DNA from: Haloplanus sp. CK5-1
GTDB lineage: Archaea; Halobacteriota; Halobacteria; Halobacteriales; Haloferacaceae
DNA: 64,000 bases
Direction: 5' to 3'
Assembly: GCF_037201915.1 (NCBI RefSeq)
Contig: NZ_CP147505.1
Location: forward strand, 124,001-188,000
A model generated the notes under the pieces. It ran no database searches, had not been told where the DNA came from, and saw nothing but the letters and a program-made list of their open reading frames with translations. Below, piece by piece: positions 1 to 64,000 of the stretch; position 1 is the first letter of the stretch; the number at the start of each line of letters is the position of its first letter. Both the position numbers and the translations under genes were made by a program.

Positions 1-1375
1 TCTCGGCGACGAGGCGAGCGACACCGCGGGCGGCGGCCTCCCGAGCGGCCGGGTCGACCCGATCGGGAAGTTCGGCGGTGAAGGGGTAGGTCTCGGAGAG
101 CGCCCGCGGCACGGGGCCGAAGGGCGGCACGACCCGCCAGGCGGCGTCGAAGCGGTCGCCCGAGGGCGAGGACCCCTCGGTCAGCAGGAGGGTCGCTGGC
201 GCGTCGAGACGGCCGAGGCGGTCGTGGTGACGGACCACTTCGGGCCGGCGCGCGCTCTCGGTCGAGCAGTAGAAGAAGGTCCCCTTGGAGGCGGGGTCGT
301 GGCGCTCGATCTGTCCGGCGTGGTCCAGCAAGGTTCGGTAGCCGTCGAGCATCGCGGGGTGGGCGCGGGCGCGTGCCTCGACGAGTTCCAGCAGGTCTCC
401 CTCCCGGATCGCCGCCTTGATTCGGCGGATCTCGGCGAAGGAGACGTGGAGGTTGTGCTCGGCCAGCAGGCGTTCCCGCTCGTCGTCGGCCGCGTCACGG
501 AGGTCCTCGGGCGTGTGGGACGCACAGATCGGGCACGAACAGGGGAAGTAGTCGATGTCGGCGAGGTGCTTGGTTCCGCGGACGGTGAGATAGCGGTCGT
601 CGCGGGCGTAGATGGCGTAGGCCGCGGAGTCGAAGAGGTCACACCCCATCGCGACCGCGAGCGCGAACATCATGGGGTGGCCCGCGCCGAAGAGGTGGAC
701 GGGAGCGTCCGCGCCCAGACCGCGCTTCGCGGCCGCGACGACGTCGACGACGTCGGCGTAGCGGTAGTCGTTCATCAGGGGGACGACCGCGCCGACGGGG
801 AACACGTCGAGGGCGGTGGCGTCGGCGTGGCGGGCGGCCGTCTCCCGCAAGTCGAGGTGGGTCGACCCCTGGATCGGCGCGTTGACCAGCATCTCGCCGG
901 TGTCGACCGCCTCGGCGTCGGCGAGGGCCCGCTCGGTCGTCTCCAGGTCGGCCTCGGCGGTCTCGCGGGCGGCGTCGGGCGGCGTCGGCACGTCGACCGG
1001 CGTCGCCACGTCGGAGCCGATCGCTCGCTGGAACTCGAGGATCTCCCGGGTCGTCACGTCGATGTCGCCGTACTCGGAGAGCTGAAAGGAGCCGGAGTCG
1101 GTGACGACGACACCCGAGAAGTCGAGCATCTCGTGGAGCCCCACGTCGAGAGCGCGGGCGCGAAGGTCGTCGGTCCCGCGGATGATGTAGGCGTTGGTGA
1201 TGAGTGCCTCCGCGCCGAACTCGGCTTCGAGGCGGGCGGGCGACACCGTCAGGAGGTTGGGGTTGATCACGGGGAGGAGCGCCGGCGTCTCGACGGTTCG
1301 ACCGGCACGGGGGACGGTCAGTTCCCCGATCCGGGCGAGCCCGTCACCGCGCCGGAACTCGAAACGGTCGCGCAT
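1..1375 (-). CDS. tgtA: archaeal tRNA-guanine(15) transglycosylase, 3' end outside window
   Basis: The reverse strand is open from ATG at 1375 to the window edge, about 458 codons. The enzyme exchanges guanine-15 of tRNA for preQ0, the first step of archaeosine synthesis. Visible family features are the N-terminal [19 protein letters not shown], the active-site segment VVTDSGSFQ, the segment [13 protein letters not shown], and the Cys cluster [10 protein letters not shown] that would bind zinc. The C-terminal continuation lies left of position 1. The long rightward reading frame over the same DNA is a high-GC shadow. The assignment rests on recognised family motifs. Confidence 0.93.
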
Positions 1376-1422
1376 ACTCGGGGTTCCCCGGGCGCGGCGG
1401 TAAGCGTTCCGCTCCCGACCGG

Positions 1423-2226
1423 TCAGATGGGGAGCGCCGTCGTCGCCGCGAGAACGGCCGACGCTCCCTCCCGAGGGAGACCGCCCGTCTCGGAGAGCCG
1501 GATCGCCAAGTAGGCGAAGGCAAAGAGCGTCGCGTTGTACGCCCCGTGGACCAGCGACGGGACGACGAGGTTGTCGGTCAGTTCGTAGACGCCGCCGAAG
1601 ACGAGGGCGGGGAAAAAGAGGACCGTCACCGTCACGAGGCGGCCGCCGGCCCCGCCGGTCAGCGCGACGTAGTGGACGCCAGCGAAGAGGGCACTCGCGA
1701 GGACGACACCCGGAACGGCGTCGAACGTCTCGCGGAGGCGACCCTGAACGATGCCGCGAAAGAGGAGTTCCTCCCCGGGACCGATGAGCAGTATCGAGGC
1801 GGGGACGAGCCAGAGCAGGACCGTCGGGTCGGCGCTGGCGAACTCCGCGACCTGGTTCTCGCCGGCCGGCGCGCCGGTGACCGAGACGACGAGCGCCCCG
1901 GTGACGGCGGCCACGAACGCCGCCGCGTACCCGACGACGACGATCAGGACCTCGCGGACCGAGGGCACGCGGACGCCGAGATTCCGGAGCGACCGGTCGC
2001 GCAGGCGGAGGTACGTCAGGGCGACGCCGCCGAAGGCGATCCCCTGGATCGACACGAGCGAGATCACGAGAAGGGTCGCCGGCGACGGCTCGAGGCCGAG
2101 GCCGACCAGTCCGACCGAGAGCACGAGTACGAGACCGATGCCGACACCGAGGCCGATGGCGGAGACCAGGAGGGCGACGCCGACCGCTCGCAGCCGTTCG
2201 GCCGTCGTCTCGTCGAGCGAGGGCAT
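1423..2226 (-). CDS. CPBP family intramembrane metalloprotease
   Basis: 267 aa with about seven or eight hydrophobic segments. The CPBP (Rce1/CAAX-protease-like) motifs are all present: [12 protein letters not shown] supplies the paired glutamates and arginine, FAGVHYV the next histidine, and HGAYNATLF the HxxxN motif. The start at 2226 ([12 protein letters not shown]) is preferred over upstream ATGs because the extra residues resemble noncoding upstream DNA facing divergent msrA. The substrate is unknown; archaeal members may process membrane or secreted peptides. Confidence 0.85.
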
Positions 2227-2308
2227 ACCACCACCTGGGGCGGCAGGGTCGAAAAACTTCCCGCCGGCGGGCGCGGAGTACATAGGTGTCCGGCGTCTAG
2301 ACGCACCC

Positions 2309-2857
2309 ATGACCGACGACAGCGACGGCCGCGCGGTCGCGACGCTCGCGGGCGGGTGTTTCTGGTGTCTGGAAGCGCCGTTCGAGGAACTCGCCGGGGT
2401 CAGCGAGGTCGTTTCGGGGTACTGCGGCGGGCACGTCGAGGATCCGAGCTACGAGGCGGTCTGTTCGGGGACGACCGGTCACGCCGAAGTGGTGCAGGTC
2501 GAGTACGACCCCGACGTGGTGAGTTACGAGGCACTTCTAGAGGTGTTTTTCGCCCTCCACGATCCGACCACGGAGGATCGACAGGGACCGGACGTGGGTT
2601 CGCAGTACCGCTCGGCCGTCTTCTACCACGACGACGACCAGCGAGCGACCGCCGAGGCGGTCGTCGATCGCCTGGCCGACGACTACGACGACCCGATCGT
2701 CACCGAAATCGAGCCCCTGGAGACGTTCTACGAGGCCGACCCCTACCACCAGAACTACTACGCGAACAACCCCCAGCAGGCGTACTGTCGGGTGCAGATC
2801 CGCCCGAAGATGCGGAAGGTACGCGAGACGTTCGCCGACCGGGTCGCCGACGAGTGA
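2309..2857 (+). CDS. msrA: peptide-methionine (S)-S-oxide reductase MsrA
   Basis: 182 aa, the normal MsrA length. It reduces methionine-S-sulfoxide in oxidised proteins. The catalytic signature GGCFWCLE lies near residues 15-22, followed by GSQYRS and the YHQNYY segment typical of the family. Further cysteines (SGYCGG, AVCSG, QAYCRVQ) could act as recycling residues. It is transcribed divergently from the CPBP protease with an 82-bp gap. The start gives a short N-terminus directly ahead of the conserved core. Confidence 0.95.
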   Translation: MTDDSDGRAVATLAGGCFWCLEAPFEELAGVSEVVSGYCGGHVEDPSYEAVCSGTTGHAEVVQVEYDPDVVSYEALLEVFFALHDPTTEDRQGPDVGSQYRSAVFYHDDDQRATAEAVVDRLADDYDDPIVTEIEPLETFYEADPYHQNYYANNPQQAYCRVQIRPKMRKVRETFADRVADE

Positions 2858-2890
2858 ATCCGGTCGAATCGGAAACCGGGAACCGGGTGC

Positions 2891-3262
2891 TCAGGCGTCC
2901 CGTTCCAGCGCCTCCCGCCGTTGTTCGTACTCCTCGTCGGTTAACTCTCCGCGGGCGTAGGCGAGACGGAGTTCGTCGAGCGCCCGATCCGAGTCGCTCT
3001 CACTGCCCGCCACCGTCCGGTAGACGAGGTAGCCACCGCCGACGAGGGCGGCGAGGAACAGGAGCTGCATCACGAGACCGACGGCGAGCATCCACCCCGG
3101 CATCGTTCCGTCTCCCCACATTCCGCCGCCCCACATCCCACCCATCATCGGCCCGAACCCCATCATCCCGAAGCCCATGAAGAACGTCGGGAGGATGACG
3201 AGCGCGACGACGACGACGAGCAGAACCGTGACCAGTCGCGTGTCGTCCGTGTTTCGTGTCAT
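2891..3262 (-). CDS. Met-rich membrane protein with C-terminal SHOCT domain
   Basis: 123 aa. A transmembrane segment (LVTVLLVVVVALVILPTFF) is followed by a Met/Gly/Trp-rich stretch (GFGMMGFGPMMGGMW and on), a second transmembrane segment, and a C-terminal SHOCT motif (LRLAYARGELTDEEYEQRR). Met-rich stretches at the membrane often contact copper(I) or silver. This is inference, but it fits the neighbouring YHS-domain permease and multicopper oxidase. I chose the inner ATG at 3262 because the signal-like segment follows it directly. Confidence 0.75.
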   Translation of the reverse strand: MTRNTDDTRLVTVLLVVVVALVILPTFFMGFGMMGFGPMMGGMWGGGMWGDGTMPGWMLAVGLVMQLLFLAALVGGGYLVYRTVAGSESDSDRALDELRLAYARGELTDEEYEQRREALERDA

Positions 3263-3436
3263 ACGTGTTTCCTCCGTGAACCCGTCGTCGTAGTACGCGA
3301 CCACGGTTCAATGCGGTTGTGGGTTAGAACACTCCGACAGTCTGTCGTGAAACCTTCGTATCCATAGTCGAGAGGGTCGATTAGGAACAGTATCGTAAGG
3401 AAAACTGCAATAGACGAGCCCCACGATGGAACGTCT

Positions 3437-4831
3437 ATGCAGGCGACGACGATCGAAGGGGTCCTCGAGGCGCTCCGCATCGGCGTGGGCTTTCTCTGGA
3501 CTGCGGCGTGGGCGATCATCATGGGCCTCACGGTCACGAGTCTCGTCCAGGTCTACGTCTCGAAAGAGCGGATGGCTACCGTCCTCGGCGATGGCGACCT
3601 GACCGGACTCGCGAAGGCGACTGCCTTCGGTTCGGCGAGCAGCGGGTGTAGTTTCGGGGCCATCGCAATCGGGAAGGGCTTGTTCAAGAAGGGTGCCCAC
3701 GCCGTGAACGTTCTGGCGTTCATGTTCGCGTCGACGAACCTCATTGTCGAACTCGGTCTGATGATCCTGATCCTGCTGGGCTGGGAGTTCCTCCTCGCGG
3801 AACTGCTCGGCGGCCTCGTTCTCATCGCAGTCATGGCCGTCATCGTCCACCTCACGCTCCCCGAGAACCGCTTCGCCGAGGCCCGGGCGACGCTCAACGA
3901 GCGTGACCGCGAGTCGGGCGTCACGGAAGACCCGACCTGCGGGATGGAGGGGAAAGACGAGTACACAGTCACGACCGACGGCGGGGAGACGCTGACGTTC
4001 TGCTCGGAGGGCTGTATGGAGACCTACCGTCAGGAGACGTCGAGTAGCGGCGGATGGCGTGAGGAGTTGCTGTCGTGGGGCGGGTGGTACAAGGTCGGAA
4101 ACCAGTACCGCAAGGAGTGGTCGATGATCTGGACGGACGTCGTCGCGGGATTTCTCGTCTCCGGGTTCGTCATCGTCTTCGTTCCCCAGTGGGTGTGGAA
4201 CACCCTGTTCGTCCAGGGCGATGGCCTCCTCGTGACCGCCGAGCACGCCATCGTGGGCGTCGCCATCGCCGTCGTCAGTTTCGTCGGCAGCATGGGCAAC
4301 GTTCCCTTCGCCGTCGCGCTCTGGGGCGGTGGGATCAGTTTCGCCGGCGTCATCGCCTTCGTCTACGCCGACCTCATCACGATTCCCGTCCTCAACGTCT
4401 ACCGGAAGTACTACGGCTGGACGGTGATGCTGTACATCCTCGGCGTCTTCTTCGTGACGATGGCCTTCACTGGCTTCCTCATGGAGTTGCTGTTCGACGC
4501 CCTCGGAATCGTTCCGAATCTGGCTGGTGGCGAGACGGCCACCGAACAGACGTACTTCGAACTCAACTATACGTTCTACCTCAACATCGTCGCGTTCGCG
4601 CTCTCCGGGTTCCTGCTGTACGTCTATCGTCGCGGCGTCGGTGCACCGGGGCAGTACCGCGACCCCGTCTGTGGCATGCGAACCGACGACGGCGAGCCAT
4701 CGGTGACACACGACGGCGAGACGTACCACTTCTGTGCCCGGACCTGCAAGGAGACGTTCGAAAAGGACCCAGACGAATTCACGCAGCAACACCCGGAGGC
4801 GGGAGCGTCTCGAGGTCACGACCACCATTGA
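3437..4831 (+). CDS. permease with two YHS (TRASH-like) metal-binding domains
   Basis: 464 aa. Two halves of a DUF318/ArsP-like permease (segments GSASSGCSFGAIAIGKG and VSFVGSMGNVPFAVALW) are separated by a YHS domain (DPTCGMEG ... FCSEGCMETY, about residues 174-200). A second YHS domain closes the protein (DPVCGM ... FHFC-like YHFCARTCKETF, about 412-445), before a His-rich tail (RGHDHH). YHS domains bind soft metals through Cys. A role in export or handling of copper, or of another metal or metalloid, is likely but not proven. It lies between two Met-rich SHOCT-type membrane genes and ahead of the oxidase. Confidence 0.8.
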   Translation: MQATTIEGVLEALRIGVGFLWTAAWAIIMGLTVTSLVQVYVSKERMATVLGDGDLTGLAKATAFGSASSGCSFGAIAIGKGLFKKGAHAVNVLAFMFASTNLIVELGLMILILLGWEFLLAELLGGLVLIAVMAVIVHLTLPENRFAEARATLNERDRESGVTEDPTCGMEGKDEYTVTTDGGETLTFCSEGCMETYRQETSSSGGWREELLSWGGWYKVGNQYRKEWSMIWTDVVAGFLVSGFVIVFVPQWVWNTLFVQGDGLLVTAEHAIVGVAIAVVSFVGSMGNVPFAVALWGGGISFAGVIAFVYADLITIPVLNVYRKYYGWTVMLYILGVFFVTMAFTGFLMELLFDALGIVPNLAGGETATEQTYFELNYTFYLNIVAFALSGFLLYVYRRGVGAPGQYRDPVCGMRTDDGEPSVTHDGETYHFCARTCKETFEKDPDEFTQQHPEAGASRGHDHH

Positions 4832-4962
4832 ACGCCGACTCGAGATGTCGAAGTCGTGGGGTCGCCAGCCTCGCGGTTGCGCTGACCAATCAAAACTGGT
4901 ACATCAACGTCTCACGAACTCCCACGCACGAGCAAGTGTCTCGTCGGATCGAGGTGGAGAAG

Positions 4963-5198
4963 ATGAATCGACGGCGAGTCGATCGGTGGCTTGGTCCCTG
5001 CCGTCCTCGTCGTCGGTGGTGTGCTCACCTGGCAAGCGTATCAGCAACAGTGGGCCGTTGAGCAGATGGGCACGTCGATGAGCGCGGTTCGCGGAGCGAA
5101 CCCGCTGTTGTCCGTTCTCGGAACGCGTCTCGGCTGTCGTTGGTGGGGGCTATCCCATGGTTCGAGACGAGCTCGTAGCACGGAAACAGGCGAACTAG
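4963..5198 (+). pseudogene. frameshifted small membrane-protein gene
   Basis: Reading from ATG 4963 gives MNRRRVDRWLG. A frame change then gives VPAVLVVGGVLTWQAYQQQW and GANPLLSVLGT, and a second change near 5132 gives AVVGGGYPMVRDELVARKQAN and a stop at 5198. Joined, these pieces make a coherent two-helix membrane protein resembling those beside haloarchaeal multicopper oxidases. The two frame changes argue for a decayed gene. No other gene is visible in 4832-4962 or 5199-5320. Confidence 0.6.
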
Positions 5199-6538
5199 CG
5201 GGGTGTGCTCGCGTATCCATGATCGTTTACCGTATCGCCGAGACTGAACTCGGAACGAGAACGACCGTATGAAAGTCCCTCATCGTGGGACCTTTACTCG
5301 CTGACCGCGAAGATTGAGGAATGACCTCCTCGGGACTCTCTCGCCGTGAGCTCCTCCAATTATCGGGGATATCGACTCTCGGAGCGCTCGCGGGGTGTGC
5401 CAGTCGGCTACCGGGCACCGACGACGGTGGCGGTCGGGCGGTGACCCCCCGTCCGACTGTCACGGCTGACCCGGATACATCCGTCAGCCTCACTTCGACG
5501 TCCGGGACCATTCGACCGGCTTCGGATGCGTCGACGACTACTTCGATGTACGACGGACAGTACCCGGGCCCGGAGTTGCGCGTACAGGAAGGCGACGTGC
5601 TCAGCGTGGAACTGGCTAACGACCTTCGGGAAGAGACGACGATTCACTGGCACGGAATTCCCGTCGCGAATCCGGTCGACGGCGTGCCGAACGTGACGCA
5701 AGATCCGGTTGCCGCCGGTGATACATTCACATACAAGTTCCGTGCCGAACCCGCCGGGACGTACTTTTATCACAGCCACGTCGGACTCCAACTCGATCGT
5801 GGATTGCTCGGCCCGCTGATCGTCGAAGAGCGTGACCCACACGTCGAGTACGACCGCGAGTACGTCGTCGTGCTCGACGATTACCTCTCCAGAGAACCCC
5901 GTCTTCCGTCGGACGGTGGGACGGGTGGCGGCGGAATGGGTGGAATGATGGGAGACGTTCGACCGCCATACGAGGGGCTTTTGATCAACGGTCAACTGCC
6001 CGAGAATCCCCCGACGTTCGACGTGACGGAGGGTGATCGGGTTCGCTTTCGATTCGTAAATGCCGCCAGCGCGACGGTCTTTGGTGTGCGGATCGCTGGA
6101 CACGAGCTATCGGTGACCCACGCCGATGGGCGGCCCGTCGAACCGGTCGGGGCCGACTCGTTCGTCCTCGGTGCCGGCGAGCGATACGACGTCGTCGTGG
6201 AGGCGACGAACCCGGGGAGATGGTTCGTTCAGGCGAACGCGCTCGACGGGAACGAACCACCGGCCAGGGCCGTCGTCGAGTACGAATCCACAGGTGGTTC
6301 GGGCACCCCACAGCCCCCATCGTCTTCGAGTAACAGATTGCAATACGGCGACCTGCGAGCACTCTCCTCGCTCGACGGTGTGAGTGGGGATCCCGACCGG
6401 ACGTTCGATCTGTCGCTCTCACGCGGGAGAGACCAGTCCTACACGTGGACGATAGACGGACAGGAGCGTGTCATAGAACTCTTCACACACTATAGTCAGT
6501 TTGATTACTATTATAGTGGGTTATTAGCTTAGAAGTAC

Positions 6539-6553
6539 GTGCACTCAGTGCAC
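6539..6553. repeat. GTGCAC-N3-GTGCAC palindrome, one side of the RHH gene
   Basis: The 15-bp sequence GTGCACTCAGTGCAC consists of two GTGCAC palindromes 3 bp apart. A matching site lies at 6792-6806, so the two bracket the small gene. They could be binding sites for its product or hairpins. Confidence 0.6.
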
Positions 6554-6568
6554 GGAGTTCAAAACCAG

Positions 6569-6769
6569 TCAGAGATTTCCCTTTCGTCTCCGAATAATGA
6601 TTTCTCGCACCCGTTCAGCGTGGTTCGTCTCGGAGTGAACGAACGCTGTGAGGATGGCTTCGACGGTCTCGGAGCGGCTGGCTCCGAGGTCGTCACACTC
6701 AGCGACCAGTTCATCCACTTCTCGCACGATTTCCTCGTCAACAGCGACTCCGAACTTTTCTTTTGCCAT
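6569..6769 (-). CDS. ribbon-helix-helix protein of the 404-bp element, copy 1
   Basis: 66 aa starting MAKEKFGVAVDEEIV. A short N-terminal strand is followed by two amphipathic helices with LGASRSETVEAILTAF, the layout of CopG/MetJ-type DNA-binding antitoxins and regulators. I chose the inner ATG at 6769 because the longer version would translate one of the palindromes flanking the gene. The sequence is identical in the second element copy. It may regulate the element by binding the two GTGCAC palindromes; that is inference. Confidence 0.7.
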   Translation of the reverse strand: MAKEKFGVAVDEEIVREVDELVAECDDLGASRSETVEAILTAFVHSETNHAERVREIIIRRRKGNL

Positions 6770-6791
6770 AGCTAAAACATCTAAGAACAGC

Positions 6792-6806
6792 GTGCACCAA
6801 GTGCAC
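6792..6806. repeat. GTGCAC-N3-GTGCAC palindrome, upstream of the RHH gene
   Basis: The 15-bp sequence GTGCACCAAGTGCAC lies 22 bp upstream of the RHH start codon (6769, reverse strand), where an autoregulatory operator would be expected. It has the same spacing as the site at 6539-6553. Confidence 0.6.
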
Positions 6807-7374
6807 GACGGTTTCAATTTGTCTAAGCTGATTCAGCGAGCCATGTGAACTCTTCTATGACACGCTCGGACAGGCCTACCCGGATGCCGATCCGCTTCGG
6901 ATTCGGCCCGGGGAACACGTCCGGATTCGGATGACCAACCAGAGCCCAGTCGTCCATCCGATGCACCTTCACGGCCACTTCTTCCAGGTCGGCAACGCGA
7001 TCAAAGACACCGTTATGGTCCCCGGACATCGAGGACAGGTGACGCTGGACTTCCACGCGGATAACCCCGGTCGGTGGTTGTTCCACTGTCACAATCTGTA
7101 TCACCTCGATGCAGGGATGGCGCGTGTCGTGGAATACGTCGAATGAGTCGTCTGAGACCCGATTTCTGGGTGATCGAGCTGTCGCTCGTGTGGTCTTGGC
7201 CCTGTCCCGGCCGAAAGGTGAGTGCCATCCCGACGAATTCGAGCCGGACGAACGCTTCGTTCTCTGAAACACGATCAAAGCGCTGTATACGCATTCACGG
7301 ATTCTCTCCTTCGCTTTTTCACGCTCCCCGTCGCACCTTCCGAGCGGCCCTCCGACGAACCCAGGAGGAAGCCG

Positions 7375-7676
7375 ATGACCAACGTCAGACTCGGCCGCTG
7401 GCCGCTCGTGGCGCTCGCAATCGTCGGACTCGCGTTCGCCGCCCCCGTGGTCAGCGCACACGGCACCGACACGACTGCGGAGGACGCCCACTGACGATGC
7501 TACCGCCGATGACTGGGCGGTCGGGATGGAGGCGCAGATGACCGAGCACACGGGCCCGGTGCTGTCGAGTAGATGGAGTCCCAAACCGGTGTGTCCGTCG
7601 ACGAGATGGCCCAGGACATGGCCGACCACGACCACTGTCGTCGAGGCGGCGAGCGTCGCGATCCGACGGACGGAGC
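7375..7676 (+). pseudogene. frameshifted gene for a small secreted protein
   Basis: From ATG 7375 a signal peptide is read (RWPLVALAIVGLAFAAP, VVSAHG). The frame breaks near 7492 at TTAEDAH-stop. The next frame continues TDDATADDWAVGMEAQMTEH, and after another break near 7557 the frame reads GAVE-stop-MESQTGVSVDEMAQDM, where a Trp codon appears changed to TAG. The joined product would be a short secreted His/Met-containing protein. It closes the decaying metal locus. The region 7147-7374 holds no recognisable gene. Confidence 0.6.
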
Positions 7677-7743
7677 CCCACCCGAACGGTCCCCGTCCCG
7701 CCAGGACGACAGGCTATTTGGGGAGCGGGTGGGACGTGTACCC

Positions 7744-9141
7744 GTGCGACTCGTCCAGGTAATGGTTCCGCCGGGCAAGCGGGAGGCGATCCTCCGCACT
7801 CTCGACGACGAGGGTATCGACTACGTCGTGAGCGAGGAGACCAGCAACCGGGAGTACACGGCCTCGGTAACCTTCCCGCTCCCGCAGGCGGCGGTCGAAC
7901 CCGTCCTCGAGAAACTCCACGAGGCGGGGTTGGAGCGGGAGGCGTACACCGTGGTGCTCAACGCGGAGACGGTGATCTCACGGCGATTCGACAAACTGGT
8001 CGAACGCTACGAGGAGGACGGGGAGAACGGCCAGCGGATCGCCCGCGAGGAACTCGCCGCGCGGGCGCGATCGCTCGCCCCGGACTGGCGGACCTTCCTC
8101 GTGATGACCGCGATCAGTTCGGTCGTCGCCACCGCGGGACTGCTCCTCGATTCCGCCGCCGTCGTCGTCGGGTCGATGGTCATCGCGCCCCTGATCGGCC
8201 CGGCGATGGCGACGAGCACCGGATCGGTGGTCGACGACCACGAACTCCTGCTTCGAGGCGTGAAACTCCAAGTCGCGGGGGGTGTCCTCGCAGTCCTCGC
8301 TGCCGCCGCCTTCGCGATCCTATTACGGACCGCCCACGTCGTCCCCCTGTCCTCGGCGGACGTGTTCGCCATCAACGAGGTACAGGAACGTCTCGTCCCG
8401 GACGTGCTCTCGCTGGTCGTCGCTCTCGGTGCCGGGGTCGCCGGCGCGCTCAGCCTCTCGACCGGCGTCTCGACGGCACTCGTCGGCGTCATGATCGCCG
8501 CGGCGCTCGTCCCACCGACTGCGGTCGTCGGCATCGGCCTCGCGTGGGGGTCGCCCGCCACCGTCACAGGGGCGTTCGTCCTCGTTCTCGTCAACTTCCT
8601 GTCGATCAACTTCGCCGCACTCGCGGTGCTGTGGGCGATGGGCTACCGGCCGCGTGGCTGGCTCCGGCGCGAGGAGGCTCGGATCGCGACGCTGAAACGC
8701 ATCGCCGCGCTCGGCGTGGCGTTGCTCGTCCTCTCCAGCCTGCTCGCGGCCGTCACCTACGGCACCTACCGGACCGCGACGTTCGAGGAGGAGACGCGGG
8801 CGACCGTCGACGAGGTCCTCGCCGCCCACGACGGCCTCGAACGCCTCTCGATCAGCGTCACCTACGAGGAGACGTTTCCTTTCTCCCGACCGGATCGGGT
8901 GACCGTCACCGTCGGCCACCCACCGGGGAGCGAGACGCCGGCACTCGCGAGCGACCTCGCCGAACGGATCGACGACATCTCGGACACGCCCTTCCGCGAG
9001 GACACTCCGGTGTCCGTCGAGGTGCGGTACGTGGCGGTCGACCGGATATCCGCCGACCGATCGGATCGGATCGACCCCGAGTCGACGACACCAGTAGCGG
9101 CGGCCACACAACGAGTGTACGCCCCCGGCCCACGCGTCTGA
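7744..9141 (+). CDS. DUF389 (TIGR00341-type) membrane protein
   Basis: 465 aa. An N-terminal cytoplasmic domain (MVPPGKREAILRTLDDEGID) precedes about six transmembrane helices containing the family segment GSMVIAPLIGPAMA and the second repeat GVMIAAALVPPTAVVGIGLA, then a C-terminal extramembrane domain. I chose GTG at 7744 because it gives VRLVQVMVPPG, the usual N-terminus; the ATG at 7762 would cut into the first strand. The function of the family is not established. Confidence 0.8.
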   Translation: MRLVQVMVPPGKREAILRTLDDEGIDYVVSEETSNREYTASVTFPLPQAAVEPVLEKLHEAGLEREAYTVVLNAETVISRRFDKLVERYEEDGENGQRIAREELAARARSLAPDWRTFLVMTAISSVVATAGLLLDSAAVVVGSMVIAPLIGPAMATSTGSVVDDHELLLRGVKLQVAGGVLAVLAAAAFAILLRTAHVVPLSSADVFAINEVQERLVPDVLSLVVALGAGVAGALSLSTGVSTALVGVMIAAALVPPTAVVGIGLAWGSPATVTGAFVLVLVNFLSINFAALAVLWAMGYRPRGWLRREEARIATLKRIAALGVALLVLSSLLAAVTYGTYRTATFEEETRATVDEVLAAHDGLERLSISVTYEETFPFSRPDRVTVTVGHPPGSETPALASDLAERIDDISDTPFREDTPVSVEVRYVAVDRISADRSDRIDPESTTPVAAATQRVYAPGPRV

Positions 9142-9195
9142 CCTGCCCGAACCGCCGACGGTGACCGCGAGCGCCGACGTGACTTACGCCGCGGC

Positions 9196-10200
9196 CTAGC
9201 GCGAGGGGAGGTCCGGCTCCCAGTCAACCGTCTCGACGGCCAGATCGAGGACCGCCTCGACGTTCTCGCCCTCGGTGACACTCATGTAGGCGTCGGCGTC
9301 CACGTCGGACGACCGGTCGCTCTTGTTACAGACCGTGACGACCGGCGCGTCGAAGCGGTCGACGACCGCGTCGCGCAGGGCGAGTTGGGCGTCGATCGGG
9401 TAGCCACATGCCCCGCTGGCGTCGACGACGAAGAGGACGGCGTCGGCCAGGTGAGCGAGGGCGCTCACCGCCTGACTCTCGATGTCGTTGCGCTCGTCGG
9501 CCGGGCGGTCGAGCAGCCCCGGCGTGTCGATGATCTGGTAGCGGACGTGGTTCCGCTCGAAGTGGCCGATCTGGATGCCACGGGTCGTGAAGGGGTAGCG
9601 CGCGATCTCGTTGTCGGCGCGCGTGACCGCGTTCACGAACGACGACTTGCCGACGTTGGGGTAGCCGGCGACGACGATGGCCGGTTCGTCCGGGCGGATA
9701 TCGGGCAGGTCCCGCAGCGCGTTTCGCGCCTCGCCGATCCGCAGGAGGTCGTCCTCGACCTCCTCGACGACGTCGGCCATCCGCGCGAAGGCCTGCTTGC
9801 GGTGTTTTCGCGCCGTCTCCGTGTCGGCTTTGCGGAGTTTGGTGTTGTACTCCCGCTGGATCGTCTCGACCTGTCGGCTGGCCCACGTCACCTCCGAGAG
9901 ACTGGCCCGGAGGGCGTCGACGCCCACCTGTTCGACCCCGTCGTCGCCGGTGCGGGACGGCATCGAGCCACGCAACACGGCGTCGGCGAGTTCGCGGTAG
10001 AAGGGGTCGACGACGCCGAAGTCCGGCCACTCCGTCACCACGTTCTCCAGATTGTCCGAGAGGATGTTGCCCGCCGTCTGCAGCATCGACTGCTGGGCCT
10101 CGAACCCCGACTTCGCGCGCCCGGAGCGGGCGGCCCGCGAGAAGGCCTTGTCGATGAGTTCCTCCGACCGGGGCGTGGTCGGTAGGGCTTCGAAAATCAT
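9196..10200 (-). CDS. NOG1/Obg-family GTPase
   Basis: 334 aa. An N-terminal helical domain (about 1-155) is followed by a GTPase domain with G1 GYPNVGKSS, G3 DTPGLLD and G4 NKSD. The layout and the MIFEALPTTPRSEELIDKAF N-terminus match the archaeal homologue of nucleolar GTP-binding protein 1, which acts in large-subunit ribosome assembly. The start at 10200 is the conserved one; upstream ATGs add unrelated residues. Confidence 0.9.
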   Translation of the reverse strand: MIFEALPTTPRSEELIDKAFSRAARSGRAKSGFEAQQSMLQTAGNILSDNLENVVTEWPDFGVVDPFYRELADAVLRGSMPSRTGDDGVEQVGVDALRASLSEVTWASRQVETIQREYNTKLRKADTETARKHRKQAFARMADVVEEVEDDLLRIGEARNALRDLPDIRPDEPAIVVAGYPNVGKSSFVNAVTRADNEIARYPFTTRGIQIGHFERNHVRYQIIDTPGLLDRPADERNDIESQAVSALAHLADAVLFVVDASGACGYPIDAQLALRDAVVDRFDAPVVTVCNKSDRSSDVDADAYMSVTEGENVEAVLDLAVETVDWEPDLPSR

Positions 10201-10290
10201 TGTCGATCCTTCGACACGCGCGGATAAAAGGCCGTCCGTTCGCACCGACGCGGAGCGACACTCACCTACGCCGCGACCGGCGGGTCGGAG

Positions 10291-10734
10291 TCACCCTCGT
10301 CGGGTGCGGGAGGCGCGCGTCCACACGCGGACGCCGGCGGCGACGAGCAGAATCGCGCCGCCGACGAGCAGGAACGGTTCGGCCCCGAGGACGAACCGGA
10401 GGGACTCACCGCCGAGGTCGACCACGGTGTAGAGCCCCGGGTCCTGCGCGTAGTTGAGAACGGCCCGGAACACGTAGAACAGGACGACGCCACCCATCAG
10501 CACGGGGACGAGCGCGAGGCGTCGCCACCGGAGGGCGGCGACCGTCCCGCAGACGGCGACCGCCGCCGTCCATGCGAGTAGTCGCTCCTCGTGGTTCGGG
10601 TCGCCGTCCCACCCGGTCGTGACGGTGCCTTCGTACCCCGGTGCAACGTGCACCAGCCCCTGATGGACGCCGACGACGATGGCGGCGAAGCCGGCGAGTG
10701 CGACGACGACCGGGACGATTCGATCGGTCCGCAT
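10291..10734 (-). CDS. four-helix membrane protein, unknown
   Basis: 147 aa with about four hydrophobic segments (IVPVVVALAGFAAIVVG, LLAWTAAVAVCGTVAAL, LVPVLMGGVVLFYVFRAVL, FLLVGGAILLVAAGVRVW) and an Arg-rich tail. I do not recognise the family. The start at 10734 places the first helix right after a short charged N-terminus; the longer version begins with shadow-like sequence. Confidence 0.7.
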   Translation of the reverse strand: MRTDRIVPVVVALAGFAAIVVGVHQGLVHVAPGYEGTVTTGWDGDPNHEERLLAWTAAVAVCGTVAALRWRRLALVPVLMGGVVLFYVFRAVLNYAQDPGLYTVVDLGGESLRFVLGAEPFLLVGGAILLVAAGVRVWTRASRTRRG

Positions 10735-10795
10735 ACACCCGGTTGGTCGGCGAGAGCGTATCAAACCATATCCGACCATCGGACGGCACGGTCGA

Positions 10796-11293
10796 TCAGT
10801 CGTCGTGGCGCTCCAGATACTCCGCTTGAACCGCGACGACCGCCTCGGAGTCGGTACAGTCGGCGTACCGCCGGAGCGGTTCGTCGTTGAGTTCGAGGAA
10901 CGTCTCGCCCCACGTGAACTTCGAGAGGATGCGTTCGGCCGCGGGGCGGTCACCGAGGATGACCAGACCCGCGGCGAGTGCCTCGACGGTCGTCAACCGG
11001 AACGGCCTGCCGAAGTTGACGGGGTTGGCGGCGACCAGATAGGGGAGCGCTCGGTGGTCGCCGGGCAGGGAAAAGCGGGCCTCGCCCGCCGACTCCCACG
11101 AGCAGTCCAGCGCCACGAGCGTCCCCGCCGCGTCGGCCGGCGAGAGCGCTCGTTCGGCGTGTGGGTTGAGGACGACCCCGTACGGCGTCGCGCGGTCCGA
11201 GCGGTGGAGGTCGACGAGGTCGAACCGCGCGAGTTTGCGGGCGGTGCACTTCTCGGGGTCGTCGTCGCCCGCGTATCGAACGTGCAGATCCAC
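10796..11293 (-). CDS. tsr3: Tsr3-type 16S rRNA aminocarboxypropyltransferase
   Basis: 165 aa, full family length (RLI N-terminal region and DUF367). Diagnostic stretches are [42 protein letters not shown] and [15 protein letters not shown]. Tsr3 transfers the aminocarboxypropyl group of SAM to the modified uridine of small-subunit rRNA. The GTG at 11293 ([16 protein letters not shown]) is chosen; the frame runs further up, but the extra 131 codons overlap the divergent gene at 11384. Confidence 0.88.
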
Positions 11294-11383
11294 GCCGGAG
11301 ACAGGCAGTCGACGGACAAAAACGGCTCGGGGTGGGCCGGAACGACGACAACGATTTTGCCCTGTCGCCCCGCAGCGGACGGT

Positions 11384-11734
11384 ATGAACGACGACGCCGG
11401 CGGGGACGTGACGGCCGAAGGGACAGTTCGGGCGTTCTACGCCGCCATCGACGACGGGGAATACGACCGTCTCCGGGACCGCCTCGGTCCGGAGTTCGTC
11501 CACCGGCGGCCGGACCGCACCCTCGAGGGCCGGGAGCGGTTCGTCCGGTTCATGCGCGAGGAGCGTCCCCGGACCGACACCGAACACGTCCTCGACTCGG
11601 TGTGTGTCGGGGAGGGAGAGGCGTTCGCCCGGGGTCGCCTCCGAGCGGTCGGCGGCGACGAGTTGTTCGGCTTCGTCGACGTCCACCGAATCGAGGGCGA
11701 CCGGATCGCGTCGCTCGCGACGTACACGGACTAG
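11384..11734 (+). CDS. SnoaL/NTF2-like small protein
   Basis: 116 aa. The sequence [30 protein letters not shown] and the later [18 protein letters not shown] fit a cone-shaped SnoaL/NTF2-like fold, seen in polyketide cyclase-like and limonene-epoxide-hydrolase-like proteins. No catalytic assignment is possible. Its last 4 bases overlap the end of the convergent amphi-Trp gene. Confidence 0.7.
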
Positions 11735-12027
11735 CCGAGCGACGGGGGCGACTCGTCGCCCGCGGCCGACAGTTCGACTTCGACCTCCAGTTCGCCGTCC
11801 GGACCGGAGACGTACTCGACCTCGAGTTCGACGGCGTCGCCGTACGCGAAGTCGAGTTCCCAGTCGCCGCCGGTGATCGTCAGGTCACCCTCGCCGGACT
11901 GGAGTTGCTCACCGAGTTCGACGAGGAACTCGCCGGCCTCGGCCGCGGTTACGTCGTACTCCTCCTCGAAGTAGTCGTCGGGGTCGGGGTCGGTGCCAGT
12001 CGTGTCCTCGGTGGGAACGTTTGCCAT
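11731..12027 (-). CDS. amphi-Trp domain protein
   Basis: 98 aa, very acidic. The [19 protein letters not shown] segment and the alternating strand [18 protein letters not shown] match the small amphi-Trp domain common in haloarchaea. The cellular role is not known. It sits alone between a convergent SnoaL-like gene and serS. Confidence 0.75.
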
Positions 12028-12106
12028 AGTAGACGTACGACGCTCGAGGGGATAAATGTACGCTCAAGGGCGAGACGGGAGAGCAACCGATCGCCAACGG
12101 CGACGC

Positions 12107-13492
12107 TCAGTCCTTGTCGCCCGCGCCGACCGCGCTCTCGCCGACCTTCTCGTGGCCCTCGACGACCGCCGTCCCGCCCATGTACGGCCGGAGCGGTTCG
12201 GGGACGGTGACGGTGCCGTCCTCGTTCTGATAGTACTCGAGGATGGCGACCATCACGCGCCCGACGGCGGTGCCCGAGGCGTTGAGCGTGTGGAGGTACT
12301 CCGCGGACTCGTGGCGCTCGGGACGGTAGCGAAGCCCCGCGCGGCGGGCCTGGAAGTCCTCGAAGTTCGATGCGCTGGAGACCTCGAGCCACCGCCCGCC
12401 CCGCTCCGGGCCGTCCTCGGCGTCGGTCCCTGGGGCCCACACCTCGATGTCGTAGGTCTTCGCCGAGGCGAAGGTCAGGTCGCCCGTACAGAGCGTCAGC
12501 ACCCGGTATGGGAGGCCGAGTCGCCGGAGTACCTCCTCTGCCTCGTCGACGAGGGCTTCGAGTCGGTCGTAGCTCTCCTCGGGTTCGACGAAGTTGACGA
12601 GTTCGACCTTGTTGAACTGGTGGACGCGGACGATCCCTCGGGTCTCCGTGCCGTGTTCGCCAGCCTCGCGTCGGAAGTTGGGCGTGTACGCCTGGTGTTT
12701 GAGCGGGAGGTCGTCCCGGAGGAGGATGTCGTCGGCGTACATGTTGGTGACGGGCACCTCGGCGGTGGGACAGAGCCAGAGGTCGTCGTCGTCGTAGTCC
12801 TCGGTCTCCCCGCCGCCGATCCGGTAGGCGTCCTCGGCGAACTTCGGGAGTTGGCCGGTTCCCTCCATCGACGTGGACTTGACCGGGATGGGTGGGAAGA
12901 GGTCGATATAGCCCTGTTCGCGGTGGACGTCCATCATGAACTGGACGAGCGCGTGTTCGAGACGCGCACCGTCGCCTTTCAGGAAGTAGAAGCCCGCGCC
13001 CGTCGTCTTCGCGCCGCGGGACTCGTCGATCACGTCGAGGTCCTCGCCCAGATCGTAGTGGGGTGTGACCGTCTCGGGCAGGTCACGCAGGTCGTCGAAT
13101 CCGTGCCTGCGGTCCTCGACGTTGTCGCTCTCGTCCTCGCCGACCGGGATGTCCTCGTGGGGGACGTTCGGGAGTTCCATGAGACCGGCCTCGAGGTCGG
13201 CTTCGAGGTCGTCGGCACGGGACTCGACCTCCTCGAGGCGCTCCTTGAGTTCCGACGACCGCTCGATCGCCGCTTGGGCTTCCTCCTCTTTCCCTTCGGC
13301 CTTGAGACCGCCGATCCGGTCGCTGACCTCGTTGCGCTCGTGTCTCAGGTCGTCGCCCTCGCTTTTGAGCGACCGCCACTCCTCGTCGATCTCCAGCAGT
13401 CGGTCGATATCGACGTCGGCGGCCATCCCCCGATTTTCGAGGGTTCGCCGCACTTCGTCCGGGTTCTCGCGGAGGTACTGCCTGCTGAGCAT
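12107..13492 (-). CDS. serS: seryl-tRNA synthetase
   Basis: 461 aa. An N-terminal coiled-coil arm (about residues 25-110, MLSRQYLRENPDEVRRTLEN onward) reads tRNA-Ser, and a class II catalytic core follows. Motif 2 is FRREAGEHGTETRGIVRVHQ; motif 3 is GTAVGRVMVAILE. The enzyme charges tRNA-Ser. It has standard length and no anomalies. The start at 13492 gives the canonical N-terminus. Confidence 0.97.
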   Translation of the reverse strand: MLSRQYLRENPDEVRRTLENRGMAADVDIDRLLEIDEEWRSLKSEGDDLRHERNEVSDRIGGLKAEGKEEEAQAAIERSSELKERLEEVESRADDLEADLEAGLMELPNVPHEDIPVGEDESDNVEDRRHGFDDLRDLPETVTPHYDLGEDLDVIDESRGAKTTGAGFYFLKGDGARLEHALVQFMMDVHREQGYIDLFPPIPVKSTSMEGTGQLPKFAEDAYRIGGGETEDYDDDDLWLCPTAEVPVTNMYADDILLRDDLPLKHQAYTPNFRREAGEHGTETRGIVRVHQFNKVELVNFVEPEESYDRLEALVDEAEEVLRRLGLPYRVLTLCTGDLTFASAKTYDIEVWAPGTDAEDGPERGGRWLEVSSASNFEDFQARRAGLRYRPERHESAEYLHTLNASGTAVGRVMVAILEYYQNEDGTVTVPEPLRPYMGGTAVVEGHEKVGESAVGAGDKD

Positions 13493-13587
13493 TTGCCGGG
13501 ACTTCTCGCGGCCGCGACAAAACCGTGTCGGGACCGATCGGTGTGGAGCGTCAGAACGCTTTTCACCGCCGCCGTCGGGGTTCGACC

Positions 13588-14484
13588 ATGGCCATCGGCG
13601 ACCTCACCGCCGTCCCCGACTGTACCGACCTCTACTACGTTGACACGGGCGCGTACGACGTGCCCGGCTACGGCTCCGTCTACATCCTCGACGCCGAGCG
13701 ACCGGCGGTCGTCGACACCGGTCTCGGGACGAACGTCGACCGCGTGATCGGCGCCCTCGATTCGGTCGGGATCGACGACCTCGCCCTCGTGTTGACGACC
13801 CACGTCCACCTCGACCACGCGGGCGGGGCGGGCTACCTCGTAGAGGAGTACCCCACCGCCACGGTCCGAACCCACGAGATCGGCGTCCCCCACCTGATCG
13901 ATCCCGGACGACTGGTCGCCGGGACGAAGGCGGCCGTCGGCGGCCAGTGGGAGTACTACGTCGACCCGAAACCCGTGCCCGAAGACCGGATCGAGGGGAT
14001 CGAGGGCGGCGACGCGATCGACCTCGGCGACCGCAGCCTCGACGTGGTCCACGCGCCCGGCCACGCCCCCCACCAGGTGCTCTTCCACGACCGGGCCGCC
14101 GACGTGCTCTTCTCCGGGGACGCCGCGGGCATCCGGCCGCCGGGCGCGGAGCGACTCCATCCCACGTCGCCACCCGCGAACTTCGACCTGGAGACCTGTC
14201 TCGACGACGCCGCGACCATCGCCGACCGGGACCCGGCCCGGATCTGTTTCGGCCACTTCGGCGACGCACCCTTCACCGGGGCGCTGATGGACGAGTACGA
14301 GGAGGTCCTCTCCGAGTGGGTCGAGCGTGTCCGCACGAAACGCGCGGAACTCGGCGACGACGACGCCGTCGTCGAGCACTTCGTCGAGACGGCGGAACCG
14401 ATCGAGCCGTGGGGGACGCGAAAGTCGCGGGCGGAGCGCCGTCTCAACGTGCACGGCGTCCTGGGCTATCTCGACGCCGAGTGA
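13588..14484 (+). CDS. metallo-beta-lactamase fold hydrolase
   Basis: 298 aa. The zinc motif THVHLDHAGG (HxHxDH) is at about residues 71-80, followed by APGHAPHQ, SGDAAG and CFGHFGDAP, which supply the remaining ligands. It resembles glyoxalase II-like hydrolases; the substrate is unknown. ATG at 13588 is used because residues before it are shadow-like. It is divergent from serS. Confidence 0.85.
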   Translation: MAIGDLTAVPDCTDLYYVDTGAYDVPGYGSVYILDAERPAVVDTGLGTNVDRVIGALDSVGIDDLALVLTTHVHLDHAGGAGYLVEEYPTATVRTHEIGVPHLIDPGRLVAGTKAAVGGQWEYYVDPKPVPEDRIEGIEGGDAIDLGDRSLDVVHAPGHAPHQVLFHDRAADVLFSGDAAGIRPPGAERLHPTSPPANFDLETCLDDAATIADRDPARICFGHFGDAPFTGALMDEYEEVLSEWVERVRTKRAELGDDDAVVEHFVETAEPIEPWGTRKSRAERRLNVHGVLGYLDAE

Positions 14485-14593
14485 ACGACGCCCGAAGCCA
14501 ACGTAGTCCGGCGATCGTTTCGGAGACGAGGGAGCGAAAAGACGGGTTTTATCGGCGTCGCTCGTGTCGTCCTGAACGCATGGAGGTGCATCG

Positions 14594-16462
14594 ATGGCAG
14601 CCGGCGGCGGGAATCTGATCACGCTGGTCGCCGCCCTCATCGGGGTCGGCGTCGTGGCGCAGATCGTCTCCGACCGCTTCCAGGTGCCGAGCGTCGTCTT
14701 CCTGTTGGCGTCGGGGGTGGTGCTCGGCCCGGAGGTGTTGGGCATCGTCGGGCCCGAATCCTTCGGGAACGCGCTCTCCGCTATCGTCGGCCTCTCGGTC
14801 GCGATCATCGTCTTCGAGGGGGCCTTCCACCTCCGCATCGGCCGGCTTCGGGAGGCTCCGGCGGCGACGTTCAAACTGGTGACCCTCGGGGCCGTCATCG
14901 CCCTCGTCGGGACGGCGGCCGTCGTCCACTACGCCCTCGGCGTGGGGTGGATGATCTCCGCCCTCGTCGGGGCGTTGCTGGTCGCCACCGGTCCGACCGT
15001 CATCGCACCGATCCTCGAGGTGGTCCCGGTGCGGAGCCGGGTGGGAACTGCACTCGAAACGGAGGGGATCGTCAACGACGTCACGGCGGCGATCCTGGCG
15101 GTGGTGATCTTCGAGGCGATCATGGCCGACGTGCGTGCGCCCGCCGACCTGTTCGCGCTGTTCGCCCAGCGACTCGGGACTGGCATCGTCATCGGACTCG
15201 CCGTCGCCGCCGCCGTCTTCTACGCGCTCCGTTACGTCGACCTTTCACCCGGAAACGCGCCACAGAACGCCAGACTCCTCGTGCTCGGCGGGGCGTTGGT
15301 GGCCTACGGCGGGGCCGAGGCCATCGCCACGGAGGCCGGCATCGCCGCCGCCGCCACCGCGGGCGTCGTCCTCGGCAACACCGACGTACCCTACGAGGAG
15401 GAGATCACCGATTTCAAAGGCGACGTGACGCTGATCGTCCTCTCCTTTGTCTTCATTACGCTCGCGGCGCTGCTCCAGTTCGAGTACCTCCTCGGACTGG
15501 GCGTGGGCGGACTGGTCGTCGCAGCCGCCGTCGCGCTGGTGATCCGACCGCTGCTCGTGTTCGTCAGTACGGCGGGCGACCGCTTCACCCGCGGCGAGCA
15601 ACTGTTCATGAGTTTCGTCGGCCCGCGCGGCATCATCCCCGCCTCCGTCGCGACGCTCTTCGCCGTCGAATTCCGGGCCGAGGGGATGCCGGCGGAGGCG
15701 AACGTGCTCGTGGGGACCGTCTTCCTAGTCATCTTCCTCACCGTCGCGTTCGAAGCCGGGTTCGCCAGACGAATCGCGGAATCCCTCGACGTGATACCAA
15801 TGCGTGTGATCATCATCGGAGCCGGGAGCGTGGGCCGAACCCTCGCCGGCCGGCTCGAAGACCGCGGAGAGAACGTCGTCCTCGTCGAAGAGGACGTGAA
15901 CAACGTGGAGAAGGCCCGCAACGAGGGGTTGACCGTCCACCACGGCGACGGCACCGACACCGAGGTGTTGCGCTCCGCGGGGGGGGACAACGCCAAGATC
16001 GTCGCCGCCACCACCGGCGACGACGACGTGAACCTGCTGGTCGCACAGTTGGCGGAGTCGAAGTTCGGACCCGAAACCACTCTGGCGCGGGTCAACAACC
16101 CAAACAACGTCGACGCGTTCGAGGACCTCGGGGTTCGGGCCATCTCCGCCGTCGACGCCACGGCGATGGCGTTCGACGACTACATCGAGCGGCCGTCGCT
16201 CGTCAACTGGATGGACGAAATCGGGGAGCGCGGCGACGTACAGGAGGTCGAAGTGACCTCCGAGGAACTCGTCGGCAAGACCCTCTCGGAGATCGGACCG
16301 GAGCTTCCGGCGCACTGTCTGATCGCGCTGGTGACCCGGGACGGGGAGACGGTCGTCCCGGACGGCGGGCAGACGATCGAACTGGGCGACCGAGTCACCC
16401 TCATCGGCGACGACGAGGCGGTCAAGAAGTCGCTGGCGTTGGTCAACCCCGACGAGGCGTGA
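14594..16462 (+). CDS. CPA-family cation:proton antiporter with TrkA-N and TrkA-C domains
   Basis: 622 aa. About twelve transmembrane helices (residues 1-395) include VATGPTVIAPIL and GEQLFMSFVGPRGIIPAS. A Rossmann TrkA-N domain starts near 405 (RVIIIGAGSVGRTLAGRL), and a TrkA-C domain closes the protein (VTSEELVGKTLSEIGPEL). It probably exchanges Na+ or K+ for protons under nucleotide control, which fits a halophile. The next gene follows after 65 bp on the same strand. Confidence 0.92.
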   Translation: MAAGGGNLITLVAALIGVGVVAQIVSDRFQVPSVVFLLASGVVLGPEVLGIVGPESFGNALSAIVGLSVAIIVFEGAFHLRIGRLREAPAATFKLVTLGAVIALVGTAAVVHYALGVGWMISALVGALLVATGPTVIAPILEVVPVRSRVGTALETEGIVNDVTAAILAVVIFEAIMADVRAPADLFALFAQRLGTGIVIGLAVAAAVFYALRYVDLSPGNAPQNARLLVLGGALVAYGGAEAIATEAGIAAAATAGVVLGNTDVPYEEEITDFKGDVTLIVLSFVFITLAALLQFEYLLGLGVGGLVVAAAVALVIRPLLVFVSTAGDRFTRGEQLFMSFVGPRGIIPASVATLFAVEFRAEGMPAEANVLVGTVFLVIFLTVAFEAGFARRIAESLDVIPMRVIIIGAGSVGRTLAGRLEDRGENVVLVEEDVNNVEKARNEGLTVHHGDGTDTEVLRSAGGDNAKIVAATTGDDDVNLLVAQLAESKFGPETTLARVNNPNNVDAFEDLGVRAISAVDATAMAFDDYIERPSLVNWMDEIGERGDVQEVEVTSEELVGKTLSEIGPELPAHCLIALVTRDGETVVPDGGQTIELGDRVTLIGDDEAVKKSLALVNPDEA

Positions 16463-16527
16463 GCCGGTCGGTGGGATCGCCGTCCGATCCGACGATCTTA
16501 AACGGCTGCCACGAGAACAGCAGAGGG

Positions 16528-17895
16528 ATGAACGACCCGGCTCTCGAAGTCGTGGAGTTTCTGCTGACGGCCCACGTCTATACCGACGACCGGAGCCTCG
16601 ACGAGAACGATCTCCCGCCCCGCTACCGGCGGGTGTTCTGGACCGACGAGGATGAGGACGAGGGGGACGGGGGCGACGACGTCCCCACCGGCGGGATCGA
16701 ACGACCACTGGTGGTCACCGACGAAACCGCGCGCCAGGCGACCGGCGTCGAGCGACCCTGGGAGGCGGTGTCGGACCTCCTGTTCACCGAGAAGGAGAAC
16801 TTCTCCGGCCGCATCTCGCTGACCGAGCAGTCGATGGCGGCCGACTGGATCGTCGATCGGATCGACCGCGAGCGGATCGCCACCAACCCGACGCTCGCGT
16901 CGGTCCTCGCCGACCACGACGAGGTCGACGTCACCGTCGCCGAAGCGCGGGAACAGACCCGCCCGATCCACGCAGATCGGGTATGGATCGACAGCCTCCT
17001 CGACGCCTACTTCGACGAGGAGGAGGATGCCGAGATGCTCGATCTCGTGCAGGTTCGAGCCCCCGAAGAGATCGAGATGACACTCGACGACCTCGTGCTT
17101 ACTGAGGATCAGGAAGGCGAGATCCAGAAGATCGTCAAGGCGATCGAACACCGCGACTACCTCGCCGAGATAGGCCTGCGTGAGATAGGCAAACTCCTCT
17201 TCGTCGGCCCGCCGGGAACGGGCAAGACGACCGCGTCGCGGGCGCTGGCCCACGAACTCGGTCAGCCGTTCGTCGAAGTGAAACTGTCGATGATCACCAG
17301 CCAGTACCTCGGCGAGACGGCGAAGAACGTCGAGAAGACCTTCGAGGTGGCGAAGCGGCTCTCGCCGTGTATCCTCTTCATCGACGAGTTCGACTCGGTC
17401 GCGAAAACCCGACGCTCCGACGAACACGCCGCGCTGAAGCGGGCGGTCAACACCCTACTCAAGAGCATCGACGACATCAGCCTGATCCGGGACGACGTGC
17501 TGTTGATCGGGGCGACGAATCACCCGGACCAACTCGACGCGGCGGCGTGGCGGCGCTTCGACGAGATCGTCAACTTCCCCAAGCCCGACGTGCAGATGCG
17601 GGCCGACATCCTCGAGGTGATCACCCGTCGGATGGATATCGCCGAGTTCGATCCGATGGCGGTGGCCGAACAGACCGAGGGACTCACCGGGAGCGACCTC
17701 CGAATGGTGCTCCGCGAGGCGGTGCTAGAAGCACTCACCGAGGAGCGAACGGCGCTCACACAGGAGGATATCCTCGACGCGGTCGCCGACTTCGAGGAAC
17801 GGGACAACCTGAAGAACATGGACATGATCGACGGCGACGCGGACGCTCTGGTCGCCGGTGACGGTGGGCACGCCGATCACGATCACGACCACTGA
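16528..17895 (+). CDS. AAA-family ATPase with His-rich tail
   Basis: 455 aa. The N-terminal half (1-200) is acidic and unique. An AAA module follows with Walker A GPPGTGKTT near 226, Walker B CILFIDEFDSVAK near 280, sensor GATNHPDQLD and the arginine finger region AAWRRFDEIVNF. It ends GGHADHDHDH, a potential metal ligand cluster. A proteasome-activating or remodelling role is possible, but the N-domain does not match PAN. ATG 16528 is the first methionine after the antiporter stop. Confidence 0.85.
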   Translation: MNDPALEVVEFLLTAHVYTDDRSLDENDLPPRYRRVFWTDEDEDEGDGGDDVPTGGIERPLVVTDETARQATGVERPWEAVSDLLFTEKENFSGRISLTEQSMAADWIVDRIDRERIATNPTLASVLADHDEVDVTVAEAREQTRPIHADRVWIDSLLDAYFDEEEDAEMLDLVQVRAPEEIEMTLDDLVLTEDQEGEIQKIVKAIEHRDYLAEIGLREIGKLLFVGPPGTGKTTASRALAHELGQPFVEVKLSMITSQYLGETAKNVEKTFEVAKRLSPCILFIDEFDSVAKTRRSDEHAALKRAVNTLLKSIDDISLIRDDVLLIGATNHPDQLDAAAWRRFDEIVNFPKPDVQMRADILEVITRRMDIAEFDPMAVAEQTEGLTGSDLRMVLREAVLEALTEERTALTQEDILDAVADFEERDNLKNMDMIDGDADALVAGDGGHADHDHDH

Positions 17896-17946
17896 CGGGC
17901 CGGTCGACTGGAGGCCGAGGAAACCCCCCACGCCGACGCGCCGCGC

Positions 17947-18144
17947 CTACGACGCCCAGTCGGGGCGGTAAGACGGTTCGGGGTGGTCGGGGTCCGACCG
18001 AATCAGCGACGAGACGGCGGCCGCGACGGCGAGAAAGGGGAGCACCGGCAACAGGAAGAGGAAACACAGCACTCCGACTCCCTCTCCGACCCGTGCCATG
18101 ACCAGTTCCGCGAACGACTTTCCGAGGGCTGCACGTCGGTCCAT
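17947..18144 (-). CDS. small single- or two-helix membrane protein
   Basis: 65 aa. GVGVLCFLFLLPVLPFLAVAAAVSSLI forms one long or two short hydrophobic helices after a short basic head (MDRRAALGKSFAELVMARVG). It is of a kind common and conserved in haloarchaea, with no known role. Confidence 0.6.
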   Translation of the reverse strand: MDRRAALGKSFAELVMARVGEGVGVLCFLFLLPVLPFLAVAAAVSSLIRSDPDHPEPSYRPDWAS

Positions 18145-18217
18145 AGTCGGCGGTGCGCTACGACGGTCTACTACTATTTCGTTTCGGTGACGGCGGATGT
18201 TGTCGCGGATCGGCCGA

Positions 18218-19687
18218 CTAGTGTCCGTCGCCGCGCAGACGACCGACACACTCCTCGATTTCCGCCACCGTCTCCGTCTGGCGCTGGGCCGAGCGAGCGA
18301 CCTGCGAGACCTCCTCGGCGACGCGTTCCGAGCGGTCGCGTGCCTCGTCGACCATGGCGGCGATCTCCTCGGCGCTCGCCGCCTGTTCGTCGGTCGCCTC
18401 CGACACCTCCTGGATGCCCGCGACGGCCTCCCCGACGGCCTCGACGATCTCGTCGAGTTTCTCCATGCTCGCCTCGACCTCGTCGACACCCTCGTCGATC
18501 TGGGCCTCGGTCGTCTGGAGACTGTCGACGGTCCCTTCGGTTCGGTCCTGGACGTCGACGATCATGGACTCGATCTCGCCGGCCTGCTCCTGGGCCTGCT
18601 GTGCGAGCGACTTGATCTCGTCGGCGACGACGGCGAATCCGTCGCTGTCGCGGTCGGCGCGGGCGGCCTCGATGTTGGCGTTCAACGCCAGCAGGTTCGT
18701 CTGATCCGCGATGTCGTTGATTACTTCGATCACTTCGTCGATCTCGTCGACGGTGTCGCTGAGTTCGTCCACGTCCTCGCGAACGTCCCGACTCGACATC
18801 CGGACCGACGACATCACGTCCCGGGCCTCGCCGCTCGTCTCGCTTCCCTCCTCGGCGTGATCGCGGGCCCGCCGACTGGTGTCGGCGACCGAGTCGGCGG
18901 TCGAGGCGACCTCCTCGACGGTCGCGCTGAGGTTCGACACCTCGCTGGCGACCTCCTCGCTTTGCTCGGCTTGCTCCGTGGCGATGTCCTCCATCCGGGA
19001 GGCGCTGTCGGCGACCTCCTGGGTGATCTCCCGGAGCTCTCGTGTCCGTTCGTCGACGTCTGCCACGAGTTCGTCGAGGGTTTCGCCCATCTCGTTCAGC
19101 GAATCGACGACCGCGAGCAGTTCCTCGTCGACGTACTCGTCGGCGGCGAAGTCGGCACGAGCGGCGAGGTCGCCGTCCTGAATGGCGTGCATCGTCGACG
19201 TGACCTCCTCGACGAGGTCCTCGATCCGCTGGCGGCGGCGCACGTCCTCGGTGCGGTCTTTCACCAGTTCGACCACGCCGACGAGTTCACCGTCGTCGAA
19301 GAGCGGCGACGCGCTGAACGTGATGTGACGGGTGTCGCCGCGCGTATCGGTGAACGTGCTCCGGTCCTGATACTCCGGGAACTCGCCGTCGTCGATCCGC
19401 TCGACGTCGAACTGCTGGTGGGCGTCCCGTGGGGCCTCCAGAACCTTGTCGGCCAGCGTCTTCGCCCGGCGACCGTCCTGATACCACGCCTCACCGACCG
19501 AGTCGGCCGCCCGAGCGTCGGCCTCGGTACTCCCGGTCAGTTCCGCCATCCCGTCGTTCCAGAGGACGACCTCGTGGTCGGCATCGAGGATGAAGATTGG
19601 CGCGCCGATGCGACCGACGATCCGTTCGAACGTCAGGGGGAACTCGCCCGCGTGGCGTTCGGAGTCTGCAGATGACGTCGTAGCCAT
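18218..19687 (-). CDS. soluble Htr-type taxis transducer with PAS domain
   Basis: 489 aa without transmembrane helices. A PAS domain (about residues 20-130, APIFILDADHEVVLWNDGM) precedes a HAMP-like linker and a long coiled-coil signalling domain with the hairpin tip IADQTNLLALNANIEAARA. It would pass a cytoplasmic signal, perhaps redox or a bound cofactor, to CheA/CheW and the archaellum. ATG 19687 (MATTSSADSERH) is preferred; an upstream ATG adds six residues. Confidence 0.9.
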   Translation of the reverse strand: MATTSSADSERHAGEFPLTFERIVGRIGAPIFILDADHEVVLWNDGMAELTGSTEADARAADSVGEAWYQDGRRAKTLADKVLEAPRDAHQQFDVERIDDGEFPEYQDRSTFTDTRGDTRHITFSASPLFDDGELVGVVELVKDRTEDVRRRQRIEDLVEEVTSTMHAIQDGDLAARADFAADEYVDEELLAVVDSLNEMGETLDELVADVDERTRELREITQEVADSASRMEDIATEQAEQSEEVASEVSNLSATVEEVASTADSVADTSRRARDHAEEGSETSGEARDVMSSVRMSSRDVREDVDELSDTVDEIDEVIEVINDIADQTNLLALNANIEAARADRDSDGFAVVADEIKSLAQQAQEQAGEIESMIVDVQDRTEGTVDSLQTTEAQIDEGVDEVEASMEKLDEIVEAVGEAVAGIQEVSEATDEQAASAEEIAAMVDEARDRSERVAEEVSQVARSAQRQTETVAEIEECVGRLRGDGH

Positions 19688-19770
19688 GGGTAATGAGTAT
19701 GTCACTCGGACTCGTGGTGATATAGTTGATGGGCTGATTATCCCAATTGATATTCGAACCCGTTCGGCGC

Positions 19771-20787
19771 TCAGACGTCGAGTACCGCGCGGAATCGGGC
19801 ATCGTTTTCCATCATCCGCTCGTAGGCCGTGCCGACCTCGGAGAGGGCGAACGTCTCGACGACGGGAGTGATCTCTCGGAGCGAACTGAACTCGAGGGTG
19901 TCCTGTGAGTCACGGGCGTGGCCGGAGCCCCACCCCGACACCGCACCACGGGTGCCGATCAGGTGCTGGACGTCCGTGGGAACGGAGTCCCCGGGGAGGC
20001 CGACGACGACGGCCTCGCCGTCGGTGCCGAGGCCACCGATCACCGACTCGACGGCGTCGGCCGAGGGCGCCGTCGAGAGGACGACGCGTGCGCCACCGAG
20101 GTCTTGCAGCGCCTCGGCGGGGTCGGTCGCGCTGGCGTCGACGAAGTGGTCCGCACCGAGGTCGAGGGCCAACTCCCGCTTGTCCGGACTTCGGGAGACG
20201 GCGACGGTCTCGAACCCCGCGGCGTGGGCGTACTGGATGCCGAGATGTCCCAACCCGCCGACGCCGACGACCGCCACCAGGTCGCCGGGGCGGGCGTCGC
20301 TGTTCCGGAGGGCGTTGTACGTGGTGACGCCGGCACACAGGAGGGGCGCGGCGTCGACAGCGTCCAAGTCGTCGGGGACGGCAGCCACCGCCTCCGACGG
20401 GACCGTCGTGTACTCGGCGTAGCCGCCGTCGAACGTCAGTCCCGTGATGTCGGCGTTCTCACACTGGAGGAAGTCGCCGCGGCGACACGGCTCACACGTG
20501 AAGCAGTGGCCGCCGTGCCACCCCGCACCGACCCGGTCCCCCTCACTCCAGGCAGTCACGTCGGCACCGACGGCGTCGACTCGGCCGACCACCTCGTGGC
20601 CCGGGATGCGTGGGTAGGTCACGCCGGGGAAGGTTCCCTCGACGACGAACGCGTCGCTGTGGCAGATCCCACAGGCGTCGACCGCGATCCGTACCTCCGT
20701 TGGCTCCGGATCGGGGACGTCGCGTTCGACGACGTCGAAGTCGGCACCCGCTTCCGGGACGACAGCCGCCCGCATCGTGTCCGTCAT
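19771..20787 (-). CDS. zinc-dependent alcohol dehydrogenase
   Basis: 338 aa, MDR superfamily. Catalytic zinc ligands lie in CGICHSD and GHEVVGRV; the structural zinc site is CFTCEPCRRGDFLQC. The Rossmann motif VGVGGLGHLG binds NAD(P). The sequence most resembles cinnamyl- or propanol-preferring alcohol dehydrogenases. The substrate cannot be told. The start at 20787 (MTDTMRAAVV) is chosen over a longer one with a basic leader. Confidence 0.88.
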   Translation of the reverse strand: MTDTMRAAVVPEAGADFDVVERDVPDPEPTEVRIAVDACGICHSDAFVVEGTFPGVTYPRIPGHEVVGRVDAVGADVTAWSEGDRVGAGWHGGHCFTCEPCRRGDFLQCENADITGLTFDGGYAEYTTVPSEAVAAVPDDLDAVDAAPLLCAGVTTYNALRNSDARPGDLVAVVGVGGLGHLGIQYAHAAGFETVAVSRSPDKRELALDLGADHFVDASATDPAEALQDLGGARVVLSTAPSADAVESVIGGLGTDGEAVVVGLPGDSVPTDVQHLIGTRGAVSGWGSGHARDSQDTLEFSSLREITPVVETFALSEVGTAYERMMENDARFRAVLDV

Positions 20788-20904
20788 AGGGAGTCGGATG
20801 AGACGACGGGGCAAAAACGCGGGGATCCGCGGGTGGTATCACCACTCGCCGGGAGTAGCGGACAAGGCTATAACCGTGGGCGGCGACACCGTGACCACGA
20901 TAGC

Positions 20905-22347
20905 ATGGGACTGAGCGAGACGGTACTCGAGGCGCTCTCCACGCCGGTCGCCGTACTCGACGGCACCGGACGGATCGTCGACGACAACGCGTCGTGGCGG
21001 CGGTTCACGGACCGGGACGATCACCCACTCGTCCCCGTCGAGGAACCCTACCTCGACGGGCTCGCCGCGTCGGACGACGACCGAGCGACGGCCGTCGCGA
21101 CACGACTCCGCTCGCTCCTCGACGGGAACACGGCGAGAGGGCGTGTGTACGAATCACACGTCGACGCCGACGACGGTGCGTTCGTCGTTCGACTCGGCAG
21201 CGTCGACCACGACGGCGACCGGTACGCCGTCGTGACCTGCGTCGAGCGACCGTCCCAGTCGCGGATCGCGACCGACCTCCGCCTGAAGGAACGCGCCATG
21301 GACGAAGCGCCGGTCGGGATCACCATCTCGGACCCCGAGCAGGAGGACAACCCCGTGGTGTACGCCAACGCCGCCTTCGAGCGGATCACCGGCTACCCGA
21401 CCGAGGAGGTACTCGGGCGGAACTGCCGCTTCCTGCAGGGTGAGGACACCGATCCGGAGACGGTCGCGACGATGCGCCGAGCGATCGAGAACTGGAACCC
21501 GGTCACCGTCGACGTGCGCAACTACCGTCGGAACGGCGAGGAGTTCTGGAACGAAGTGACCATCGCTCCCCTCCACGACGACGACGGGGAACCCTCTCAT
21601 TTCGTCGGGTTCCAGCGGGACGTGACCGACCGAAAGCAGGCCGAACGGGAGCTCGAAACCGAGCGCGACCGCCTGGCCGTCCTCAACCAGATCGTCCGCC
21701 ACGACATCCGCAACGACATGACGGTCGCGCTCGGCTGGGGGAGCGAACTCGCCGAGGACATCGACTCCGAGAACGAGGCGGCCCTCGAGCGAGTGCTGAC
21801 CGCGGCGACCCACACCAAGGAACTCACCGACGCGGTCGGCGACCTCGTCGGGATTCTGGGGACGACGGACCCGGAACTCGAATCGGTCCGGGTCGATACC
21901 GTCCTCCGACGCGAGGTCGAACGCGTCCGCTCGACTTTCGACTACCGATCGCAGTCGCTCACCGTCCGCGGCGACGAGACGCTCCCCGAGACGCGAGTGT
22001 GGGCGACGTCGATCCTCGCGTCGGTGTTCGGCAACGTCCTCGACAACGCCGTCTTCCACAACGACAAGGACGCCATCGAGATCGACGTCGACATCGACGT
22101 CGGCGGGGCGTCCGCCGTCGTCCGGATCGCCGACAACGGTCCGGGGATCCCGGACGCCCGAAAGCGCGAGGTGTTCGGCCGCGGGGAGAAAGGGCTCGAA
22201 AGTCCGGGGAGCGGGCTCGGACTCTATCTCGTCGACAACCTCGTCGACACGTACGGCGGGTCCGTCTGGATCGAGGACAACGATCCCGAGGGCGCCGTCC
22301 TCTGTATCGAACTGCGGAGCGCTGACGGACAGTCTTATTTGGATTAG
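20905..22347 (+). CDS. PAS/LOV sensor histidine kinase
   Basis: 480 aa, soluble. A degenerate PAS domain (1-115) is followed by a second PAS domain with the full LOV signature: YANAAFERITGYP, GRNCRFLQG with Cys174, NYRRNGEEFWN and HFVGFQRDVTDR. The kinase part has the H-box RHDIRND (His266), the N-box NVLDNAVFHN, DNGPGIPD and GSGLGLYL. LOV domains bind flavin and form a Cys adduct in blue light, so it may be a photoreceptor kinase. It is divergent from the alcohol dehydrogenase. Confidence 0.88.
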   Translation: MGLSETVLEALSTPVAVLDGTGRIVDDNASWRRFTDRDDHPLVPVEEPYLDGLAASDDDRATAVATRLRSLLDGNTARGRVYESHVDADDGAFVVRLGSVDHDGDRYAVVTCVERPSQSRIATDLRLKERAMDEAPVGITISDPEQEDNPVVYANAAFERITGYPTEEVLGRNCRFLQGEDTDPETVATMRRAIENWNPVTVDVRNYRRNGEEFWNEVTIAPLHDDDGEPSHFVGFQRDVTDRKQAERELETERDRLAVLNQIVRHDIRNDMTVALGWGSELAEDIDSENEAALERVLTAATHTKELTDAVGDLVGILGTTDPELESVRVDTVLRREVERVRSTFDYRSQSLTVRGDETLPETRVWATSILASVFGNVLDNAVFHNDKDAIEIDVDIDVGGASAVVRIADNGPGIPDARKREVFGRGEKGLESPGSGLGLYLVDNLVDTYGGSVWIEDNDPEGAVLCIELRSADGQSYLD

Positions 22348-22363
22348 CCGCGGAGATGTCCCC

Positions 22364-22663
22364 ATGAGCAGAGCGGTTCCATCGGGATGGCTGAAGACCG
22401 GACGACGCGAGTACGAGAACCGCACCGTCGACGTCGAGGTGAAGTTCCAGCCGACACCCGACCGGGACGGAACCTTCGAAGTGTGGATCGTCGACGAGGA
22501 GCGCGAGGCGTCGACGGCCGTCGACAACGTCCAACCGTCGGAGGAGAGCGTGCGCGAACTCGCGAAGGACGTGATGGAGTCGTTCACCGAGGCGTACGAC
22601 GAGAGCGGGGACGAGGCCGTGGCGCGAGCGATCGATCGGGCAGTCGAGGCGAACAGCGTATAG
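22364..22663 (+). CDS. small conserved acidic protein, unknown
   Basis: 99 aa. After a basic head, it has beta-rich TVDVEVKFQPTPDRDGTFEVWIVD and a C-terminal helix (SVRELAKDVMESFTEAYDE). I do not recognise a named family. It starts 16 bp after the kinase stop and may be co-transcribed. The following 200 bp to 22865 hold nothing I can identify. Confidence 0.6.
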   Translation: MSRAVPSGWLKTGRREYENRTVDVEVKFQPTPDRDGTFEVWIVDEEREASTAVDNVQPSEESVRELAKDVMESFTEAYDESGDEAVARAIDRAVEANSV

Positions 22664-22865
22664 GTGGGTGCGGGCCCGAGAGCAGCGGTCACCGCCGAAC
22701 GCGAGCGGGATACGACTACAGCGGAGAGCGTTCTACCGGCCGGTGCCTCCGTGATGAACACCACACCAGCGGTCGGGCGGACCGTCACCGCAAGCGCGAG
22801 GTCGTGACGCCACAGGACCGAGTCATACGAGCCCGAAAGACGGACCACACCACTGGCGCAGTCGG

Positions 22866-23735
22866 CTACGACCGGTCGTGGACGGTGATGACCGGAACGA
22901 GTGCCGATCGGACCGTCTTTTCCGCGACGCTTCCGAGGAGGATTCGATCGACTCCACGGCGGCCACTAGATCCCATCACGACCGCGTGGATGTCGCTCGT
23001 TTCGACGTACTCTCGGATCACCTCGGCGGGTGGCCCCTGTGCAACGGACGTTTCGACGTGTGGCAGATCGTACGCATCGGCTTCCGCGACCACCTCGTCG
23101 ACGGCCTCAGTTGCCGGTCGCTCGAGTTCGTCCACGGAGAGCCCAGCGCGAACGTCGGGGCCGACCGAGGAGTCGTCCACGACGGCGAGGACGTGGACAG
23201 TGGCGTCGAGTGCCGACGCGAGAGCCAAGCCATGCCGGGCAGCCGCGGCCGACGCAGGGCTCCCGTCGGTCGGCACGAGGACGTTCTCGTACGGGAACGT
23301 CAGCCGCTCGTCGGGTTGCATTCGAGCGGTCAGAACGGGGACGTCGGACAGCCGAACCACTTTCTCCGTGACGCTTCCGAGGAGATAGCGCGAGATACCG
23401 GTTCGTCCGTTGGTGGGCAAGACGATCAGGTCGTGATCGTATCGTTCGGCGTAGTCGACGATCTCCGGTGCTGGGCTGCCCTGAACGACGTCGGTTCCGT
23501 GCGCCACACCGAGGGAGTCGAGCGTCTCCGCGACGTCCCCGACGATCGTCTCGCCCTCCCGTTCCAGTGCGTCGACGACGTCGCCACCGACAACAGTGAC
23601 GCTGTCCCGAGTCGTATCGGCGACGAACACCACCTGGATCGTCGCCGCAGTCCACTGGGCGAGGTCGGCCGCGTGACGGACGATAGTGGCTGCGTGTTCG
23701 CTGCCGTCGACCGGGAGCAGAATGGAATCGTACAT
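22866..23735 (-). CDS. tandem universal stress protein (two UspA domains)
   Basis: 289 aa with two UspA domains. Each has the ATP-binding glycine motif: LPTNGRTGISRYLLGSV in the first half and MGSSGRRGVDRILLGSV in the second. The N-terminus MYDSILLPVDGSEHAA is canonical and sets the start at 23735. It is divergent from the AI-2E-type transporter. Its general role is in stress survival; the specific trigger is unknown. Confidence 0.92.
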   Translation of the reverse strand: MYDSILLPVDGSEHAATIVRHAADLAQWTAATIQVVFVADTTRDSVTVVGGDVVDALEREGETIVGDVAETLDSLGVAHGTDVVQGSPAPEIVDYAERYDHDLIVLPTNGRTGISRYLLGSVTEKVVRLSDVPVLTARMQPDERLTFPYENVLVPTDGSPASAAAARHGLALASALDATVHVLAVVDDSSVGPDVRAGLSVDELERPATEAVDEVVAEADAYDLPHVETSVAQGPPAEVIREYVETSDIHAVVMGSSGRRGVDRILLGSVAEKTVRSALVPVITVHDRS

Positions 23736-23839
23736 CTCACTACCGGTCACTACGGTGAACAGCCACAAATCAGTTCGCACGGCACGGTTCCACCCTTCGA
23801 CGGAGCCAATTTTTTGACACTGCTCGACAGTTCACGGTT

Positions 23840-24844
23840 GTGAACCTCAGCAAGGGGTTTCTCCTCGCCCTCGTCGTCACCCTCCTCGGGCTGTCGGCCA
23901 CACTGGTCGAGCCGTTCCTCCAGTACGTCCTCGGTGCCGTCCTGCTCGCCTACGTGCTCTATCCGCTACAGATCCGTCTCGAGACACACGTCTCACCGAT
24001 GGTCGCCGCACTCTCGCTCGTGATTCTGGCGGTTGCTGGCTTCGTCGCCCCGTTCGTCGTGGTCCTCGCGACGGTCGTTGACAGTGCCGACCGGATCCTC
24101 CGAGACGCCGACACTGACTCGGTGCAGCTCGACGTACTCGAACCCTGGATCGGAGAATTCACCGGCCGACAGGTCGACATCGTCGGGTCGGGGCGGGAAC
24201 TCGGGACGGTCGTGTTCGAACGGTCGACCCAAGCGTTCGGAACGATCACCTTCCACGTCCTCGGAATAGCGTTAGCGCTCTTCCTCGTCTACTACTTCCT
24301 CAAAGACGGCGACGACTTGGTCGACTGGCTCCACCGAACGGTCCCCCTCCCGATGGACATCCAGCGCGACCTCTCCACCGAGATCAACGACGTGATGTGG
24401 GGCGTTCTCTTCGGACACGTCTTCGTCGCCGTCGTCCAAGGGATCGTCGCCGGGATCGGACTCGCCGTCGCTGGCGTCCCCAACGCGCTGTTCTGGACAG
24501 CCGTCATGATCGTTCTCGCGATGGTCCCGGTCGTCGGGGCGATCCCCGTCTGGGGTGGGGCGGTGGTCTATCTGTATCTCACGGGCGAACCGCTGCTCGC
24601 CGTCGGGGTGTTCGTCTACAGCGTCATCGTGGTCGGACTCACCGACGACTACCTCCGTCCGTTCGCCGTCGACAGGTACGCCAAGTTGAATCCAGCCGTC
24701 ATCTTTCTCGGTATCCTCGGCGGGGCGTACGCGTTCGGGATCATGGGACTGTTCTTCGGTCCCGTCGTCCTCGGCGCACTCAAGACCACGCTCCGCGTCG
24801 GCTTGGAGAACTGGTCTCGGATCGACGAGAGGGGCGTCGGCTGA
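23840..24844 (+). CDS. AI-2E family transporter
   Basis: 334 aa with about seven or eight transmembrane helices and the family's soluble loop (about 75-140). Characteristic stretches are VYYFLKDGDD and GLTDDYLRPFAVDRYAKLNP. It starts at GTG 23840, with no better ATG nearby. Members export small molecules or exchange Na+/H+; AI-2 itself is not implied. Confidence 0.85.
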   Translation: MNLSKGFLLALVVTLLGLSATLVEPFLQYVLGAVLLAYVLYPLQIRLETHVSPMVAALSLVILAVAGFVAPFVVVLATVVDSADRILRDADTDSVQLDVLEPWIGEFTGRQVDIVGSGRELGTVVFERSTQAFGTITFHVLGIALALFLVYYFLKDGDDLVDWLHRTVPLPMDIQRDLSTEINDVMWGVLFGHVFVAVVQGIVAGIGLAVAGVPNALFWTAVMIVLAMVPVVGAIPVWGGAVVYLYLTGEPLLAVGVFVYSVIVVGLTDDYLRPFAVDRYAKLNPAVIFLGILGGAYAFGIMGLFFGPVVLGALKTTLRVGLENWSRIDERGVG

Positions 24845-25081
24845 CCGTCCGGTCCGTCACGAACGGAGTGGATGGGATCCTCGGGGACGTCGGCAGGGGG
24901 ACGAGCGTCGAGTGTGACCGTCGCGACTGTGTGGACGATTTCCGGGGGTCACTCCCGGCGTCACGCTGCAACACCTCCCGAAGCGACAGCGTAGCCACTA
25001 GTATATGCGGTCGGACACGTGTCCGGAGACGAAGAGTGCGAAGTAGAGACTCCGGAGTTGGACTCAGGGTTCGATCCCAAG
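24845..25081. other. gene-free stretch before the accessory region
   Basis: No coding frame, tRNA or insertion sequence is convincing between 24845 and 25284, apart from the repeat listed at 25082-25110. It is the likely boundary between chromosome core and accessory DNA. Confidence 0.4.
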
Positions 25082-25110
25082 CCAAGAGCCCGAGTTAAGG
25101 CAGTGTTTCA
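25082..25110. repeat. module-boundary repeat, copy A
   Basis: CCAAGAGCCCGAGTTA...GCAGTGTTTCA matches copy B at 27181-27209 in about 25 of 29 positions. It lies upstream of the first SWIM-domain gene. Confidence 0.6.
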
Positions 25111-25284
25111 TATAGTACGAAGATTGAAACGAGATGAATTTCGGGGGTAGCCGTATCTCGAGCCCGAATACGAGTCAATCCGAGAGCCGGCACTACTGGT
25201 GCGGGGACGGCGGTTGACTGTGGTGGAGGCCATCCACACGACCAGGGAACGAAACGACCTCAGTTCCATAGTACGCCTTGACGG

Positions 25285-26085
25285 ATGAACATCGACGAAA
25301 CGACCATCCGAAATCTGTGTACCGATGCCGTGTTCGAGCGGGGGCAGAAGTACCGCAACGAGAGACGCATCCAGCGAATCGAACGATTCGACGACGTCGT
25401 TACCGCCGTCGTACAGGGATCGTCTCAATACGACGTGACCGTCGAGCTGGGAGAAAAGACCATCGACGCCCGGTGTACGTGTCCCTACGATGATGCTGGC
25501 GAGTGCAAACACGTCGTCGCAGTGTTGCTGGACGTTGCCGCCGATCCACCCCAAGACGAGAGCGGACGTGTGGACTCAGTACTCCAAAACGTCTCGGCCG
25601 ACGGTCTCCGGCCATTCCTACGCGACGTACTCGCCGAACACCCGGCTCTCCGTGATCAGTTCCTCGCACGCTTTGCCGACACCGGCAAATCCGTCGAAGA
25701 GTATCGCGCCGAAATCGAGAACCTGTTCGACCGGCACACACAGGACTATCCGGCCGTCACCGACGCCATCGACTTCTCGCACTTCTTCGAGTTGGCTGAG
25801 CAGTACCACGAGCGCGAGCGCTACCTGGAAGCCGCGGCCGTCTATCGCGCGCTGTTCGAGGGGATCGACGATAACGAAGTCAGCATCGACGCCGCATACG
25901 ACCACTACGCCAAAGCCTTGCAGTCTGCCCTCGACGGATACGTCGAGTGCGTGCTCGCGGCCGATTCTGACCAAGACGAGTTCGAGAAGTATATCGGTGC
26001 GCTAGAAGATCAAGCGACGTCGGAGCAACCAGCGAACACCGAGCAGTTCTACCGGGCGATCGACGACCTCGAAGAGCGACGATGA
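25285..26085 (+). CDS. SWIM zinc-finger protein
   Basis: 266 aa. A SWIM motif (CTCPYDDAGECKHVVAVL, CxC then CxH) at about residues 69-88 follows a beta-rich N-terminus. The C-terminal half is helical, TPR-like (FSHFFELAEQYHERERYLEA, IDAAYDHYAKALQSALDGYV). SWIM domains bind nucleic acid or protein in recombination and transposition contexts. A close paralogue lies at 28159-28958. Its function in the module is unknown. Confidence 0.8.
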   Translation: MNIDETTIRNLCTDAVFERGQKYRNERRIQRIERFDDVVTAVVQGSSQYDVTVELGEKTIDARCTCPYDDAGECKHVVAVLLDVAADPPQDESGRVDSVLQNVSADGLRPFLRDVLAEHPALRDQFLARFADTGKSVEEYRAEIENLFDRHTQDYPAVTDAIDFSHFFELAEQYHERERYLEAAAVYRALFEGIDDNEVSIDAAYDHYAKALQSALDGYVECVLAADSDQDEFEKYIGALEDQATSEQPANTEQFYRAIDDLEERR

Positions 26086-26231
26086 CGGCCCGGTCCCCCA
26101 CACGGGAAGAGATTCGGACGCTCTGCTCCGAACGATCCTTGGAGCAGGGAACCACACTGGAACCAAAGTCGGACCCGGGAGTCGACTAGAGACTCCCGGC
26201 AATTTATGCTCCCACCTGAAAACGAACCTCT

Positions 26232-26834
26232 ATGGGCGGTATCGAGCTACGGAACGGAACACTCATCGTCGAGCGTGAGCCAAATCGGCTCGACGGGTTG
26301 GCGATTGGGTTCTCCGAGATTCTCGGTCACTTTGACATCGAGCACGTTTACATCGCGGGATACGTTTCCATCCTCGCTGGTCGGGCGCGCTCTACCGAAG
26401 ACGTCGACGTCCTCATCGAACGGATCGACGAGGAGACCGCAGACGAACTCGCAGAGGCGCTTGACGAGAACGGGTTCTGGGGACCGGCAATGCCACTCAC
26501 ATCGATGTACGAGATGCTCGACGACGGAGATAACATCTGGGTCGCGCCAACGGATCAGATCACGCCGCACCTCGAAGTCAAGTTCGCGCGCGACGAGTTC
26601 GACCGCGCGTCCCTCGAAAACGCTACAACGGCCCGAATCGGTGGAAAGACGATTCCGATAGGCCCCTTAGAGCTCCAGATCGCATACAAACTCTACCTCG
26701 GCGCGCAGAAGGACGTCGAGGATGCGGTCCACCTCTACGCCCTTTTCGAGGAAAGTCTTAGTGTCCCCCGCCTCGAAGAGTGGGTAACGCGACTCGACGT
26801 CGAAGCCGAATATGAGCGACTCAAACGCGCATGA
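26232..26834 (+). CDS. nucleotidyltransferase-like protein (DUF6036/AbiEii-like)
   Basis: 200 aa. The core IAGYVSILAGRARSTEDVDVLI has the spacing of minimal nucleotidyltransferases, G..x..AGR.R.T.DvDv, and LEVKFARDEFD supplies a further acidic residue. Such proteins form one half of MNT/AbiE-type toxin-antitoxin pairs. The usual GxS motif reads GYVS, so activity is uncertain. It overlaps the next gene by 23 bp. Confidence 0.65.
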   Translation: MGGIELRNGTLIVEREPNRLDGLAIGFSEILGHFDIEHVYIAGYVSILAGRARSTEDVDVLIERIDEETADELAEALDENGFWGPAMPLTSMYEMLDDGDNIWVAPTDQITPHLEVKFARDEFDRASLENATTARIGGKTIPIGPLELQIAYKLYLGAQKDVEDAVHLYALFEESLSVPRLEEWVTRLDVEAEYERLKRA

Positions 26835-27075
26835 GCGCCTGGATGCGAAGCACGAACGCAACCGTGAGCAGCGCATCGAAGGTGTCAAGCGCTGGGTCGA
26901 ATACATCGAGTCCGAACCCCCTGAGACGTGGGGACCACAGCAGAACGCAGTCGTCAACGACCAGCTCGATGCGGCCCAAAGCGTCCAGACGTCGGTAGCC
27001 CACCAGCAGCACGTAACGGATGTAGCGGCGGAGATCCTCGAAGCGAGCGACGAGTCCGACGACGATTCGGAGTAG
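26812..27075 (+). CDS. small charged helical partner protein
   Basis: 87 aa, strongly charged and largely helical (ERLDAKHERNREQRIEGVKRWVEYI), with an acidic C-terminus. It overlaps the nucleotidyltransferase-like gene by 23 bp, which suggests translational coupling and a two-gene toxin-antitoxin-like unit. No family is recognised. From its end to 27383 there is only the boundary repeat. Confidence 0.6.
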   Translation: MSDSNAHERLDAKHERNREQRIEGVKRWVEYIESEPPETWGPQQNAVVNDQLDAAQSVQTSVAHQQHVTDVAAEILEASDESDDDSE

Positions 27076-27139
27076 TCGCTCCCCTCGTGGGAAATTCCTC
27101 TCGATAACCGTACATAGTGCCTCGAAATAAGAGGAGTCG

Positions 27140-27209
27140 CCAAGACGTAGTCGCTCGGGCTGTAGGGAAAAGTGTGAGAGCCAAGGGCCCGAGTTATAGC
27201 AGCGTTTCA
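27140..27209. repeat. module-boundary repeat, copy B
   Basis: The left part (27140-27189) matches copy C at 29067-29117, including a run of about 28 identical bases ending AGCCAAGGGCC. The right part (27181-27209) matches copy A. It separates the two SWIM modules. Confidence 0.7.
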
Positions 27210-27383
27210 AGTATGATACTCGATCACCGAACGTGAGCTATCGAAATACTACAACGTGGAACGACTGGAAATCCATATTTCGTCCCAAACTGCCACGGAA
27301 GACGACGAGAATGACCAGTTCGGTTCAGTGATAGTACAGCCCACGATAGATTATTAGACCCATAGTTCCGACGTATGTGTACG

Positions 27384-27605
27384 ATGGCGTCTACCAGCAG
27401 CGAGCCGACCGACGAGTTGGCAACTGCCGTCGGCCGGTACGTACTCGGTGAACTTTCGCTCGGTCGCGCCGCTGAAGAGGCGGATATGTCTCGCTGGGAG
27501 TTCGAAGAAGTGCTGGAAAACGCCGGCTTCACGTCGCTATACGGCCCGCGCACGGACGACGACCTGCAGCGGGAACTCGACGTGGCGCGCGATATCGACG
27601 AGTAG
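27384..27605 (+). CDS. UPF0175-family antitoxin-like protein
   Basis: 73 aa. Residues TAVGRYVLGELSLGRAAEEA and MSRWEFEEVLENAG form the UPF0175 fold with a helix-turn-helix-like segment. It ends directly before the PIN-like gene (stop at 27605, ATG at 27606), the normal arrangement of UPF0175 antitoxin and DUF3368 toxin. ATG 27384 (MASTSSEP) is preferred to 27375. Confidence 0.8.
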   Translation: MASTSSEPTDELATAVGRYVLGELSLGRAAEEADMSRWEFEEVLENAGFTSLYGPRTDDDLQRELDVARDIDE

Positions 27606-28136
27606 ATGGCGGGCAGATACCCGCAACCGATTTTTATTGACGCGACCGTCCTCAGCAATTACGCCAGCACGGACTCGATCGGGTTTCTCGTCTCAATACT
27701 CGAATCACCCGTGGTCGTCCCGGCAGTCCGAAACGAGATCGAACGGGGCCACCGGTTCGGACACGACTACCTCGCTACAGCCGTCGAAGCGTTCGACGAC
27801 GGACTCCAGATCGGCGACATTCCATCAGAAACAGCGGCCGGGCAACTTCGGGATCGACTCGATCCCGGTGAAGCGGACGCGTTGCGCGGAGCCGTCGAGC
27901 GCGATGGAACACTCGCTACCGATGATCTCGCGGCTCGTCGCCTCGCCGACGAATTGGGAATCCCGGTCACGGGTTCTATCGGGTTACTCGTGGTCGGTAT
28001 CGAACGCGGGCGCATCGACAGAGAAACGGCAGACGAATGGCTGGAGACGTGGCGCAACGAGCGCGGATACTACGCGCCCGTCGAGAGTGTTGGTGAACTC
28101 CTGGACGAAGAAGAGCGTGGGGAGAACGACGGGTGA
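27606..28136 (+). CDS. PIN-like DUF3368 toxin
   Basis: 176 aa. IFIDATVLSNYAST supplies the first acidic residue of the PIN fold, LDPGEADALR the second, and ATDDLAARRLADELG the third. The motif order matches DUF3368/VapC-like RNases of type II toxin-antitoxin systems. Its antitoxin lies immediately upstream, and the frameshifted SWIM gene begins 22 bp downstream. Confidence 0.82.
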   Translation: MAGRYPQPIFIDATVLSNYASTDSIGFLVSILESPVVVPAVRNEIERGHRFGHDYLATAVEAFDDGLQIGDIPSETAAGQLRDRLDPGEADALRGAVERDGTLATDDLAARRLADELGIPVTGSIGLLVVGIERGRIDRETADEWLETWRNERGYYAPVESVGELLDEEERGENDG

Positions 28137-28158
28137 CCGAGCGCAGTCTATCACAGAC

Positions 28159-28958
28159 ATGGAACTCGACGAATCGACCATCCGGGACCACTGTACCGAC
28201 GCAGTATTCGAACGTGGACAAAACTACCGCGACGAGGGACGCATTCGACAACTCGACCGGTTCGACGACCTGGTGACTGCGACTGTCAGCGGTTCGAAGC
28301 TGTACGACGTGACTATCGAGTTCGGTGGGCGGAGTATCGACACGCAGTGTACCTGTCCGTACAATGGGAGTGGCGACTGCAAGCACGTCGTCGCAGTGTT
28401 ACTGGATATCGCGGCCGACGTGCCACAGGACGAGAGCGAGCGCGTCGAGACAGTCTTAGACGACGTGTCGGCCGACGACTTCGTGGATTCGTCCATAATG
28501 CACTCGCCGAACACGCGGAGTTGCGCGAGCAGTTTCTCGCTCAGTTCGGCGACGACCACAAGTCGGTCGAAGCGTACCGCGAGAGGATCGAGGAGTTGTT
28601 CGACCAGCACACCGAGGACTATCCAGTCGTCACGGAAGCCATTGACTTTTCTCACTTCTTCGAATCAGCCGAGCAGTACCGTGAGCGCGAGCGCTACCGG
28701 GCGGCTGTGACCGTCTACCGTGCGCTGTTCGAGAGAATCGACGACAACCACGGCCGCATCGACGCCGCATACGATCACTACGCCAAGGCCTCGCAGTCTG
28801 CGCTCGATAGGTACGTCGACTGCGTGCTCGCGGCCGACCCAAGCGACGGCGAATTCGAACAATACGCAGGCGCACTCGAAGCACAGGCGATGTCCGAACC
28901 GCGGATCAACGAGGAGCAGTTCCGACGTGCGCTCAACGCTCTCGAAGAGCGGCGATGA
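28159..28958 (+). pseudogene. second SWIM zinc-finger gene, broken by a single frameshift
   Basis: The first frame reads MELDESTIRDHCTDAVF through the SWIM motif (CTCPYNGSGDCKH) to VSADDF. The protein continues in another frame from about 28484 as RGFVHNALAEHAELREQF to the stop at 28958. Restoring one base near 28484 gives a full-length paralogue of the gene at 25285. It is either an inactivated copy or a sequencing error. Confidence 0.75.
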
Positions 28959-29066
28959 CGGTGACTTTCTCAGTCAAGATACGACAACACGAGCGAATCC
29001 GGCTGGACAACCCACTCGAGTAGGATTGTCGCATTCCTGATATTCCGATGGGAAAAGAGGGACGTG

Positions 29067-29117
29067 CCAAGACAATGTCGTCTTGGGCAGTAGGGAAAAG
29101 TGTGAGAGCCAAGGGCC
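29067..29117. repeat. module-boundary repeat, copy C
   Basis: CCAAGAC...GTCG...GGGCAGTAGGGAAAAGTGTG... matches copy B over about 50 bp. It lies 47 bp upstream of the tyrosine recombinase start. Confidence 0.7.
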
Positions 29118-29163
29118 GGAAGTGAGCCGAAGGCTCATATGCCAATAGTGAGAGGCTCCGAGC

Positions 29164-30510
29164 ATGGGCGATACCGACCCGCGACAGCTCGTCGACGATC
29201 TCCGGACGCGACTTCGGGGCAATGCTGAAGAACCGCCGGAGGTCCCGTTCGAGGCCGACCGTCGCCACCTCCTCAAGATGAGCGACAACATGCGGCTCAT
29301 GCAGTCCGAAATCGGTGACCATCGGCAACTGAAACTCCTCCGGCACGTCCGACGTATGGCAATCGTCCCGGAGTGGCCAACCGTCGAGGACTTCGAGGAC
29401 AACGATGAAGCGGCAACTGCCGGCATCAGTGACATCGACGACGTCGAGGAGCTCCTGAACGAGCACGGATACCTCGGACTCACTCTCGAGTACCGTGCAG
29501 CTGCCGACGCCCTCGTCCGCTGGATTCACAGCGAGTACGAAAACGAACACACGAACCAAGACTACCGAACGGCCTTGCGGTCGTTCGGCCGCTACAGACT
29601 GAAGCGTGACGAACCCCCCGACAGTCTCGCTTGGATCCCGACGACCACCAGCAACGACTTCGACCCCGTTCCCTCCGAACGCGATCTCCTCAGGTGGGAG
29701 GACGACGTCGTCCCGATGATCGAGGCGTGTCACAACCCTCGCGACAAGGCGCTGATCGCCGTCCAGTTCGAGGCAGGCTGTCGGAGTGGCGAACTCTTCG
29801 ATATCCGCGTCGGCGACGTGTTCGACGGCGAGTACACGACGAGTCTCCACGTCGACGGGAAGCGTGGCGAACGCTCGATTGCCCTGGTGATCTCGCTGCC
29901 CTACCTCCAGGACTGGATCACCGACGACCGCTGCCCGGAGGAAGGCGACGCATTCCTGTGGTCGAAGCTGAACAAATCCGAACGGGCCTCGTACCGGACG
30001 TGGCGCGACTACTTTGAGAACGCCGCTGAACGCGCCGGCGTCACAAAGGCGGTTACACCCACTAATTTCCGGAAATCGAACACCCGATGGCTCGTCCTCC
30101 AAGGGTACAGCCAGGCGAGGATCGAAGACCGTCAAGGGCGGAAACGCGGCTCCGATCACACACGCCGTTACATGGCTCGTTTCGGCGAAGAGAGCCAAGA
30201 ACGTGCGTACGCCCGCCTCCACGGCCTTGATGTCGAACCCGAAGACGACGCCGGCGACATCAGTCCGATCGAGTGTCCACGTTGCCAGCGGGAGACACCG
30301 CGGGACAAAGAGCAGTGCATGTGGTGTAACTTCGCTCTCTCCGAGGACGCGGTCGGCGCTGCCAAGACCCGTCAAGAACTCGGCCTCCAGGCCGTCGGCC
30401 AGCTCGTCAACGAGGAAGGCCTCTCCCCGGCAGAGGCGGCAGAAGCCATTCAGCGAACCGTCGACGAACGCGTCCAGGCAGCACTCTCGGATCACGAAGA
30501 ACCCTCCTGA
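29164..30510 (+). CDS. tyrosine recombinase/integrase with C-terminal zinc ribbon
   Basis: 448 aa. An N-terminal SAM-like DNA-binding region (about 90-150) precedes a catalytic domain with R207 in EAGCRSGELFDIR, a basic strand HVDGKRGERS, the box-II variant TNFRKSNTRW and the tyrosine segment SDHTRRYMARF. A zinc ribbon follows (CPRCQRETPRDKEQCMWC). Box II has Asn rather than His, a variant I associate with a common haloarchaeal integrase subgroup. It probably integrated the neighbouring plasmid-like genes or moves the upstream modules. Confidence 0.85.
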   Translation: MGDTDPRQLVDDLRTRLRGNAEEPPEVPFEADRRHLLKMSDNMRLMQSEIGDHRQLKLLRHVRRMAIVPEWPTVEDFEDNDEAATAGISDIDDVEELLNEHGYLGLTLEYRAAADALVRWIHSEYENEHTNQDYRTALRSFGRYRLKRDEPPDSLAWIPTTTSNDFDPVPSERDLLRWEDDVVPMIEACHNPRDKALIAVQFEAGCRSGELFDIRVGDVFDGEYTTSLHVDGKRGERSIALVISLPYLQDWITDDRCPEEGDAFLWSKLNKSERASYRTWRDYFENAAERAGVTKAVTPTNFRKSNTRWLVLQGYSQARIEDRQGRKRGSDHTRRYMARFGEESQERAYARLHGLDVEPEDDAGDISPIECPRCQRETPRDKEQCMWCNFALSEDAVGAAKTRQELGLQAVGQLVNEEGLSPAEAAEAIQRTVDERVQAALSDHEEPS

Positions 30511-30680
30511 GCCTGATCCAAGATGTGGAGGATCTGTTCGGCATCCTCCGAAAGGACACCTACGTCAAGTTCTGCGAGCGCTTCAATCGCTTCGCGATGC
30601 TCGCCAAGTTCCTCCTGAATTACCGTCTCCGGATCCTCACGCGGCGGTGGGCTATCGAAATCGCCATCAGTTGTACTCAT
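30492..30680 (-). CDS. short acidic helical protein
   Basis: 62 aa, acidic, with a helix EELGEHREAIEALAEL and another AEQILHILDQAQ. It is the last gene of a leftward operon, overlaps the next gene upstream by 4 bp (30677-30680), and overlaps the convergent integrase end by 19 bp. Unknown function. Confidence 0.55.
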   Translation of the reverse strand: MSTTDGDFDSPPPREDPETVIQEELGEHREAIEALAELDVGVLSEDAEQILHILDQAQEGSS

Positions 30681-31531
30681 AGCTGATCACTCCGGTTCTC
30701 GCTGCGGTCTGGACACGAGGGCCGACACGTCGGGTAGCCACACGAGGGACAGAGCGTTCCGGCGCTGACTTGCCGAACAAAGTGGATGTGCTTGCAGGAT
30801 TCGCCTGCTGGACCCGCGCGATACTGGTAATCACCGCACTCGCAGGTGGCGTCACGGAGATCGACGCAGTACGTGGTGTCCGAGCGCAAGTTCCGGACCT
30901 TGAAACGAGCCGGTTCAGTTCGTATAGCAGTCAGTGGTTCATAGCGGGCGCGTCGTGCCCGCTCGATGGTCGATGACTGGGAGATCATCCCACCGTCGGC
31001 CAGCACCGTCGTCGACTGCTCCGGAGCCACCCGCTCGGGATCCATCAGCCGCGACCACGGGATGCGAGCAACATCGTCGAGCCCATCCTTGGTCCATGTC
31101 TCGATCACCGCGTCGACGGTCGACGCCGGGATGAGTCGACGGGCGAGCCACTGGCCGACGTCGACGAGACAGTCGTTCTCCCAGACCAGTGACTCAGGAT
31201 CGTACACGAGGATGACGTACTCGCCATCGCGCTCGAGGAGCCACTCGTGAGCGTAGCGGCGGACCTGAATCCGACCACGTCGTGACGTCTCCTGATCAGC
31301 GGTCCGATAGGCCACCGCCTTGACTTCGAATGGCGTCCCCGCAGGGACGATTTGGCCGGCTGTGTCACCTCTCAGGGGACGCAGGAACACCCCGTCAAGG
31401 CAGTTCTGTGCCGGTACGTCCTCAGATCGATCAGGAACGAGACCGACACGATCGCCGAGCCACGTTGATGCACGACATTCACCGAGATGGCCGATGTCGC
31501 TGTTCACGCCGCGAGGCTGCGTGCGACTCAT
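30677..31531 (-). CDS. SWIM zinc-finger protein with nuclease-like N-terminal domain
   Basis: 284 aa. The N-terminal half has CLDGVFLRPL followed by GTPFEVKAV, the D...ExK spacing of PD-(D/E)XK endonucleases, then RRYAHEWLLERD. The C-terminal half has a SWIM motif (CECGDYQYRAGPAGESCKH) and a Cys-rich tail (CPSCGYPTCRPSC). A nucleic-acid enzyme is suggested but not demonstrated. It overlaps genes on both sides by 4 bp, so it is part of a coupled operon. Confidence 0.65.
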   Translation of the reverse strand: MSRTQPRGVNSDIGHLGECRASTWLGDRVGLVPDRSEDVPAQNCLDGVFLRPLRGDTAGQIVPAGTPFEVKAVAYRTADQETSRRGRIQVRRYAHEWLLERDGEYVILVYDPESLVWENDCLVDVGQWLARRLIPASTVDAVIETWTKDGLDDVARIPWSRLMDPERVAPEQSTTVLADGGMISQSSTIERARRARYEPLTAIRTEPARFKVRNLRSDTTYCVDLRDATCECGDYQYRAGPAGESCKHIHFVRQVSAGTLCPSCGYPTCRPSCPDRSENRSDQL

Positions 31532-32319
31532 CGGTCGGACCCTCCATCGGCTTGAAGCCGTGCTGCTGGTATCTCAGTCGGAGTTGAGATGCTGTCGACG
31601 ACGACATCATGCTCGAAGGCAGTCCGGTGGATATCCCGCGCTCGATGCAGGCGATCACGAGCGTCTGATCCGGTCGACACTGCTTCGAAGGGGCAGTCAC
31701 GGCAGACGAGACGGTACGTCGAGCACTCGTCCAGCCCTCTCTCTGAGGCGACACGTGCGTAGTTGGGCGTCGACGAAGCCCACTCTCCGACTGGTGTCTC
31801 GTCCCGGACGATCTCCAAGAGGTCGAGACGGGCGACCTGTGACCACTGATCGAGTGCTCGAACTGCCTGTCGAGCTCGTCGTTCAGCTTCGATGTGACCG
31901 ATATCTCCACCATCAGTACGGAGGTCAGTCTCGTCGGCGTCACTGAGTGTCTTCGCGAGTCCATTCAGACCAGACGGGCCCACGCGCTCGCGCTCAACAG
32001 GCGAATCGAAGCGAGACCCACACGCCCGGCACCGATACTGTTCATCACCGACCGCCGTCGACGCAGGATGCTCGGGAGCACGGCGGCGGATGCGTGGATC
32101 ACTACAGTCCGGACACACCTGCATACGGTCGCGATCGTCGGTGTCGACGGTCCCACCGTCCGGGAGGAGCTCCGGGTCCTTCTCATCCTCATCCTCATCC
32201 TCGTCGTGATCCATTTCCATTTGCTTTCGAGCGCGGGCACGCTCTTCGGCGCGCTCTTCGATTTCACACTGGCGACAGAGGCGTCGCGACGTCGGCGCAC
32301 TGCAGAGACGGCACGTCAT
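31528..32319 (-). CDS. zinc-ribbon protein of the leftward operon
   Basis: 263 aa. A Cys pair cluster at the N-terminus (CRLCSAPTSRRLCRQC), an acidic linker, and a second zinc ribbon (CPDCSDPRIRR...YRCRACGSRF) are followed by a helical region and CRDCPFEAVSTGSDARDRLH. It is probably DNA- or RNA-binding. It overlaps both neighbours by 4 bp. Confidence 0.65.
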   Translation of the reverse strand: MTCRLCSAPTSRRLCRQCEIEERAEERARARKQMEMDHDEDEDEDEKDPELLPDGGTVDTDDRDRMQVCPDCSDPRIRRRAPEHPASTAVGDEQYRCRACGSRFDSPVERERVGPSGLNGLAKTLSDADETDLRTDGGDIGHIEAERRARQAVRALDQWSQVARLDLLEIVRDETPVGEWASSTPNYARVASERGLDECSTYRLVCRDCPFEAVSTGSDARDRLHRARDIHRTAFEHDVVVDSISTPTEIPAARLQADGGSDR

Positions 32320-32870
32320 AGCTGCACCCCCGATTCGCAGCCGACTGCATCCAGGTCGACGCGTTCCTCGAGGTCGATCGCCGCGTCCTCAACGCAGCCG
32401 GTGATACTCCGTTGGCTCCGCCTGCCGCCCGAGCCGCCGTCCGGGTGCCCGGCCATCTCGACGGCAACGAGCTTGTCGAGCGTCCGAGTGAGCTCGATGA
32501 GTGCCGCGTTCTGGATACGCATCTGCTCTGCGACGTCCTCGAGAGCGTCGGCCTGCCGCTCCATCGCGTTCAGTTCCTCGAAGCCGCCGTCGGTGACGAC
32601 TGCCGTTACCGCACGTCCGCAGTCAGGGCACCGGCGTTGTCCGGCGTCGTCGACGTTGCACCGCTCGACCTCGCCGCACTCGTCACACTCGTAGATGGTG
32701 ACACCACCGTCTGTTCGGAGGTCGTCACGCCGGCAACCGTCACACTGCTCGTTTCGCGTCGCGACGGTGTTGCTACACTCCATCGTCGCACACTTATTGA
32801 GACCGCCGTCGGTCAGCAGCGACGGGTCAAGGCTGCCATCGATGCGGGGATCATTTGAGTCGGACATCAT
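32316..32870 (-). CDS. zinc-finger protein with coiled-coil
   Basis: 184 aa. Two Cys clusters (CATMECSNTVATRNEQCDGC; CDECGEVERC...CPDCGR) precede a helix likely to self-associate (ALEDVAEQMRIQNAALIELT). The repeated LTDGG/RTDGG/VTDGG segments are typical of low-complexity linkers in haloarchaeal plasmid proteins. The start could be either of two adjacent ATGs (32870, 32867); 32867 would overlap the winged-helix gene by less. Confidence 0.62.
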   Translation of the reverse strand: MMSDSNDPRIDGSLDPSLLTDGGLNKCATMECSNTVATRNEQCDGCRRDDLRTDGGVTIYECDECGEVERCNVDDAGQRRCPDCGRAVTAVVTDGGFEELNAMERQADALEDVAEQMRIQNAALIELTRTLDKLVAVEMAGHPDGGSGGRRSQRSITGCVEDAAIDLEERVDLDAVGCESGVQL

Positions 32871-33328
32871 TCGACACCTCCAGCAGCTCCACCCTCATCG
32901 ACGACGACCGGTACCTCACGCACGCCGCCATCAGTAGAGGCATCCGCGTCGACGACGCGCAGCCCGGCTTGGTCGGCGAGCCACTGGATGCGGTCGCGCA
33001 GGCAGGCCTGCCCGGCTCCAGTCAGGGCATACTCGTGGGTACGCCCGTCGTGTTGGGTTCGTTCGAGGATGCCCGCATCGACGAGGCCGTCTAAGTTCTG
33101 GTAGATGCGAGCCCCCGGAAGTTCCTCATCGAAGTAGAGCTGCAGGTAGGTTTTGATTGCCGCACCCGACGTGACCGTATCCGTCGCCTGCAGGTGGGCG
33201 ATCGCGGCCAGCTGATCGAGCTGGAAGCGGGTGACCGTAGTTGCGTGAACGTCGTCGCGACGCTCTGTCGGTGCGTCTGCGTCCGTTGGGGCCGTATTAT
33301 TATTGCCCCCGGTGTTCTGGTCTGGCAT
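32867..33328 (-). CDS. winged-helix (PadR-like) regulator
   Basis: 153 aa. After a disordered N-terminus (MPDQNTGGNNNTAP), the segment FQLDQLAAIAHLQ...GAAIKTYLQLYF and ARIYQNLDGLVDAGILERT form a winged helix of the PadR type. It is the first gene of the leftward operon and faces the PhiH1-type repressor across the inverted-repeat region. ATG 33328 is chosen; the longer frame adds shadow residues. Confidence 0.72.
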   Translation of the reverse strand: MPDQNTGGNNNTAPTDADAPTERRDDVHATTVTRFQLDQLAAIAHLQATDTVTSGAAIKTYLQLYFDEELPGARIYQNLDGLVDAGILERTQHDGRTHEYALTGAGQACLRDRIQWLADQAGLRVVDADASTDGGVREVPVVVDEGGAAGGVE

Positions 33329-33431
33329 GGGTCGTTTGAAACCTCCTGTTGGGGAGAGTAGACCCAGCCCGTCGTGCTGCAACACGGCGGGCATCTTCTG
33401 CCCACAAGGCCGGGTCATCCCACCCATATCT

Positions 33432-33508
33432 GGCTACACACTAATACTTTTCCCGCTACTAACCGGATTTAGTGGGGTTAGTAGCCTTATAATTAAGTGT
33501 GAGTAGCC
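33432..33508. promoter_or_regulatory. nested inverted repeats between divergent regulators (putative operator)
   Basis: The inner pair GCTACTAACC (33455-33464) and GGTTAGTAGC (33476-33485) is a perfect 10-bp inverted repeat. The outer pair GGCTACACACT (33432-33442) and AGTGTGAGTAGCC (33496-33508) is an imperfect one sharing the GCTAC core. The symmetric TATA-like CTTATAATTAAG (33486-33497) lies between inner and outer right half-sites. Such an arrangement fits repressor control of both directions. Confidence 0.65.
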
Positions 33509-33535
33509 GGAAGAGTCAGTCATATCGGTGTTACT

Positions 33536-33850
33536 ATGAGTATATCTCCCCGAAAACGGGATGGAATGCGTCGAGACGCAGACTGGATGCGGCAACCAAC
33601 GGACGACCGTATCTTGGAGGTACTGCGCGAAGAGGGAAACATGACTCCTCGGGCAGTGTCTAAGGAGGGGGAAGTCGCACGCGTAGATGTTTCCCGCGAT
33701 TATGCTGGTGACCGTCTCCGTGAGCTCCGACGCTACGGTTTGATCGAGCGTGTTGACCGGGGGCTCTATCGCCTCACAGACAACGGTGAGGCCTATCTCG
33801 ACGAGGAACTCGACGCCAGCGAGCTTGAGCCGGTTGACGATCTCAAGTAG
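33536..33850 (+). CDS. PhiH1-repressor-like winged-helix protein
   Basis: 104 aa. MRQPTDDRILEVLREEGNMTP, then VSRDYAGDRLRELRRYGLIER and GLYRLTDNGEAYLDEEL form the winged helix typical of the repressor of halophage PhiH1 and its many haloarchaeal relatives. Its start is about 40 bp downstream of the TATA-like palindrome and the operator-like repeats, so it probably represses itself and the opposite operon. Confidence 0.85.
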   Translation: MSISPRKRDGMRRDADWMRQPTDDRILEVLREEGNMTPRAVSKEGEVARVDVSRDYAGDRLRELRRYGLIERVDRGLYRLTDNGEAYLDEELDASELEPVDDLK

Positions 33851-33852
33851 CA

Positions 33853-34009
33853 CTTCTATACTCGCTGAAGCCGCACCAGGACATCATCAACCCAGTCGGG
33901 CAGGTCGATATCGGCCAAGTCATCGTTACGGTCCCACGAGGTGACGACATCGGGATCGTGTCCTTCTCGGACATACTCAACAGTGGGCAGGGACCCACCA
34001 AGTAACGGG
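33853..34009 (-). pseudogene. 3' remnant of a small gene (DUF433-like?)
   Basis: The reverse strand reads LLGGSLPTVEYVREGHDPDV and on to PDWVDDVLVRLQRV and a stop at 33853. The frame is closed by TAA just upstream and contains no start codon. It looks like the C-terminal half of an antitoxin-like protein joined to other DNA. Low certainty on family. Confidence 0.35.
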
Positions 34010-34011
34010 GG

Positions 34012-35085
34012 TTACCTTCCGAGGGGGGTCAGTGGGATATCGAACTCAGAGGCGATCGAGGCATCGATCACCCGATACATCCGCGAGTTGTCCTCGTGCT
34101 CGGTCCAGTCGATGAGATCGTATTCGCGGAGTTTATCCAATTTCGTTCGCCGAGCTCTGCGAGAGATGGGGTGTTGGGGGCGATTCTTCGCGTACGCATG
34201 CTCTTGGATCGCCTCATACGAGTCGTGTAGCTTGCTGCTTTCGAGCGTGTCATGCGCGCGAATTAGTTCGTAGAGGACGTGGTGATGATATGGGAGCGAC
34301 CGAAGGTTCGACTCCCGAATCTCGGTCTGTGCACGGGCTCGGCCGTCGGTGATATCTCGATCAGTGATCGCGTCGTGATCCTGATTTTCGGCGATCTTCG
34401 CGGCCCAGCGAAGCGTTTGGATCCCCCGACGAGCGACTCCGGCGACAATATTCCCGATCGTAACCAGTTGCTCTCGCGAGACGGCACCGGATTCAAGGCC
34501 GAACTCGGCACGCGGTTCGAGGATATCCGCCAGTTCAGTGGCCGTGTACCGAGTAAGCCGGATGTGATGATCGCCGTCGAATCGAGACCGATAGCGCGAG
34601 TCAACTCGAGCAAACCAGTCATCAGCATCGTGTGCGATGACGATCGTCGCTACTTCAGGGACCCCGGCAAGCATATCGAGGGCATCGGTCTCTGGAACGT
34701 CGTCGGCTTCGTCGATAATCAGAAGGTAGGGATCATCGACGAGCTCCTGGAGGATCTGTGGGAGATCAGCTGTCGGCGTTCCACGATGGACAGTCGTTCC
34801 ACTTGGGTGGTCGTTGATCGCTTCTCGAAGGAGATCACCACAGGTCATTCCAAGCGCGCGGATGTGCGTCGTCGCAACCGCGGTTGGCTGTTGAGGATTA
34901 TCAAGTAGAAATCGGGCCAGCACGGTCTTCCCGACGCCACTCGGGCCAGTGATAAGCGCGTCCTCCGGGTAGTGCCCACTCACGGCTGGTTTGAGGATAC
35001 GCGAGAGCTGTGAGGTCTCACTATCACGGTGGAGGAGCTCTCGAGGGAGCCGTGTTTCGTGGAACACCTCCGGATCAGTGATCAT
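34012..35085 (-). CDS. Orc1/Cdc6-like AAA ATPase
   Basis: 357 aa. N-terminal MITDPEVFHETRLPREL is typical of haloarchaeal Orc1/Cdc6. Walker A is ITGPSGVGKTVLARFL, Walker B LLIIDEADDVPET, sensor 2 region RYRSRFDGDHHIRL. A C-terminal winged helix ends the protein (SRRARRTKLDKLREYDLIDW). Plasmid and provirus paralogues often initiate or regulate replication of their own replicon. ATG 35085 is chosen since the longer frame runs through the opposite gene's upstream region. Confidence 0.85.
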   Translation of the reverse strand: MITDPEVFHETRLPRELLHRDSETSQLSRILKPAVSGHYPEDALITGPSGVGKTVLARFLLDNPQQPTAVATTHIRALGMTCGDLLREAINDHPSGTTVHRGTPTADLPQILQELVDDPYLLIIDEADDVPETDALDMLAGVPEVATIVIAHDADDWFARVDSRYRSRFDGDHHIRLTRYTATELADILEPRAEFGLESGAVSREQLVTIGNIVAGVARRGIQTLRWAAKIAENQDHDAITDRDITDGRARAQTEIRESNLRSLPYHHHVLYELIRAHDTLESSKLHDSYEAIQEHAYAKNRPQHPISRRARRTKLDKLREYDLIDWTEHEDNSRMYRVIDASIASEFDIPLTPLGR

Positions 35086-35117
35086 AGACGACTCTGCACA
35101 GACCTGATACAAATAAT

Positions 35118-35140
35118 GGGGGTTCAGTTCCGAGTCCCCC
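35118..35140. promoter_or_regulatory. G-run inverted pair upstream of the Cdc6-like gene
   Basis: GGGGG (35118-35122) and CCCCC (35136-35140) face each other across 13 bp. It is 33 bp upstream of the Cdc6-like start. G-runs next to GTTTCGAGGGGG-like sequence resemble haloarchaeal origin recognition boxes, but the dyad core is not clear. Candidate origin or operator. Confidence 0.35.
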
Positions 35141-35193
35141 TCGAAACACAACACAGGAGTGCGTTTATCAACAGGTGCCGATTGCAGACCCTC

Positions 35194-35433
35194 ATGGACG
35201 GGACAGAACCATGGCACCTCTATTCAACTGAAGGAGCAGCGACCCATCTGAAACGGCCCGATAGCGACGAGACGTACTGTGGTGACGCGCTCAAGACGTA
35301 TCGCCCACAGGGAACGGTTACAGATCCAAGTGCGTTCTACCTTCAGGATCAGTTCTGTACGGACTGTCTATACCAAGTTCTTGGCAAACACGCGACAGCA
35401 GTACTGGACAAGATCGCGGACTCAGACGAATAG
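35194..35433 (+). CDS. small Cys/His-containing protein
   Basis: 79 aa. EPWHLYSTEGAATHLKRPDS...YCGDALKTYRP...FCTDCLYQVL carries three cysteines and histidines that could bind one zinc ion. It is divergent from the Cdc6-like gene. Unknown function, but this type is common in haloarchaeal plasmid regions. Confidence 0.55.
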   Translation: MDGTEPWHLYSTEGAATHLKRPDSDETYCGDALKTYRPQGTVTDPSAFYLQDQFCTDCLYQVLGKHATAVLDKIADSDE

Positions 35434-35483
35434 CGACAGGTGTCACTCCGTACGTAGCGTCGATAAAAGAAACCGCGTCGGGT

Positions 35484-35500
35484 GACCGCTACCGGCGGTC
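35484..35500 (-). terminator. stem-loop terminator after the S-layer-type gene
   Basis: GACCGC and GCGGTC pair around a 5-bp loop, 13-29 bp beyond the stop of the surface glycoprotein. The reverse strand then carries the T-rich TTTCTTTTAT. A near-identical hairpin terminates the gene at 55507. Confidence 0.6.
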
Positions 35501-35512
35501 AGTCGTGGTTCC

Positions 35513-38455
35513 TTATTCGTCGCGCCGGGTGGCCAGCAGTGCCGCCGCCAGCAGCGCGATGACTGCGATGACTGCACCGAAGCCCGGCCCGCCGCCCTCC
35601 GTGGGCGTCGCCGTGTCGGTCGGTTCCGGCGTGTCCGTTGCCGTCGGCTCGGGCGTGTCCGTTGCCGTCGGTTCCGGCGTGTCCGTTGCCGTCGGTTCCG
35701 GCGTGTCCGTCGGTTCCGGCGTCGCAGTCTGGCGGTTCTGGACGATCTCTACGCTTTCGACGTCCTCGTTGAAGGCGTCGTCAGCCACGAGTTCGTACGT
35801 GCCAGTCTGGACGTCGTCGAGTTCGAGCGAGACCATGTACTGTCCGTCGTAGCCCCACTCGTCGGTCGTGCTCAGCGCGACCGAGTCGCCCTCGTCGGTG
35901 CTGAGCTCGACGGTGATCGAGTTGTCGTCCGGTCGCAGGTTGGTCGTCCCCGCGACGACCATCGTGTCGTCGACGGCGATCGGGTTGACGCCCGAGGCTT
36001 CAGCGCCCTCGGGGTAGACGCTCTGGATCGAGGTCGACGATTCCGCGAAGCGGAACTGCGCGTTGACGATCCGGTCGTCGCTCGCGACCGCTTCGACCGT
36101 CTGGTCGAGGAAGCGAGCGCGCATCTGGTCGCCCGTCAGACCCGAGCCAGACAGGTTGTCCTCGACGAAGTCCGCGAGGTTGCCGCTCGGGAGTTCGCCG
36201 TCGCCGTAGTCGCCGTCACGACCCGACGTCAGGATGTGAACGCTGGCCTGACCCGTCGCGAAGCCGTCGGGGCCGACGACGTTGACTTCGTCCTCTTCGA
36301 ACGTGTTGTCATCGTCGACCGAGATGGTCTCGTGGTTCGCGTTCCCGCGGTTGTCGAAGAACACCACGTCGACGTCCTGGTTACCCAGGGCGGTCCCCGA
36401 GATGTTCACGTCACCGTCTTCTTCGGCCACTTGGCCGCCGACGGTCTTGACGTTCGCGCTCAGCTCAGTGTCGACCACGCGGAGCGACGACTGGCTGCTC
36501 GTGCCCGTGTTGAACTCCGAGACCGGCACGGAGCTCTGGACGTTGTTGCTGCCACCCACGTCGGCCGTGTCGATCACGCCGAGTCGGTAGCTCCCGGGCA
36601 GCGAGAGGATGTTGTTGCCCGGCTCGTCGTCACCCTGCGAGAGGATGACGTCTTCCTTTTCGAACGTGTCGTCGGCGTCGACGCCGATCTCGCCGTCGGT
36701 GCCACTGCTGTCACCGTTCAGGTCGATCAGCTTGTATTCGCCGTCGCGGCGGATGTACAGCGACACGTCGTCGATGCCTTCCGAGGCGGTCCCGTTGACG
36801 TCGATTTCGCTGCCGACAACGTAGGTGTTGTCGGGCGTGTTGAGGGAGACGCTACCCTCTTCGACGGTCAGCGAGGGGTCGTCCTCGGAGCTGGCCGGGA
36901 GGTTCGGCACTTCGTCACCGGCCGCGTAGAGGTCGAGGTCGACGTCGGTCGTGTCGAGGTTCGTCGTGTCGACCTGTCCGCGCGCGATACCGGTGTCGTC
37001 GTCGATGGTCAGGTTCGCGTACGCGTAGTTGACGTCCGAGACGTCTGCACCGGACGGAAGAGGGTCACCGCTCTGGTAGACTTCCGTGTCGTTGACGACA
37101 ACGCCGACGGAGTCCGTGTCGCCGACCTGACCGAAGACGCGCCGTGCGTCGCCGATCGTGACGCCGTCACGGAGGTCGTCGGAGTCGATGGTGACGACGT
37201 GGTCCTGGCCCGCGTTCGAGCCGCGGACCGAGAAGGTCACGTCGTTCCCGCGCGTGACCGAGTCTTCGTCCAGGTCGAGCGTGACGTCGTCGTCACCGGT
37301 GACGGTGACGGTCGTCGACTCGACGGCCTGACCGAAGTCGAGGTCGTCGGAGCCGGCGACCTCGATGGTGTAGGTACCCGTCCCGAGGTCGGTGAAGTCG
37401 AGTTCCCAGCCGACGTCACCGTCGGTGCCGATACCCGACTTGATCGCGTTACCGGTCGCGTCGCGGTCGGAGATAGCGTCACCAGTGACATCGAGGCCGC
37501 CCTCGTTCTCGACGGTGAGTTCGAGGTCCTCGGCCTGCTCGTAGTTGTACGAGGCGTTGACCGAGAGGTCACCCGAGCCGCTCACGTCCGTTTCGCCTTC
37601 GGGGACGGAGCCGCCCGCGATGTCCTCGTCCTGACTGTTCAGGACTTCGAGGTCGTCGACCTGCGGTCGCAGGAGAGTCACACCAATGCCTGGTGTAGTG
37701 CCACGGAACTCGTTGGTCGGACCGTCGATGTCGTACTGGCCCGTAGCCCGATCCTGATCGATCGGGACGGTCAGCGTCTGACCTTCGGCGTCTCCGGTGA
37801 CACCAGTCAGGGAGCTCACATCGTCGCCGTCCGTGGCGACGAACGTGATGCCTTCCTCACCCTGGAAGACGGTCGCGCCGTCGTAGACGTCACCGCCACC
37901 GCTACCGGGGTCGGCGCGGGTGGTGATGTCCGAGACGGTCACACTTGCGAAGGCAGTGGAACCAAGCTCGTAGGTTGCGTCGTCGTTGTCGTCCACTGCA
38001 GCCGAGAGGTCGTAGGTGCCACTCGAAGCAGTGCTCCAGTCGATGGTAACGTCGGCAGTGACAGTAACGTCCGTGTCACCGCTGGTACCATCTTGTTGAG
38101 CGCCAGGTACAGTGACAGTAAACACACCGTCAGAGGTGGCAGCGTCACTGGTAGTAAGGGAAACACCTGACGAATTCTCTGCCGAGAGGGCAGAGACTCC
38201 GCTGATTGAACCAGCACCCGAACTCAGTTGGATCGGGTTACCTGCGCCGTCGGCAGTAACATTTGTAACCGTAAACTGTACCGTATGCGTTGTACTCGCT
38301 TGCCCAGCAACAGCGGGGTCCACCGAACCGTTGGTGATCCCGTCTGCTGGGGCCGCTGCAGCCGTTCCCGAGAGCGCCACGGTGCCAGCGAAGACGCTGA
38401 ACACCATGAGCGCCGCGAGAATGACTGCGCGGGCTTTGTCGTTATAGTCTGTCAT
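35513..38455 (-). CDS. S-layer-type surface glycoprotein with PGF-CTERM
   Basis: 980 aa. The N-terminal signal MTDYNDKARAVILAALMVFS ending TAAAA is the haloarchaeal surface-glycoprotein type. A long beta-sandwich, Thr/Ser/Asp-rich region with many N-x-S/T sequons follows. The C-terminus has PEPTATDT repeats (O-glycosylation-like), then GGGPGFG, a hydrophobic helix and RRDE, the PGF-CTERM signal for archaeosortase and lipid anchoring. It is likely the cell-wall S-layer protein or a close relative. ATG 38455 is chosen for the signal. Confidence 0.88.
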   Translation of the reverse strand: MTDYNDKARAVILAALMVFSVFAGTVALSGTAAAAPADGITNGSVDPAVAGQASTTHTVQFTVTNVTADGAGNPIQLSSGAGSISGVSALSAENSSGVSLTTSDAATSDGVFTVTVPGAQQDGTSGDTDVTVTADVTIDWSTASSGTYDLSAAVDDNDDATYELGSTAFASVTVSDITTRADPGSGGGDVYDGATVFQGEEGITFVATDGDDVSSLTGVTGDAEGQTLTVPIDQDRATGQYDIDGPTNEFRGTTPGIGVTLLRPQVDDLEVLNSQDEDIAGGSVPEGETDVSGSGDLSVNASYNYEQAEDLELTVENEGGLDVTGDAISDRDATGNAIKSGIGTDGDVGWELDFTDLGTGTYTIEVAGSDDLDFGQAVESTTVTVTGDDDVTLDLDEDSVTRGNDVTFSVRGSNAGQDHVVTIDSDDLRDGVTIGDARRVFGQVGDTDSVGVVVNDTEVYQSGDPLPSGADVSDVNYAYANLTIDDDTGIARGQVDTTNLDTTDVDLDLYAAGDEVPNLPASSEDDPSLTVEEGSVSLNTPDNTYVVGSEIDVNGTASEGIDDVSLYIRRDGEYKLIDLNGDSSGTDGEIGVDADDTFEKEDVILSQGDDEPGNNILSLPGSYRLGVIDTADVGGSNNVQSSVPVSEFNTGTSSQSSLRVVDTELSANVKTVGGQVAEEDGDVNISGTALGNQDVDVVFFDNRGNANHETISVDDDNTFEEDEVNVVGPDGFATGQASVHILTSGRDGDYGDGELPSGNLADFVEDNLSGSGLTGDQMRARFLDQTVEAVASDDRIVNAQFRFAESSTSIQSVYPEGAEASGVNPIAVDDTMVVAGTTNLRPDDNSITVELSTDEGDSVALSTTDEWGYDGQYMVSLELDDVQTGTYELVADDAFNEDVESVEIVQNRQTATPEPTDTPEPTATDTPEPTATDTPEPTATDTPEPTDTATPTEGGGPGFGAVIAVIALLAAALLATRRDE

Positions 38456-38563
38456 GTTTTGCGTTGTTGTCTGCATCGGCAATCCAGAGTCATTCTTTCA
38501 TGCCGGATTTGTGGTCTGGCACTGCGCCAACCACGGGTAGGGGTACTCAAAGGATACCGTGGG

Positions 38564-38573
38564 TATATTAAAT
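38564..38573 (-). promoter_or_regulatory. TATA box of the surface glycoprotein gene
   Basis: On the reverse strand ATTTAATATA lies about 110 bp upstream of the start codon, within an AT-rich patch unlike the surrounding DNA. It implies a fairly long 5' leader for the surface glycoprotein mRNA. No experimental start is available. Confidence 0.5.
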
Positions 38574-38704
38574 GTTTTGTGGTTGAACGCTGTGTATGGC
38601 GCATGTCAGACGCTCTCACGGAGGTATACGAATATGAGCCGTTCCACCAGACATAGGCAGATACGTTATGAAGACACCCGTCGTCAGGGAAAAATAGGAT
38701 ACCA

Positions 38705-39199
38705 ATGACAGAGTCCACTCTTGATCGACGTTACCTTGCGATACTGTTCGATACTGTAGGTACCATCCGTGTGAAAATTAAACAACGAGACGACCGCGCA
38801 GTCGGATACTCGCTTCGACCGCAACTCCGAGTGGGACGGCCCAATTCGCGACGGTCAATCATTGACGCCCTCGCAACGTACTGTGAGGACAACGCAATTC
38901 ACTACCGAATCGAAGAGCGGACGAGTCGGGACTCAGTACGGCTTGTTGTCTCGGGAATCTCGAATAGCAAGCAATTGCTGACTGCATTTCGGCCCGATAT
39001 GATTCAACAAGCCGATGCCGTAGCGATCATGTTGGATGAGATTATCCCATCGCTTGAAGCTGGCAAGCAGGGCTCGAAAGAGGGCATGCTTGAGATTATG
39101 GGGTCTGTTGATCGGTTGCGAGCGACACTCCGCCACAAAGAAGATCGCAAATACGACAAGGCCTATTTTGAGTCCGAGTGGGCGGATGAGGTAGCGTAG
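38705..39199 (+). CDS. LAGLIDADG-like domain protein
   Basis: 164 aa. YLAILFDTVGTIRVKI and the repeat-like YCEDNAIHYRIEERTSRDSV match the haloarchaeal family distantly related to LAGLIDADG homing endonucleases (YLAGLxDTDGT). The expected second acidic residue in the first helix is replaced (FDTVGT), so catalysis is doubtful. Probably a nucleic-acid-binding or degenerate nuclease protein. Confidence 0.65.
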   Translation: MTESTLDRRYLAILFDTVGTIRVKIKQRDDRAVGYSLRPQLRVGRPNSRRSIIDALATYCEDNAIHYRIEERTSRDSVRLVVSGISNSKQLLTAFRPDMIQQADAVAIMLDEIIPSLEAGKQGSKEGMLEIMGSVDRLRATLRHKEDRKYDKAYFESEWADEVA

Positions 39200-39279
39200 T
39201 CAGCGCAGGCGACATTGTCAGCAGGGTGGCCCTCCGACGTACGTTCCGGCCAAATTTCAGGCCACCCGGGCCATCGTCC

Positions 39280-39471
39280 TCAAAGAACGCAGATCTCGAA
39301 CTTCTCTTCGTCCTCGTCAAAATCGATCGCGACGTGATCGCCTTTCTCTGCCCCCAACTGTTCGAGATCGTCTCGAGGGAGTGAGACACCGAGGGTCCCA
39401 CAACTGTTCAGGTCCTGCAGTTGGCGCGTGTCGCCACCATCTGAGAGTATCTCGATGAAAGTTTCGTCCAT
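39280..39471 (-). CDS. AbrB/SpoVT-like small DNA-binding protein
   Basis: 63 aa. LNSCGTLGVSLPRDDLEQLGAEKGDHVAID is the swapped-hairpin AbrB fold core. Members are antitoxins or transcription regulators. No toxin gene is adjacent. Confidence 0.7.
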   Translation of the reverse strand: MDETFIEILSDGGDTRQLQDLNSCGTLGVSLPRDDLEQLGAEKGDHVAIDFDEDEEKFEICVL

Positions 39472-39633
39472 ACAGATCTGATACTGTCCAATCTACATAA
39501 TCTCTCCCCAGTGTGAACACCGTTCATACTGTGAAACCATAACAACTCTGATATGTTTTAACAAATAGTACTGAGCGTGTCATAGAAGAGTTCACATGGC
39601 TCGCTGAATCAGCTTAGACAAATTGAAACCGTC

Positions 39634-39648
39634 GTGCACTTGGTGCAC
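39634..39648. repeat. GTGCAC-N3-GTGCAC palindrome upstream of RHH copy 2
   Basis: GTGCACTTGGTGCAC, the equivalent of 6792-6806, located 22 bp before the start codon at 39671. Confidence 0.6.
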
Positions 39649-39670
39649 GCTGTTCTTAGATGTTTTAGCT

Positions 39671-39871
39671 ATGGCAAAAGAAAAGTTCGGAGTCGCTGTT
39701 GACGAGGAAATCGTGCGAGAAGTGGATGAACTGGTCGCTGAGTGTGACGACCTCGGAGCCAGCCGCTCCGAGACCGTCGAAGCCATCCTCACAGCGTTCG
39801 TTCACTCCGAGACGAACCACGCTGAACGGGTGCGAGAAATCATTATTCGGAGACGAAAGGGAAATCTCTGA
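39671..39871 (+). CDS. ribbon-helix-helix protein of the 404-bp element, copy 2
   Basis: 66 aa, identical to the protein encoded at 6569-6769. Palindromes GTGCAC-N3-GTGCAC at 39634-39648 and 39887-39901 bracket it as in copy 1. Confidence 0.7.
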   Translation: MAKEKFGVAVDEEIVREVDELVAECDDLGASRSETVEAILTAFVHSETNHAERVREIIIRRRKGNL

Positions 39872-39886
39872 CTGGTTTTGAACTCC

Positions 39887-39901
39887 GTGCACTGAGTGCA
39901 C
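39887..39901. repeat. GTGCAC-N3-GTGCAC palindrome downstream of RHH copy 2
   Basis: GTGCACTGAGTGCAC, the equivalent of 6539-6553, located 15 bp after the stop codon at 39871. Confidence 0.6.
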
Positions 39902-40047
39902 GTACTTCTAAGCTAATAACCCACTATAATAGTAATCAAACTGACTATAGTGTGTGAAGAGTTCTATGACACGCTCAATAGTACTCGGAATATTGGCTCA
40001 TCGGGCCGCTGCCGGGCCCGAGTACCCCTACCCGCTCGGGAGGGAAG

Positions 40048-40057
40048 ACAGGTGATT
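40048..40057. other. possible left attachment core of the 40-55 kb element
   Basis: ACAGGTGATT occurs here, 45 bp before the first gene of the element, and again at 55260-55269, 52 bp after the integrase. A 10-bp match between two such windows could be chance (of order one in a hundred). Confidence 0.25.
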
Positions 40058-40101
40058 TCGGACGAACTCGCCCCAAAAGGGCACGACGGGAGGGTCGCCC
40101 G

Positions 40102-40218
40102 ATGAGCAGCGGCGACTGGGAGAGCTACCAGCATCACGACGCTGGCAAGCAGGCCCACGAAGGCCGGCTCAGAACTGCACTCCGGCGGATCAGCGAGCGA
40201 GTGCGGGGTGATAGATGA
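40102..40218 (+). CDS. short basic protein, first gene of the 40-55 kb element
   Basis: 38 aa (MSSGDWESYQHHDAGKQ start, ending SERVRGDR). It is too short to classify. It is supported by the ATGA overlap with the next gene (40215-40218), which begins a series of more than ten such overlaps. Confidence 0.5.
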   Translation: MSSGDWESYQHHDAGKQAHEGRLRTALRRISERVRGDR

Positions 40219-40442
40219 GCAGTAGCTATCGCCACACGGTCTTCAGCGCCGCGAAAGAGCGCTGGCCGCTGGGCAGCCTCGGCACCGGCTTGCTGGGGGT
40301 CTACGTCGCGATCATCCCGGCGGTCGGACTCGCGCCGGCCGGCGACCTCCTGATCGTCGTGCTCGCGTCACTGTTGGTGATCGCGAGCACGCATCTCGCG
40401 CGGGCCGAAGGCCGGCGCGCGTACCTGGAGGCCGAGCGATGA
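40215..40442 (+). CDS. small two-helix membrane protein
   Basis: 75 aa. GTGLLGVYVAIIPAVGLA and DLLIVVLASLLVIASTHLA are two transmembrane helices joined by a short turn, with basic ends. It overlaps both neighbours by ATGA. Size and topology would suit a small virion membrane protein; this is inference. Confidence 0.65.
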   Translation: MSSSYRHTVFSAAKERWPLGSLGTGLLGVYVAIIPAVGLAPAGDLLIVVLASLLVIASTHLARAEGRRAYLEAER

Positions 40443-40597
40443 CGCGGCGTAACGGCGAGGTAGCGGTCAAGCGGGACGGCCACGTGCACGCAGTCGCCGC
40501 GCCGGAACTCTCCGGGCCGATCAACGTCGACGTCGACGCACTGCTGTTGCGGAAACGGGGCGGTTGGGGCACCCGGCTCGAGGAGGTCCCAGAGTGA
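40439..40597 (+). CDS. short soluble protein
   Basis: 52 aa, MTRRNGEVAVKRDGHVHAVA and on to TRLEEVPE. It shares ATGA with the previous gene and GTGA with the next. Unknown. Confidence 0.5.
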   Translation: MTRRNGEVAVKRDGHVHAVAAPELSGPINVDVDALLLRKRGGWGTRLEEVPE

Positions 40598-41157
40598 TCG
40601 TCAGCGCATCGGTGTTCCTTGGAGCTCTCGTCGCCGGAATGGCGCTCAAGATGCGCCTGTCTTCACCTATCGATCGGGTGTTCGATTTCATAGACAGAGC
40701 GTTCACGGCGCGCTATCCAGCTTGGGGTGGCTTGACCGCCTTCAGCACGCTGGCGTTCCTGTGGATGGGAGTTTACGTGCTCCCTCCAGATGGCGGGGGC
40801 GCTGTCATCGATCTGCTGTGGATCGTGATGTTGGTAGCGATCCCACTGGCCGCCTACGGCGCATCCTCTGCGTTCGTCGAGATCGGAGTCGGCTGGGTCA
40901 GGCAAACCGGGATGTCGGTCTGCGGGGCGTACCTGAGCCTCGTTGCCCACGTCGCTTGGGTGTTCAACGCGGGTTGGACGCCGTCGTTGACTGATCCCGC
41001 AAGTCGGCAACTCATCCTCGATTCGGGTGCCTTCGTGTGGTATAGTCTCGCGCTCGCCTTCGCCTCGATCGTCGTGGTCGCCGGCGGTGGCGGAGCGCTT
41101 GACCGCGCGGTCACCGCCTTTCAGCGCGCAACGGGCCGCCAGGAGGCTGTGCCGTGA
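40594..41157 (+). CDS. membrane protein with about five helices
   Basis: 187 aa from GTG 40594, overlapping the stop of the previous gene as GTGA. Hydrophobic stretches include SASVFLGALVAGMAL, LTAFSTLAFLWMGVYVL, VIDLLWIVMLVAIPLAAYG, MSVCGAYLSLVAHVAWVF and LALAFASIVVVAGGGG. No transporter signature is visible. Unknown role. Confidence 0.6.
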   Translation: MIVSASVFLGALVAGMALKMRLSSPIDRVFDFIDRAFTARYPAWGGLTAFSTLAFLWMGVYVLPPDGGGAVIDLLWIVMLVAIPLAAYGASSAFVEIGVGWVRQTGMSVCGAYLSLVAHVAWVFNAGWTPSLTDPASRQLILDSGAFVWYSLALAFASIVVVAGGGGALDRAVTAFQRATGRQEAVP

Positions 41158-41300
41158 CCGGGCCGACCGGCATCGCCGTCTCGGACGCGTTCGCGGACTA
41201 CCTCGAGGACCTCCGCCGGACGGTCCACTTCCCGCGCTGTGCATCGCTCAGACAGAATAGGGGCACGCCCAGCCCGAACCCGGGCTTCAGACTTTCATGA
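41154..41300 (+). CDS. short ORF bridging to the first secreted protein
   Basis: 48 aa from GTG 41154, overlapping the previous stop (GTGA) and sharing ATGA with the next start. The second half is Pro/Arg-rich and resembles untranslated sequence, so it may be chance. Listed because both junctions fit the local pattern. Confidence 0.3.
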   Translation: MTGPTGIAVSDAFADYLEDLRRTVHFPRCASLRQNRGTPSPNPGFRLS

Positions 41301-42799
41301 ACACTACGAAACTCAAAGCAGTGCTGTTCGCCGCCATCATGGTCACGTCCGTGTTCGCGGGCGTGATGGGTGCGGCGACGGCCCAAAGCGACACACCGGA
41401 CGCACCGGGCGTCCAGACTGAAGGTACCGTCACGATCGACTCTCACAACACGACCTGGGACTCCCCACTCCACTACGAGAACGATAACGGGGAGGTCGTC
41501 GCACTTGACGGCCACGTCAACGCCTCGCAGGACAACCCCTATCGGTTCGACGTCTCGCACGTCGAGTTCGGGGACGCCGACGAGTTCCCGCACAGTGATG
41601 CGGACATCTCGTGGTACAACGAGTCCCGATGGACGGTCGGCGGATCGGCCTCCGCGAAGGGCTCGGTCGCCGAGACGACCACCGAGGGTACGCCCGCTCT
41701 CGAGGTCGCGACCGACGACTCGATGACCTCGGGCGACACCGTCCAGGTCACGTTCGACGACGTCGACATCAGCAGCGACGTCCAAAAGAAGCACCTCGCA
41801 ACGGCGCTGAACGTGCCGGCGCTCGACTCGGGCGCTGAAGTGCAGATCCGCGCCGAGGAAGCGGACGGCGACTACGTGCGCGCTGTGATCAACTCCTCCG
41901 CATCGGGCGAGGACACGATCGCGAACTCGACGGGCGACGGCCGGCTCTACCAGCGTCAGATGGGTCAGATGACGGTTTACGGCACTGGTGACGGCACGCT
42001 CTCGAACATCGACTCGGTGACCGTCCAGATCACCGACGCCGACGCGACTGTCGAGATGACGATGCTGAATCTCGACAAGATGGGGACGTACACCTACGGT
42101 GAGACTCGCGAGGACACCGACGACGATGATGAACTCGAGACGACCCAGATCACCGAGCGCAAGGACGCGGGCGCGGTCGAAGTCCACTCGCTCGACACGC
42201 TGGGCGACTCGATCCGCGGCTCGAGCGGCGCGACGGTCCACGGCCTCACGATGGACGTCATCAAAGAGGTCGAGGACGTCGACCCGGACGACATCGAGTA
42301 CAACCTAACGGAGACCGACGACCGACCGGGCTACCACGGCACGGCGACGCTGTGGATCCCGACCGGCGTCGAGTCCGCGTACGAACTCGGCTGGACGGGC
42401 CTCTCGACGACGGCCGAGCAGGCCTACCTCGAGGACCGCTACCTCGCCGTCGAGTACGCTGAGGGTGTCGGTGACACGAACCCGCAGGACGTCGGCTCCT
42501 GGACGGATCAGACTGGCATGTTCAGCGAAGAGGGCACGGTCCACTCGATCGACGACACGATCCAGCCGGGCCAGACCAACTACGTGCGCGTCTCGCTACG
42601 GCTCCAAGAGAGCGAGTTCAACACGCTCCGGAACACGCTGGAGTCGCTCGGAGAGGACGTTGAGGGCGGCGTCGGCATGGGGCCCGGTAGCGGAGGCGGC
42701 GGTCCGATCAGCTTCGTCCAGGGCGTCTTCGGTTCGATCGTCGCAGTCGTGGCCGGACTGTTCGCCAAGGCTCGAGGCTGGATTCCGGGGATGGGGTAA
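41297..42799 (+). CDS. secreted, C-terminally membrane-anchored protein (spike-like candidate)
   Basis: 500 aa. A signal peptide (KLKAVLFAAIMVTSVFAGV, cleavage near AATAQS) is followed by a Thr/Asp-rich extracellular domain with several N-x-S/T sequons and a C-terminal Gly-rich linker and helix (FVQGVFGSIVAVVAGLFA). Size and topology match spike proteins of haloarchaeal pleomorphic viruses, but I recognise no sequence homologue. Confidence 0.7.
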   Translation: MNTTKLKAVLFAAIMVTSVFAGVMGAATAQSDTPDAPGVQTEGTVTIDSHNTTWDSPLHYENDNGEVVALDGHVNASQDNPYRFDVSHVEFGDADEFPHSDADISWYNESRWTVGGSASAKGSVAETTTEGTPALEVATDDSMTSGDTVQVTFDDVDISSDVQKKHLATALNVPALDSGAEVQIRAEEADGDYVRAVINSSASGEDTIANSTGDGRLYQRQMGQMTVYGTGDGTLSNIDSVTVQITDADATVEMTMLNLDKMGTYTYGETREDTDDDDELETTQITERKDAGAVEVHSLDTLGDSIRGSSGATVHGLTMDVIKEVEDVDPDDIEYNLTETDDRPGYHGTATLWIPTGVESAYELGWTGLSTTAEQAYLEDRYLAVEYAEGVGDTNPQDVGSWTDQTGMFSEEGTVHSIDDTIQPGQTNYVRVSLRLQESEFNTLRNTLESLGEDVEGGVGMGPGSGGGGPISFVQGVFGSIVAVVAGLFAKARGWIPGMG

Positions 42800-42802
42800 C
42801 GG

Positions 42803-43252
42803 ATGTCCGCCTCTGGCCCCGGAAAGTGGTCGAGCCGCCTTGAGAAGATCGCCAACATCGAGGGCGGCTCGTTGACCAACGTCGTGCCCAAGGCGGCGCT
42901 GCTGCCGATCATCGCGGCGCTGGCGTCGCTCGCAGACTTGGTCGGGGCGGTGCTCGGCATCCCGATCAACATCGCGAGTGCGTTCGGCGAGGGCTTGGCG
43001 TCGGTCGCAACCGCGCTGACCGGCGGGTCCGGGCAGATCCTCCAGGCAGGAGCGACCGAGAGCGCAGAGAGTCTCACCTCTGGCGTGTGGGCGCAGTTCG
43101 GCCCGTTCACGTTCCCGCTCGCGGTCGGAATCATCGCAGTGACAGCCTACATCTTCGCTCAGGGCCGGTCCCAGGAGGAGACGGGGAACTTCTTCTGGTT
43201 TATCCCCGACTTGCCCGGCCCCCTCGGGGCGGAAGAGGAGGACGAGGATTGA
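42803..43252 (+). CDS. membrane protein of the element
   Basis: 149 aa. Two hydrophobic regions (AALLPIIAALASLADLVGAV with a following amphipathic stretch; FTFPLAVGIIAVTAYIF) and an acidic C-terminus. It follows the spike-like gene by 3 bp. Confidence 0.6.
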   Translation: MSASGPGKWSSRLEKIANIEGGSLTNVVPKAALLPIIAALASLADLVGAVLGIPINIASAFGEGLASVATALTGGSGQILQAGATESAESLTSGVWAQFGPFTFPLAVGIIAVTAYIFAQGRSQEETGNFFWFIPDLPGPLGAEEEDED

Positions 43253-43253
43253 G

Positions 43254-43343
43254 ATGGAGTCGTCCTCGCGCGGCCTTCGTGGGGGTAACCTGCGTACCTC
43301 GAAGGGCGACGAGCGACGGCTGCACCGATGGAGGCGCGCGTGA
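43254..43343 (+). CDS. very short basic ORF
   Basis: 29 aa, Arg-rich (LRGGNLRTSKGDERRLHRWR). It starts 1 bp after the previous stop, and its last base is the first base of the next ATG (43343). It may be a leader ORF rather than a functional protein. Confidence 0.3.
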   Translation: MESSSRGLRGGNLRTSKGDERRLHRWRRA

Positions 43344-43705
43344 TGAGCAGCAACGAGGGCGCTGTGACAGACTCAGAGTCACTGACGACGAACAACGGCA
43401 CCTGGATCAACTGGGGCCGGCTCGTGACGGTCGCGATCGGGTTCCTGTCGACTGTGTGGTACTCCAACATCGCGCAAGTAGTCGGTTCGGTAATCGCGGT
43501 GCCGGTCAACCTCGCTCGATCGATTGGAGACCAGGCCGGACGCGTTACCGAGCAGTTCGTCTCGACGATTCCAGTTGGGTTGCGAGCCTCGTTCCAGCCG
43601 GCCGCGGATACGATCGGTTCGTTGGGCGCATTCGCACTGCCGGCGGCGGTCTTGGTTGTCACGCTGGTCGCGTACGTCGTCGCACGGGGGTTAAACGATG
43701 GCTGA
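43343..43705 (+). CDS. membrane protein of the element
   Basis: 120 aa. WGRLVTVAIGFLSTVWYSNI and ALPAAVLVVTLVAYVVARGL are two hydrophobic helices separated by an amphipathic region (AQVVGSVIAVPVNLARSIG). The start could instead be ATG 43328 (MEARV). The end overlaps the next gene by 8 bp. Confidence 0.6.
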   Translation: MSSNEGAVTDSESLTTNNGTWINWGRLVTVAIGFLSTVWYSNIAQVVGSVIAVPVNLARSIGDQAGRVTEQFVSTIPVGLRASFQPAADTIGSLGAFALPAAVLVVTLVAYVVARGLNDG

Positions 43706-44243
43706 GGACGGTGGTGGTGGCGGCTTCTCTCGCGATGACCTCGAGTCGTTGCTTCCGGATTTCATCTTCTACGATTCGGTGGCACGACTTGGCGAGCAGG
43801 TCAGAAACGCCGGCGGCCCGGTCCGCTGGGTCCGCCAGCGGATCGTCGAGTACGTCCTCGGCGCCGTGGCGGCGCTCATCTTCGGCGTCGCCGATGTCAT
43901 CGACCAAATGTGGGGAATCGTCATCATGGCGATCGATCAGGCCGGCGCCGCAGTCCCTCAGAGCGTCCAGTCAGCCGGCACCGGTCTCGTTGTGGTCATC
44001 GGCGACTTCCACACTGCAGTCGTGGGCGTCGCGACGGTCGCCGGTCCAGCGAGCCCGATCATCGTGGTCGGCATCTACGCCGTCACGTTGTCGCTCGTCT
44101 TCATCGCTCTTCGAGCGGCGGCCCCTGCACTCACGGACCTCTTGGGATCGGTCCCGGTCATCGGGAGCGTCCTTGACGCGCTGCTCACGTTCGCGATCCA
44201 ACTGTCCGACCGCGTGGTCGCGTTCCTCGGAGGTGACGGATAA
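43698..44243 (+). CDS. membrane protein of the element
   Basis: 181 aa. Hydrophobic stretches YVLGAVAALIFGVADVI, VVVIGDFHTAVVGVATVAG and IIVVGIYAVTLSLVFIALRA are followed by an amphipathic C-terminus. It overlaps both neighbours. Unknown. Confidence 0.6.
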   Translation: MAEDGGGGGFSRDDLESLLPDFIFYDSVARLGEQVRNAGGPVRWVRQRIVEYVLGAVAALIFGVADVIDQMWGIVIMAIDQAGAAVPQSVQSAGTGLVVVIGDFHTAVVGVATVAGPASPIIVVGIYAVTLSLVFIALRAAAPALTDLLGSVPVIGSVLDALLTFAIQLSDRVVAFLGGDG

Positions 44244-44557
44244 TGGCTGAACTGTCGCTGCGAGAGGTCGTCGGCCATCCCGCCTCGAAGGCAACAGCGG
44301 TGGTCGGACTCCTCGGTGGGTTGCTCAACCTGCCGGTCCTGGGAGCGATCTGGGCCGGCCTGTGGACGCAACTCCCGACGGTGTTCACGGTCACGAGCAT
44401 TTTCGGGTTCACGGTCGCGCCGGAGTTGAGCTTCATCCCGACCCAAACGGCGAAGGTCGTCGCGCTGCTGGTCGCTGGGCTGTACGTCCTCAAAAAGCTC
44501 CTCGACGTGCTTCGCGGCGTGCGAACACGCATCAACGACGCGGGTTCAAACACATGA
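44243..44557 (+). CDS. small membrane protein of the element
   Basis: 104 aa with two or three hydrophobic helices (ATAVVGLLGGLLNLPVLGAI, AKVVALLVAGLYVLKKLL) and a basic C-terminus (RGVRTRIND). Small two-helix proteins of this type form the shell of spindle-shaped and pleomorphic archaeal viruses; no homology is claimed. Confidence 0.6.
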   Translation: MAELSLREVVGHPASKATAVVGLLGGLLNLPVLGAIWAGLWTQLPTVFTVTSIFGFTVAPELSFIPTQTAKVVALLVAGLYVLKKLLDVLRGVRTRINDAGSNT

Positions 44558-44625
44558 CACAGAGACACATCCGACTGAATCGAGTCGAATCGACTGCTGA
44601 CCACTTTGCGAGGGGCGGCCGATGA
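44554..44625 (+). CDS. very short ORF linking two membrane genes
   Basis: 23 aa (MTQRHIRLNRVESTADHFAR). It shares ATGA with both the preceding and the following gene. It could be a coupling ORF. Low confidence that the peptide itself matters. Confidence 0.3.
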   Translation: MTQRHIRLNRVESTADHFARGGR

Positions 44626-45101
44626 TGGGCGTGTCGCTCCAGCCGCTCCAGGCGGGCACGGCGATCGCCCCCATCGCGGAGTACTGGACGTACGCCGTCG
44701 GCTTCCTCGTGTTCGGTATGCTGATGTACTGGACGTTCGACGAGCGAGATCAGACTGAATCGATCGCCGAGACGGTCGAGGCGGTCGGCGAGCGCTCCCG
44801 CACCGCGACTGGCGGCCTCGTCGGCGCGCTGGGCTCGCTCGTCGTCGTCATCGTCTCGATCGGCATCACGATCGGCCAGGAACTCGTGATGAGTTTGAAC
44901 GAGATCGCGCCGTTCATCATGGAGGCCCCGGCGATCACGGGCCAGATCATCATCGCGGGACTGGCACTACTGAACTTGGAGGGCTACGTCCCGCTGGAAC
45001 CGTGGCAAGCGGGCACGATCTTCCTCGGCATCGTCCTGGTCACGTCGCTCTGGAAGTACACGTCGGTCCTCGAGCAGGAGCGTGGTTCGAGTGTCCTCTG
45101 A
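44622..45101 (+). CDS. four-helix membrane protein of the element
   Basis: 159 aa. Hydrophobic segments EYWTYAVGFLVFGMLMYWTF, GGLVGALGSLVVVIVSIGIT, IMEAPAITGQIIIAGLALL and GTIFLGIVLVTSLW make about four helices, the topology of the internal membrane proteins (VP3-like) of pleolipoviruses. The similarity is of topology and place, ahead of a large spike-like gene; it is not sequence homology I can confirm. It starts at 44622 or the next ATG at 44625. Confidence 0.65.
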   Translation: MMGVSLQPLQAGTAIAPIAEYWTYAVGFLVFGMLMYWTFDERDQTESIAETVEAVGERSRTATGGLVGALGSLVVVIVSIGITIGQELVMSLNEIAPFIMEAPAITGQIIIAGLALLNLEGYVPLEPWQAGTIFLGIVLVTSLWKYTSVLEQERGSSVL

Positions 45102-45351
45102 CTCGGATCGTGAGACTCGGTCCGTGCCGGCCGACTGGCGGCGGTCCGCGTGGGGGCTGTTCTTGGCTCTCCTCGGGGCGTCGTTCGTCGTCGTGACGGT
45201 GCCGGTGCTGACGCCGACGGCAGCGCAGCTGATCGGCGGTGGGTTGCTGATCGGCCTCGGGATGGGCCTGACGGACCACGTCATCGAGCGCGAACACGAA
45301 CGACTGGCGACTCGCATCCGCAACTGGATCAAGCACGATTCGAGGGCGTAA
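45082..45351 (+). CDS. small two-helix membrane protein
   Basis: 89 aa from GTG 45082, overlapping the previous gene by 20 bp. WGLFLALLGASFVVVTVPVL and AQLIGGGLLIGLGMGLT are helices, and the C-terminus is charged (DHVIEREHERLATRIRN). Confidence 0.55.
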   Translation: MVRVSSDSDRETRSVPADWRRSAWGLFLALLGASFVVVTVPVLTPTAAQLIGGGLLIGLGMGLTDHVIEREHERLATRIRNWIKHDSRA

Positions 45352-45375
45352 CCCCCGATTCGCATCTTTCAGTAC

Positions 45376-48009
45376 ATGAAACGGATACTCAGCGTCTTGT
45401 TGGTGATCGTCCTCGTGGTGTCGTCGAGCGGCAGCGTCGCCGTAGCTCAGACCGATATTCCGGCGGGCATGGTCGGCGTGCCGGACGCCAACGTCAGCGA
45501 GGACGTCCCGCTGGACTCCTCGCCGGCGCTGCGCGGATCTGACTTGGAGGGCTCGGTCATGGCCTCGGACCATGCGGAGTCGCTTGAGGTGATCGTAACG
45601 ACGCCAGACCGCGCCTCGGACTATCTCAACACCTCGACAGAACTCACTGGCTCGAACGGCATCTCGCTCATCCTCCAGGACGACGTCCACAGTGCTGGGC
45701 GTGAGGTCGCGATCGACGCCGGCGCGGTCCGTGACGCACTGGGATACACGCCCGAGCGCCTGTACGGAACACACGAGGACGGCGAGCAGTGGTCGCGGGC
45801 CATCGAGTACCAAGGCGGGATGCTGATCTTCGAGGTGCCGCACTTCTCGAGCAACTCGGTCACGTTCAGCTCGGAGATCTCGATCTCCGGGACATACACG
45901 ACCGGATCGAGTGTCAGTTACGACGTCTCATCGCTGGATTCGGTCGACAACTTCAGCGTTGAGTTCACCGGGATGTCGACAACCGAGACAGACACGTTCA
46001 GCGTTCCTGAAGACGGCTCCTCGTCAGACCCAATAGCGGGTGAGGAAATCCCATCGTCCGCGGCTGTCGACATCTCGTGGGATACCCAAGGAATCGACAA
46101 GAACAGCGGTCCCACAATGGACCCCAGCGACAACACCTATTCAGTGACCTATTCCGGTGTGACGGACCCGGGACAGGTTCAATCGACATTCGCGGCGACC
46201 GTCGCAGGGTCGTTCGACTTCCGCGTGATCGACCGATCCGACGGGAGTGTGATGGGCGAAAAGACGTACACGAGTGGGACCTCGACGACCGCGACGTTCG
46301 ACTTTTCGAGCCAAACAACACCAGACGGAATCAAGTTAGTATGGGACAACTCCGATAACGATTATAAAATAGATATTCAGGGTCACGAGGTAGAGAAGTT
46401 ACCTCCGGACAGTGTCGACGCTACTGTCGATGGATCAACCAAGACGTGGACGTCTGAAGGGTCTAAAACGATCAGTCTGAACAACGACGAGACAGTCGAT
46501 GCGTCGACGTCAATCTCCGGGGGCGGCAGTGGCGTGTCGACAACAGTTAGCTACCAAGAGACGAGTTACTCTGAGAACCCGACGGTCGAGGTGAACGGCG
46601 ACATAACGAGTTACTCCGGAACGCTGGCTCCTGGAGAGACAGCGACGGTAACCCCTCCGGCAGATGCGGTCCAAGAATCGAACATCGTGAACGTGTCGCT
46701 GGCAGACACGACAGATGCTCCGGATCGCGCTGTCGAGATGGACTATCGACACACCGCCCAAGACGAGCAAATAGTGGAATATGAAGGGACGAAGTGGACC
46801 GAAGGCTACAACTTCTCGAAGACGTTCGCCTCGGACCGCTCGGCGGCCAGCTTGACCATCCCCTTCGAAAACGAGGTCGTCGAAATCGAGTCGATCGAGA
46901 CGCGGACCAACGGCGGGCCGTGGACATCCGTCTCCGAGGACAACTACGACCTCAACAACACGGAGCTGACGGTGCATTTCGGCGCGGTCAACGGCGGTGA
47001 CGAGGTCGCCGTTCGGACGACCGGCCAGCAGGTCGTTTCGGTCAACTCCACGATCACGGTCCTCGACCCGACTGCGCCCGGGGATCGACTCGACAGCAAG
47101 GTCCGTATCGACGAGTGGAACGACAACTCGTCGATCTCAGTCGGTCGGACTGAAGATTCCGGCCGGATTCACTACACGTACCAGAAGTCGTGGGATGGCG
47201 CCGATGACTACGTCGAGATCACGGACGACGGAACGCAGCAACTCTACCTTCCGGGCGCGGGCGAACTCTCGGACTTCAGAGTCCGCACGGTACCGGTCCG
47301 CGCCAACGCCCGCTCGGGCGAGGTCGAGATCTCGGTGCAGAACCCCTCGACGACCGAGCCGTCGTTCTACGTTTCGCCGGGAGCCACGCAGAACGACGAC
47401 GTCGAGTACACGCTGCTCACGGCATCCGACGGCGAGGAGTACATCCTCAGAAGCGAGACGAACAACGTCGTCCACGACTCGGCCGAGGCAAGTTCGCCGG
47501 TGACGCTCGTCGACGACGACTCCGAGGAGCTCCTGGTCATCGAGCAGGACTCGACGACCGCCTCCGAAGATGACGGCCCGTCGATGGTTGGGATCGGCCC
47601 GGCGCAGATCGGCACGGACTCGCCGCTGAACTCGGTGCCGGTGATCCTGCTGGTCGGCGCGGGGATACTCGTCGCGCTGGCAGTGATCTACCGCCGCCTC
47701 GGCTGGTCGATCCGCGACGCGACGGGGCCGGTGCCGGTCGACCCGGTCTTCGCACTCGCTGCGGGCCTGATCGCGTTCGTCGTGATCGACTACGTCGGCG
47801 GGGGCGTCCTCACCAGCGCCCTCGCGACGAACATCGAGCAGATCGGGAGCGGGATCAGCCAGATCGTCCCGCTGCTCGGCATCGGCGGCGCCGCGCTCCT
47901 GGGGTACTGGCTCTATCAGAACTACATCCTTGGGAACAGCGGCGGCGGTGGCAGCGACGACGACTCGTCGCGAACTATCGTCATCCGGGATGGAGGCGGT
48001 AACGAATGA
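45376..48009 (+). CDS. large secreted protein with three C-terminal membrane helices
   Basis: 877 aa. A signal peptide (RILSVLLVIVLVVSSSGSVA, cleavage near AQTDIP) leads a long Ser/Thr/Asp-rich beta-type ectodomain. The C-terminus has NSVPVILLVGAGILVALAVI, DPVFALAAGLIAFVVIDYVG and ISQIVPLLGIGGAALLGYWL, then a Gly/Ser tail. It is probably a surface or virion protein. It is the second large exported protein of the element. It overlaps the next gene by ATGA. Confidence 0.7.
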   Translation: MKRILSVLLVIVLVVSSSGSVAVAQTDIPAGMVGVPDANVSEDVPLDSSPALRGSDLEGSVMASDHAESLEVIVTTPDRASDYLNTSTELTGSNGISLILQDDVHSAGREVAIDAGAVRDALGYTPERLYGTHEDGEQWSRAIEYQGGMLIFEVPHFSSNSVTFSSEISISGTYTTGSSVSYDVSSLDSVDNFSVEFTGMSTTETDTFSVPEDGSSSDPIAGEEIPSSAAVDISWDTQGIDKNSGPTMDPSDNTYSVTYSGVTDPGQVQSTFAATVAGSFDFRVIDRSDGSVMGEKTYTSGTSTTATFDFSSQTTPDGIKLVWDNSDNDYKIDIQGHEVEKLPPDSVDATVDGSTKTWTSEGSKTISLNNDETVDASTSISGGGSGVSTTVSYQETSYSENPTVEVNGDITSYSGTLAPGETATVTPPADAVQESNIVNVSLADTTDAPDRAVEMDYRHTAQDEQIVEYEGTKWTEGYNFSKTFASDRSAASLTIPFENEVVEIESIETRTNGGPWTSVSEDNYDLNNTELTVHFGAVNGGDEVAVRTTGQQVVSVNSTITVLDPTAPGDRLDSKVRIDEWNDNSSISVGRTEDSGRIHYTYQKSWDGADDYVEITDDGTQQLYLPGAGELSDFRVRTVPVRANARSGEVEISVQNPSTTEPSFYVSPGATQNDDVEYTLLTASDGEEYILRSETNNVVHDSAEASSPVTLVDDDSEELLVIEQDSTTASEDDGPSMVGIGPAQIGTDSPLNSVPVILLVGAGILVALAVIYRRLGWSIRDATGPVPVDPVFALAAGLIAFVVIDYVGGGVLTSALATNIEQIGSGISQIVPLLGIGGAALLGYWLYQNYILGNSGGGGSDDDSSRTIVIRDGGGNE

Positions 48010-49763
48010 GCGGGCGCGTGCGTCTCCTGCTGGCCGCGCTCATCGTCGTCTCGATGATCGCTGTCCCGTTCGCCGCGATGGGACAGAGCGGCGGAGAGGC
48101 GGGCACAACGCCCTCCGCTGACGAGTACTCCCTCTCGGAACTCCAGAACGGGGGCGAGGTCGTGGACGAGCGCTACCCTTCGCTACGGACTGCCGGCGAC
48201 TACACGGCGTTCTGGATGGTCCGCTACCCACCGCGCGGGATGGGGAGCTACGGGGATCGGGGCAGTCAGCAGTTCATCGAGCCGTCCTCGACCGTCCAGC
48301 GTCAGAAGGTCCGGATGTACGCCTCGTTCCCGTTCGACGGCGAGACGCGAAACTTCACGGTGACGAAGGTCTACTGGACGCGGGACTCCAAGACGGTCCA
48401 GACCGACAACGGGACGACGACTGAGTCGGTCGCGAACATCTCGGCGATCGACCAGCAAACACTCCAGTACCAAAGCGGGATGCGCCGGACACAGGAGGTC
48501 TCGCTCCGGGGCTACTACGACCAGGCGACGCGTGTGACGGTCTTCCTCGGCCTCCCGGACGGCGACCGCCTGCGGTGGACGTTCAACATCAAGACGATCC
48601 CGACGGCTGAGCCGGTCTCGATCGACTCGCGGGGTGACCTCTACGAGTTCATCCTGCTGTTCGTGATCCTACCGACCCTCTTGGTCGTGTGGCTCGTCGA
48701 CAAGAAGGTCTCTGCGTTCCGTCGGAGCGCACTGGCGGGGACCGGCCACGGACCGGGATTCTGGATCGCGATCGGGACCGTGATGGCGGCGGTCGCCTAC
48801 ACCACGGGCTACTACGCGACCGCCTCGCTGACCGCCGCGCTCCCGTTCGTCTTCCCGCTGCTGGTCGGCTGGGTCGTCGGGGCGTTCCGCCTCGAGGACG
48901 ACGATGACGCAGTCGAAACGTGGGGGTTCGTCAAGATGGACCCCGAGACCGCGGCCTCGCCGCTCAAGGAGAAAGCGGAGATCCTCGACTCCGCGGAGAT
49001 CGAGGTCCGTGGGTTCGACGTCGTCCACACGCCGGAGGACAAGCCCGCGCTGTACTCCAAGGGCCTGCTGTCGATGTGGGCGCGTTCGAAGGGGAAGTAC
49101 GCGACCATCGACATCGAGAACAAGGAGGCCGAGTGGGAGGGCGTCGGCGACTACGACAAGATCATAGTCGTCGACCAGGACGCGCCGGACCTCGTGGAAC
49201 ATCTCCCGGAGCGCGTCATCTGGAAGTTCCCGTGGCGGACCTACACGCCGCCGACCGACGAAGACGGGGACATCATCGAAGACGCGCACGACGCGGCGCT
49301 GTTCCGTGCGCTCCCGCAGGAACTCGACAAGAGCACGTACATCGGCATCGCGGGCATGGTCCTCACGCCGATCGCGGCGGCGTTCCTCTCCCACGAGTTC
49401 GTCGGCGCGTGGCAGTGGGGACCGATCGCGTGCGCGCCGCTGATCCTCCGCTACGCCGAGCCGATCGAGGGCGAAGCGCGGGCGTACGCGGCACCGGGAC
49501 AGGCCCGCAAGGCCTGGACGACCGCGTGGTACGCCGACATCAATATGAAGCGTTTCGCGACGATCGACCAGCTGGCGAAGGCACTGCTCGAGAGCGAGGA
49601 GCGCAAGTACAACGTCGAGGAGTGGCTCAACGAGTTCCGCGAGGAGGGCGTCATCGACTCGGCGAACGACAGCGACTCGGACCCGTTTGACTACGTCATG
49701 TCGGAGGATGATCCGGCGACGACGGCCAAGAACGGGACGTCTAACGACACGGGGGCGGACTGA
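48006..49763 (+). CDS. membrane protein with large extracellular and cytoplasmic parts
   Basis: 585 aa. A signal-like start (RLLLAALIVVSMIAVPFAAM) and an extracellular domain (about 30-205) are followed by helices YEFILLFVILPTLLVVWLVD, IAIGTVMAAVAYTTGYYATA and TAALPFVFPLLVGWVVGAF. A cytoplasmic region then runs to the acidic tail (DSDSDPFDYVMSEDD), with one more hydrophobic segment near 425 (YIGIAGMVLTPIAAAFL). No known family. Confidence 0.65.
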   Translation: MSGRVRLLLAALIVVSMIAVPFAAMGQSGGEAGTTPSADEYSLSELQNGGEVVDERYPSLRTAGDYTAFWMVRYPPRGMGSYGDRGSQQFIEPSSTVQRQKVRMYASFPFDGETRNFTVTKVYWTRDSKTVQTDNGTTTESVANISAIDQQTLQYQSGMRRTQEVSLRGYYDQATRVTVFLGLPDGDRLRWTFNIKTIPTAEPVSIDSRGDLYEFILLFVILPTLLVVWLVDKKVSAFRRSALAGTGHGPGFWIAIGTVMAAVAYTTGYYATASLTAALPFVFPLLVGWVVGAFRLEDDDDAVETWGFVKMDPETAASPLKEKAEILDSAEIEVRGFDVVHTPEDKPALYSKGLLSMWARSKGKYATIDIENKEAEWEGVGDYDKIIVVDQDAPDLVEHLPERVIWKFPWRTYTPPTDEDGDIIEDAHDAALFRALPQELDKSTYIGIAGMVLTPIAAAFLSHEFVGAWQWGPIACAPLILRYAEPIEGEARAYAAPGQARKAWTTAWYADINMKRFATIDQLAKALLESEERKYNVEEWLNEFREEGVIDSANDSDSDPFDYVMSEDDPATTAKNGTSNDTGAD

Positions 49764-50557
49764 TGTCGGCCGATCATCCCCCGGACTCGCGGCCGAACTT
49801 CGGCCGCCCGGCCCTCGAGAATCTCGAGGATGCCCACGACGTCCTGATCGCAGAGCTTCGTGACGGCTTCGCCGATCTCGACGCGGTGATCCACTGGCAT
49901 CGGCGGCTGGCTGTCCGGACGCTTGGCTGTCTCGACGGCGGGTTCTACGCCGACCTCCGCACGGAGGGGAAGGTCTGGGCGGCGCTCATCACCTCAGGCG
50001 AGCGCGAGAAGTTCCTCACCTCTGCCGACGCGATCAGCGAGGAGAGCGCCCTCGAGACGCGCCTGGACTACGAGGCGACGTTCGTCCTCCCGGCCACCGA
50101 GATGGCCTTTCGGTCGCTCCGGAAGAGCGCGGCCGAGTACTTCGGCGAGGATCGCGACGAGACGGTCACCGTCGCCGGTGAGGAGTTCCATGCGATGCGG
50201 CCGGCGCTCTCGCACCTAGAGGAGCGCCAGGAGGCGATGCTCGACGATCTCCTCGACGGCGTCGACGGCGGGCGCTCGGGGCTCCTCGACTGGCTGCGGG
50301 ACCTGAACGGCGCAACGTTCGGGCAGATCCATCCGCGATTCCAGTCGCAGGCCTACAAGGAAAGCGACGTCCTCCGGCGCGTCCTCCTCGACGAGTACCA
50401 CGACGACGCGGCGGCCAAGCGGACGCGCCAGCGCCTCGCGTTTGCGTACCTGCTCCCCGCGTTCAACGCGGGCGTCCGTACGCTCGTCGGGAAGGCCGGC
50501 GAGGACACTGGTATCGACGAACAGCTGGGTGCGACCATGGAGAGTCTGAAAGCATGA
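49763..50557 (+). CDS. soluble helical protein upstream of the ATPase
   Basis: 264 aa, mostly helical, without membrane helices. LENLEDAHDVLIAELRDGFA begins the core. It lies between the membrane protein and the ATPase. Pleolipoviruses have a ~280-residue protein of unknown role at the equivalent place (ORF7-like); the likeness is positional only. Confidence 0.6.
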   Translation: MSADHPPDSRPNFGRPALENLEDAHDVLIAELRDGFADLDAVIHWHRRLAVRTLGCLDGGFYADLRTEGKVWAALITSGEREKFLTSADAISEESALETRLDYEATFVLPATEMAFRSLRKSAAEYFGEDRDETVTVAGEEFHAMRPALSHLEERQEAMLDDLLDGVDGGRSGLLDWLRDLNGATFGQIHPRFQSQAYKESDVLRRVLLDEYHDDAAAKRTRQRLAFAYLLPAFNAGVRTLVGKAGEDTGIDEQLGATMESLKA

Positions 50558-51729
50558 GTACGCAGAACCAATTCGAACCGACGAAAGAGGCGGTCTTAGC
50601 AGCGTTCCCCGACCAACACACCGAGAGCCGGCAGTACACCGGCGACGACCGACGTCACGACGACGCGACCGACATGAAGCGTCGACACAGCATCCCCGAG
50701 GTCAACTGGGAGGCACAGTGGTCACGGGCCGAGGCTGCGCACAAAGACTACGCAGAGGCCGGGGAACGAAAGTGGAAGAAGAAGCTCCTTCCCAACATCA
50801 TCCGCCACGAGTACGAACCGTCCGAGTCGGGGATGTCGGACGGTGGGACCGACCTGCTCTCGGTCGGCGAACCGGGCTCTGGGAAGTCGAACTTCGCTCT
50901 CTGGCTCTCCCAGCGTCTGATGAGCGAAAACAACGAGAAGGTCGTCTGGCGCGCCTCGACGTCCCGGTCGGAGTGGCTCCCGTTCGCGCCCTGGGCGCGC
51001 GTCTGCTTGCCCAAGGGCGTGGACGTCCGCGCGGAGTTCGTCCCGAAGAATCCGACTCAGGAGGGCTTCGAAGTGGACCTCGAGGACGTCGTCCGCGAGG
51101 TCGTCCGGTACAACGACGTCGTCGACCTCAACAAGCGGGTGCTAAAGCCCGGCGTGTTCCACGTCGTGTACCCCGATCCGCGGATGCGAGGCTGCCAGTG
51201 GGTCTACGAGCAAGACCCCGAAAAGCAGTACGACGGCCTCGAGTTCTCGACAGAGGATCCGATCAACCACTGGTGGTTCGGCTGGATGCACGCCCGCGTC
51301 TCGCAGGGACCGCATCACTTCTCGTCGGTGATGTTCGACGAGATCGGCGACATCGCGCCGGAATCCGCCTCGAAAGACGAGTTCGCCCACTACCAGAAGG
51401 TCGAACTCCTGAAGGACTGCTGGGTCGACGCCCGCAAGTACGGCCACTCGATCTTCGCGTTCGGGCACTCCGAGACCGACATTCACTCGATGATCCGGCG
51501 GAAGATCCGGTGGCGCGCGACGATGGCCGGCTCGACGAACCCCACCAAAGCCGGTGGCATCGTTGGCTTCGGGAAGGTCCCGATGAACCACGACCTCATG
51601 TCGAGCCGTGACATCGGTGACGTCCTGATCTACAACGAAGGCGAGTTCCAGTTCCCACCGCTCAACACGACGCACATCGAGTCACCGACCTCGATGACAC
51701 TGAAGGTGGCCTACCAGGAGGGAGCATGA
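50554..51729 (+). CDS. P-loop ATPase of the element
   Basis: 391 aa. Walker A GEPGSGKSNFALWLSQ (about 108-123) and Walker B FSSVMFDEIGDIAPES (about 256-271) are clear. The C-terminal part has FAFGHSETDIHSMIRRKIRW and GKVPMNHDLMSSRDIGDVLI, and the shape resembles FtsK/HerA- or VirB4-like packaging or secretion ATPases. Its size fits the putative NTPase of pleolipoviruses (VP8-like). It could load DNA or power vesicle formation. Family not established. Confidence 0.75.
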   Translation: MSTQNQFEPTKEAVLAAFPDQHTESRQYTGDDRRHDDATDMKRRHSIPEVNWEAQWSRAEAAHKDYAEAGERKWKKKLLPNIIRHEYEPSESGMSDGGTDLLSVGEPGSGKSNFALWLSQRLMSENNEKVVWRASTSRSEWLPFAPWARVCLPKGVDVRAEFVPKNPTQEGFEVDLEDVVREVVRYNDVVDLNKRVLKPGVFHVVYPDPRMRGCQWVYEQDPEKQYDGLEFSTEDPINHWWFGWMHARVSQGPHHFSSVMFDEIGDIAPESASKDEFAHYQKVELLKDCWVDARKYGHSIFAFGHSETDIHSMIRRKIRWRATMAGSTNPTKAGGIVGFGKVPMNHDLMSSRDIGDVLIYNEGEFQFPPLNTTHIESPTSMTLKVAYQEGA

Positions 51730-51941
51730 TCGACGCGACCGCCGGGGTGGGAGGCGTCAGTTCGATGTTCCAGCGTGCCGGCTCAGTCCGGCGTGTCTTC
51801 GCTTCGTTTTCGACGCCGAGACCCACGGGGTGGTGGGTCGGAAACAGCCAGAGACGGCGATCCGCGGCGGATCTACAGATCTTTTCGCACGCGCGTAGTA
51901 CAGGAGAGGTAAAAATTATCCCCGGGGGAAGGGAGCGATGA
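51726..51941 (+). CDS. doubtful short ORF or intergenic region
   Basis: 71 aa, Ser/Arg-rich and low in hydrophobic pattern (SVRRVFASFSTPRPTG). It shares ATGA with both neighbours, but the region also holds AT-rich GTAAAAATTATCCCC, which looks like a promoter for the next genes. Probably not a real protein. Confidence 0.3.
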   Translation: MIDATAGVGGVSSMFQRAGSVRRVFASFSTPRPTGWWVGNSQRRRSAADLQIFSHARSTGEVKIIPGGRER

Positions 51942-52276
51942 CCAGTTCTGTTGCGCTCGCGTTGAATCCCTACGAGATCATCTCGGGACTACTGCGCGAC
52001 GTCGTCGGGTGGCTCCTCAACGCCGCCGGCATCGAGGGCGTCGCGACCGGAGCGGTCATCATCGCGATCGTCTGGCTCTGGTGGGGCTACAAGTTGAGCG
52101 CACTCGCGAGCGCCGGGCGCACGCTGGGCGCGACGATCGCGCAGCACGCGGTCGTGTCGGCCGCGGTCGCGGCCGCAGTACTGTGCGGACTCCTGTACGC
52201 GGGCGTCATCCCGGGTGTGGACATGCAGGCCGCGGGTGCGCTCGTCTCGGGCGCGCTCGAGGTGGTTCCATGGTAG
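51938..52276 (+). CDS. small membrane protein of the element
   Basis: 112 aa. GVATGAVIIAIVWLWWGYKL and VVSAAVAAAVLCGLLYAGVI are transmembrane helices with an amphipathic N-terminus (YEIISGLLRDVVGWLLNAAG). A typical size for a small virion membrane protein; identity unknown. Confidence 0.6.
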   Translation: MTSSVALALNPYEIISGLLRDVVGWLLNAAGIEGVATGAVIIAIVWLWWGYKLSALASAGRTLGATIAQHAVVSAAVAAAVLCGLLYAGVIPGVDMQAAGALVSGALEVVPW

Positions 52277-52539
52277 ACCTTGAGACCATTCTCCACGAGG
52301 AGTACGAGAGCGACGGTGGACTCGTCCTCTTCCGGTGTGCGGAGTGTGGATACACGTCGCTCAGTCTCGGCGGGACGCACGGCCACATCGAAAAACATCG
52401 GGGATACACCCGCTTCGGCATCAAGATCCCGTTCACCAAGACCTCGATGGGCAACTGGAGCGAGTTGATGAAGCGAACCGAGGTGTTACTCGTCGAGGAC
52501 ACGAGCGAGATCAGCCTCGAGGAGGTCGAAGGACTGTGA
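52270..52539 (+). CDS. small C2H2-type zinc-finger protein
   Basis: 89 aa. FRCAECGYTSLSLGGTHGHI...EKH (CxxC...HxxxxH) is a zinc finger in an otherwise basic domain, then an acidic tail. It overlaps the previous gene by 7 bp and the MCM start by 4. Likely DNA-binding. Confidence 0.65.
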   Translation: MVDLETILHEEYESDGGLVLFRCAECGYTSLSLGGTHGHIEKHRGYTRFGIKIPFTKTSMGNWSELMKRTEVLLVEDTSEISLEEVEGL

Positions 52540-54335
52540 ACGCCGTCGCCGAGGAGGATGTCGACGGCGAGTACCACGTCGGCGAGACGTACGCCAGCCG
52601 CGTCGGCACGGGCGACACGGTCGCGGTCACCGGCCAGATCACCAAGCGGACGACCATCGATGCGAAGCTCCTCGTCGGCGTCTGGGAGTGTCGCGACTGC
52701 CGTCGTCGCGAACGTGTGCAACAGGCGTTCTGGGACATCACCCCACCGATGTACTGCGACTCGTGCGAGAAGAAGTCGGTCCACTGGGTTCCCCGGAAGA
52801 ACCGGTGGCAGTACGGCGACTACCGGAAGCTCCGCCTGAAGCCGCTCCCCGAGGAGATGGACGACGACCGCGAACACATCGACGCGCATCTGACGGGCGC
52901 GCTCGCCCGGCGCGACCTCGAGGCCGGCGACCAGGTCACGGTCGTCGCTGAGTTCGAGCGCTACCACGAGCAGGGCAAGACCGTCGCGACCGACGTCCTC
53001 GATGCGGAGGCGGTGTTCGTCGACGACGACTCACTCGACGAGGACGACCTCGCGGCCTACCGCGAGCAGCTGGACGAGATCGCCGCCGCCGAGGATCCGA
53101 TCCCGACGCTCGTCGACTCTGTCGCGACCGATCACTTCGGCGACCAGCATCTCAAGGAGGCGCTCCTCCTCCTGTTGGTTCGTGGCAACGACGCCGCGTC
53201 GATGCGGGGGACGATCCACATGATGTTGCTGGGCGATCCTGGCACCGGGAAGACCGACTTCGGCGAGGCCCTCGTCGAACTCGCTCCACGCGGGAAGAAG
53301 GCCTCCGGCAACTCCGGGACCAGCGCGGCCGGCCTCACGGCGGCGATCACCCGCGACGACTTCTCCGACTCGGAGTTCACGATCAGCGCGGGAGCGATCC
53401 CGCAGTGCTCCGGCGGCGCCGTCTTCATCGACGAACTCGACAGCGCCGACGAGACCGATCAGGAGGCGATGCTCGAGGCGATGGAGTCACAGGTGATCAA
53501 CATCCAGAAGGCCGGGCGGGAGGCTACACTGGAGGCGTCGACAGCCGTCCTCTCCGGCGCGAATCCCGAGGACGGGAACTTCCGGGAGGACGAACCGCCC
53601 CACCAGCAGACGAACGTGCCGTCGCCGCTGCTGACCCGCTTCGACCTGATGTTCGTGACCCGGGAGCGTGAGGAGCGCGAGGAGATCGCCAACATCGCCG
53701 GCCACATCATCGACAACCACGACGTCGAGATCCGCGACCAGCGCGGCCTCGACGTCGACGACTCGCTGCGGGAGAGCGTCGAACCTGAGGTCGAGGAGGA
53801 CGTCCTCCGGGCCTACCTCGCGGCCGCGCGTCAATTGGAGCCGGTATTCGCGAGTCAGGAGGTGAAGGATGTGCTGGAAACGTGGTACGTCGAGACGAAG
53901 ACGCGCATCATCGCCGAGGAGGATCGAGAGTTCCCCGTGACGCCCCGCAGCGCCCAGGACCTGATCCGGCTGGCCGAGGCCTCCGCGAAGCTGCGTCACT
54001 CCGAGACGGTCGACCTCGTCGACGCCGAGCGGGCGACGCGCCTGAAGGGGCGCTCGTTCCGCGAACTCGGGCTGGAGACGCCGGCGATGGAGGTCGAGAC
54101 CGACGAGGACGGAAACCTCGTCGCCGATCACGCCGAGACGCCGACCGCCGCGGTGACCGAGGCCGTCGAGGAGCTGAAGATGCAGTCCAGCGAGTACGGC
54201 GCCGATCCCGAAGCGGTGGCGGTCGCCGCTGCGGAAACGTCCGACCTCTCCGTCCGGGAGGCCGAGGCGCTCGTCGAGGACATGATCGAGGCCGGCACCC
54301 TCAGCGAGGTCGGTGGCGGCCGACTCACCGCGTAG
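52536..54335 (+). CDS. mcm: divergent MCM replicative helicase
   Basis: 599 aa from GTG 52536. The N-terminal domain has a zinc site (Cys52, Cys55, Cys74, Cys77). The AAA core has Walker A LGDPGTGKTDFGEAL (about 232), GNSGTSAAGLTAAITRDDF, Walker B FIDELDSADETDQE (about 297) and SPLLTRFDLMF near the arginine finger. Walker A (GTGKT for the usual GTAKS) and the FDKM signature (read LDSA) differ from chromosomal MCM. Mobile elements often carry their own MCM, so it likely replicates this element. Confidence 0.88.
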   Translation: MNAVAEEDVDGEYHVGETYASRVGTGDTVAVTGQITKRTTIDAKLLVGVWECRDCRRRERVQQAFWDITPPMYCDSCEKKSVHWVPRKNRWQYGDYRKLRLKPLPEEMDDDREHIDAHLTGALARRDLEAGDQVTVVAEFERYHEQGKTVATDVLDAEAVFVDDDSLDEDDLAAYREQLDEIAAAEDPIPTLVDSVATDHFGDQHLKEALLLLLVRGNDAASMRGTIHMMLLGDPGTGKTDFGEALVELAPRGKKASGNSGTSAAGLTAAITRDDFSDSEFTISAGAIPQCSGGAVFIDELDSADETDQEAMLEAMESQVINIQKAGREATLEASTAVLSGANPEDGNFREDEPPHQQTNVPSPLLTRFDLMFVTREREEREEIANIAGHIIDNHDVEIRDQRGLDVDDSLRESVEPEVEEDVLRAYLAAARQLEPVFASQEVKDVLETWYVETKTRIIAEEDREFPVTPRSAQDLIRLAEASAKLRHSETVDLVDAERATRLKGRSFRELGLETPAMEVETDEDGNLVADHAETPTAAVTEAVEELKMQSSEYGADPEAVAVAAAETSDLSVREAEALVEDMIEAGTLSEVGGGRLTA

Positions 54336-54602
54336 GCGACTTCTGCAGGCCGGTTTCGGACGTTCTACCCACAGTGAGAGCGGTCAGACTACCGATCCAG
54401 ATGAGAGAACGATCGTCGTCGCCGTCAGAGCACCGCTCAGAACAGTAGTAAATTCTATGTCGCTATATTAATTCCGTGGCGATGTCTCTAATTTCGTGTT
54501 TGTACAGAAACGCGCAACTATTCGGCCCATAGCCGCTCCAGACCGGCCGCGACCGCCGCCGTGCGAACCACTAAGTTGCGTGATACTCAAAATTAACGCG
54601 TA
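54336..54602. other. gene-free stretch before the integrase
   Basis: 266 bp with no coding frame I trust. AT-rich TCGCTATATTAATTCCG near 54450 and CTCAAAATTAACGCG just upstream of the integrase could be promoter elements. Downstream end of the long polycistron. Confidence 0.4.
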
Positions 54603-55208
54603 ATGCGTAGCGAGCGTAACAAGGACGGCACCTGGAACGTCTGGATGAGTCGCGACGAGTACCACGAACTCCCCCGGTCCGCGTCGTCGTTCCAGCGGGA
54701 GATCGCGATCCGGTTGATGGGCGACTGCGGTCTCCGCGTCGCCGAGACGCTCGACGTCGCTCCCGAGCACGTCACGCGGACGAAGGACGGCCGCCATCAT
54801 CAGCTCGAGGTCATCTCGGGGAAGGACACCACCGGCGAGTACCAGGGCGGGAAGTATCGCGAGACGTGGCTCCCCCGTGACGTCGAGGTGCTGCTGGCGC
54901 GCTACGAACAGGAGAACGGCCTCGGTCCGGGAGATCCCTTCATCGATGTGAAAAAGCGGCAGGTCCAGAACTGGGTGAACGACGCCGCCGCCAGCGCTGC
55001 CGAGGAGACCGGTGACGACGACTACCGGAAGATCTCGACGCACGACCTCCGCCGCTGCTGGGCGAACCACCTGCTCGTCGAGGAGAACGTCTCCCCGCGG
55101 ATCGTGATGGCCCTCGGTGGGTGGAGTTCCTACGACGCCATCGAGCCGTACCTGGCAGCGCCGACCGAGGAGAATATCATCCAGTCGATGAGCCAGGTGT
55201 CGCTCTGA
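54603..55208 (+). CDS. minimal tyrosine recombinase (integrase)
   Basis: 201 aa. All catalytic motifs are present: R45 in CGLRVAETL, a basic strand VISGKDTTGEYQGGKYRETW, H147 and R150 in STHDLRRCW, W in MALGGWSSYDA, and Y183 in EPYLAAP. It lacks the usual large N-terminal arm-binding domain. Small integrases of this kind are seen in haloarchaeal proviruses such as SNJ2-like elements. It ends the 40-55 kb element. Confidence 0.85.
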   Translation: MRSERNKDGTWNVWMSRDEYHELPRSASSFQREIAIRLMGDCGLRVAETLDVAPEHVTRTKDGRHHQLEVISGKDTTGEYQGGKYRETWLPRDVEVLLARYEQENGLGPGDPFIDVKKRQVQNWVNDAAASAAEETGDDDYRKISTHDLRRCWANHLLVEENVSPRIVMALGGWSSYDAIEPYLAAPTEENIIQSMSQVSL

Positions 55209-55259
55209 CAGCCCGGACTGCTTACTTCAAGCGCGCGCGTTTAGGGACGGTCGTCGAGA

Positions 55260-55269
55260 ACAGGTGATT
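55260..55269. other. possible right attachment core
   Basis: ACAGGTGATT, matching 40048-40057; see there. About 15.2 kb separates the two. The rest of 55209-55506 shows no gene. Confidence 0.25.
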
Positions 55270-55491
55270 CTGATCGGTGCTACCTTCGAGTTATGTGTTT
55301 TGTTGAAAATTATTAGCAACTAACACAATCTGGGTGCTGAATACAGAAGGTGTATCCAGTAGAACAGATTCAGATTAGAGTCTATTTTGATGCCCATGAG
55401 TATGAGATTCGCTCCAGAAGATCGACATCGGAGAGGACGCAGCAATCTCAGTTGACTCGGGCTACAAAAAATCGAATTCGGACTGCTCTGT

Positions 55492-55508
55492 GACCGCTTC
55501 CGGCGGTC
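55492..55508 (-). terminator. stem-loop terminator of the beta-helix gene
   Basis: GACCGC and GCGGTC pair around TTCCG, overlapping the stop codon region at 55507. The reverse strand continues to a T-run (GATTTTTTG). Same stem as at 35484-35500. Confidence 0.6.
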
Positions 55509-58500
55509 AATCGTGGTTCTTATTTTTGTATCGGGTAGCCAGCAACGTCGAAGCTAGGAGCGCGAGTACTGCAACGACCACACTAAAGCCGGGGCCACTG
55601 CCCTCCGTAGACGCCGCCGTCGGTGTCTGGGTAGACGTTGTCGCCGGTGTCTGGGTAGACGTTGCCGTCGATGTCTGAGTCGGCGTCGCCGTCGGCGTTT
55701 GTGTGGGTGTTGCGGTTGCCTGCGTGTCTTGCTCGGCAACCACACCGAACACCGAGAATCCAGGCGTATCGGCCGCAACGACCACCGTACTGTCAGTCTC
55801 GCTCACAATTTCGGTGTCGAGGGTGTCAAGCTCGCCGCCAGCTTCGTCGTAGCGGGTTATTCGAAGATCCGACGGGTCCGCATCGGCATCCTCAATTGCT
55901 GCACGCGAAACGGTGAGTTCTACCGTTCCAGAGCTGTCTGCTACATCGTCGGGCGGTGAGATGTCGACTGTCGCGATCACCGATCCGGATGGGGTCGGTG
56001 CACCGCTCGGGAACCCGTTGACGGAACTGATCGAGACGAACCCAGTCGTGGGTCCACTGAACGTGGCCTTGACGTTCGAAATGTCGCCCATCGAGACACG
56101 CTGGTCCACTGAGTCGGAGCCAGCAACGAGTGACCCGCTTCCGCGATTACTCCCGCTACTGGTGTCGTCGGTGGAATCTCCGCCGTCGTCGTCAGCGACC
56201 TGCACGACAGCGAACGGCGAAAGGCTACTTGCAGTCGCCTCGAGCCGGACGTTTCCGTTGTTGGTGCGCCGGACGTCCGTCTCCAACTGTGTCCAGTTCC
56301 CATTCACGTAGTGGAGAAGCCTCACCTGATCAATATCGTCGACTGCCGACGCGTTGACCGTGAGCGCCACCGTAACGTCCTCGTTGACTGCTCGGTCTGC
56401 CGAGATATCGGCGTAGACGGACACGGATTTAGCCAGTTCCTCGGTGGGTTCGGATGCCCCTCCAGTCGGTCGATCGGATTCGACCACAGTCACGAAACTG
56501 GCGGAGGTCGACGAGTCGAACGTCACCTCCGACTCCTCGATACCGCCGACTTCGGCGCTCAGGTCGGCCCGTGCCGTCCCATTAGCGTCGACGGAGCCGC
56601 TACCGACCGATTTGCTCAGCGAGGTCCGGGCCGAATCGGTGTAGAACGGTGTGAAGTCGACGTCCCCACTCACGCTGGTGCCAGTACCTGAACTATCACC
56701 GCTGGGGCCACTGGATGCGCCCCACCAGTTGTCGGTGGCGTCAAGCGTGTCGCCGGTACCGTCGTTGGTGACCCCGGAGTTGCTGTTCCCGGACAGGTCG
56801 TTGTCGTTGACCGTGACCGAGTCAAGTGTCGCGACGCCGCTGGGGTTCACACCGGCCGGTCCCGCTGTATCATCGAGGACTCTGACACCGTCTTGATTGC
56901 TGTTGATGTCGTTGTCGCTGATATCGGCGTTGAGCGTCTCACCAGTGTCGCCGAAGTCGGAGAATTTGACGCCAATGACGTTGTTGTCCAGGGTATTGGC
57001 CGTAATACTGGCACCGGAGATACCTCCCGTGTTGGTATCCTGCGTCGAGATAGCGATCCCGTGATCGAAGTCGGTGATCTCGTTGTTATCGACGACGGTG
57101 TTCGTGTTGGTACTCTGATCGCCACGGTTGTCCGTGATTAGGATTCCCTGTTGGGGTTGACTTCCGCCGGACTGCGTGATATTGTTGTTCGAGATAGTGA
57201 CGCCATCGGTTGCTCGGATTGAGACTCCTTGAGCGAACCCCTGTCCATTAACGCGTTCGATGCTGAAGTCGTCGACGGTAACGGTGCTCGCTTCGACCTG
57301 GACGACAGGCGTACTACTCGCCTCGTCGAGCCGGATCGTCGTCGCATCCGCCCCGTCGGTCGAGGTGAGCGTCAGACCGGTAGTGCTGACCGACACCGAC
57401 TCGTTGTAGGTGCCGGGAGGCACTTCGATCGTCTCTCCGGCGTTGGCGTTGTCGACAGCATCCTGAATGGTGGCGTTATAGACGCTTTGGTCAACGTTGA
57501 AAACGCCCGTTGAGCTGCCGTCGACGGCATCAAGCCACGGGGCGACAGCAACCTTACTCAGATTGTTGACCTGCGTGTCGAAGTCAGGGTTGGCGCTTCC
57601 CCACCAGTTGTCGGTGGCGTCAAGCGTGTCGCCGGTACCGTCGTTGGTGACCCCGGAGTTACTGTTTCCGGACAGGTCGTTGTCGTTGACCGTGACCGAG
57701 TCAAGTGTCGCGACGCCGCTGGGTGTCGTTCCCGCTGGCCCCGTCGTATCGTCAAGGACTCTGACACCGTCCTGATTGCTGTTGATGTCGTTGTCGCTGA
57801 TGTCGGCGTTGAGCGTCTCACCAGTGTCGCCGAAGTCTGAGAATTTGACACCGATGACGTTGTTGTTGAGGGTGTTGTTAGTAATACTAGCACTGGAGAT
57901 GCCCCCTGTGTTGGTATCCTGTGTCGAGATGGCGACCCCGTGGTCGAAATCGCTGATCTCGTTGTTGTCGACGACGGTGTTGGTATTGGTTCCTTGATCG
58001 CCACGGTTGTCCGTGATCAGGATGCCCTGTTGAGGCTGGGTCCCACCCGTCTGCGTGATGTCGTTGTTTGAGATGGTCACGCCATCGGTGGCCCGAATCG
58101 AAACACCTTGTGCGAATGTATCACCGTTCAGACGCTCGATACTGAATCCGTCGACGGTAACGGTGCTCGCTTCGATCTGGACGACGGGCGTGCTACTCGC
58201 TTCGTCGAGCCGGATCGTCGTCGAATCGGACCCATTGACCGACTCGAGCGTTAGATCCGAAGTGCTGATCGTGACCGACTCGTTGTAGGTCCCATCCTCA
58301 ACTTGAATCGTATCACCGGAATTGGCCGCGTCTACGGCTGCCTGTATCGTCTCGTACGGCGACGATCCGTTATCGCTACCGTCCGTCGCATCGACCGTAA
58401 GCGTCGACTGTGCTGTCGCGTCTCCAACAAACGCCACCCCGCCGACAGCAATTACGGACACTATCATAATAGCCGACAACGCTATCGATAGTGCTTGCCT

Positions 58501-58527
58501 CGATCTACCCGCACCAAGGTTGCTCAT
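55507..58527 (-). CDS. secreted right-handed beta-helix protein with PGF-CTERM
   Basis: 1006 aa. A signal peptide (ALSIALSAIMIVSVIAVGGV) is followed by two tandem NosD/pectate-lyase-like beta-helix domains (about residues 55-320 and 350-615), related by a period of 293 residues. A SpaA-like beta region, a Thr/Gln/Pro-rich stalk (TPTQTPTATPTQTSTATST) and GSGPGFSVVVAVLALLAST with RYKNK form the PGF-CTERM tail. Extracellular adhesion or glycan degradation are possible roles; no catalytic residues are claimed. Confidence 0.82.
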   Translation of the reverse strand: MSNLGAGRSRQALSIALSAIMIVSVIAVGGVAFVGDATAQSTLTVDATDGSDNGSSPYETIQAAVDAANSGDTIQVEDGTYNESVTISTSDLTLESVNGSDSTTIRLDEASSTPVVQIEASTVTVDGFSIERLNGDTFAQGVSIRATDGVTISNNDITQTGGTQPQQGILITDNRGDQGTNTNTVVDNNEISDFDHGVAISTQDTNTGGISSASITNNTLNNNVIGVKFSDFGDTGETLNADISDNDINSNQDGVRVLDDTTGPAGTTPSGVATLDSVTVNDNDLSGNSNSGVTNDGTGDTLDATDNWWGSANPDFDTQVNNLSKVAVAPWLDAVDGSSTGVFNVDQSVYNATIQDAVDNANAGETIEVPPGTYNESVSVSTTGLTLTSTDGADATTIRLDEASSTPVVQVEASTVTVDDFSIERVNGQGFAQGVSIRATDGVTISNNNITQSGGSQPQQGILITDNRGDQSTNTNTVVDNNEITDFDHGIAISTQDTNTGGISGASITANTLDNNVIGVKFSDFGDTGETLNADISDNDINSNQDGVRVLDDTAGPAGVNPSGVATLDSVTVNDNDLSGNSNSGVTNDGTGDTLDATDNWWGASSGPSGDSSGTGTSVSGDVDFTPFYTDSARTSLSKSVGSGSVDANGTARADLSAEVGGIEESEVTFDSSTSASFVTVVESDRPTGGASEPTEELAKSVSVYADISADRAVNEDVTVALTVNASAVDDIDQVRLLHYVNGNWTQLETDVRRTNNGNVRLEATASSLSPFAVVQVADDDGGDSTDDTSSGSNRGSGSLVAGSDSVDQRVSMGDISNVKATFSGPTTGFVSISSVNGFPSGAPTPSGSVIATVDISPPDDVADSSGTVELTVSRAAIEDADADPSDLRITRYDEAGGELDTLDTEIVSETDSTVVVAADTPGFSVFGVVAEQDTQATATPTQTPTATPTQTSTATSTQTPATTSTQTPTAASTEGSGPGFSVVVAVLALLASTLLATRYKNKNHD
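56722..57475. repeat. internal direct repeat, unit 1
   Basis: Matches 57601-58354 at high identity with a period of 879 bp (293 codons), encoding the two beta-helix domains. Some stretches of over 60 bp look identical. Confidence 0.75.
57601..58354. repeat. internal direct repeat, unit 2
   Basis: Second unit of the 879-bp period repeat; see 56722-57475. Confidence 0.75.
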
Positions 58528-58643
58528 CGATTATTCCCCCCGGAAGACCGCCGATTTTGTCTCAAACTACTGTGTAACATCGATTCTGCAGCATCCGCTG
58601 CAATAACTATCGCTCTATCCACTATAGCGGTGGCCGTCTCATA

Positions 58644-59761
58644 GTGTCTAGGGAACTGTTTTACCGATAGAGACGCTGGCGTTGGTAATGGGTCGGCTTG
58701 ACGATATCACGCTCGAAGAACTCTACGATCTCAAGGACCAGATCGACGAAGGGAAGCCGCGAGAACGTGTTCTCGCGGCGATCGGGCGCAAGAAGGGCGA
58801 TCAACTGGATACACTGGCTGACCGCCACGGTGTTGTCGAGAAAACGATTCGCAACTGGCTCGATCGGTTCAAGGAAGAACCGATCGAGCAGGCACCTTAC
58901 GACGCTCCTCGACCAGGAGGTCCAGCAAAAATCGAGGGCAAAGATCGTGAGCGACTGTTCGAGCAGTTGCAACAGCCGCCGACCGAACTCGGATACGACC
59001 AGCAAGCGTGGTCAGCGAAACTCTTGCTTCATCACGCCAAAGAGGAATACGGCGTCGAATACCACGAAACCTACGCGTATGACTTGTTGAAAGAGGCCGG
59101 GCTGTCCTTGCGGACAGCACGGCCTCAACATCATGAAGCCGACCCTGAAGAGAAAACTGAGTTTCAGGAGACAGTCGAAAAAAACGGCCCGAACTAACCG
59201 AGAAAACTGTCGTTGTTGTCGATCAGTTCACCAAGCACGTCGGAACTGTTCAGCGACGTGGCTTCTACCCAATTGGCTCAAACCCGACAATAGAGGTTGC
59301 AACAGCGTGGGATTCAGTGACGGTGCTGGGCGCTGTCACCGACGACGGTGACAGCTTCTTCTGCTGGACAGAAGAGAATCTCACACGGAACCACGGGATT
59401 CGGCTGTTAGAAGCGCTGAAAGACAAGTTCGGTGAGGAGTTAGTGGTGTTTCTGGATCGAGCGGGTTACTTCTACGCGAGGGATCTGTGGGAGCACGTGA
59501 GTGGTGAGCGCGAGACCGAAACTGTCGGAGACAGTTCGGTCTCGTGCGTGCGAGGGGATGATCTCGAAGTGTGGTACTTCCCGTCGAAACTTCCCGAATT
59601 GAACGCTGTCGAAGGGTGCTGGGACCAATTGCAAGAGTGGTTCAAGTATCGCCTTATGCCAGATCTCTCGACGCTGAAAGAATGCATTCCACGAGGATTG
59701 AGCGCGATCACCGAACCGAACATCTGGCCGTATCTCACCGGTAAAGATTCGAACTAAACAC
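58644..59761 (+). mobile_element. IS630-family insertion sequence
   Basis: Terminal inverted repeats (GTGTCTAG at left, GTGTTTAG at right as read inward) are bounded by TA on each side (58642-58643 and 59762-59763), the target duplication of this family. About 1118 bp, holding one transposase that needs a frameshift. It lies just upstream of the beta-helix gene, with its transposase facing away. Confidence 0.85.
58688..59757 (+). CDS. IS630-family transposase read through a -1 frameshift
   Basis: The first frame starts MGRLDDITLEELYDLKDQID with a helix-turn-helix and runs to a stop at 59197. At the seven-A run 59178-59184 a -1 slip continues EKKRPELTEKTVVVVDQF to the stop at 59757. Catalytic acidic residues lie in VVVVDQF, VVFLDRAGYF and PELNAVEGCW (DDE). 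Joined length about 357 aa, usual for the family. The slip could be programmed (A AAA AAC-like) or the copy could be dead. Confidence 0.82.
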
Positions 59762-59876
59762 TATCAGGCTTCAATAATACGATCGAATCGTCTGAGTGAT
59801 CCATGTGAATTTTATTGCATATATGAGTCCAGTTAGGACGACCACTGCTGGTGCTGATTCTAAACGGTATTTAGGG

Positions 59877-60014
59877 TTATCTCCGTAACAGGATGCCAAA
59901 TACAAGTATATAAAGTCGTCGGAAAATCCAGATCTGGTCGACTTCACTTCCGCATTCGCAGACGAAGCCGTGCTCTTGGTCCGCCTCTGCTTTCGAGAGT
60001 CGGTTACTCGACAT
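59877..60014 (-). CDS. small Cys-containing protein
   Basis: 45 aa (MSSNRLSKAEADQEHGF, then VCECGSEVDQ). It overlaps the end of the next gene upstream by 11 bp, in the operon direction. CxC could bind a metal. Marginal. Confidence 0.35.
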   Translation of the reverse strand: MSSNRLSKAEADQEHGFVCECGSEVDQIWIFRRLYILVFGILLRR

Positions 60015-60495
60015 ACCCCACCTCCTCGGGGCGGGGGCAGAGGCCTTCCTCCCAGTCGTCGATGTACTTCTCTACGTTCCCCGCGAGTTCGTCGGCCATC
60101 CGCAGCGCCAGGTACGGGTTGTGGACCGTCTCGCGGACGACCGTCTCGAACGGGCGATCCCCGCGACAGTCGTCGAGGCGGATCTCGAGCGCGTACCGGA
60201 CCTCGTCCGGCGGCACCTCTAGGTCGATCACCTCGGCGTAGACACGGAACTTGCCATCAGGATGCACCCACGTATCCCACCCGCCACCGAGGTTTGCGTC
60301 CCAGTGGGAGAGGTCCAGCATGACCACATCATCGAGCGGGAGTGGCGTTTCCTGACCGCCGTTGGTGAGCGCTGCCTGGTCCTCGAAGAGTTGCCCACAG
60401 CGAGAGCAGAAGTACTCGTGGTTCTCGTCAGCGGCCAGCGCGCCGTTGTTCTCCTCAGTGTCGAGTTCGTGCCCGCAGTCGGGACAGTCAGTCAT
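60004..60495 (-). CDS. zinc-ribbon protein of the second leftward operon
   Basis: 163 aa. An N-terminal zinc ribbon (CPDCGHELDT...FCSRCGQLFED) is followed by a domain rich in strands (DAKxVxLDLSHWDANLGG-like, DGKFRVYAEVIDLE). Unknown. It overlaps the previous gene start by 8 bp. Confidence 0.62.
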   Translation of the reverse strand: MTDCPDCGHELDTEENNGALAADENHEYFCSRCGQLFEDQAALTNGGQETPLPLDDVVMLDLSHWDANLGGGWDTWVHPDGKFRVYAEVIDLEVPPDEVRYALEIRLDDCRGDRPFETVVRETVHNPYLALRMADELAGNVEKYIDDWEEGLCPRPEEVGYVE

Positions 60496-60934
60496 CGACG
60501 ACCGTCACCTCCACGTCGACCTGCTCCTTGAGGTCGTCCTTCAGTTCACGCACCCGCGCGTCTTTGCAGTCCGCACAGGGCGTTCCCTCCTGGAGGCGCT
60601 CCTGCATCTTCGACCGGAGGCGGCCGTGGTGCGGGTGTTCGGTGCCGCCCGTCCAGACGGCGTCGGCCTTCCGGTCGTAGCACGGCGGACAGAGCGGGTA
60701 GACCTCGGCCTCGTCGATCCACAGCAGGTGTGTCGCCTCCGGTATCTCTTCGACGTCCAGCCGTTCCTCGGCGATCTCCCGCAGCGCTTCCGAGCGCTGG
60801 ATGTCCGCCTCCATGTCGATCCACATCTGGCGCTCGTCTTCCTCCAGGTCGTCGGGGTCGAGTGGGCCGAACGCCTCCTCGTGGGTGATCTCGATGCTAA
60901 TCGAGTCGGGTGTATCGGCGCTCTCGACGCTCAT
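60488..60934 (-). CDS. Cys-rich acidic protein
   Basis: 148 aa from 60934 (MSVESADTPDSISIEITHEE). The helix region DMEADIQRSEALREIAEERL precedes Cys clusters PLCPPCYDRKAD and PCADCKDARV that would bind zinc. Unknown. The longer frame upstream is a shadow of the next gene. Confidence 0.6.
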   Translation of the reverse strand: MSVESADTPDSISIEITHEEAFGPLDPDDLEEDERQMWIDMEADIQRSEALREIAEERLDVEEIPEATHLLWIDEAEVYPLCPPCYDRKADAVWTGGTEHPHHGRLRSKMQERLQEGTPCADCKDARVRELKDDLKEQVDVEVTVVDD

Positions 60935-61251
60935 GCGTCCCCCCGGTCGTCGACGACGATGTCCCGCAGGTCGCTCTCGTCGCCCCCAGACTCGTCTTCG
61001 TCGGTCAGGCCCTCGGTGAACGTCTCCACTTCCTCCCGGAACAGCCGGAAGAACTCTCTGGTCGAAGACTCCGTCGAGACCGAGGAGTGTTGCTTCGTGA
61101 TCGAGTTGACCAGCGACTCGAACACTTGATCCTCTTCCTCGAGGACCTCGATGCCGTCGCCGAGACGTCGGTAGGCCAGCGTCTTCTGGAACATCCGAGT
61201 GTTCACGACGGCCTCGATCTCCTCCTCGGAGAGTTGGTCCGTGTCGATCAT
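60931..61251 (-). CDS. acidic helical protein
   Basis: 106 aa. Helices SEEEIEAVVNTRMFQKTLAY and FFRLFREEVETFTEGL; no motif recognised. ATGA overlap with both neighbours. Confidence 0.55.
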   Translation of the reverse strand: MIDTDQLSEEEIEAVVNTRMFQKTLAYRRLGDGIEVLEEEDQVFESLVNSITKQHSSVSTESSTREFFRLFREEVETFTEGLTDEDESGGDESDLRDIVVDDRGDA

Positions 61252-61484
61252 GCCTCACTCCCTTCCAGGATCTTCACGGTCTCGACGTAGTCCAGCCCCG
61301 AGACGTAGGCCATCGATCGGGAGAGCTGTTCGCCGTACACACAGGCGTCGCCATCATTCGGCGTGATCTGGGTGAGTTCGGCGGTGTCGCCATCGAGGTT
61401 GAACGTTGCGCTCATGCCGCCCTGTTCGGTGACTTCGACTCGGTACCGCTCGCGGTCCTCGTTGAGTTTGACTGTAGCGTCCAT
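61248..61484 (-). CDS. small beta-rich protein
   Basis: 78 aa from 61484 (MDATVKLNEDRERYRVEVTE). Alternating strands (MSATFNLDGDTAELTQIT) and a helix at the end (SRSMAYVSGLDYVETVK). Unknown. Confidence 0.55.
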   Translation of the reverse strand: MDATVKLNEDRERYRVEVTEQGGMSATFNLDGDTAELTQITPNDGDACVYGEQLSRSMAYVSGLDYVETVKILEGSEA

Positions 61485-61486
61485 TT

Positions 61487-61837
61487 TTAACAGACCTCCC
61501 GGAGTTCGACGGTCATGTCCCGCTCTCTCGCTTCGAAGCGCGCCGCGACGTCGCCGGCGTCGCCGACGCGGTCGAAGTGGACGAACTCGCCCGGTACCTG
61601 GAAGGCCTCGTCGGGATCGTCCCAGACGGTCGCTCCACATCGAAGCCCGTCCGTGTAGATCACGGTCAGCTTGACGACGCGGTCGTCGCCCCGGTCCTCC
61701 ATCACGATCCCGTCGTCGACGCCATCCCGCTCGTGCATCCGCTCGTCGTTCAGGTAGACGTCCAGATCGGGGCGGTTCTCCCCGCGGATGTGGCCGTGAG
61801 TCGGTTCCTCTGTCTCGGTGTCGTCGGTCGTACTCAT
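61487..61837 (-). CDS. acidic small protein
   Basis: 116 aa. GENRPDLDVYLNDERMHERD and VKLTVIYTDGLRCGATVWDD. No family recognised. It follows the short gene upstream with a 4-bp overlap. Confidence 0.55.
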   Translation of the reverse strand: MSTTDDTETEEPTHGHIRGENRPDLDVYLNDERMHERDGVDDGIVMEDRGDDRVVKLTVIYTDGLRCGATVWDDPDEAFQVPGEFVHFDRVGDAGDVAARFEARERDMTVELREVC

Positions 61838-61941
61838 CGAATCACGCCCCGTGAGGGGCAGACCTCCGTCGAGGGTTCGAACCCCGAAGCGTCCTTGCAG
61901 AGGTGATCGAGGACACCGAACCCGACACCGGTCCGGCTCAC
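61834..61941 (-). CDS. very short ORF between two overlapping genes
   Basis: 35 aa from GTG 61941 (VSRTGVGFGVLDHLCKDASG). It shares GTGA with the upstream stop and ATGA with the downstream start. Real protein status uncertain. Confidence 0.3.
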   Translation of the reverse strand: MSRTGVGFGVLDHLCKDASGFEPSTEVCPSRGVIR

Positions 61942-62516
61942 ATCGACCCCTCCAGTTCGTGTCCCACCCAGTCGGTCAGCGTCTGTACCGAGAGCTGGCA
62001 CTTTCGGCACTCTCTCCCGTGGCGTGACTGATCGGTGCCGACGATCTCGTGCTCACCGTCGGCGCAGGGGTCGCGAACATCGCCCCGTGACGCTTCGATA
62101 TCGAGATCATCGCGAATACGCTCGGCAAGCAGTCGTCGATGGCAGTAGGTATCGTCAGCCTCCCAGCAAACAAACCAGATCGTACGCTCGGTCGCCCGAT
62201 CTCGAAGTGTCTCGATGACCTGCTGAGGGCCTGCCGCGTCGAGATGATCGAGATACTGCTCCTCAAAGTCGACACTCTCCCACGCGACCCGCTGGGGCTC
62301 GTCGTGGCCATCAGCTTCGGCCGCCTCTTCGATCTTCTTGTAGGCGTCGAGCAGGTGTTCGGGCGGCGCGAGCGTCTGGAGGTTCCGATCGACGACGTCG
62401 TCGGTCCACTCTGCAGGATATCGAACGACGCCGAAGAGGTCGTCATCGGGTGCTGGCGTTGCCGATCCCTGCGACAGCGCAGTGAAATACGTCGTTCGGA
62501 TCGGTAGGGCGGTCAC
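61938..62516 (-). CDS. DUF488-like protein
   Basis: 192 aa. FGVVRYPAEW, then VIETLRDRATERTIWFVCWE and YCHRRLLAERIRDDL match the DUF488 core (L-x-C-x-E...CHR). A Cys/His tail (HEIVGTDQSRHGRECRKCQ) is extra. Function of DUF488 proteins is unclear. Confidence 0.65.
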   Translation of the reverse strand: MTALPIRTTYFTALSQGSATPAPDDDLFGVVRYPAEWTDDVVDRNLQTLAPPEHLLDAYKKIEEAAEADGHDEPQRVAWESVDFEEQYLDHLDAAGPQQVIETLRDRATERTIWFVCWEADDTYCHRRLLAERIRDDLDIEASRGDVRDPCADGEHEIVGTDQSRHGRECRKCQLSVQTLTDWVGHELEGSM

Positions 62517-62695
62517 GCCGATCCACCTCCAGTAGAGACAGGTCCGTCGTCGAGATGGGTGGGGCGAAGAACACGCTCCGAAACCTGGTGCTCACAGGGG
62601 AAGAGCTGAGCACTCGACCCGACACGAGTGGCCGCCCGAACCCGCGACCCGCACTGTGGGCACTCCGGAAGATCATCGGGGACAGTATAGATCAC
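62513..62695 (-). CDS. short zinc-binding protein
   Basis: 60 aa from GTG 62695 (VIYTVPDDLPECPQCGSRVR), sharing GTGA with the upstream stop. CPQC...FPCEHQ may bind one zinc ion. Unknown. Confidence 0.5.
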   Translation of the reverse strand: MIYTVPDDLPECPQCGSRVRAATRVGSSAQLFPCEHQVSERVLRPTHLDDGPVSTGGGSA

Positions 62696-64000
62696 ACCGA
62701 CACACCTCCAGTAGACTGCTGGATACTGGTCTGGCCGTGATCGACTTCCGCACCGAAGCGCGCCGTCGCGACCGACGCAGAGGCGACGGCCTCTTGGTCC
62801 GCCAGGGCCTGACACGTCGGGATCACCCACCAAGCCCACGCAACGTGGTCGCGGAGCGCGTCGATGTCGGGGACGCCATCGGGACCAAGGTCGATCCAGA
62901 TATCCCACACCCGATCCGGGGGATCGTCGAGAGCGACGGCGTCGTAGAGGACGTCCCGAGCGAGGGTGAGGTCGTCCTCAACGAGACGAGGGAGGACATC
63001 CGCGTGGCGTTCGGCGTCAGTGCAGAACGACAGGCAGAGCCGATAACCCTGCCCAGTTGCCTCGATGAGCCCCAGTGCTTCGAGGCGAGGGAGATGGGTC
63101 CGGAGCGATCGCGTTGACCGTCCAGCCTGATCTGCCAGGGCAGATTGGGTAAGGGGTTGGTCGGCACGAAGTAGCGTCGCGACTACGTCTCGGATGGTGG
63201 GCGAAGCATTCGCGAGGAGTCCGTCGGACTGCAGAGCCTGTAGCGCCCGCCGGACTTCATCAGTCCGAATGTCCCGCTCGAAGGCTTCACGAGATAGTCC
63301 ACGACCGAGAGCGACCGCAGCGTCGTATGGTGTCGCTGCGAGACCGTGGAACAACGAAACAGCGTCACGGGTCGCCCGAAGCCGCTTCGTCGCTACCAGC
63401 GACCGGACGATTGCGGCGTAGGTCTTGCGACCGTGATCGTAGACGACCGGGACGTCAACGGCGATCTCGGGAGCGTCGTCGCGAAGGGCTTGCGGCTCGG
63501 CGAGTTCCTCCTGGAGGATCGTCGCGAGACCTTCGGGGGTGCCGCCACAGTCCCCGACGACGGAGACGGATGGGATGACCGCTCCGAGTGGATCGTCGTG
63601 ATCGATATCGAGGCCGGTCGTCCACTCGAGCTTCTCGTCCCGCGTCTCGAACAGTTGTCGGTAGCCGGTATGCTGACCATAACACGAGCAGATCGCGAGG
63701 CCGACCGCCAGGGATCGCGCCATGGTCCGTCGATGCTCGGTATCGAACTTCGGTAGCGAGGGAACGCGCACTTCGAAGGTGACGTCGACGTCGGCGAGGT
63801 CCAGGAGGTGGACCATCGTCCCGACGAGTCCGAGTGCTTCACGAGTGATCGTCGAGCGGAACGCATCCCGATCCTCGTAGTCGCCCTGGTGCCACTGCTT
63901 GGTAAGCTCGAGGAGGTCGTCCCGAGCGGTCTGCAGTCCGTCGATATAGTCGGCCGGCGTCTCATGATCATCCGGAAGATGACCGAGACATCGAGACCCG
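62692..64000 (-). CDS. winged-helix regulator-like protein, 5' end outside window
   Basis: At least 435 residues; the frame is open at the window end (GSRCLGHLPDDHETPADYID near the edge). A long N-terminal domain (WHQGDYEDRDAFRSTITREA) precedes a helix-turn-helix (LTQSALADQAGRSTRSLRTH, LPRLEALGLIEATGQGYRL). Large proteins with a late winged helix head operons in haloarchaeal plasmids and proviruses. The start lies beyond position 64000, and it reads into the small-gene operon below. Confidence 0.7.
   Translation of the reverse strand, partial: GSRCLGHLPDDHETPADYIDGLQTARDDLLELTKQWHQGDYEDRDAFRSTITREALGLVGTMVHLLDLADVDVTFEVRVPSLPKFDTEHRRTMARSLAVGLAICSCYGQHTGYRQLFETRDEKLEWTTGLDIDHDDPLGAVIPSVSVVGDCGGTPEGLATILQEELAEPQALRDDAPEIAVDVPVVYDHGRKTYAAIVRSLVATKRLRATRDAVSLFHGLAATPYDAAVALGRGLSREAFERDIRTDEVRRALQALQSDGLLANASPTIRDVVATLLRADQPLTQSALADQAGRSTRSLRTHLPRLEALGLIEATGQGYRLCLSFCTDAERHADVLPRLVEDDLTLARDVLYDAVALDDPPDRVWDIWIDLGPDGVPDIDALRDHVAWAWWVIPTCQALADQEAVASASVATARFGAEVDHGQTSIQQSTGGVSV

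Follow-up and report, generated by a model that had tools for sequence, protein, structure and literature searches.

A widespread haloarchaeal mobile element family that may spread DNA in membrane particles, with an integrated copy in Haloplanus sp. CK5-1

We analysed a window of 64,000 nt from Haloplanus sp. CK5-1 (contig NZ_CP147505.1 of GCF_037201915.1, positions 124,001-188,000 of the forward strand). Most likely, it contains an integrated member of a mobile element family, with ends that can be bracketed only. We consider it probable that this family, which is widespread in haloarchaea, spreads its DNA in membrane particles, although particle formation is the part that we infer. The family is most likely separate from those described so far and apparently undescribed, and its putative particles could be virus-like or plasmid-vesicle-like.

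Recomputed open reading frames give 22 plus-strand genes between 40102 and 54335, with an exact 4-bp overlap at 13 of the 21 junctions and a largest gap of 24 bp. This bears out the sequence-only reading, which had described more than 20 rightward, overlapping and nearly gapless genes. Its gene calls also held. A simple Kyte-Doolittle scan, which we used to count hydrophobic segments, agrees with its roughly nine small membrane proteins (nine proteins with one to four segments each, starting at 40215, 40594, 42803, 43343, 43698, 44243, 44622, 45082, and 51938) and with its two large anchored signal-peptide proteins (500 and 877 aa, with a hydrophobic signal segment at the N-terminus and one or more hydrophobic segments at the C-terminus). 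The P-loop ATPase, the zinc-finger protein, the divergent MCM, and the integrase at 54603 were recovered by a Walker A motif, CxxC...HxxxH, PF00493, and PF00589, respectively. The features are as follows.

35513..38482, minus strand: S-layer glycoprotein gene of the HVO_2072 family (TIGR04216, 2.3e-216), left neighbour, outside the element
39573..39976, no strand: MITE-like insertion that lies upstream of the operon and contains a 65-aa RHH ORF
40102..41300, plus strand: five small genes (38, 75, 52, 187, and 48 aa), two of them for membrane proteins
41297..42799, plus strand: g06 (500 aa), which opens the conserved module; it has a signal peptide, an ectodomain rich in beta structure, and a C-terminal anchor
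42803..43252, plus strand: g07, 149-aa membrane protein, conserved in relatives
43343..43705, plus strand: g08, 120-aa membrane protein, paralogue of g07
43698..44243, plus strand: g09, 181 aa, four hydrophobic segments, conserved in relatives
44243..44557, plus strand: g10, 104-aa membrane protein, conserved in relatives
44622..45101, plus strand: g12, 159-aa membrane protein, conserved in relatives
45082..45351, plus strand: g13, 89-aa membrane protein (Kyte-Doolittle)
45376..48009, plus strand: g14, 877 aa, signal peptide, two C-terminal hydrophobic segments, candidate spike
48006..49763, plus strand: core protein g15 (585 aa) with a signal peptide, an ectodomain, internal TM segments, and a cytoplasmic domain
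49763..50557, plus strand: g16, 264-aa soluble protein; core, present in 34 of 34 named loci
50554..51729, plus strand: g17, 391-aa HerA/VirB4/B204-like ATPase with Walker A; core, A1/A7 families
51938..52276, plus strand: g19, 112-aa membrane protein, kept in about half of the loci
52273..52539, plus strand: 88-aa zinc-finger-like protein (CxxC...HxxxH motif)
52536..54335, plus strand: element MCM helicase (PF00493, 2e-56)
54603..55208, plus strand: tyrosine recombinase/integrase, 201 aa, HxxR and Tyr motifs (PF00589, 6.5e-10)

The module family is widespread and mobile in haloarchaea. In 21 loci of the same family, and likewise in 34 loci of named haloarchaeal genomes, a syntenic module of eight to ten of the operon's genes is seen, so the earlier statement that there was no close relative does not stand. 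The conserved core consists of g06, g07, g08, g09, g10, g12, g15, g16, g17, and g14. Homologues of g06 are found in the 21 loci and in 28 named loci, and g14 is conserved in most loci. The operon leader (40102..41300) is mostly lineage-specific, but its 52- and 48-aa genes do recur in relatives; no homologue of g13 was found in the relatives' loci. The g17-type ATPase occurs in 69 of 391 Halobacteria genomes (~18%), and presence among congeners is patchy (5 of 12 genomes). The integrase of the window copy is 74% identical to a recombinase that adjoins the same module in Halorhabdus salina.

A search for circular relatives, as the sequence-only reading had suggested, found free forms of the family. 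One is a circular contig of 16,546 bp from a congener (G083:C3), whose gene order continues across the contig ends, which is ~80% identical to an integrated copy in another congener (G090), and which is mostly filled by the module and a Rep gene. Another is pNG300, a plasmid of Haloarcula marismortui on which an MCM and most of the module are found; a g06 could not be recognised there, while ParA and a GINS-like gene are present (PMC3972481). The ATPase is also present on pNG100 and pNG400 of H. marismortui (pNG400 also has the integrase), and in the literature consulted pNG100-pNG400 are known only as cryptic plasmids. Mobility of the family, free circles, and conservation of the module are matters of data.

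The ends of the window copy are less clear. Position 40102 marks where the operon's first gene starts and is not a mapped element end. There is no significant direct repeat between the left and right flanks (the only candidate was a 10-mer, ACAGGTGATT, at 40048 and 55260, which is within chance), so the ends are bracketed only, at ~38546-40102 on the left and 55208-55506 on the right. The G090 copy, in contrast, is flanked by a 16-bp repeat of the 3' end of tRNA-Ala; around other tRNA-adjacent relatives, the stretches examined showed no simple repeat of a tRNA end. The MITE-like insertion has the terminal inverted repeat GAGCGTGTCATAG and a 9-bp target duplication (AATAGTACT), and further copies are present elsewhere in the genome at 100%. 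Given this insertion and the lack of demonstrable att repeats, the window copy may be stranded.

Could the locus instead be an ordinary chromosomal cell-surface operon, or a decayed and purely passive remnant? S-layer and PGF-CTERM genes adjoin it, and the absence of att repeats in the window and the upstream MITE would fit. We nevertheless give this idea very little credence: among the hallmarks of a mobile element, an integrase, patchy presence, and free circular relatives are all seen (att repeats only in the G090 relative), the element has its own MCM beside that of the host, every ORF of the window copy is open, and fixed synteny of the locus across the genus was not seen. An ordinary chromosomal operon without variable junctions, one of the outcomes that the sequence-only reading had named as overturning it, is contradicted by the patchy presence, the free forms, and the integrase.

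The element's MCM is distinct from the intein-containing host MCM (G000:C1:19463-22306; ~33% identity). The sequence-only reading inferred that MCM, and not a rolling-circle Rep or PolB, replicates the element. For the family as a whole this does not hold. Its interpretation is supported in part, by the mobile family, the conserved membrane, surface, and ATPase genes, and the fold of the ATPase. The 16.5-kb free relative has a DUF7845/phrog_15150 Rep (related to the betapleolipovirus Rep family, 6e-18), another relative encodes MCM and PolB, and many relatives' modules have no MCM match nearby, so MCM is optional and not a family trait. MCM is also found in 20 of 41 pR1SE-like vesicle plasmids (PMC10818511), and among haloviruses it is nothing unusual: BJ1, Humcor1, HFTV1, and HSTV-1 encode one and resemble the element in this respect, but they are capsid or tailed viruses, whose structural genes the element lacks.

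In Foldseek searches, the AlphaFold2 model of g17 (pLDDT 88.4) resembles HerA and B204, the packaging NTPase of STIV2 (for B204, TM up to 0.72 by target), as well as VirB4 and Zot. The fold, being that of a predicted model, supports a role in DNA translocation or packaging. STIV2 shares this B204-like fold, but its virus structural genes are absent from the element. A Zot-type ATPase together with small coat proteins might suggest a filamentous, inovirus-like extruded virus, and there is a weak Pfam Zot match (0.027). However, HerA and B204 rank above Zot (whose match is its N-terminal domain, 2r2a), g17 has no TM segment by Kyte-Doolittle, and the small proteins differ from an inovirus coat protein in that most contain more than one hydrophobic segment. 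We rejected an Inoviridae-like element on these grounds and consider it very improbable.

Another possibility is contact-dependent DNA transfer by an integrative plasmid, in which the small membrane proteins would form a channel for the DNA pumped by g17, with g06 and g14 as adhesins. The VirB4-like aspect of g17 fits this, as does the presence of ATPase relatives on plasmids of up to 414 kb, which would be large for a small particle. On the other hand, no relaxase, ATPase of VirD4/VirB4 size, or pilin was recognised in the scanned proteins, and a 16.5-kb circle made mostly of module and Rep has a virus-like economy. We regard contact-dependent transfer as unlikely; the markers of a conjugative element, a relaxase and a VirB4/VirD4-type apparatus, did not turn up in Pfam and NCBIfam scans of the ten larger or core proteins. 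The ten scanned proteins (Pfam, PHROGs, NCBIfam) also included no recognisable capsid, portal, terminase, tail, or T4SS family, in line with the sequence-only reading for the first four. The structural proteins had nothing convincing in these databases, and PDB profile searches gave no informative match.

The surface proteins g06 and g14 are candidates for recognition of the next cell. The model of g06 (pLDDT 82.8) has a CBM11-like (carbohydrate-binding-like) sandwich in the ectodomain and partly matches the turret of HFTV1; no pleolipovirus spike was among the BFVD fold matches listed. For g14, a large signal-peptide surface protein and spike candidate, there was no match in PDB, Pfam, or PHROGs.

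Two haloarchaeal systems need closer comparison. The apHPVs are pR1SE-like plasmids that move in self-encoded plasmid vesicles (PMC10818511). Like the element, they can integrate, frequently encode MCM, lack capsid genes, and have a conserved membrane and surface module with a HerA/VirB4/B204-like ATPase. But their core comprises an ORF6 of ~1100 aa, an S8 protease, ORF8/9, and ORF17-25, over 18-44 kb, whereas the element's module is ~10-13 kb and no S8 protease family was found in the scanned window proteins. As the apHPV stand-in we used pHTUR05, which was picked by its layout and in which the pR1SE ATPase ORF25 was not identified; against its core ORFs (hmmsearch, hhalign) the module had nothing convincing except MCM. 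As ORF6-ORF9 with the S8 protease and ORF17-ORF25 were not matched in this proxy, apHPV membership was rejected.

The Pleolipoviridae (HRPV-1, HGPV-1, HHPV3, and His2) are alike in size range, in having a spike, small membrane proteins, and an ATPase but no capsid, and in the betapleolipovirus-type Rep akin to that of the free relative. In hhalign, the g17-type profile is weakly similar to that of the ATPase of pleolipoviruses (78%, across 111 columns). The order in the window (large surface protein, membrane protein, 264-aa protein, ATPase) also recalls spike-ORF6-ORF7-ATPase, but in most relatives g14 sits after, not before, the ATPase. The ATPases fall into different PHROGs: 24 of 24 of ours match phrog_22963, and one has a weak match to phrog_1979. 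Profiles of g06 and g14 gave hhalign probabilities of at most 10% against four pleolipovirus spikes, and at most 16% was reached for VP3-like small membrane proteins and ORF6- or ORF7-like proteins. Overall, the profile comparison with pleolipoviruses, His1, and apHPVs that the sequence-only reading had in mind yields the ATPase signal and the shared MCM, and no convincing alignment for any other family. Pleolipoviridae membership was rejected, as no morphogenesis gene is convincingly similar, and a divergent true member of either group seems highly improbable.

We return to a separate family. It is possible, if somewhat short of an even chance, that it is a third independent lineage of archaeal capsidless membrane-particle elements beside pleolipoviruses and pR1SE-like plasmids; it would then be a new family of viruses whose morphogenesis module is its own and whose replication genes are interchangeable. 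The ATPase, g14, and the Rep of locus L028 gave no match in INPHARED by tblastn. If the element forms vesicles or virions, viromes should contain it, yet pattern scans of IMG/VR, which reach only fairly close relatives, returned no contig for the ATPase (as a single sequence or as a profile), for MCM, or for the ATPase of L028.

Particle formation, packaging, and receptor binding are what we infer, and could proceed as follows. Excision by the integrase would release the element in circular form, and the circle would be copied by host polymerases and an exchangeable replication gene (here MCM; elsewhere DUF7845 Rep or MCM and PolB). Together with g06 and g14, the small membrane proteins would decorate a patch of the cell membrane with protein. 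There, g15/g16 would dock the g17 ATPase, which would pump the circle into a budding membrane particle. Finally, g14 and/or g06 would recognise the next cell; the glycan-binding-like sandwich of g06 could bind the glycosylated S-layer.

If this is correct, then ~18% of the haloarchaeal genomes sampled contain elements of a family that is missing from the virus collections we searched and whose morphogenesis module has no sequence relationship to the capsidless systems tested. As H. marismortui ATCC 43049 can be cultured, its cryptic plasmid pNG300 would be a direct test case. The combination of a membrane vesicle and a DNA pump would have had several origins or have diverged beyond recognition, and common replication genes (MCM and the betapleolipovirus-type Rep) would link plasmids, vesicles, and viruses.

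The run of overlapping rightward genes that the sequence-only reading described at 40102-54335 is real: it comprises 22 plus-strand genes, with exact 4-bp overlaps at 13 of the 21 junctions and a widest gap of 24 bp. By hydropathy scan, nine small proteins of this operon have 1-4 hydrophobic segments each, and both surface proteins (g06, 500 aa, and g14, 877 aa) combine a signal segment with hydrophobic segments at the C-terminus. The helicase at 52536-54335 is clearly an MCM (PF00493, 2e-56) and is a separate gene from the host MCM, which has an intein-like interruption. The 201-aa integrase (54603-55208) belongs to the Phage_integrase family. The observation as a whole is confirmed. The host genome is one contig of 3.24 Mb, of which the window is bases 124001-188000. 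The element's neighbors are:

35513-38482, S-layer glycoprotein gene, left neighbor of the element
39573-39976, MITE-like insertion that contains a ribbon-helix-helix ORF and has GAGCGTGTCATAG as its inverted ends and AATAGTACT as its 9-bp target duplication
55507-58527, 1006-aa NosD/DUF1565-type surface protein with PGF-CTERM and two long near-identical internal repeats
58682-59757, IS630-family transposase, split in two frames, adjoining the right-hand PGF-CTERM gene

The MITE sits about 125 bp upstream of the operon's first gene. It has copies in the host genome at 100% (G000:C1:2124598 and 130464) and 83% (724162), and at 89% in Haloplanus ruber (G024). The left end of the IS630-family element (58638-58700) has 97-100% matches at six places in the genome. 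Every ORF of the window copy is open, and we found no significant direct repeats flanking it. Transcription of this copy may be altered, or the copy may be stranded.

The element belongs to a mobile family. Its ATPase (g17, 391 aa) is found in 32 of 148 genomes of the same taxonomic family (E < 1e-6) and, by profile search, in 69 of 391 genomes of Halobacteria, the 69 being spread over at least six families. The syntenic core, or module, has the order g06, g07, g08, g09, g10, g12, g15, g16, g17, g14 in 21 same-family loci, with g19 next in about half of them; in a few loci, as in the window, g14 lies ahead of g15. The module recurs in 34 loci from named genomes (Haloarcula, Halorubrum, Halobellus, Haloferax, Halorhabdus, Natronomonas, Halorussus, and others), where g15, g16, and g17 are nearly universal and g06 is present in 28. 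(One copy, haloarchaeal, is on a 26.6-kb contig titled Rhizobium sp. S152, probably a contaminated assembly.) In several of these loci, a window-type integrase precedes the module.

Both free and integrated forms exist. In the congener G083, the module is on a complete 16,546-bp contig. This contig is a circle, as its gene order continues over its ends and it aligns with the integrated copy in G090 (79-91% DNA identity) collinearly over the junction. The G090 module lies in a 24.5-kb stretch bracketed by a 16-bp repeat of the tRNA-Ala(CGC) 3' end. The circular Haloarcula marismortui plasmid pNG300 has matches to g07 (several), g09, g10, g14, g15, g16, the ATPase, and MCM, with no recognizable g06; the papers that we read do not mention this. 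pNG300 also has a GINS-like gene. In Halobaculum litoreum (G113), the module is inside a unit of about 28.9 kb that is tandemly repeated across contig ends (L107-L110), which may reflect either integration in tandem or the assembly of a circular element into the chromosome.

In four of five module-bearing congeneric chromosomes, the module and a copy of the S-layer glycoprotein gene are no more than about 2-20 kb apart (window 35513-38482, G083:C7:563147, G090:C1:2609827, and G062:C1:3196938), and these congeners have few such copies per genome. In the named loci from other genera, no S-layer gene was seen near the module. The proximity may mark a hot spot for insertion or, alternatively, a connection with the receptor.

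The proposal of replication by MCM fits the window copy but not the family. The G083 circle instead encodes a 578-aa DUF7845 and winged-helix protein, which matches phrog_15150 and also a betapleolipovirus replicase PHROG (6e-18), and in Halosegnis marinus both MCM and a family-B polymerase adjoin the module. Given these differences, the replication gene is exchangeable. MCM is common among haloviruses and is near the core in 20 of 41 apHPVs, the pR1SE-like plasmid-vesicle elements (PMC10818511).

How does the family relate to known ones? Profile-profile comparison gave no match between the module and the pleolipovirus spike, VP3, ORF6, ORF7, or His1 structural proteins, and a weak signal (78%) between g17 and pleolipoviruses. 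For the apHPVs, we compared pHTUR05, picked by its layout (a large ORF, then an S8 protease) in place of pR1SE itself; it shares only MCM, and its ATPase was not identified. Against PHROGs, g06, g14, and g15 had no match except for one stray tape-measure hit. PHROG 22963 matches the ATPase family (24/24), so a viral or proviral protein set already includes at least one relative, uncharacterized. We found no description of the module in open-access papers.

The predicted model of g17 (pLDDT 88) matches HerA translocases, VirB4, Zot, and the STIV2 packaging NTPase B204 (TM up to 0.72, normalized to the target), so g17 is an ATPase of the DNA-translocase type; it may package the element's DNA. 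The predicted g06 model is all-beta (pLDDT 83), and its sandwich is similar to carbohydrate-binding modules and to part of the turret protein of HFTV1. As whole-protein TM scores are low, we do not claim a full-length homolog. The listed viral fold matches include no pleolipovirus spike.

The earlier interpretation is supported in part: it stands for a mobile and probably capsidless element, but not for MCM replication as a family trait. Most likely, the family is a distinct group of capsidless, putative membrane-particle elements. We propose that a membrane particle studded with proteins would bud from the cell and that g17 would fill it, every step from assembly on being inferred.
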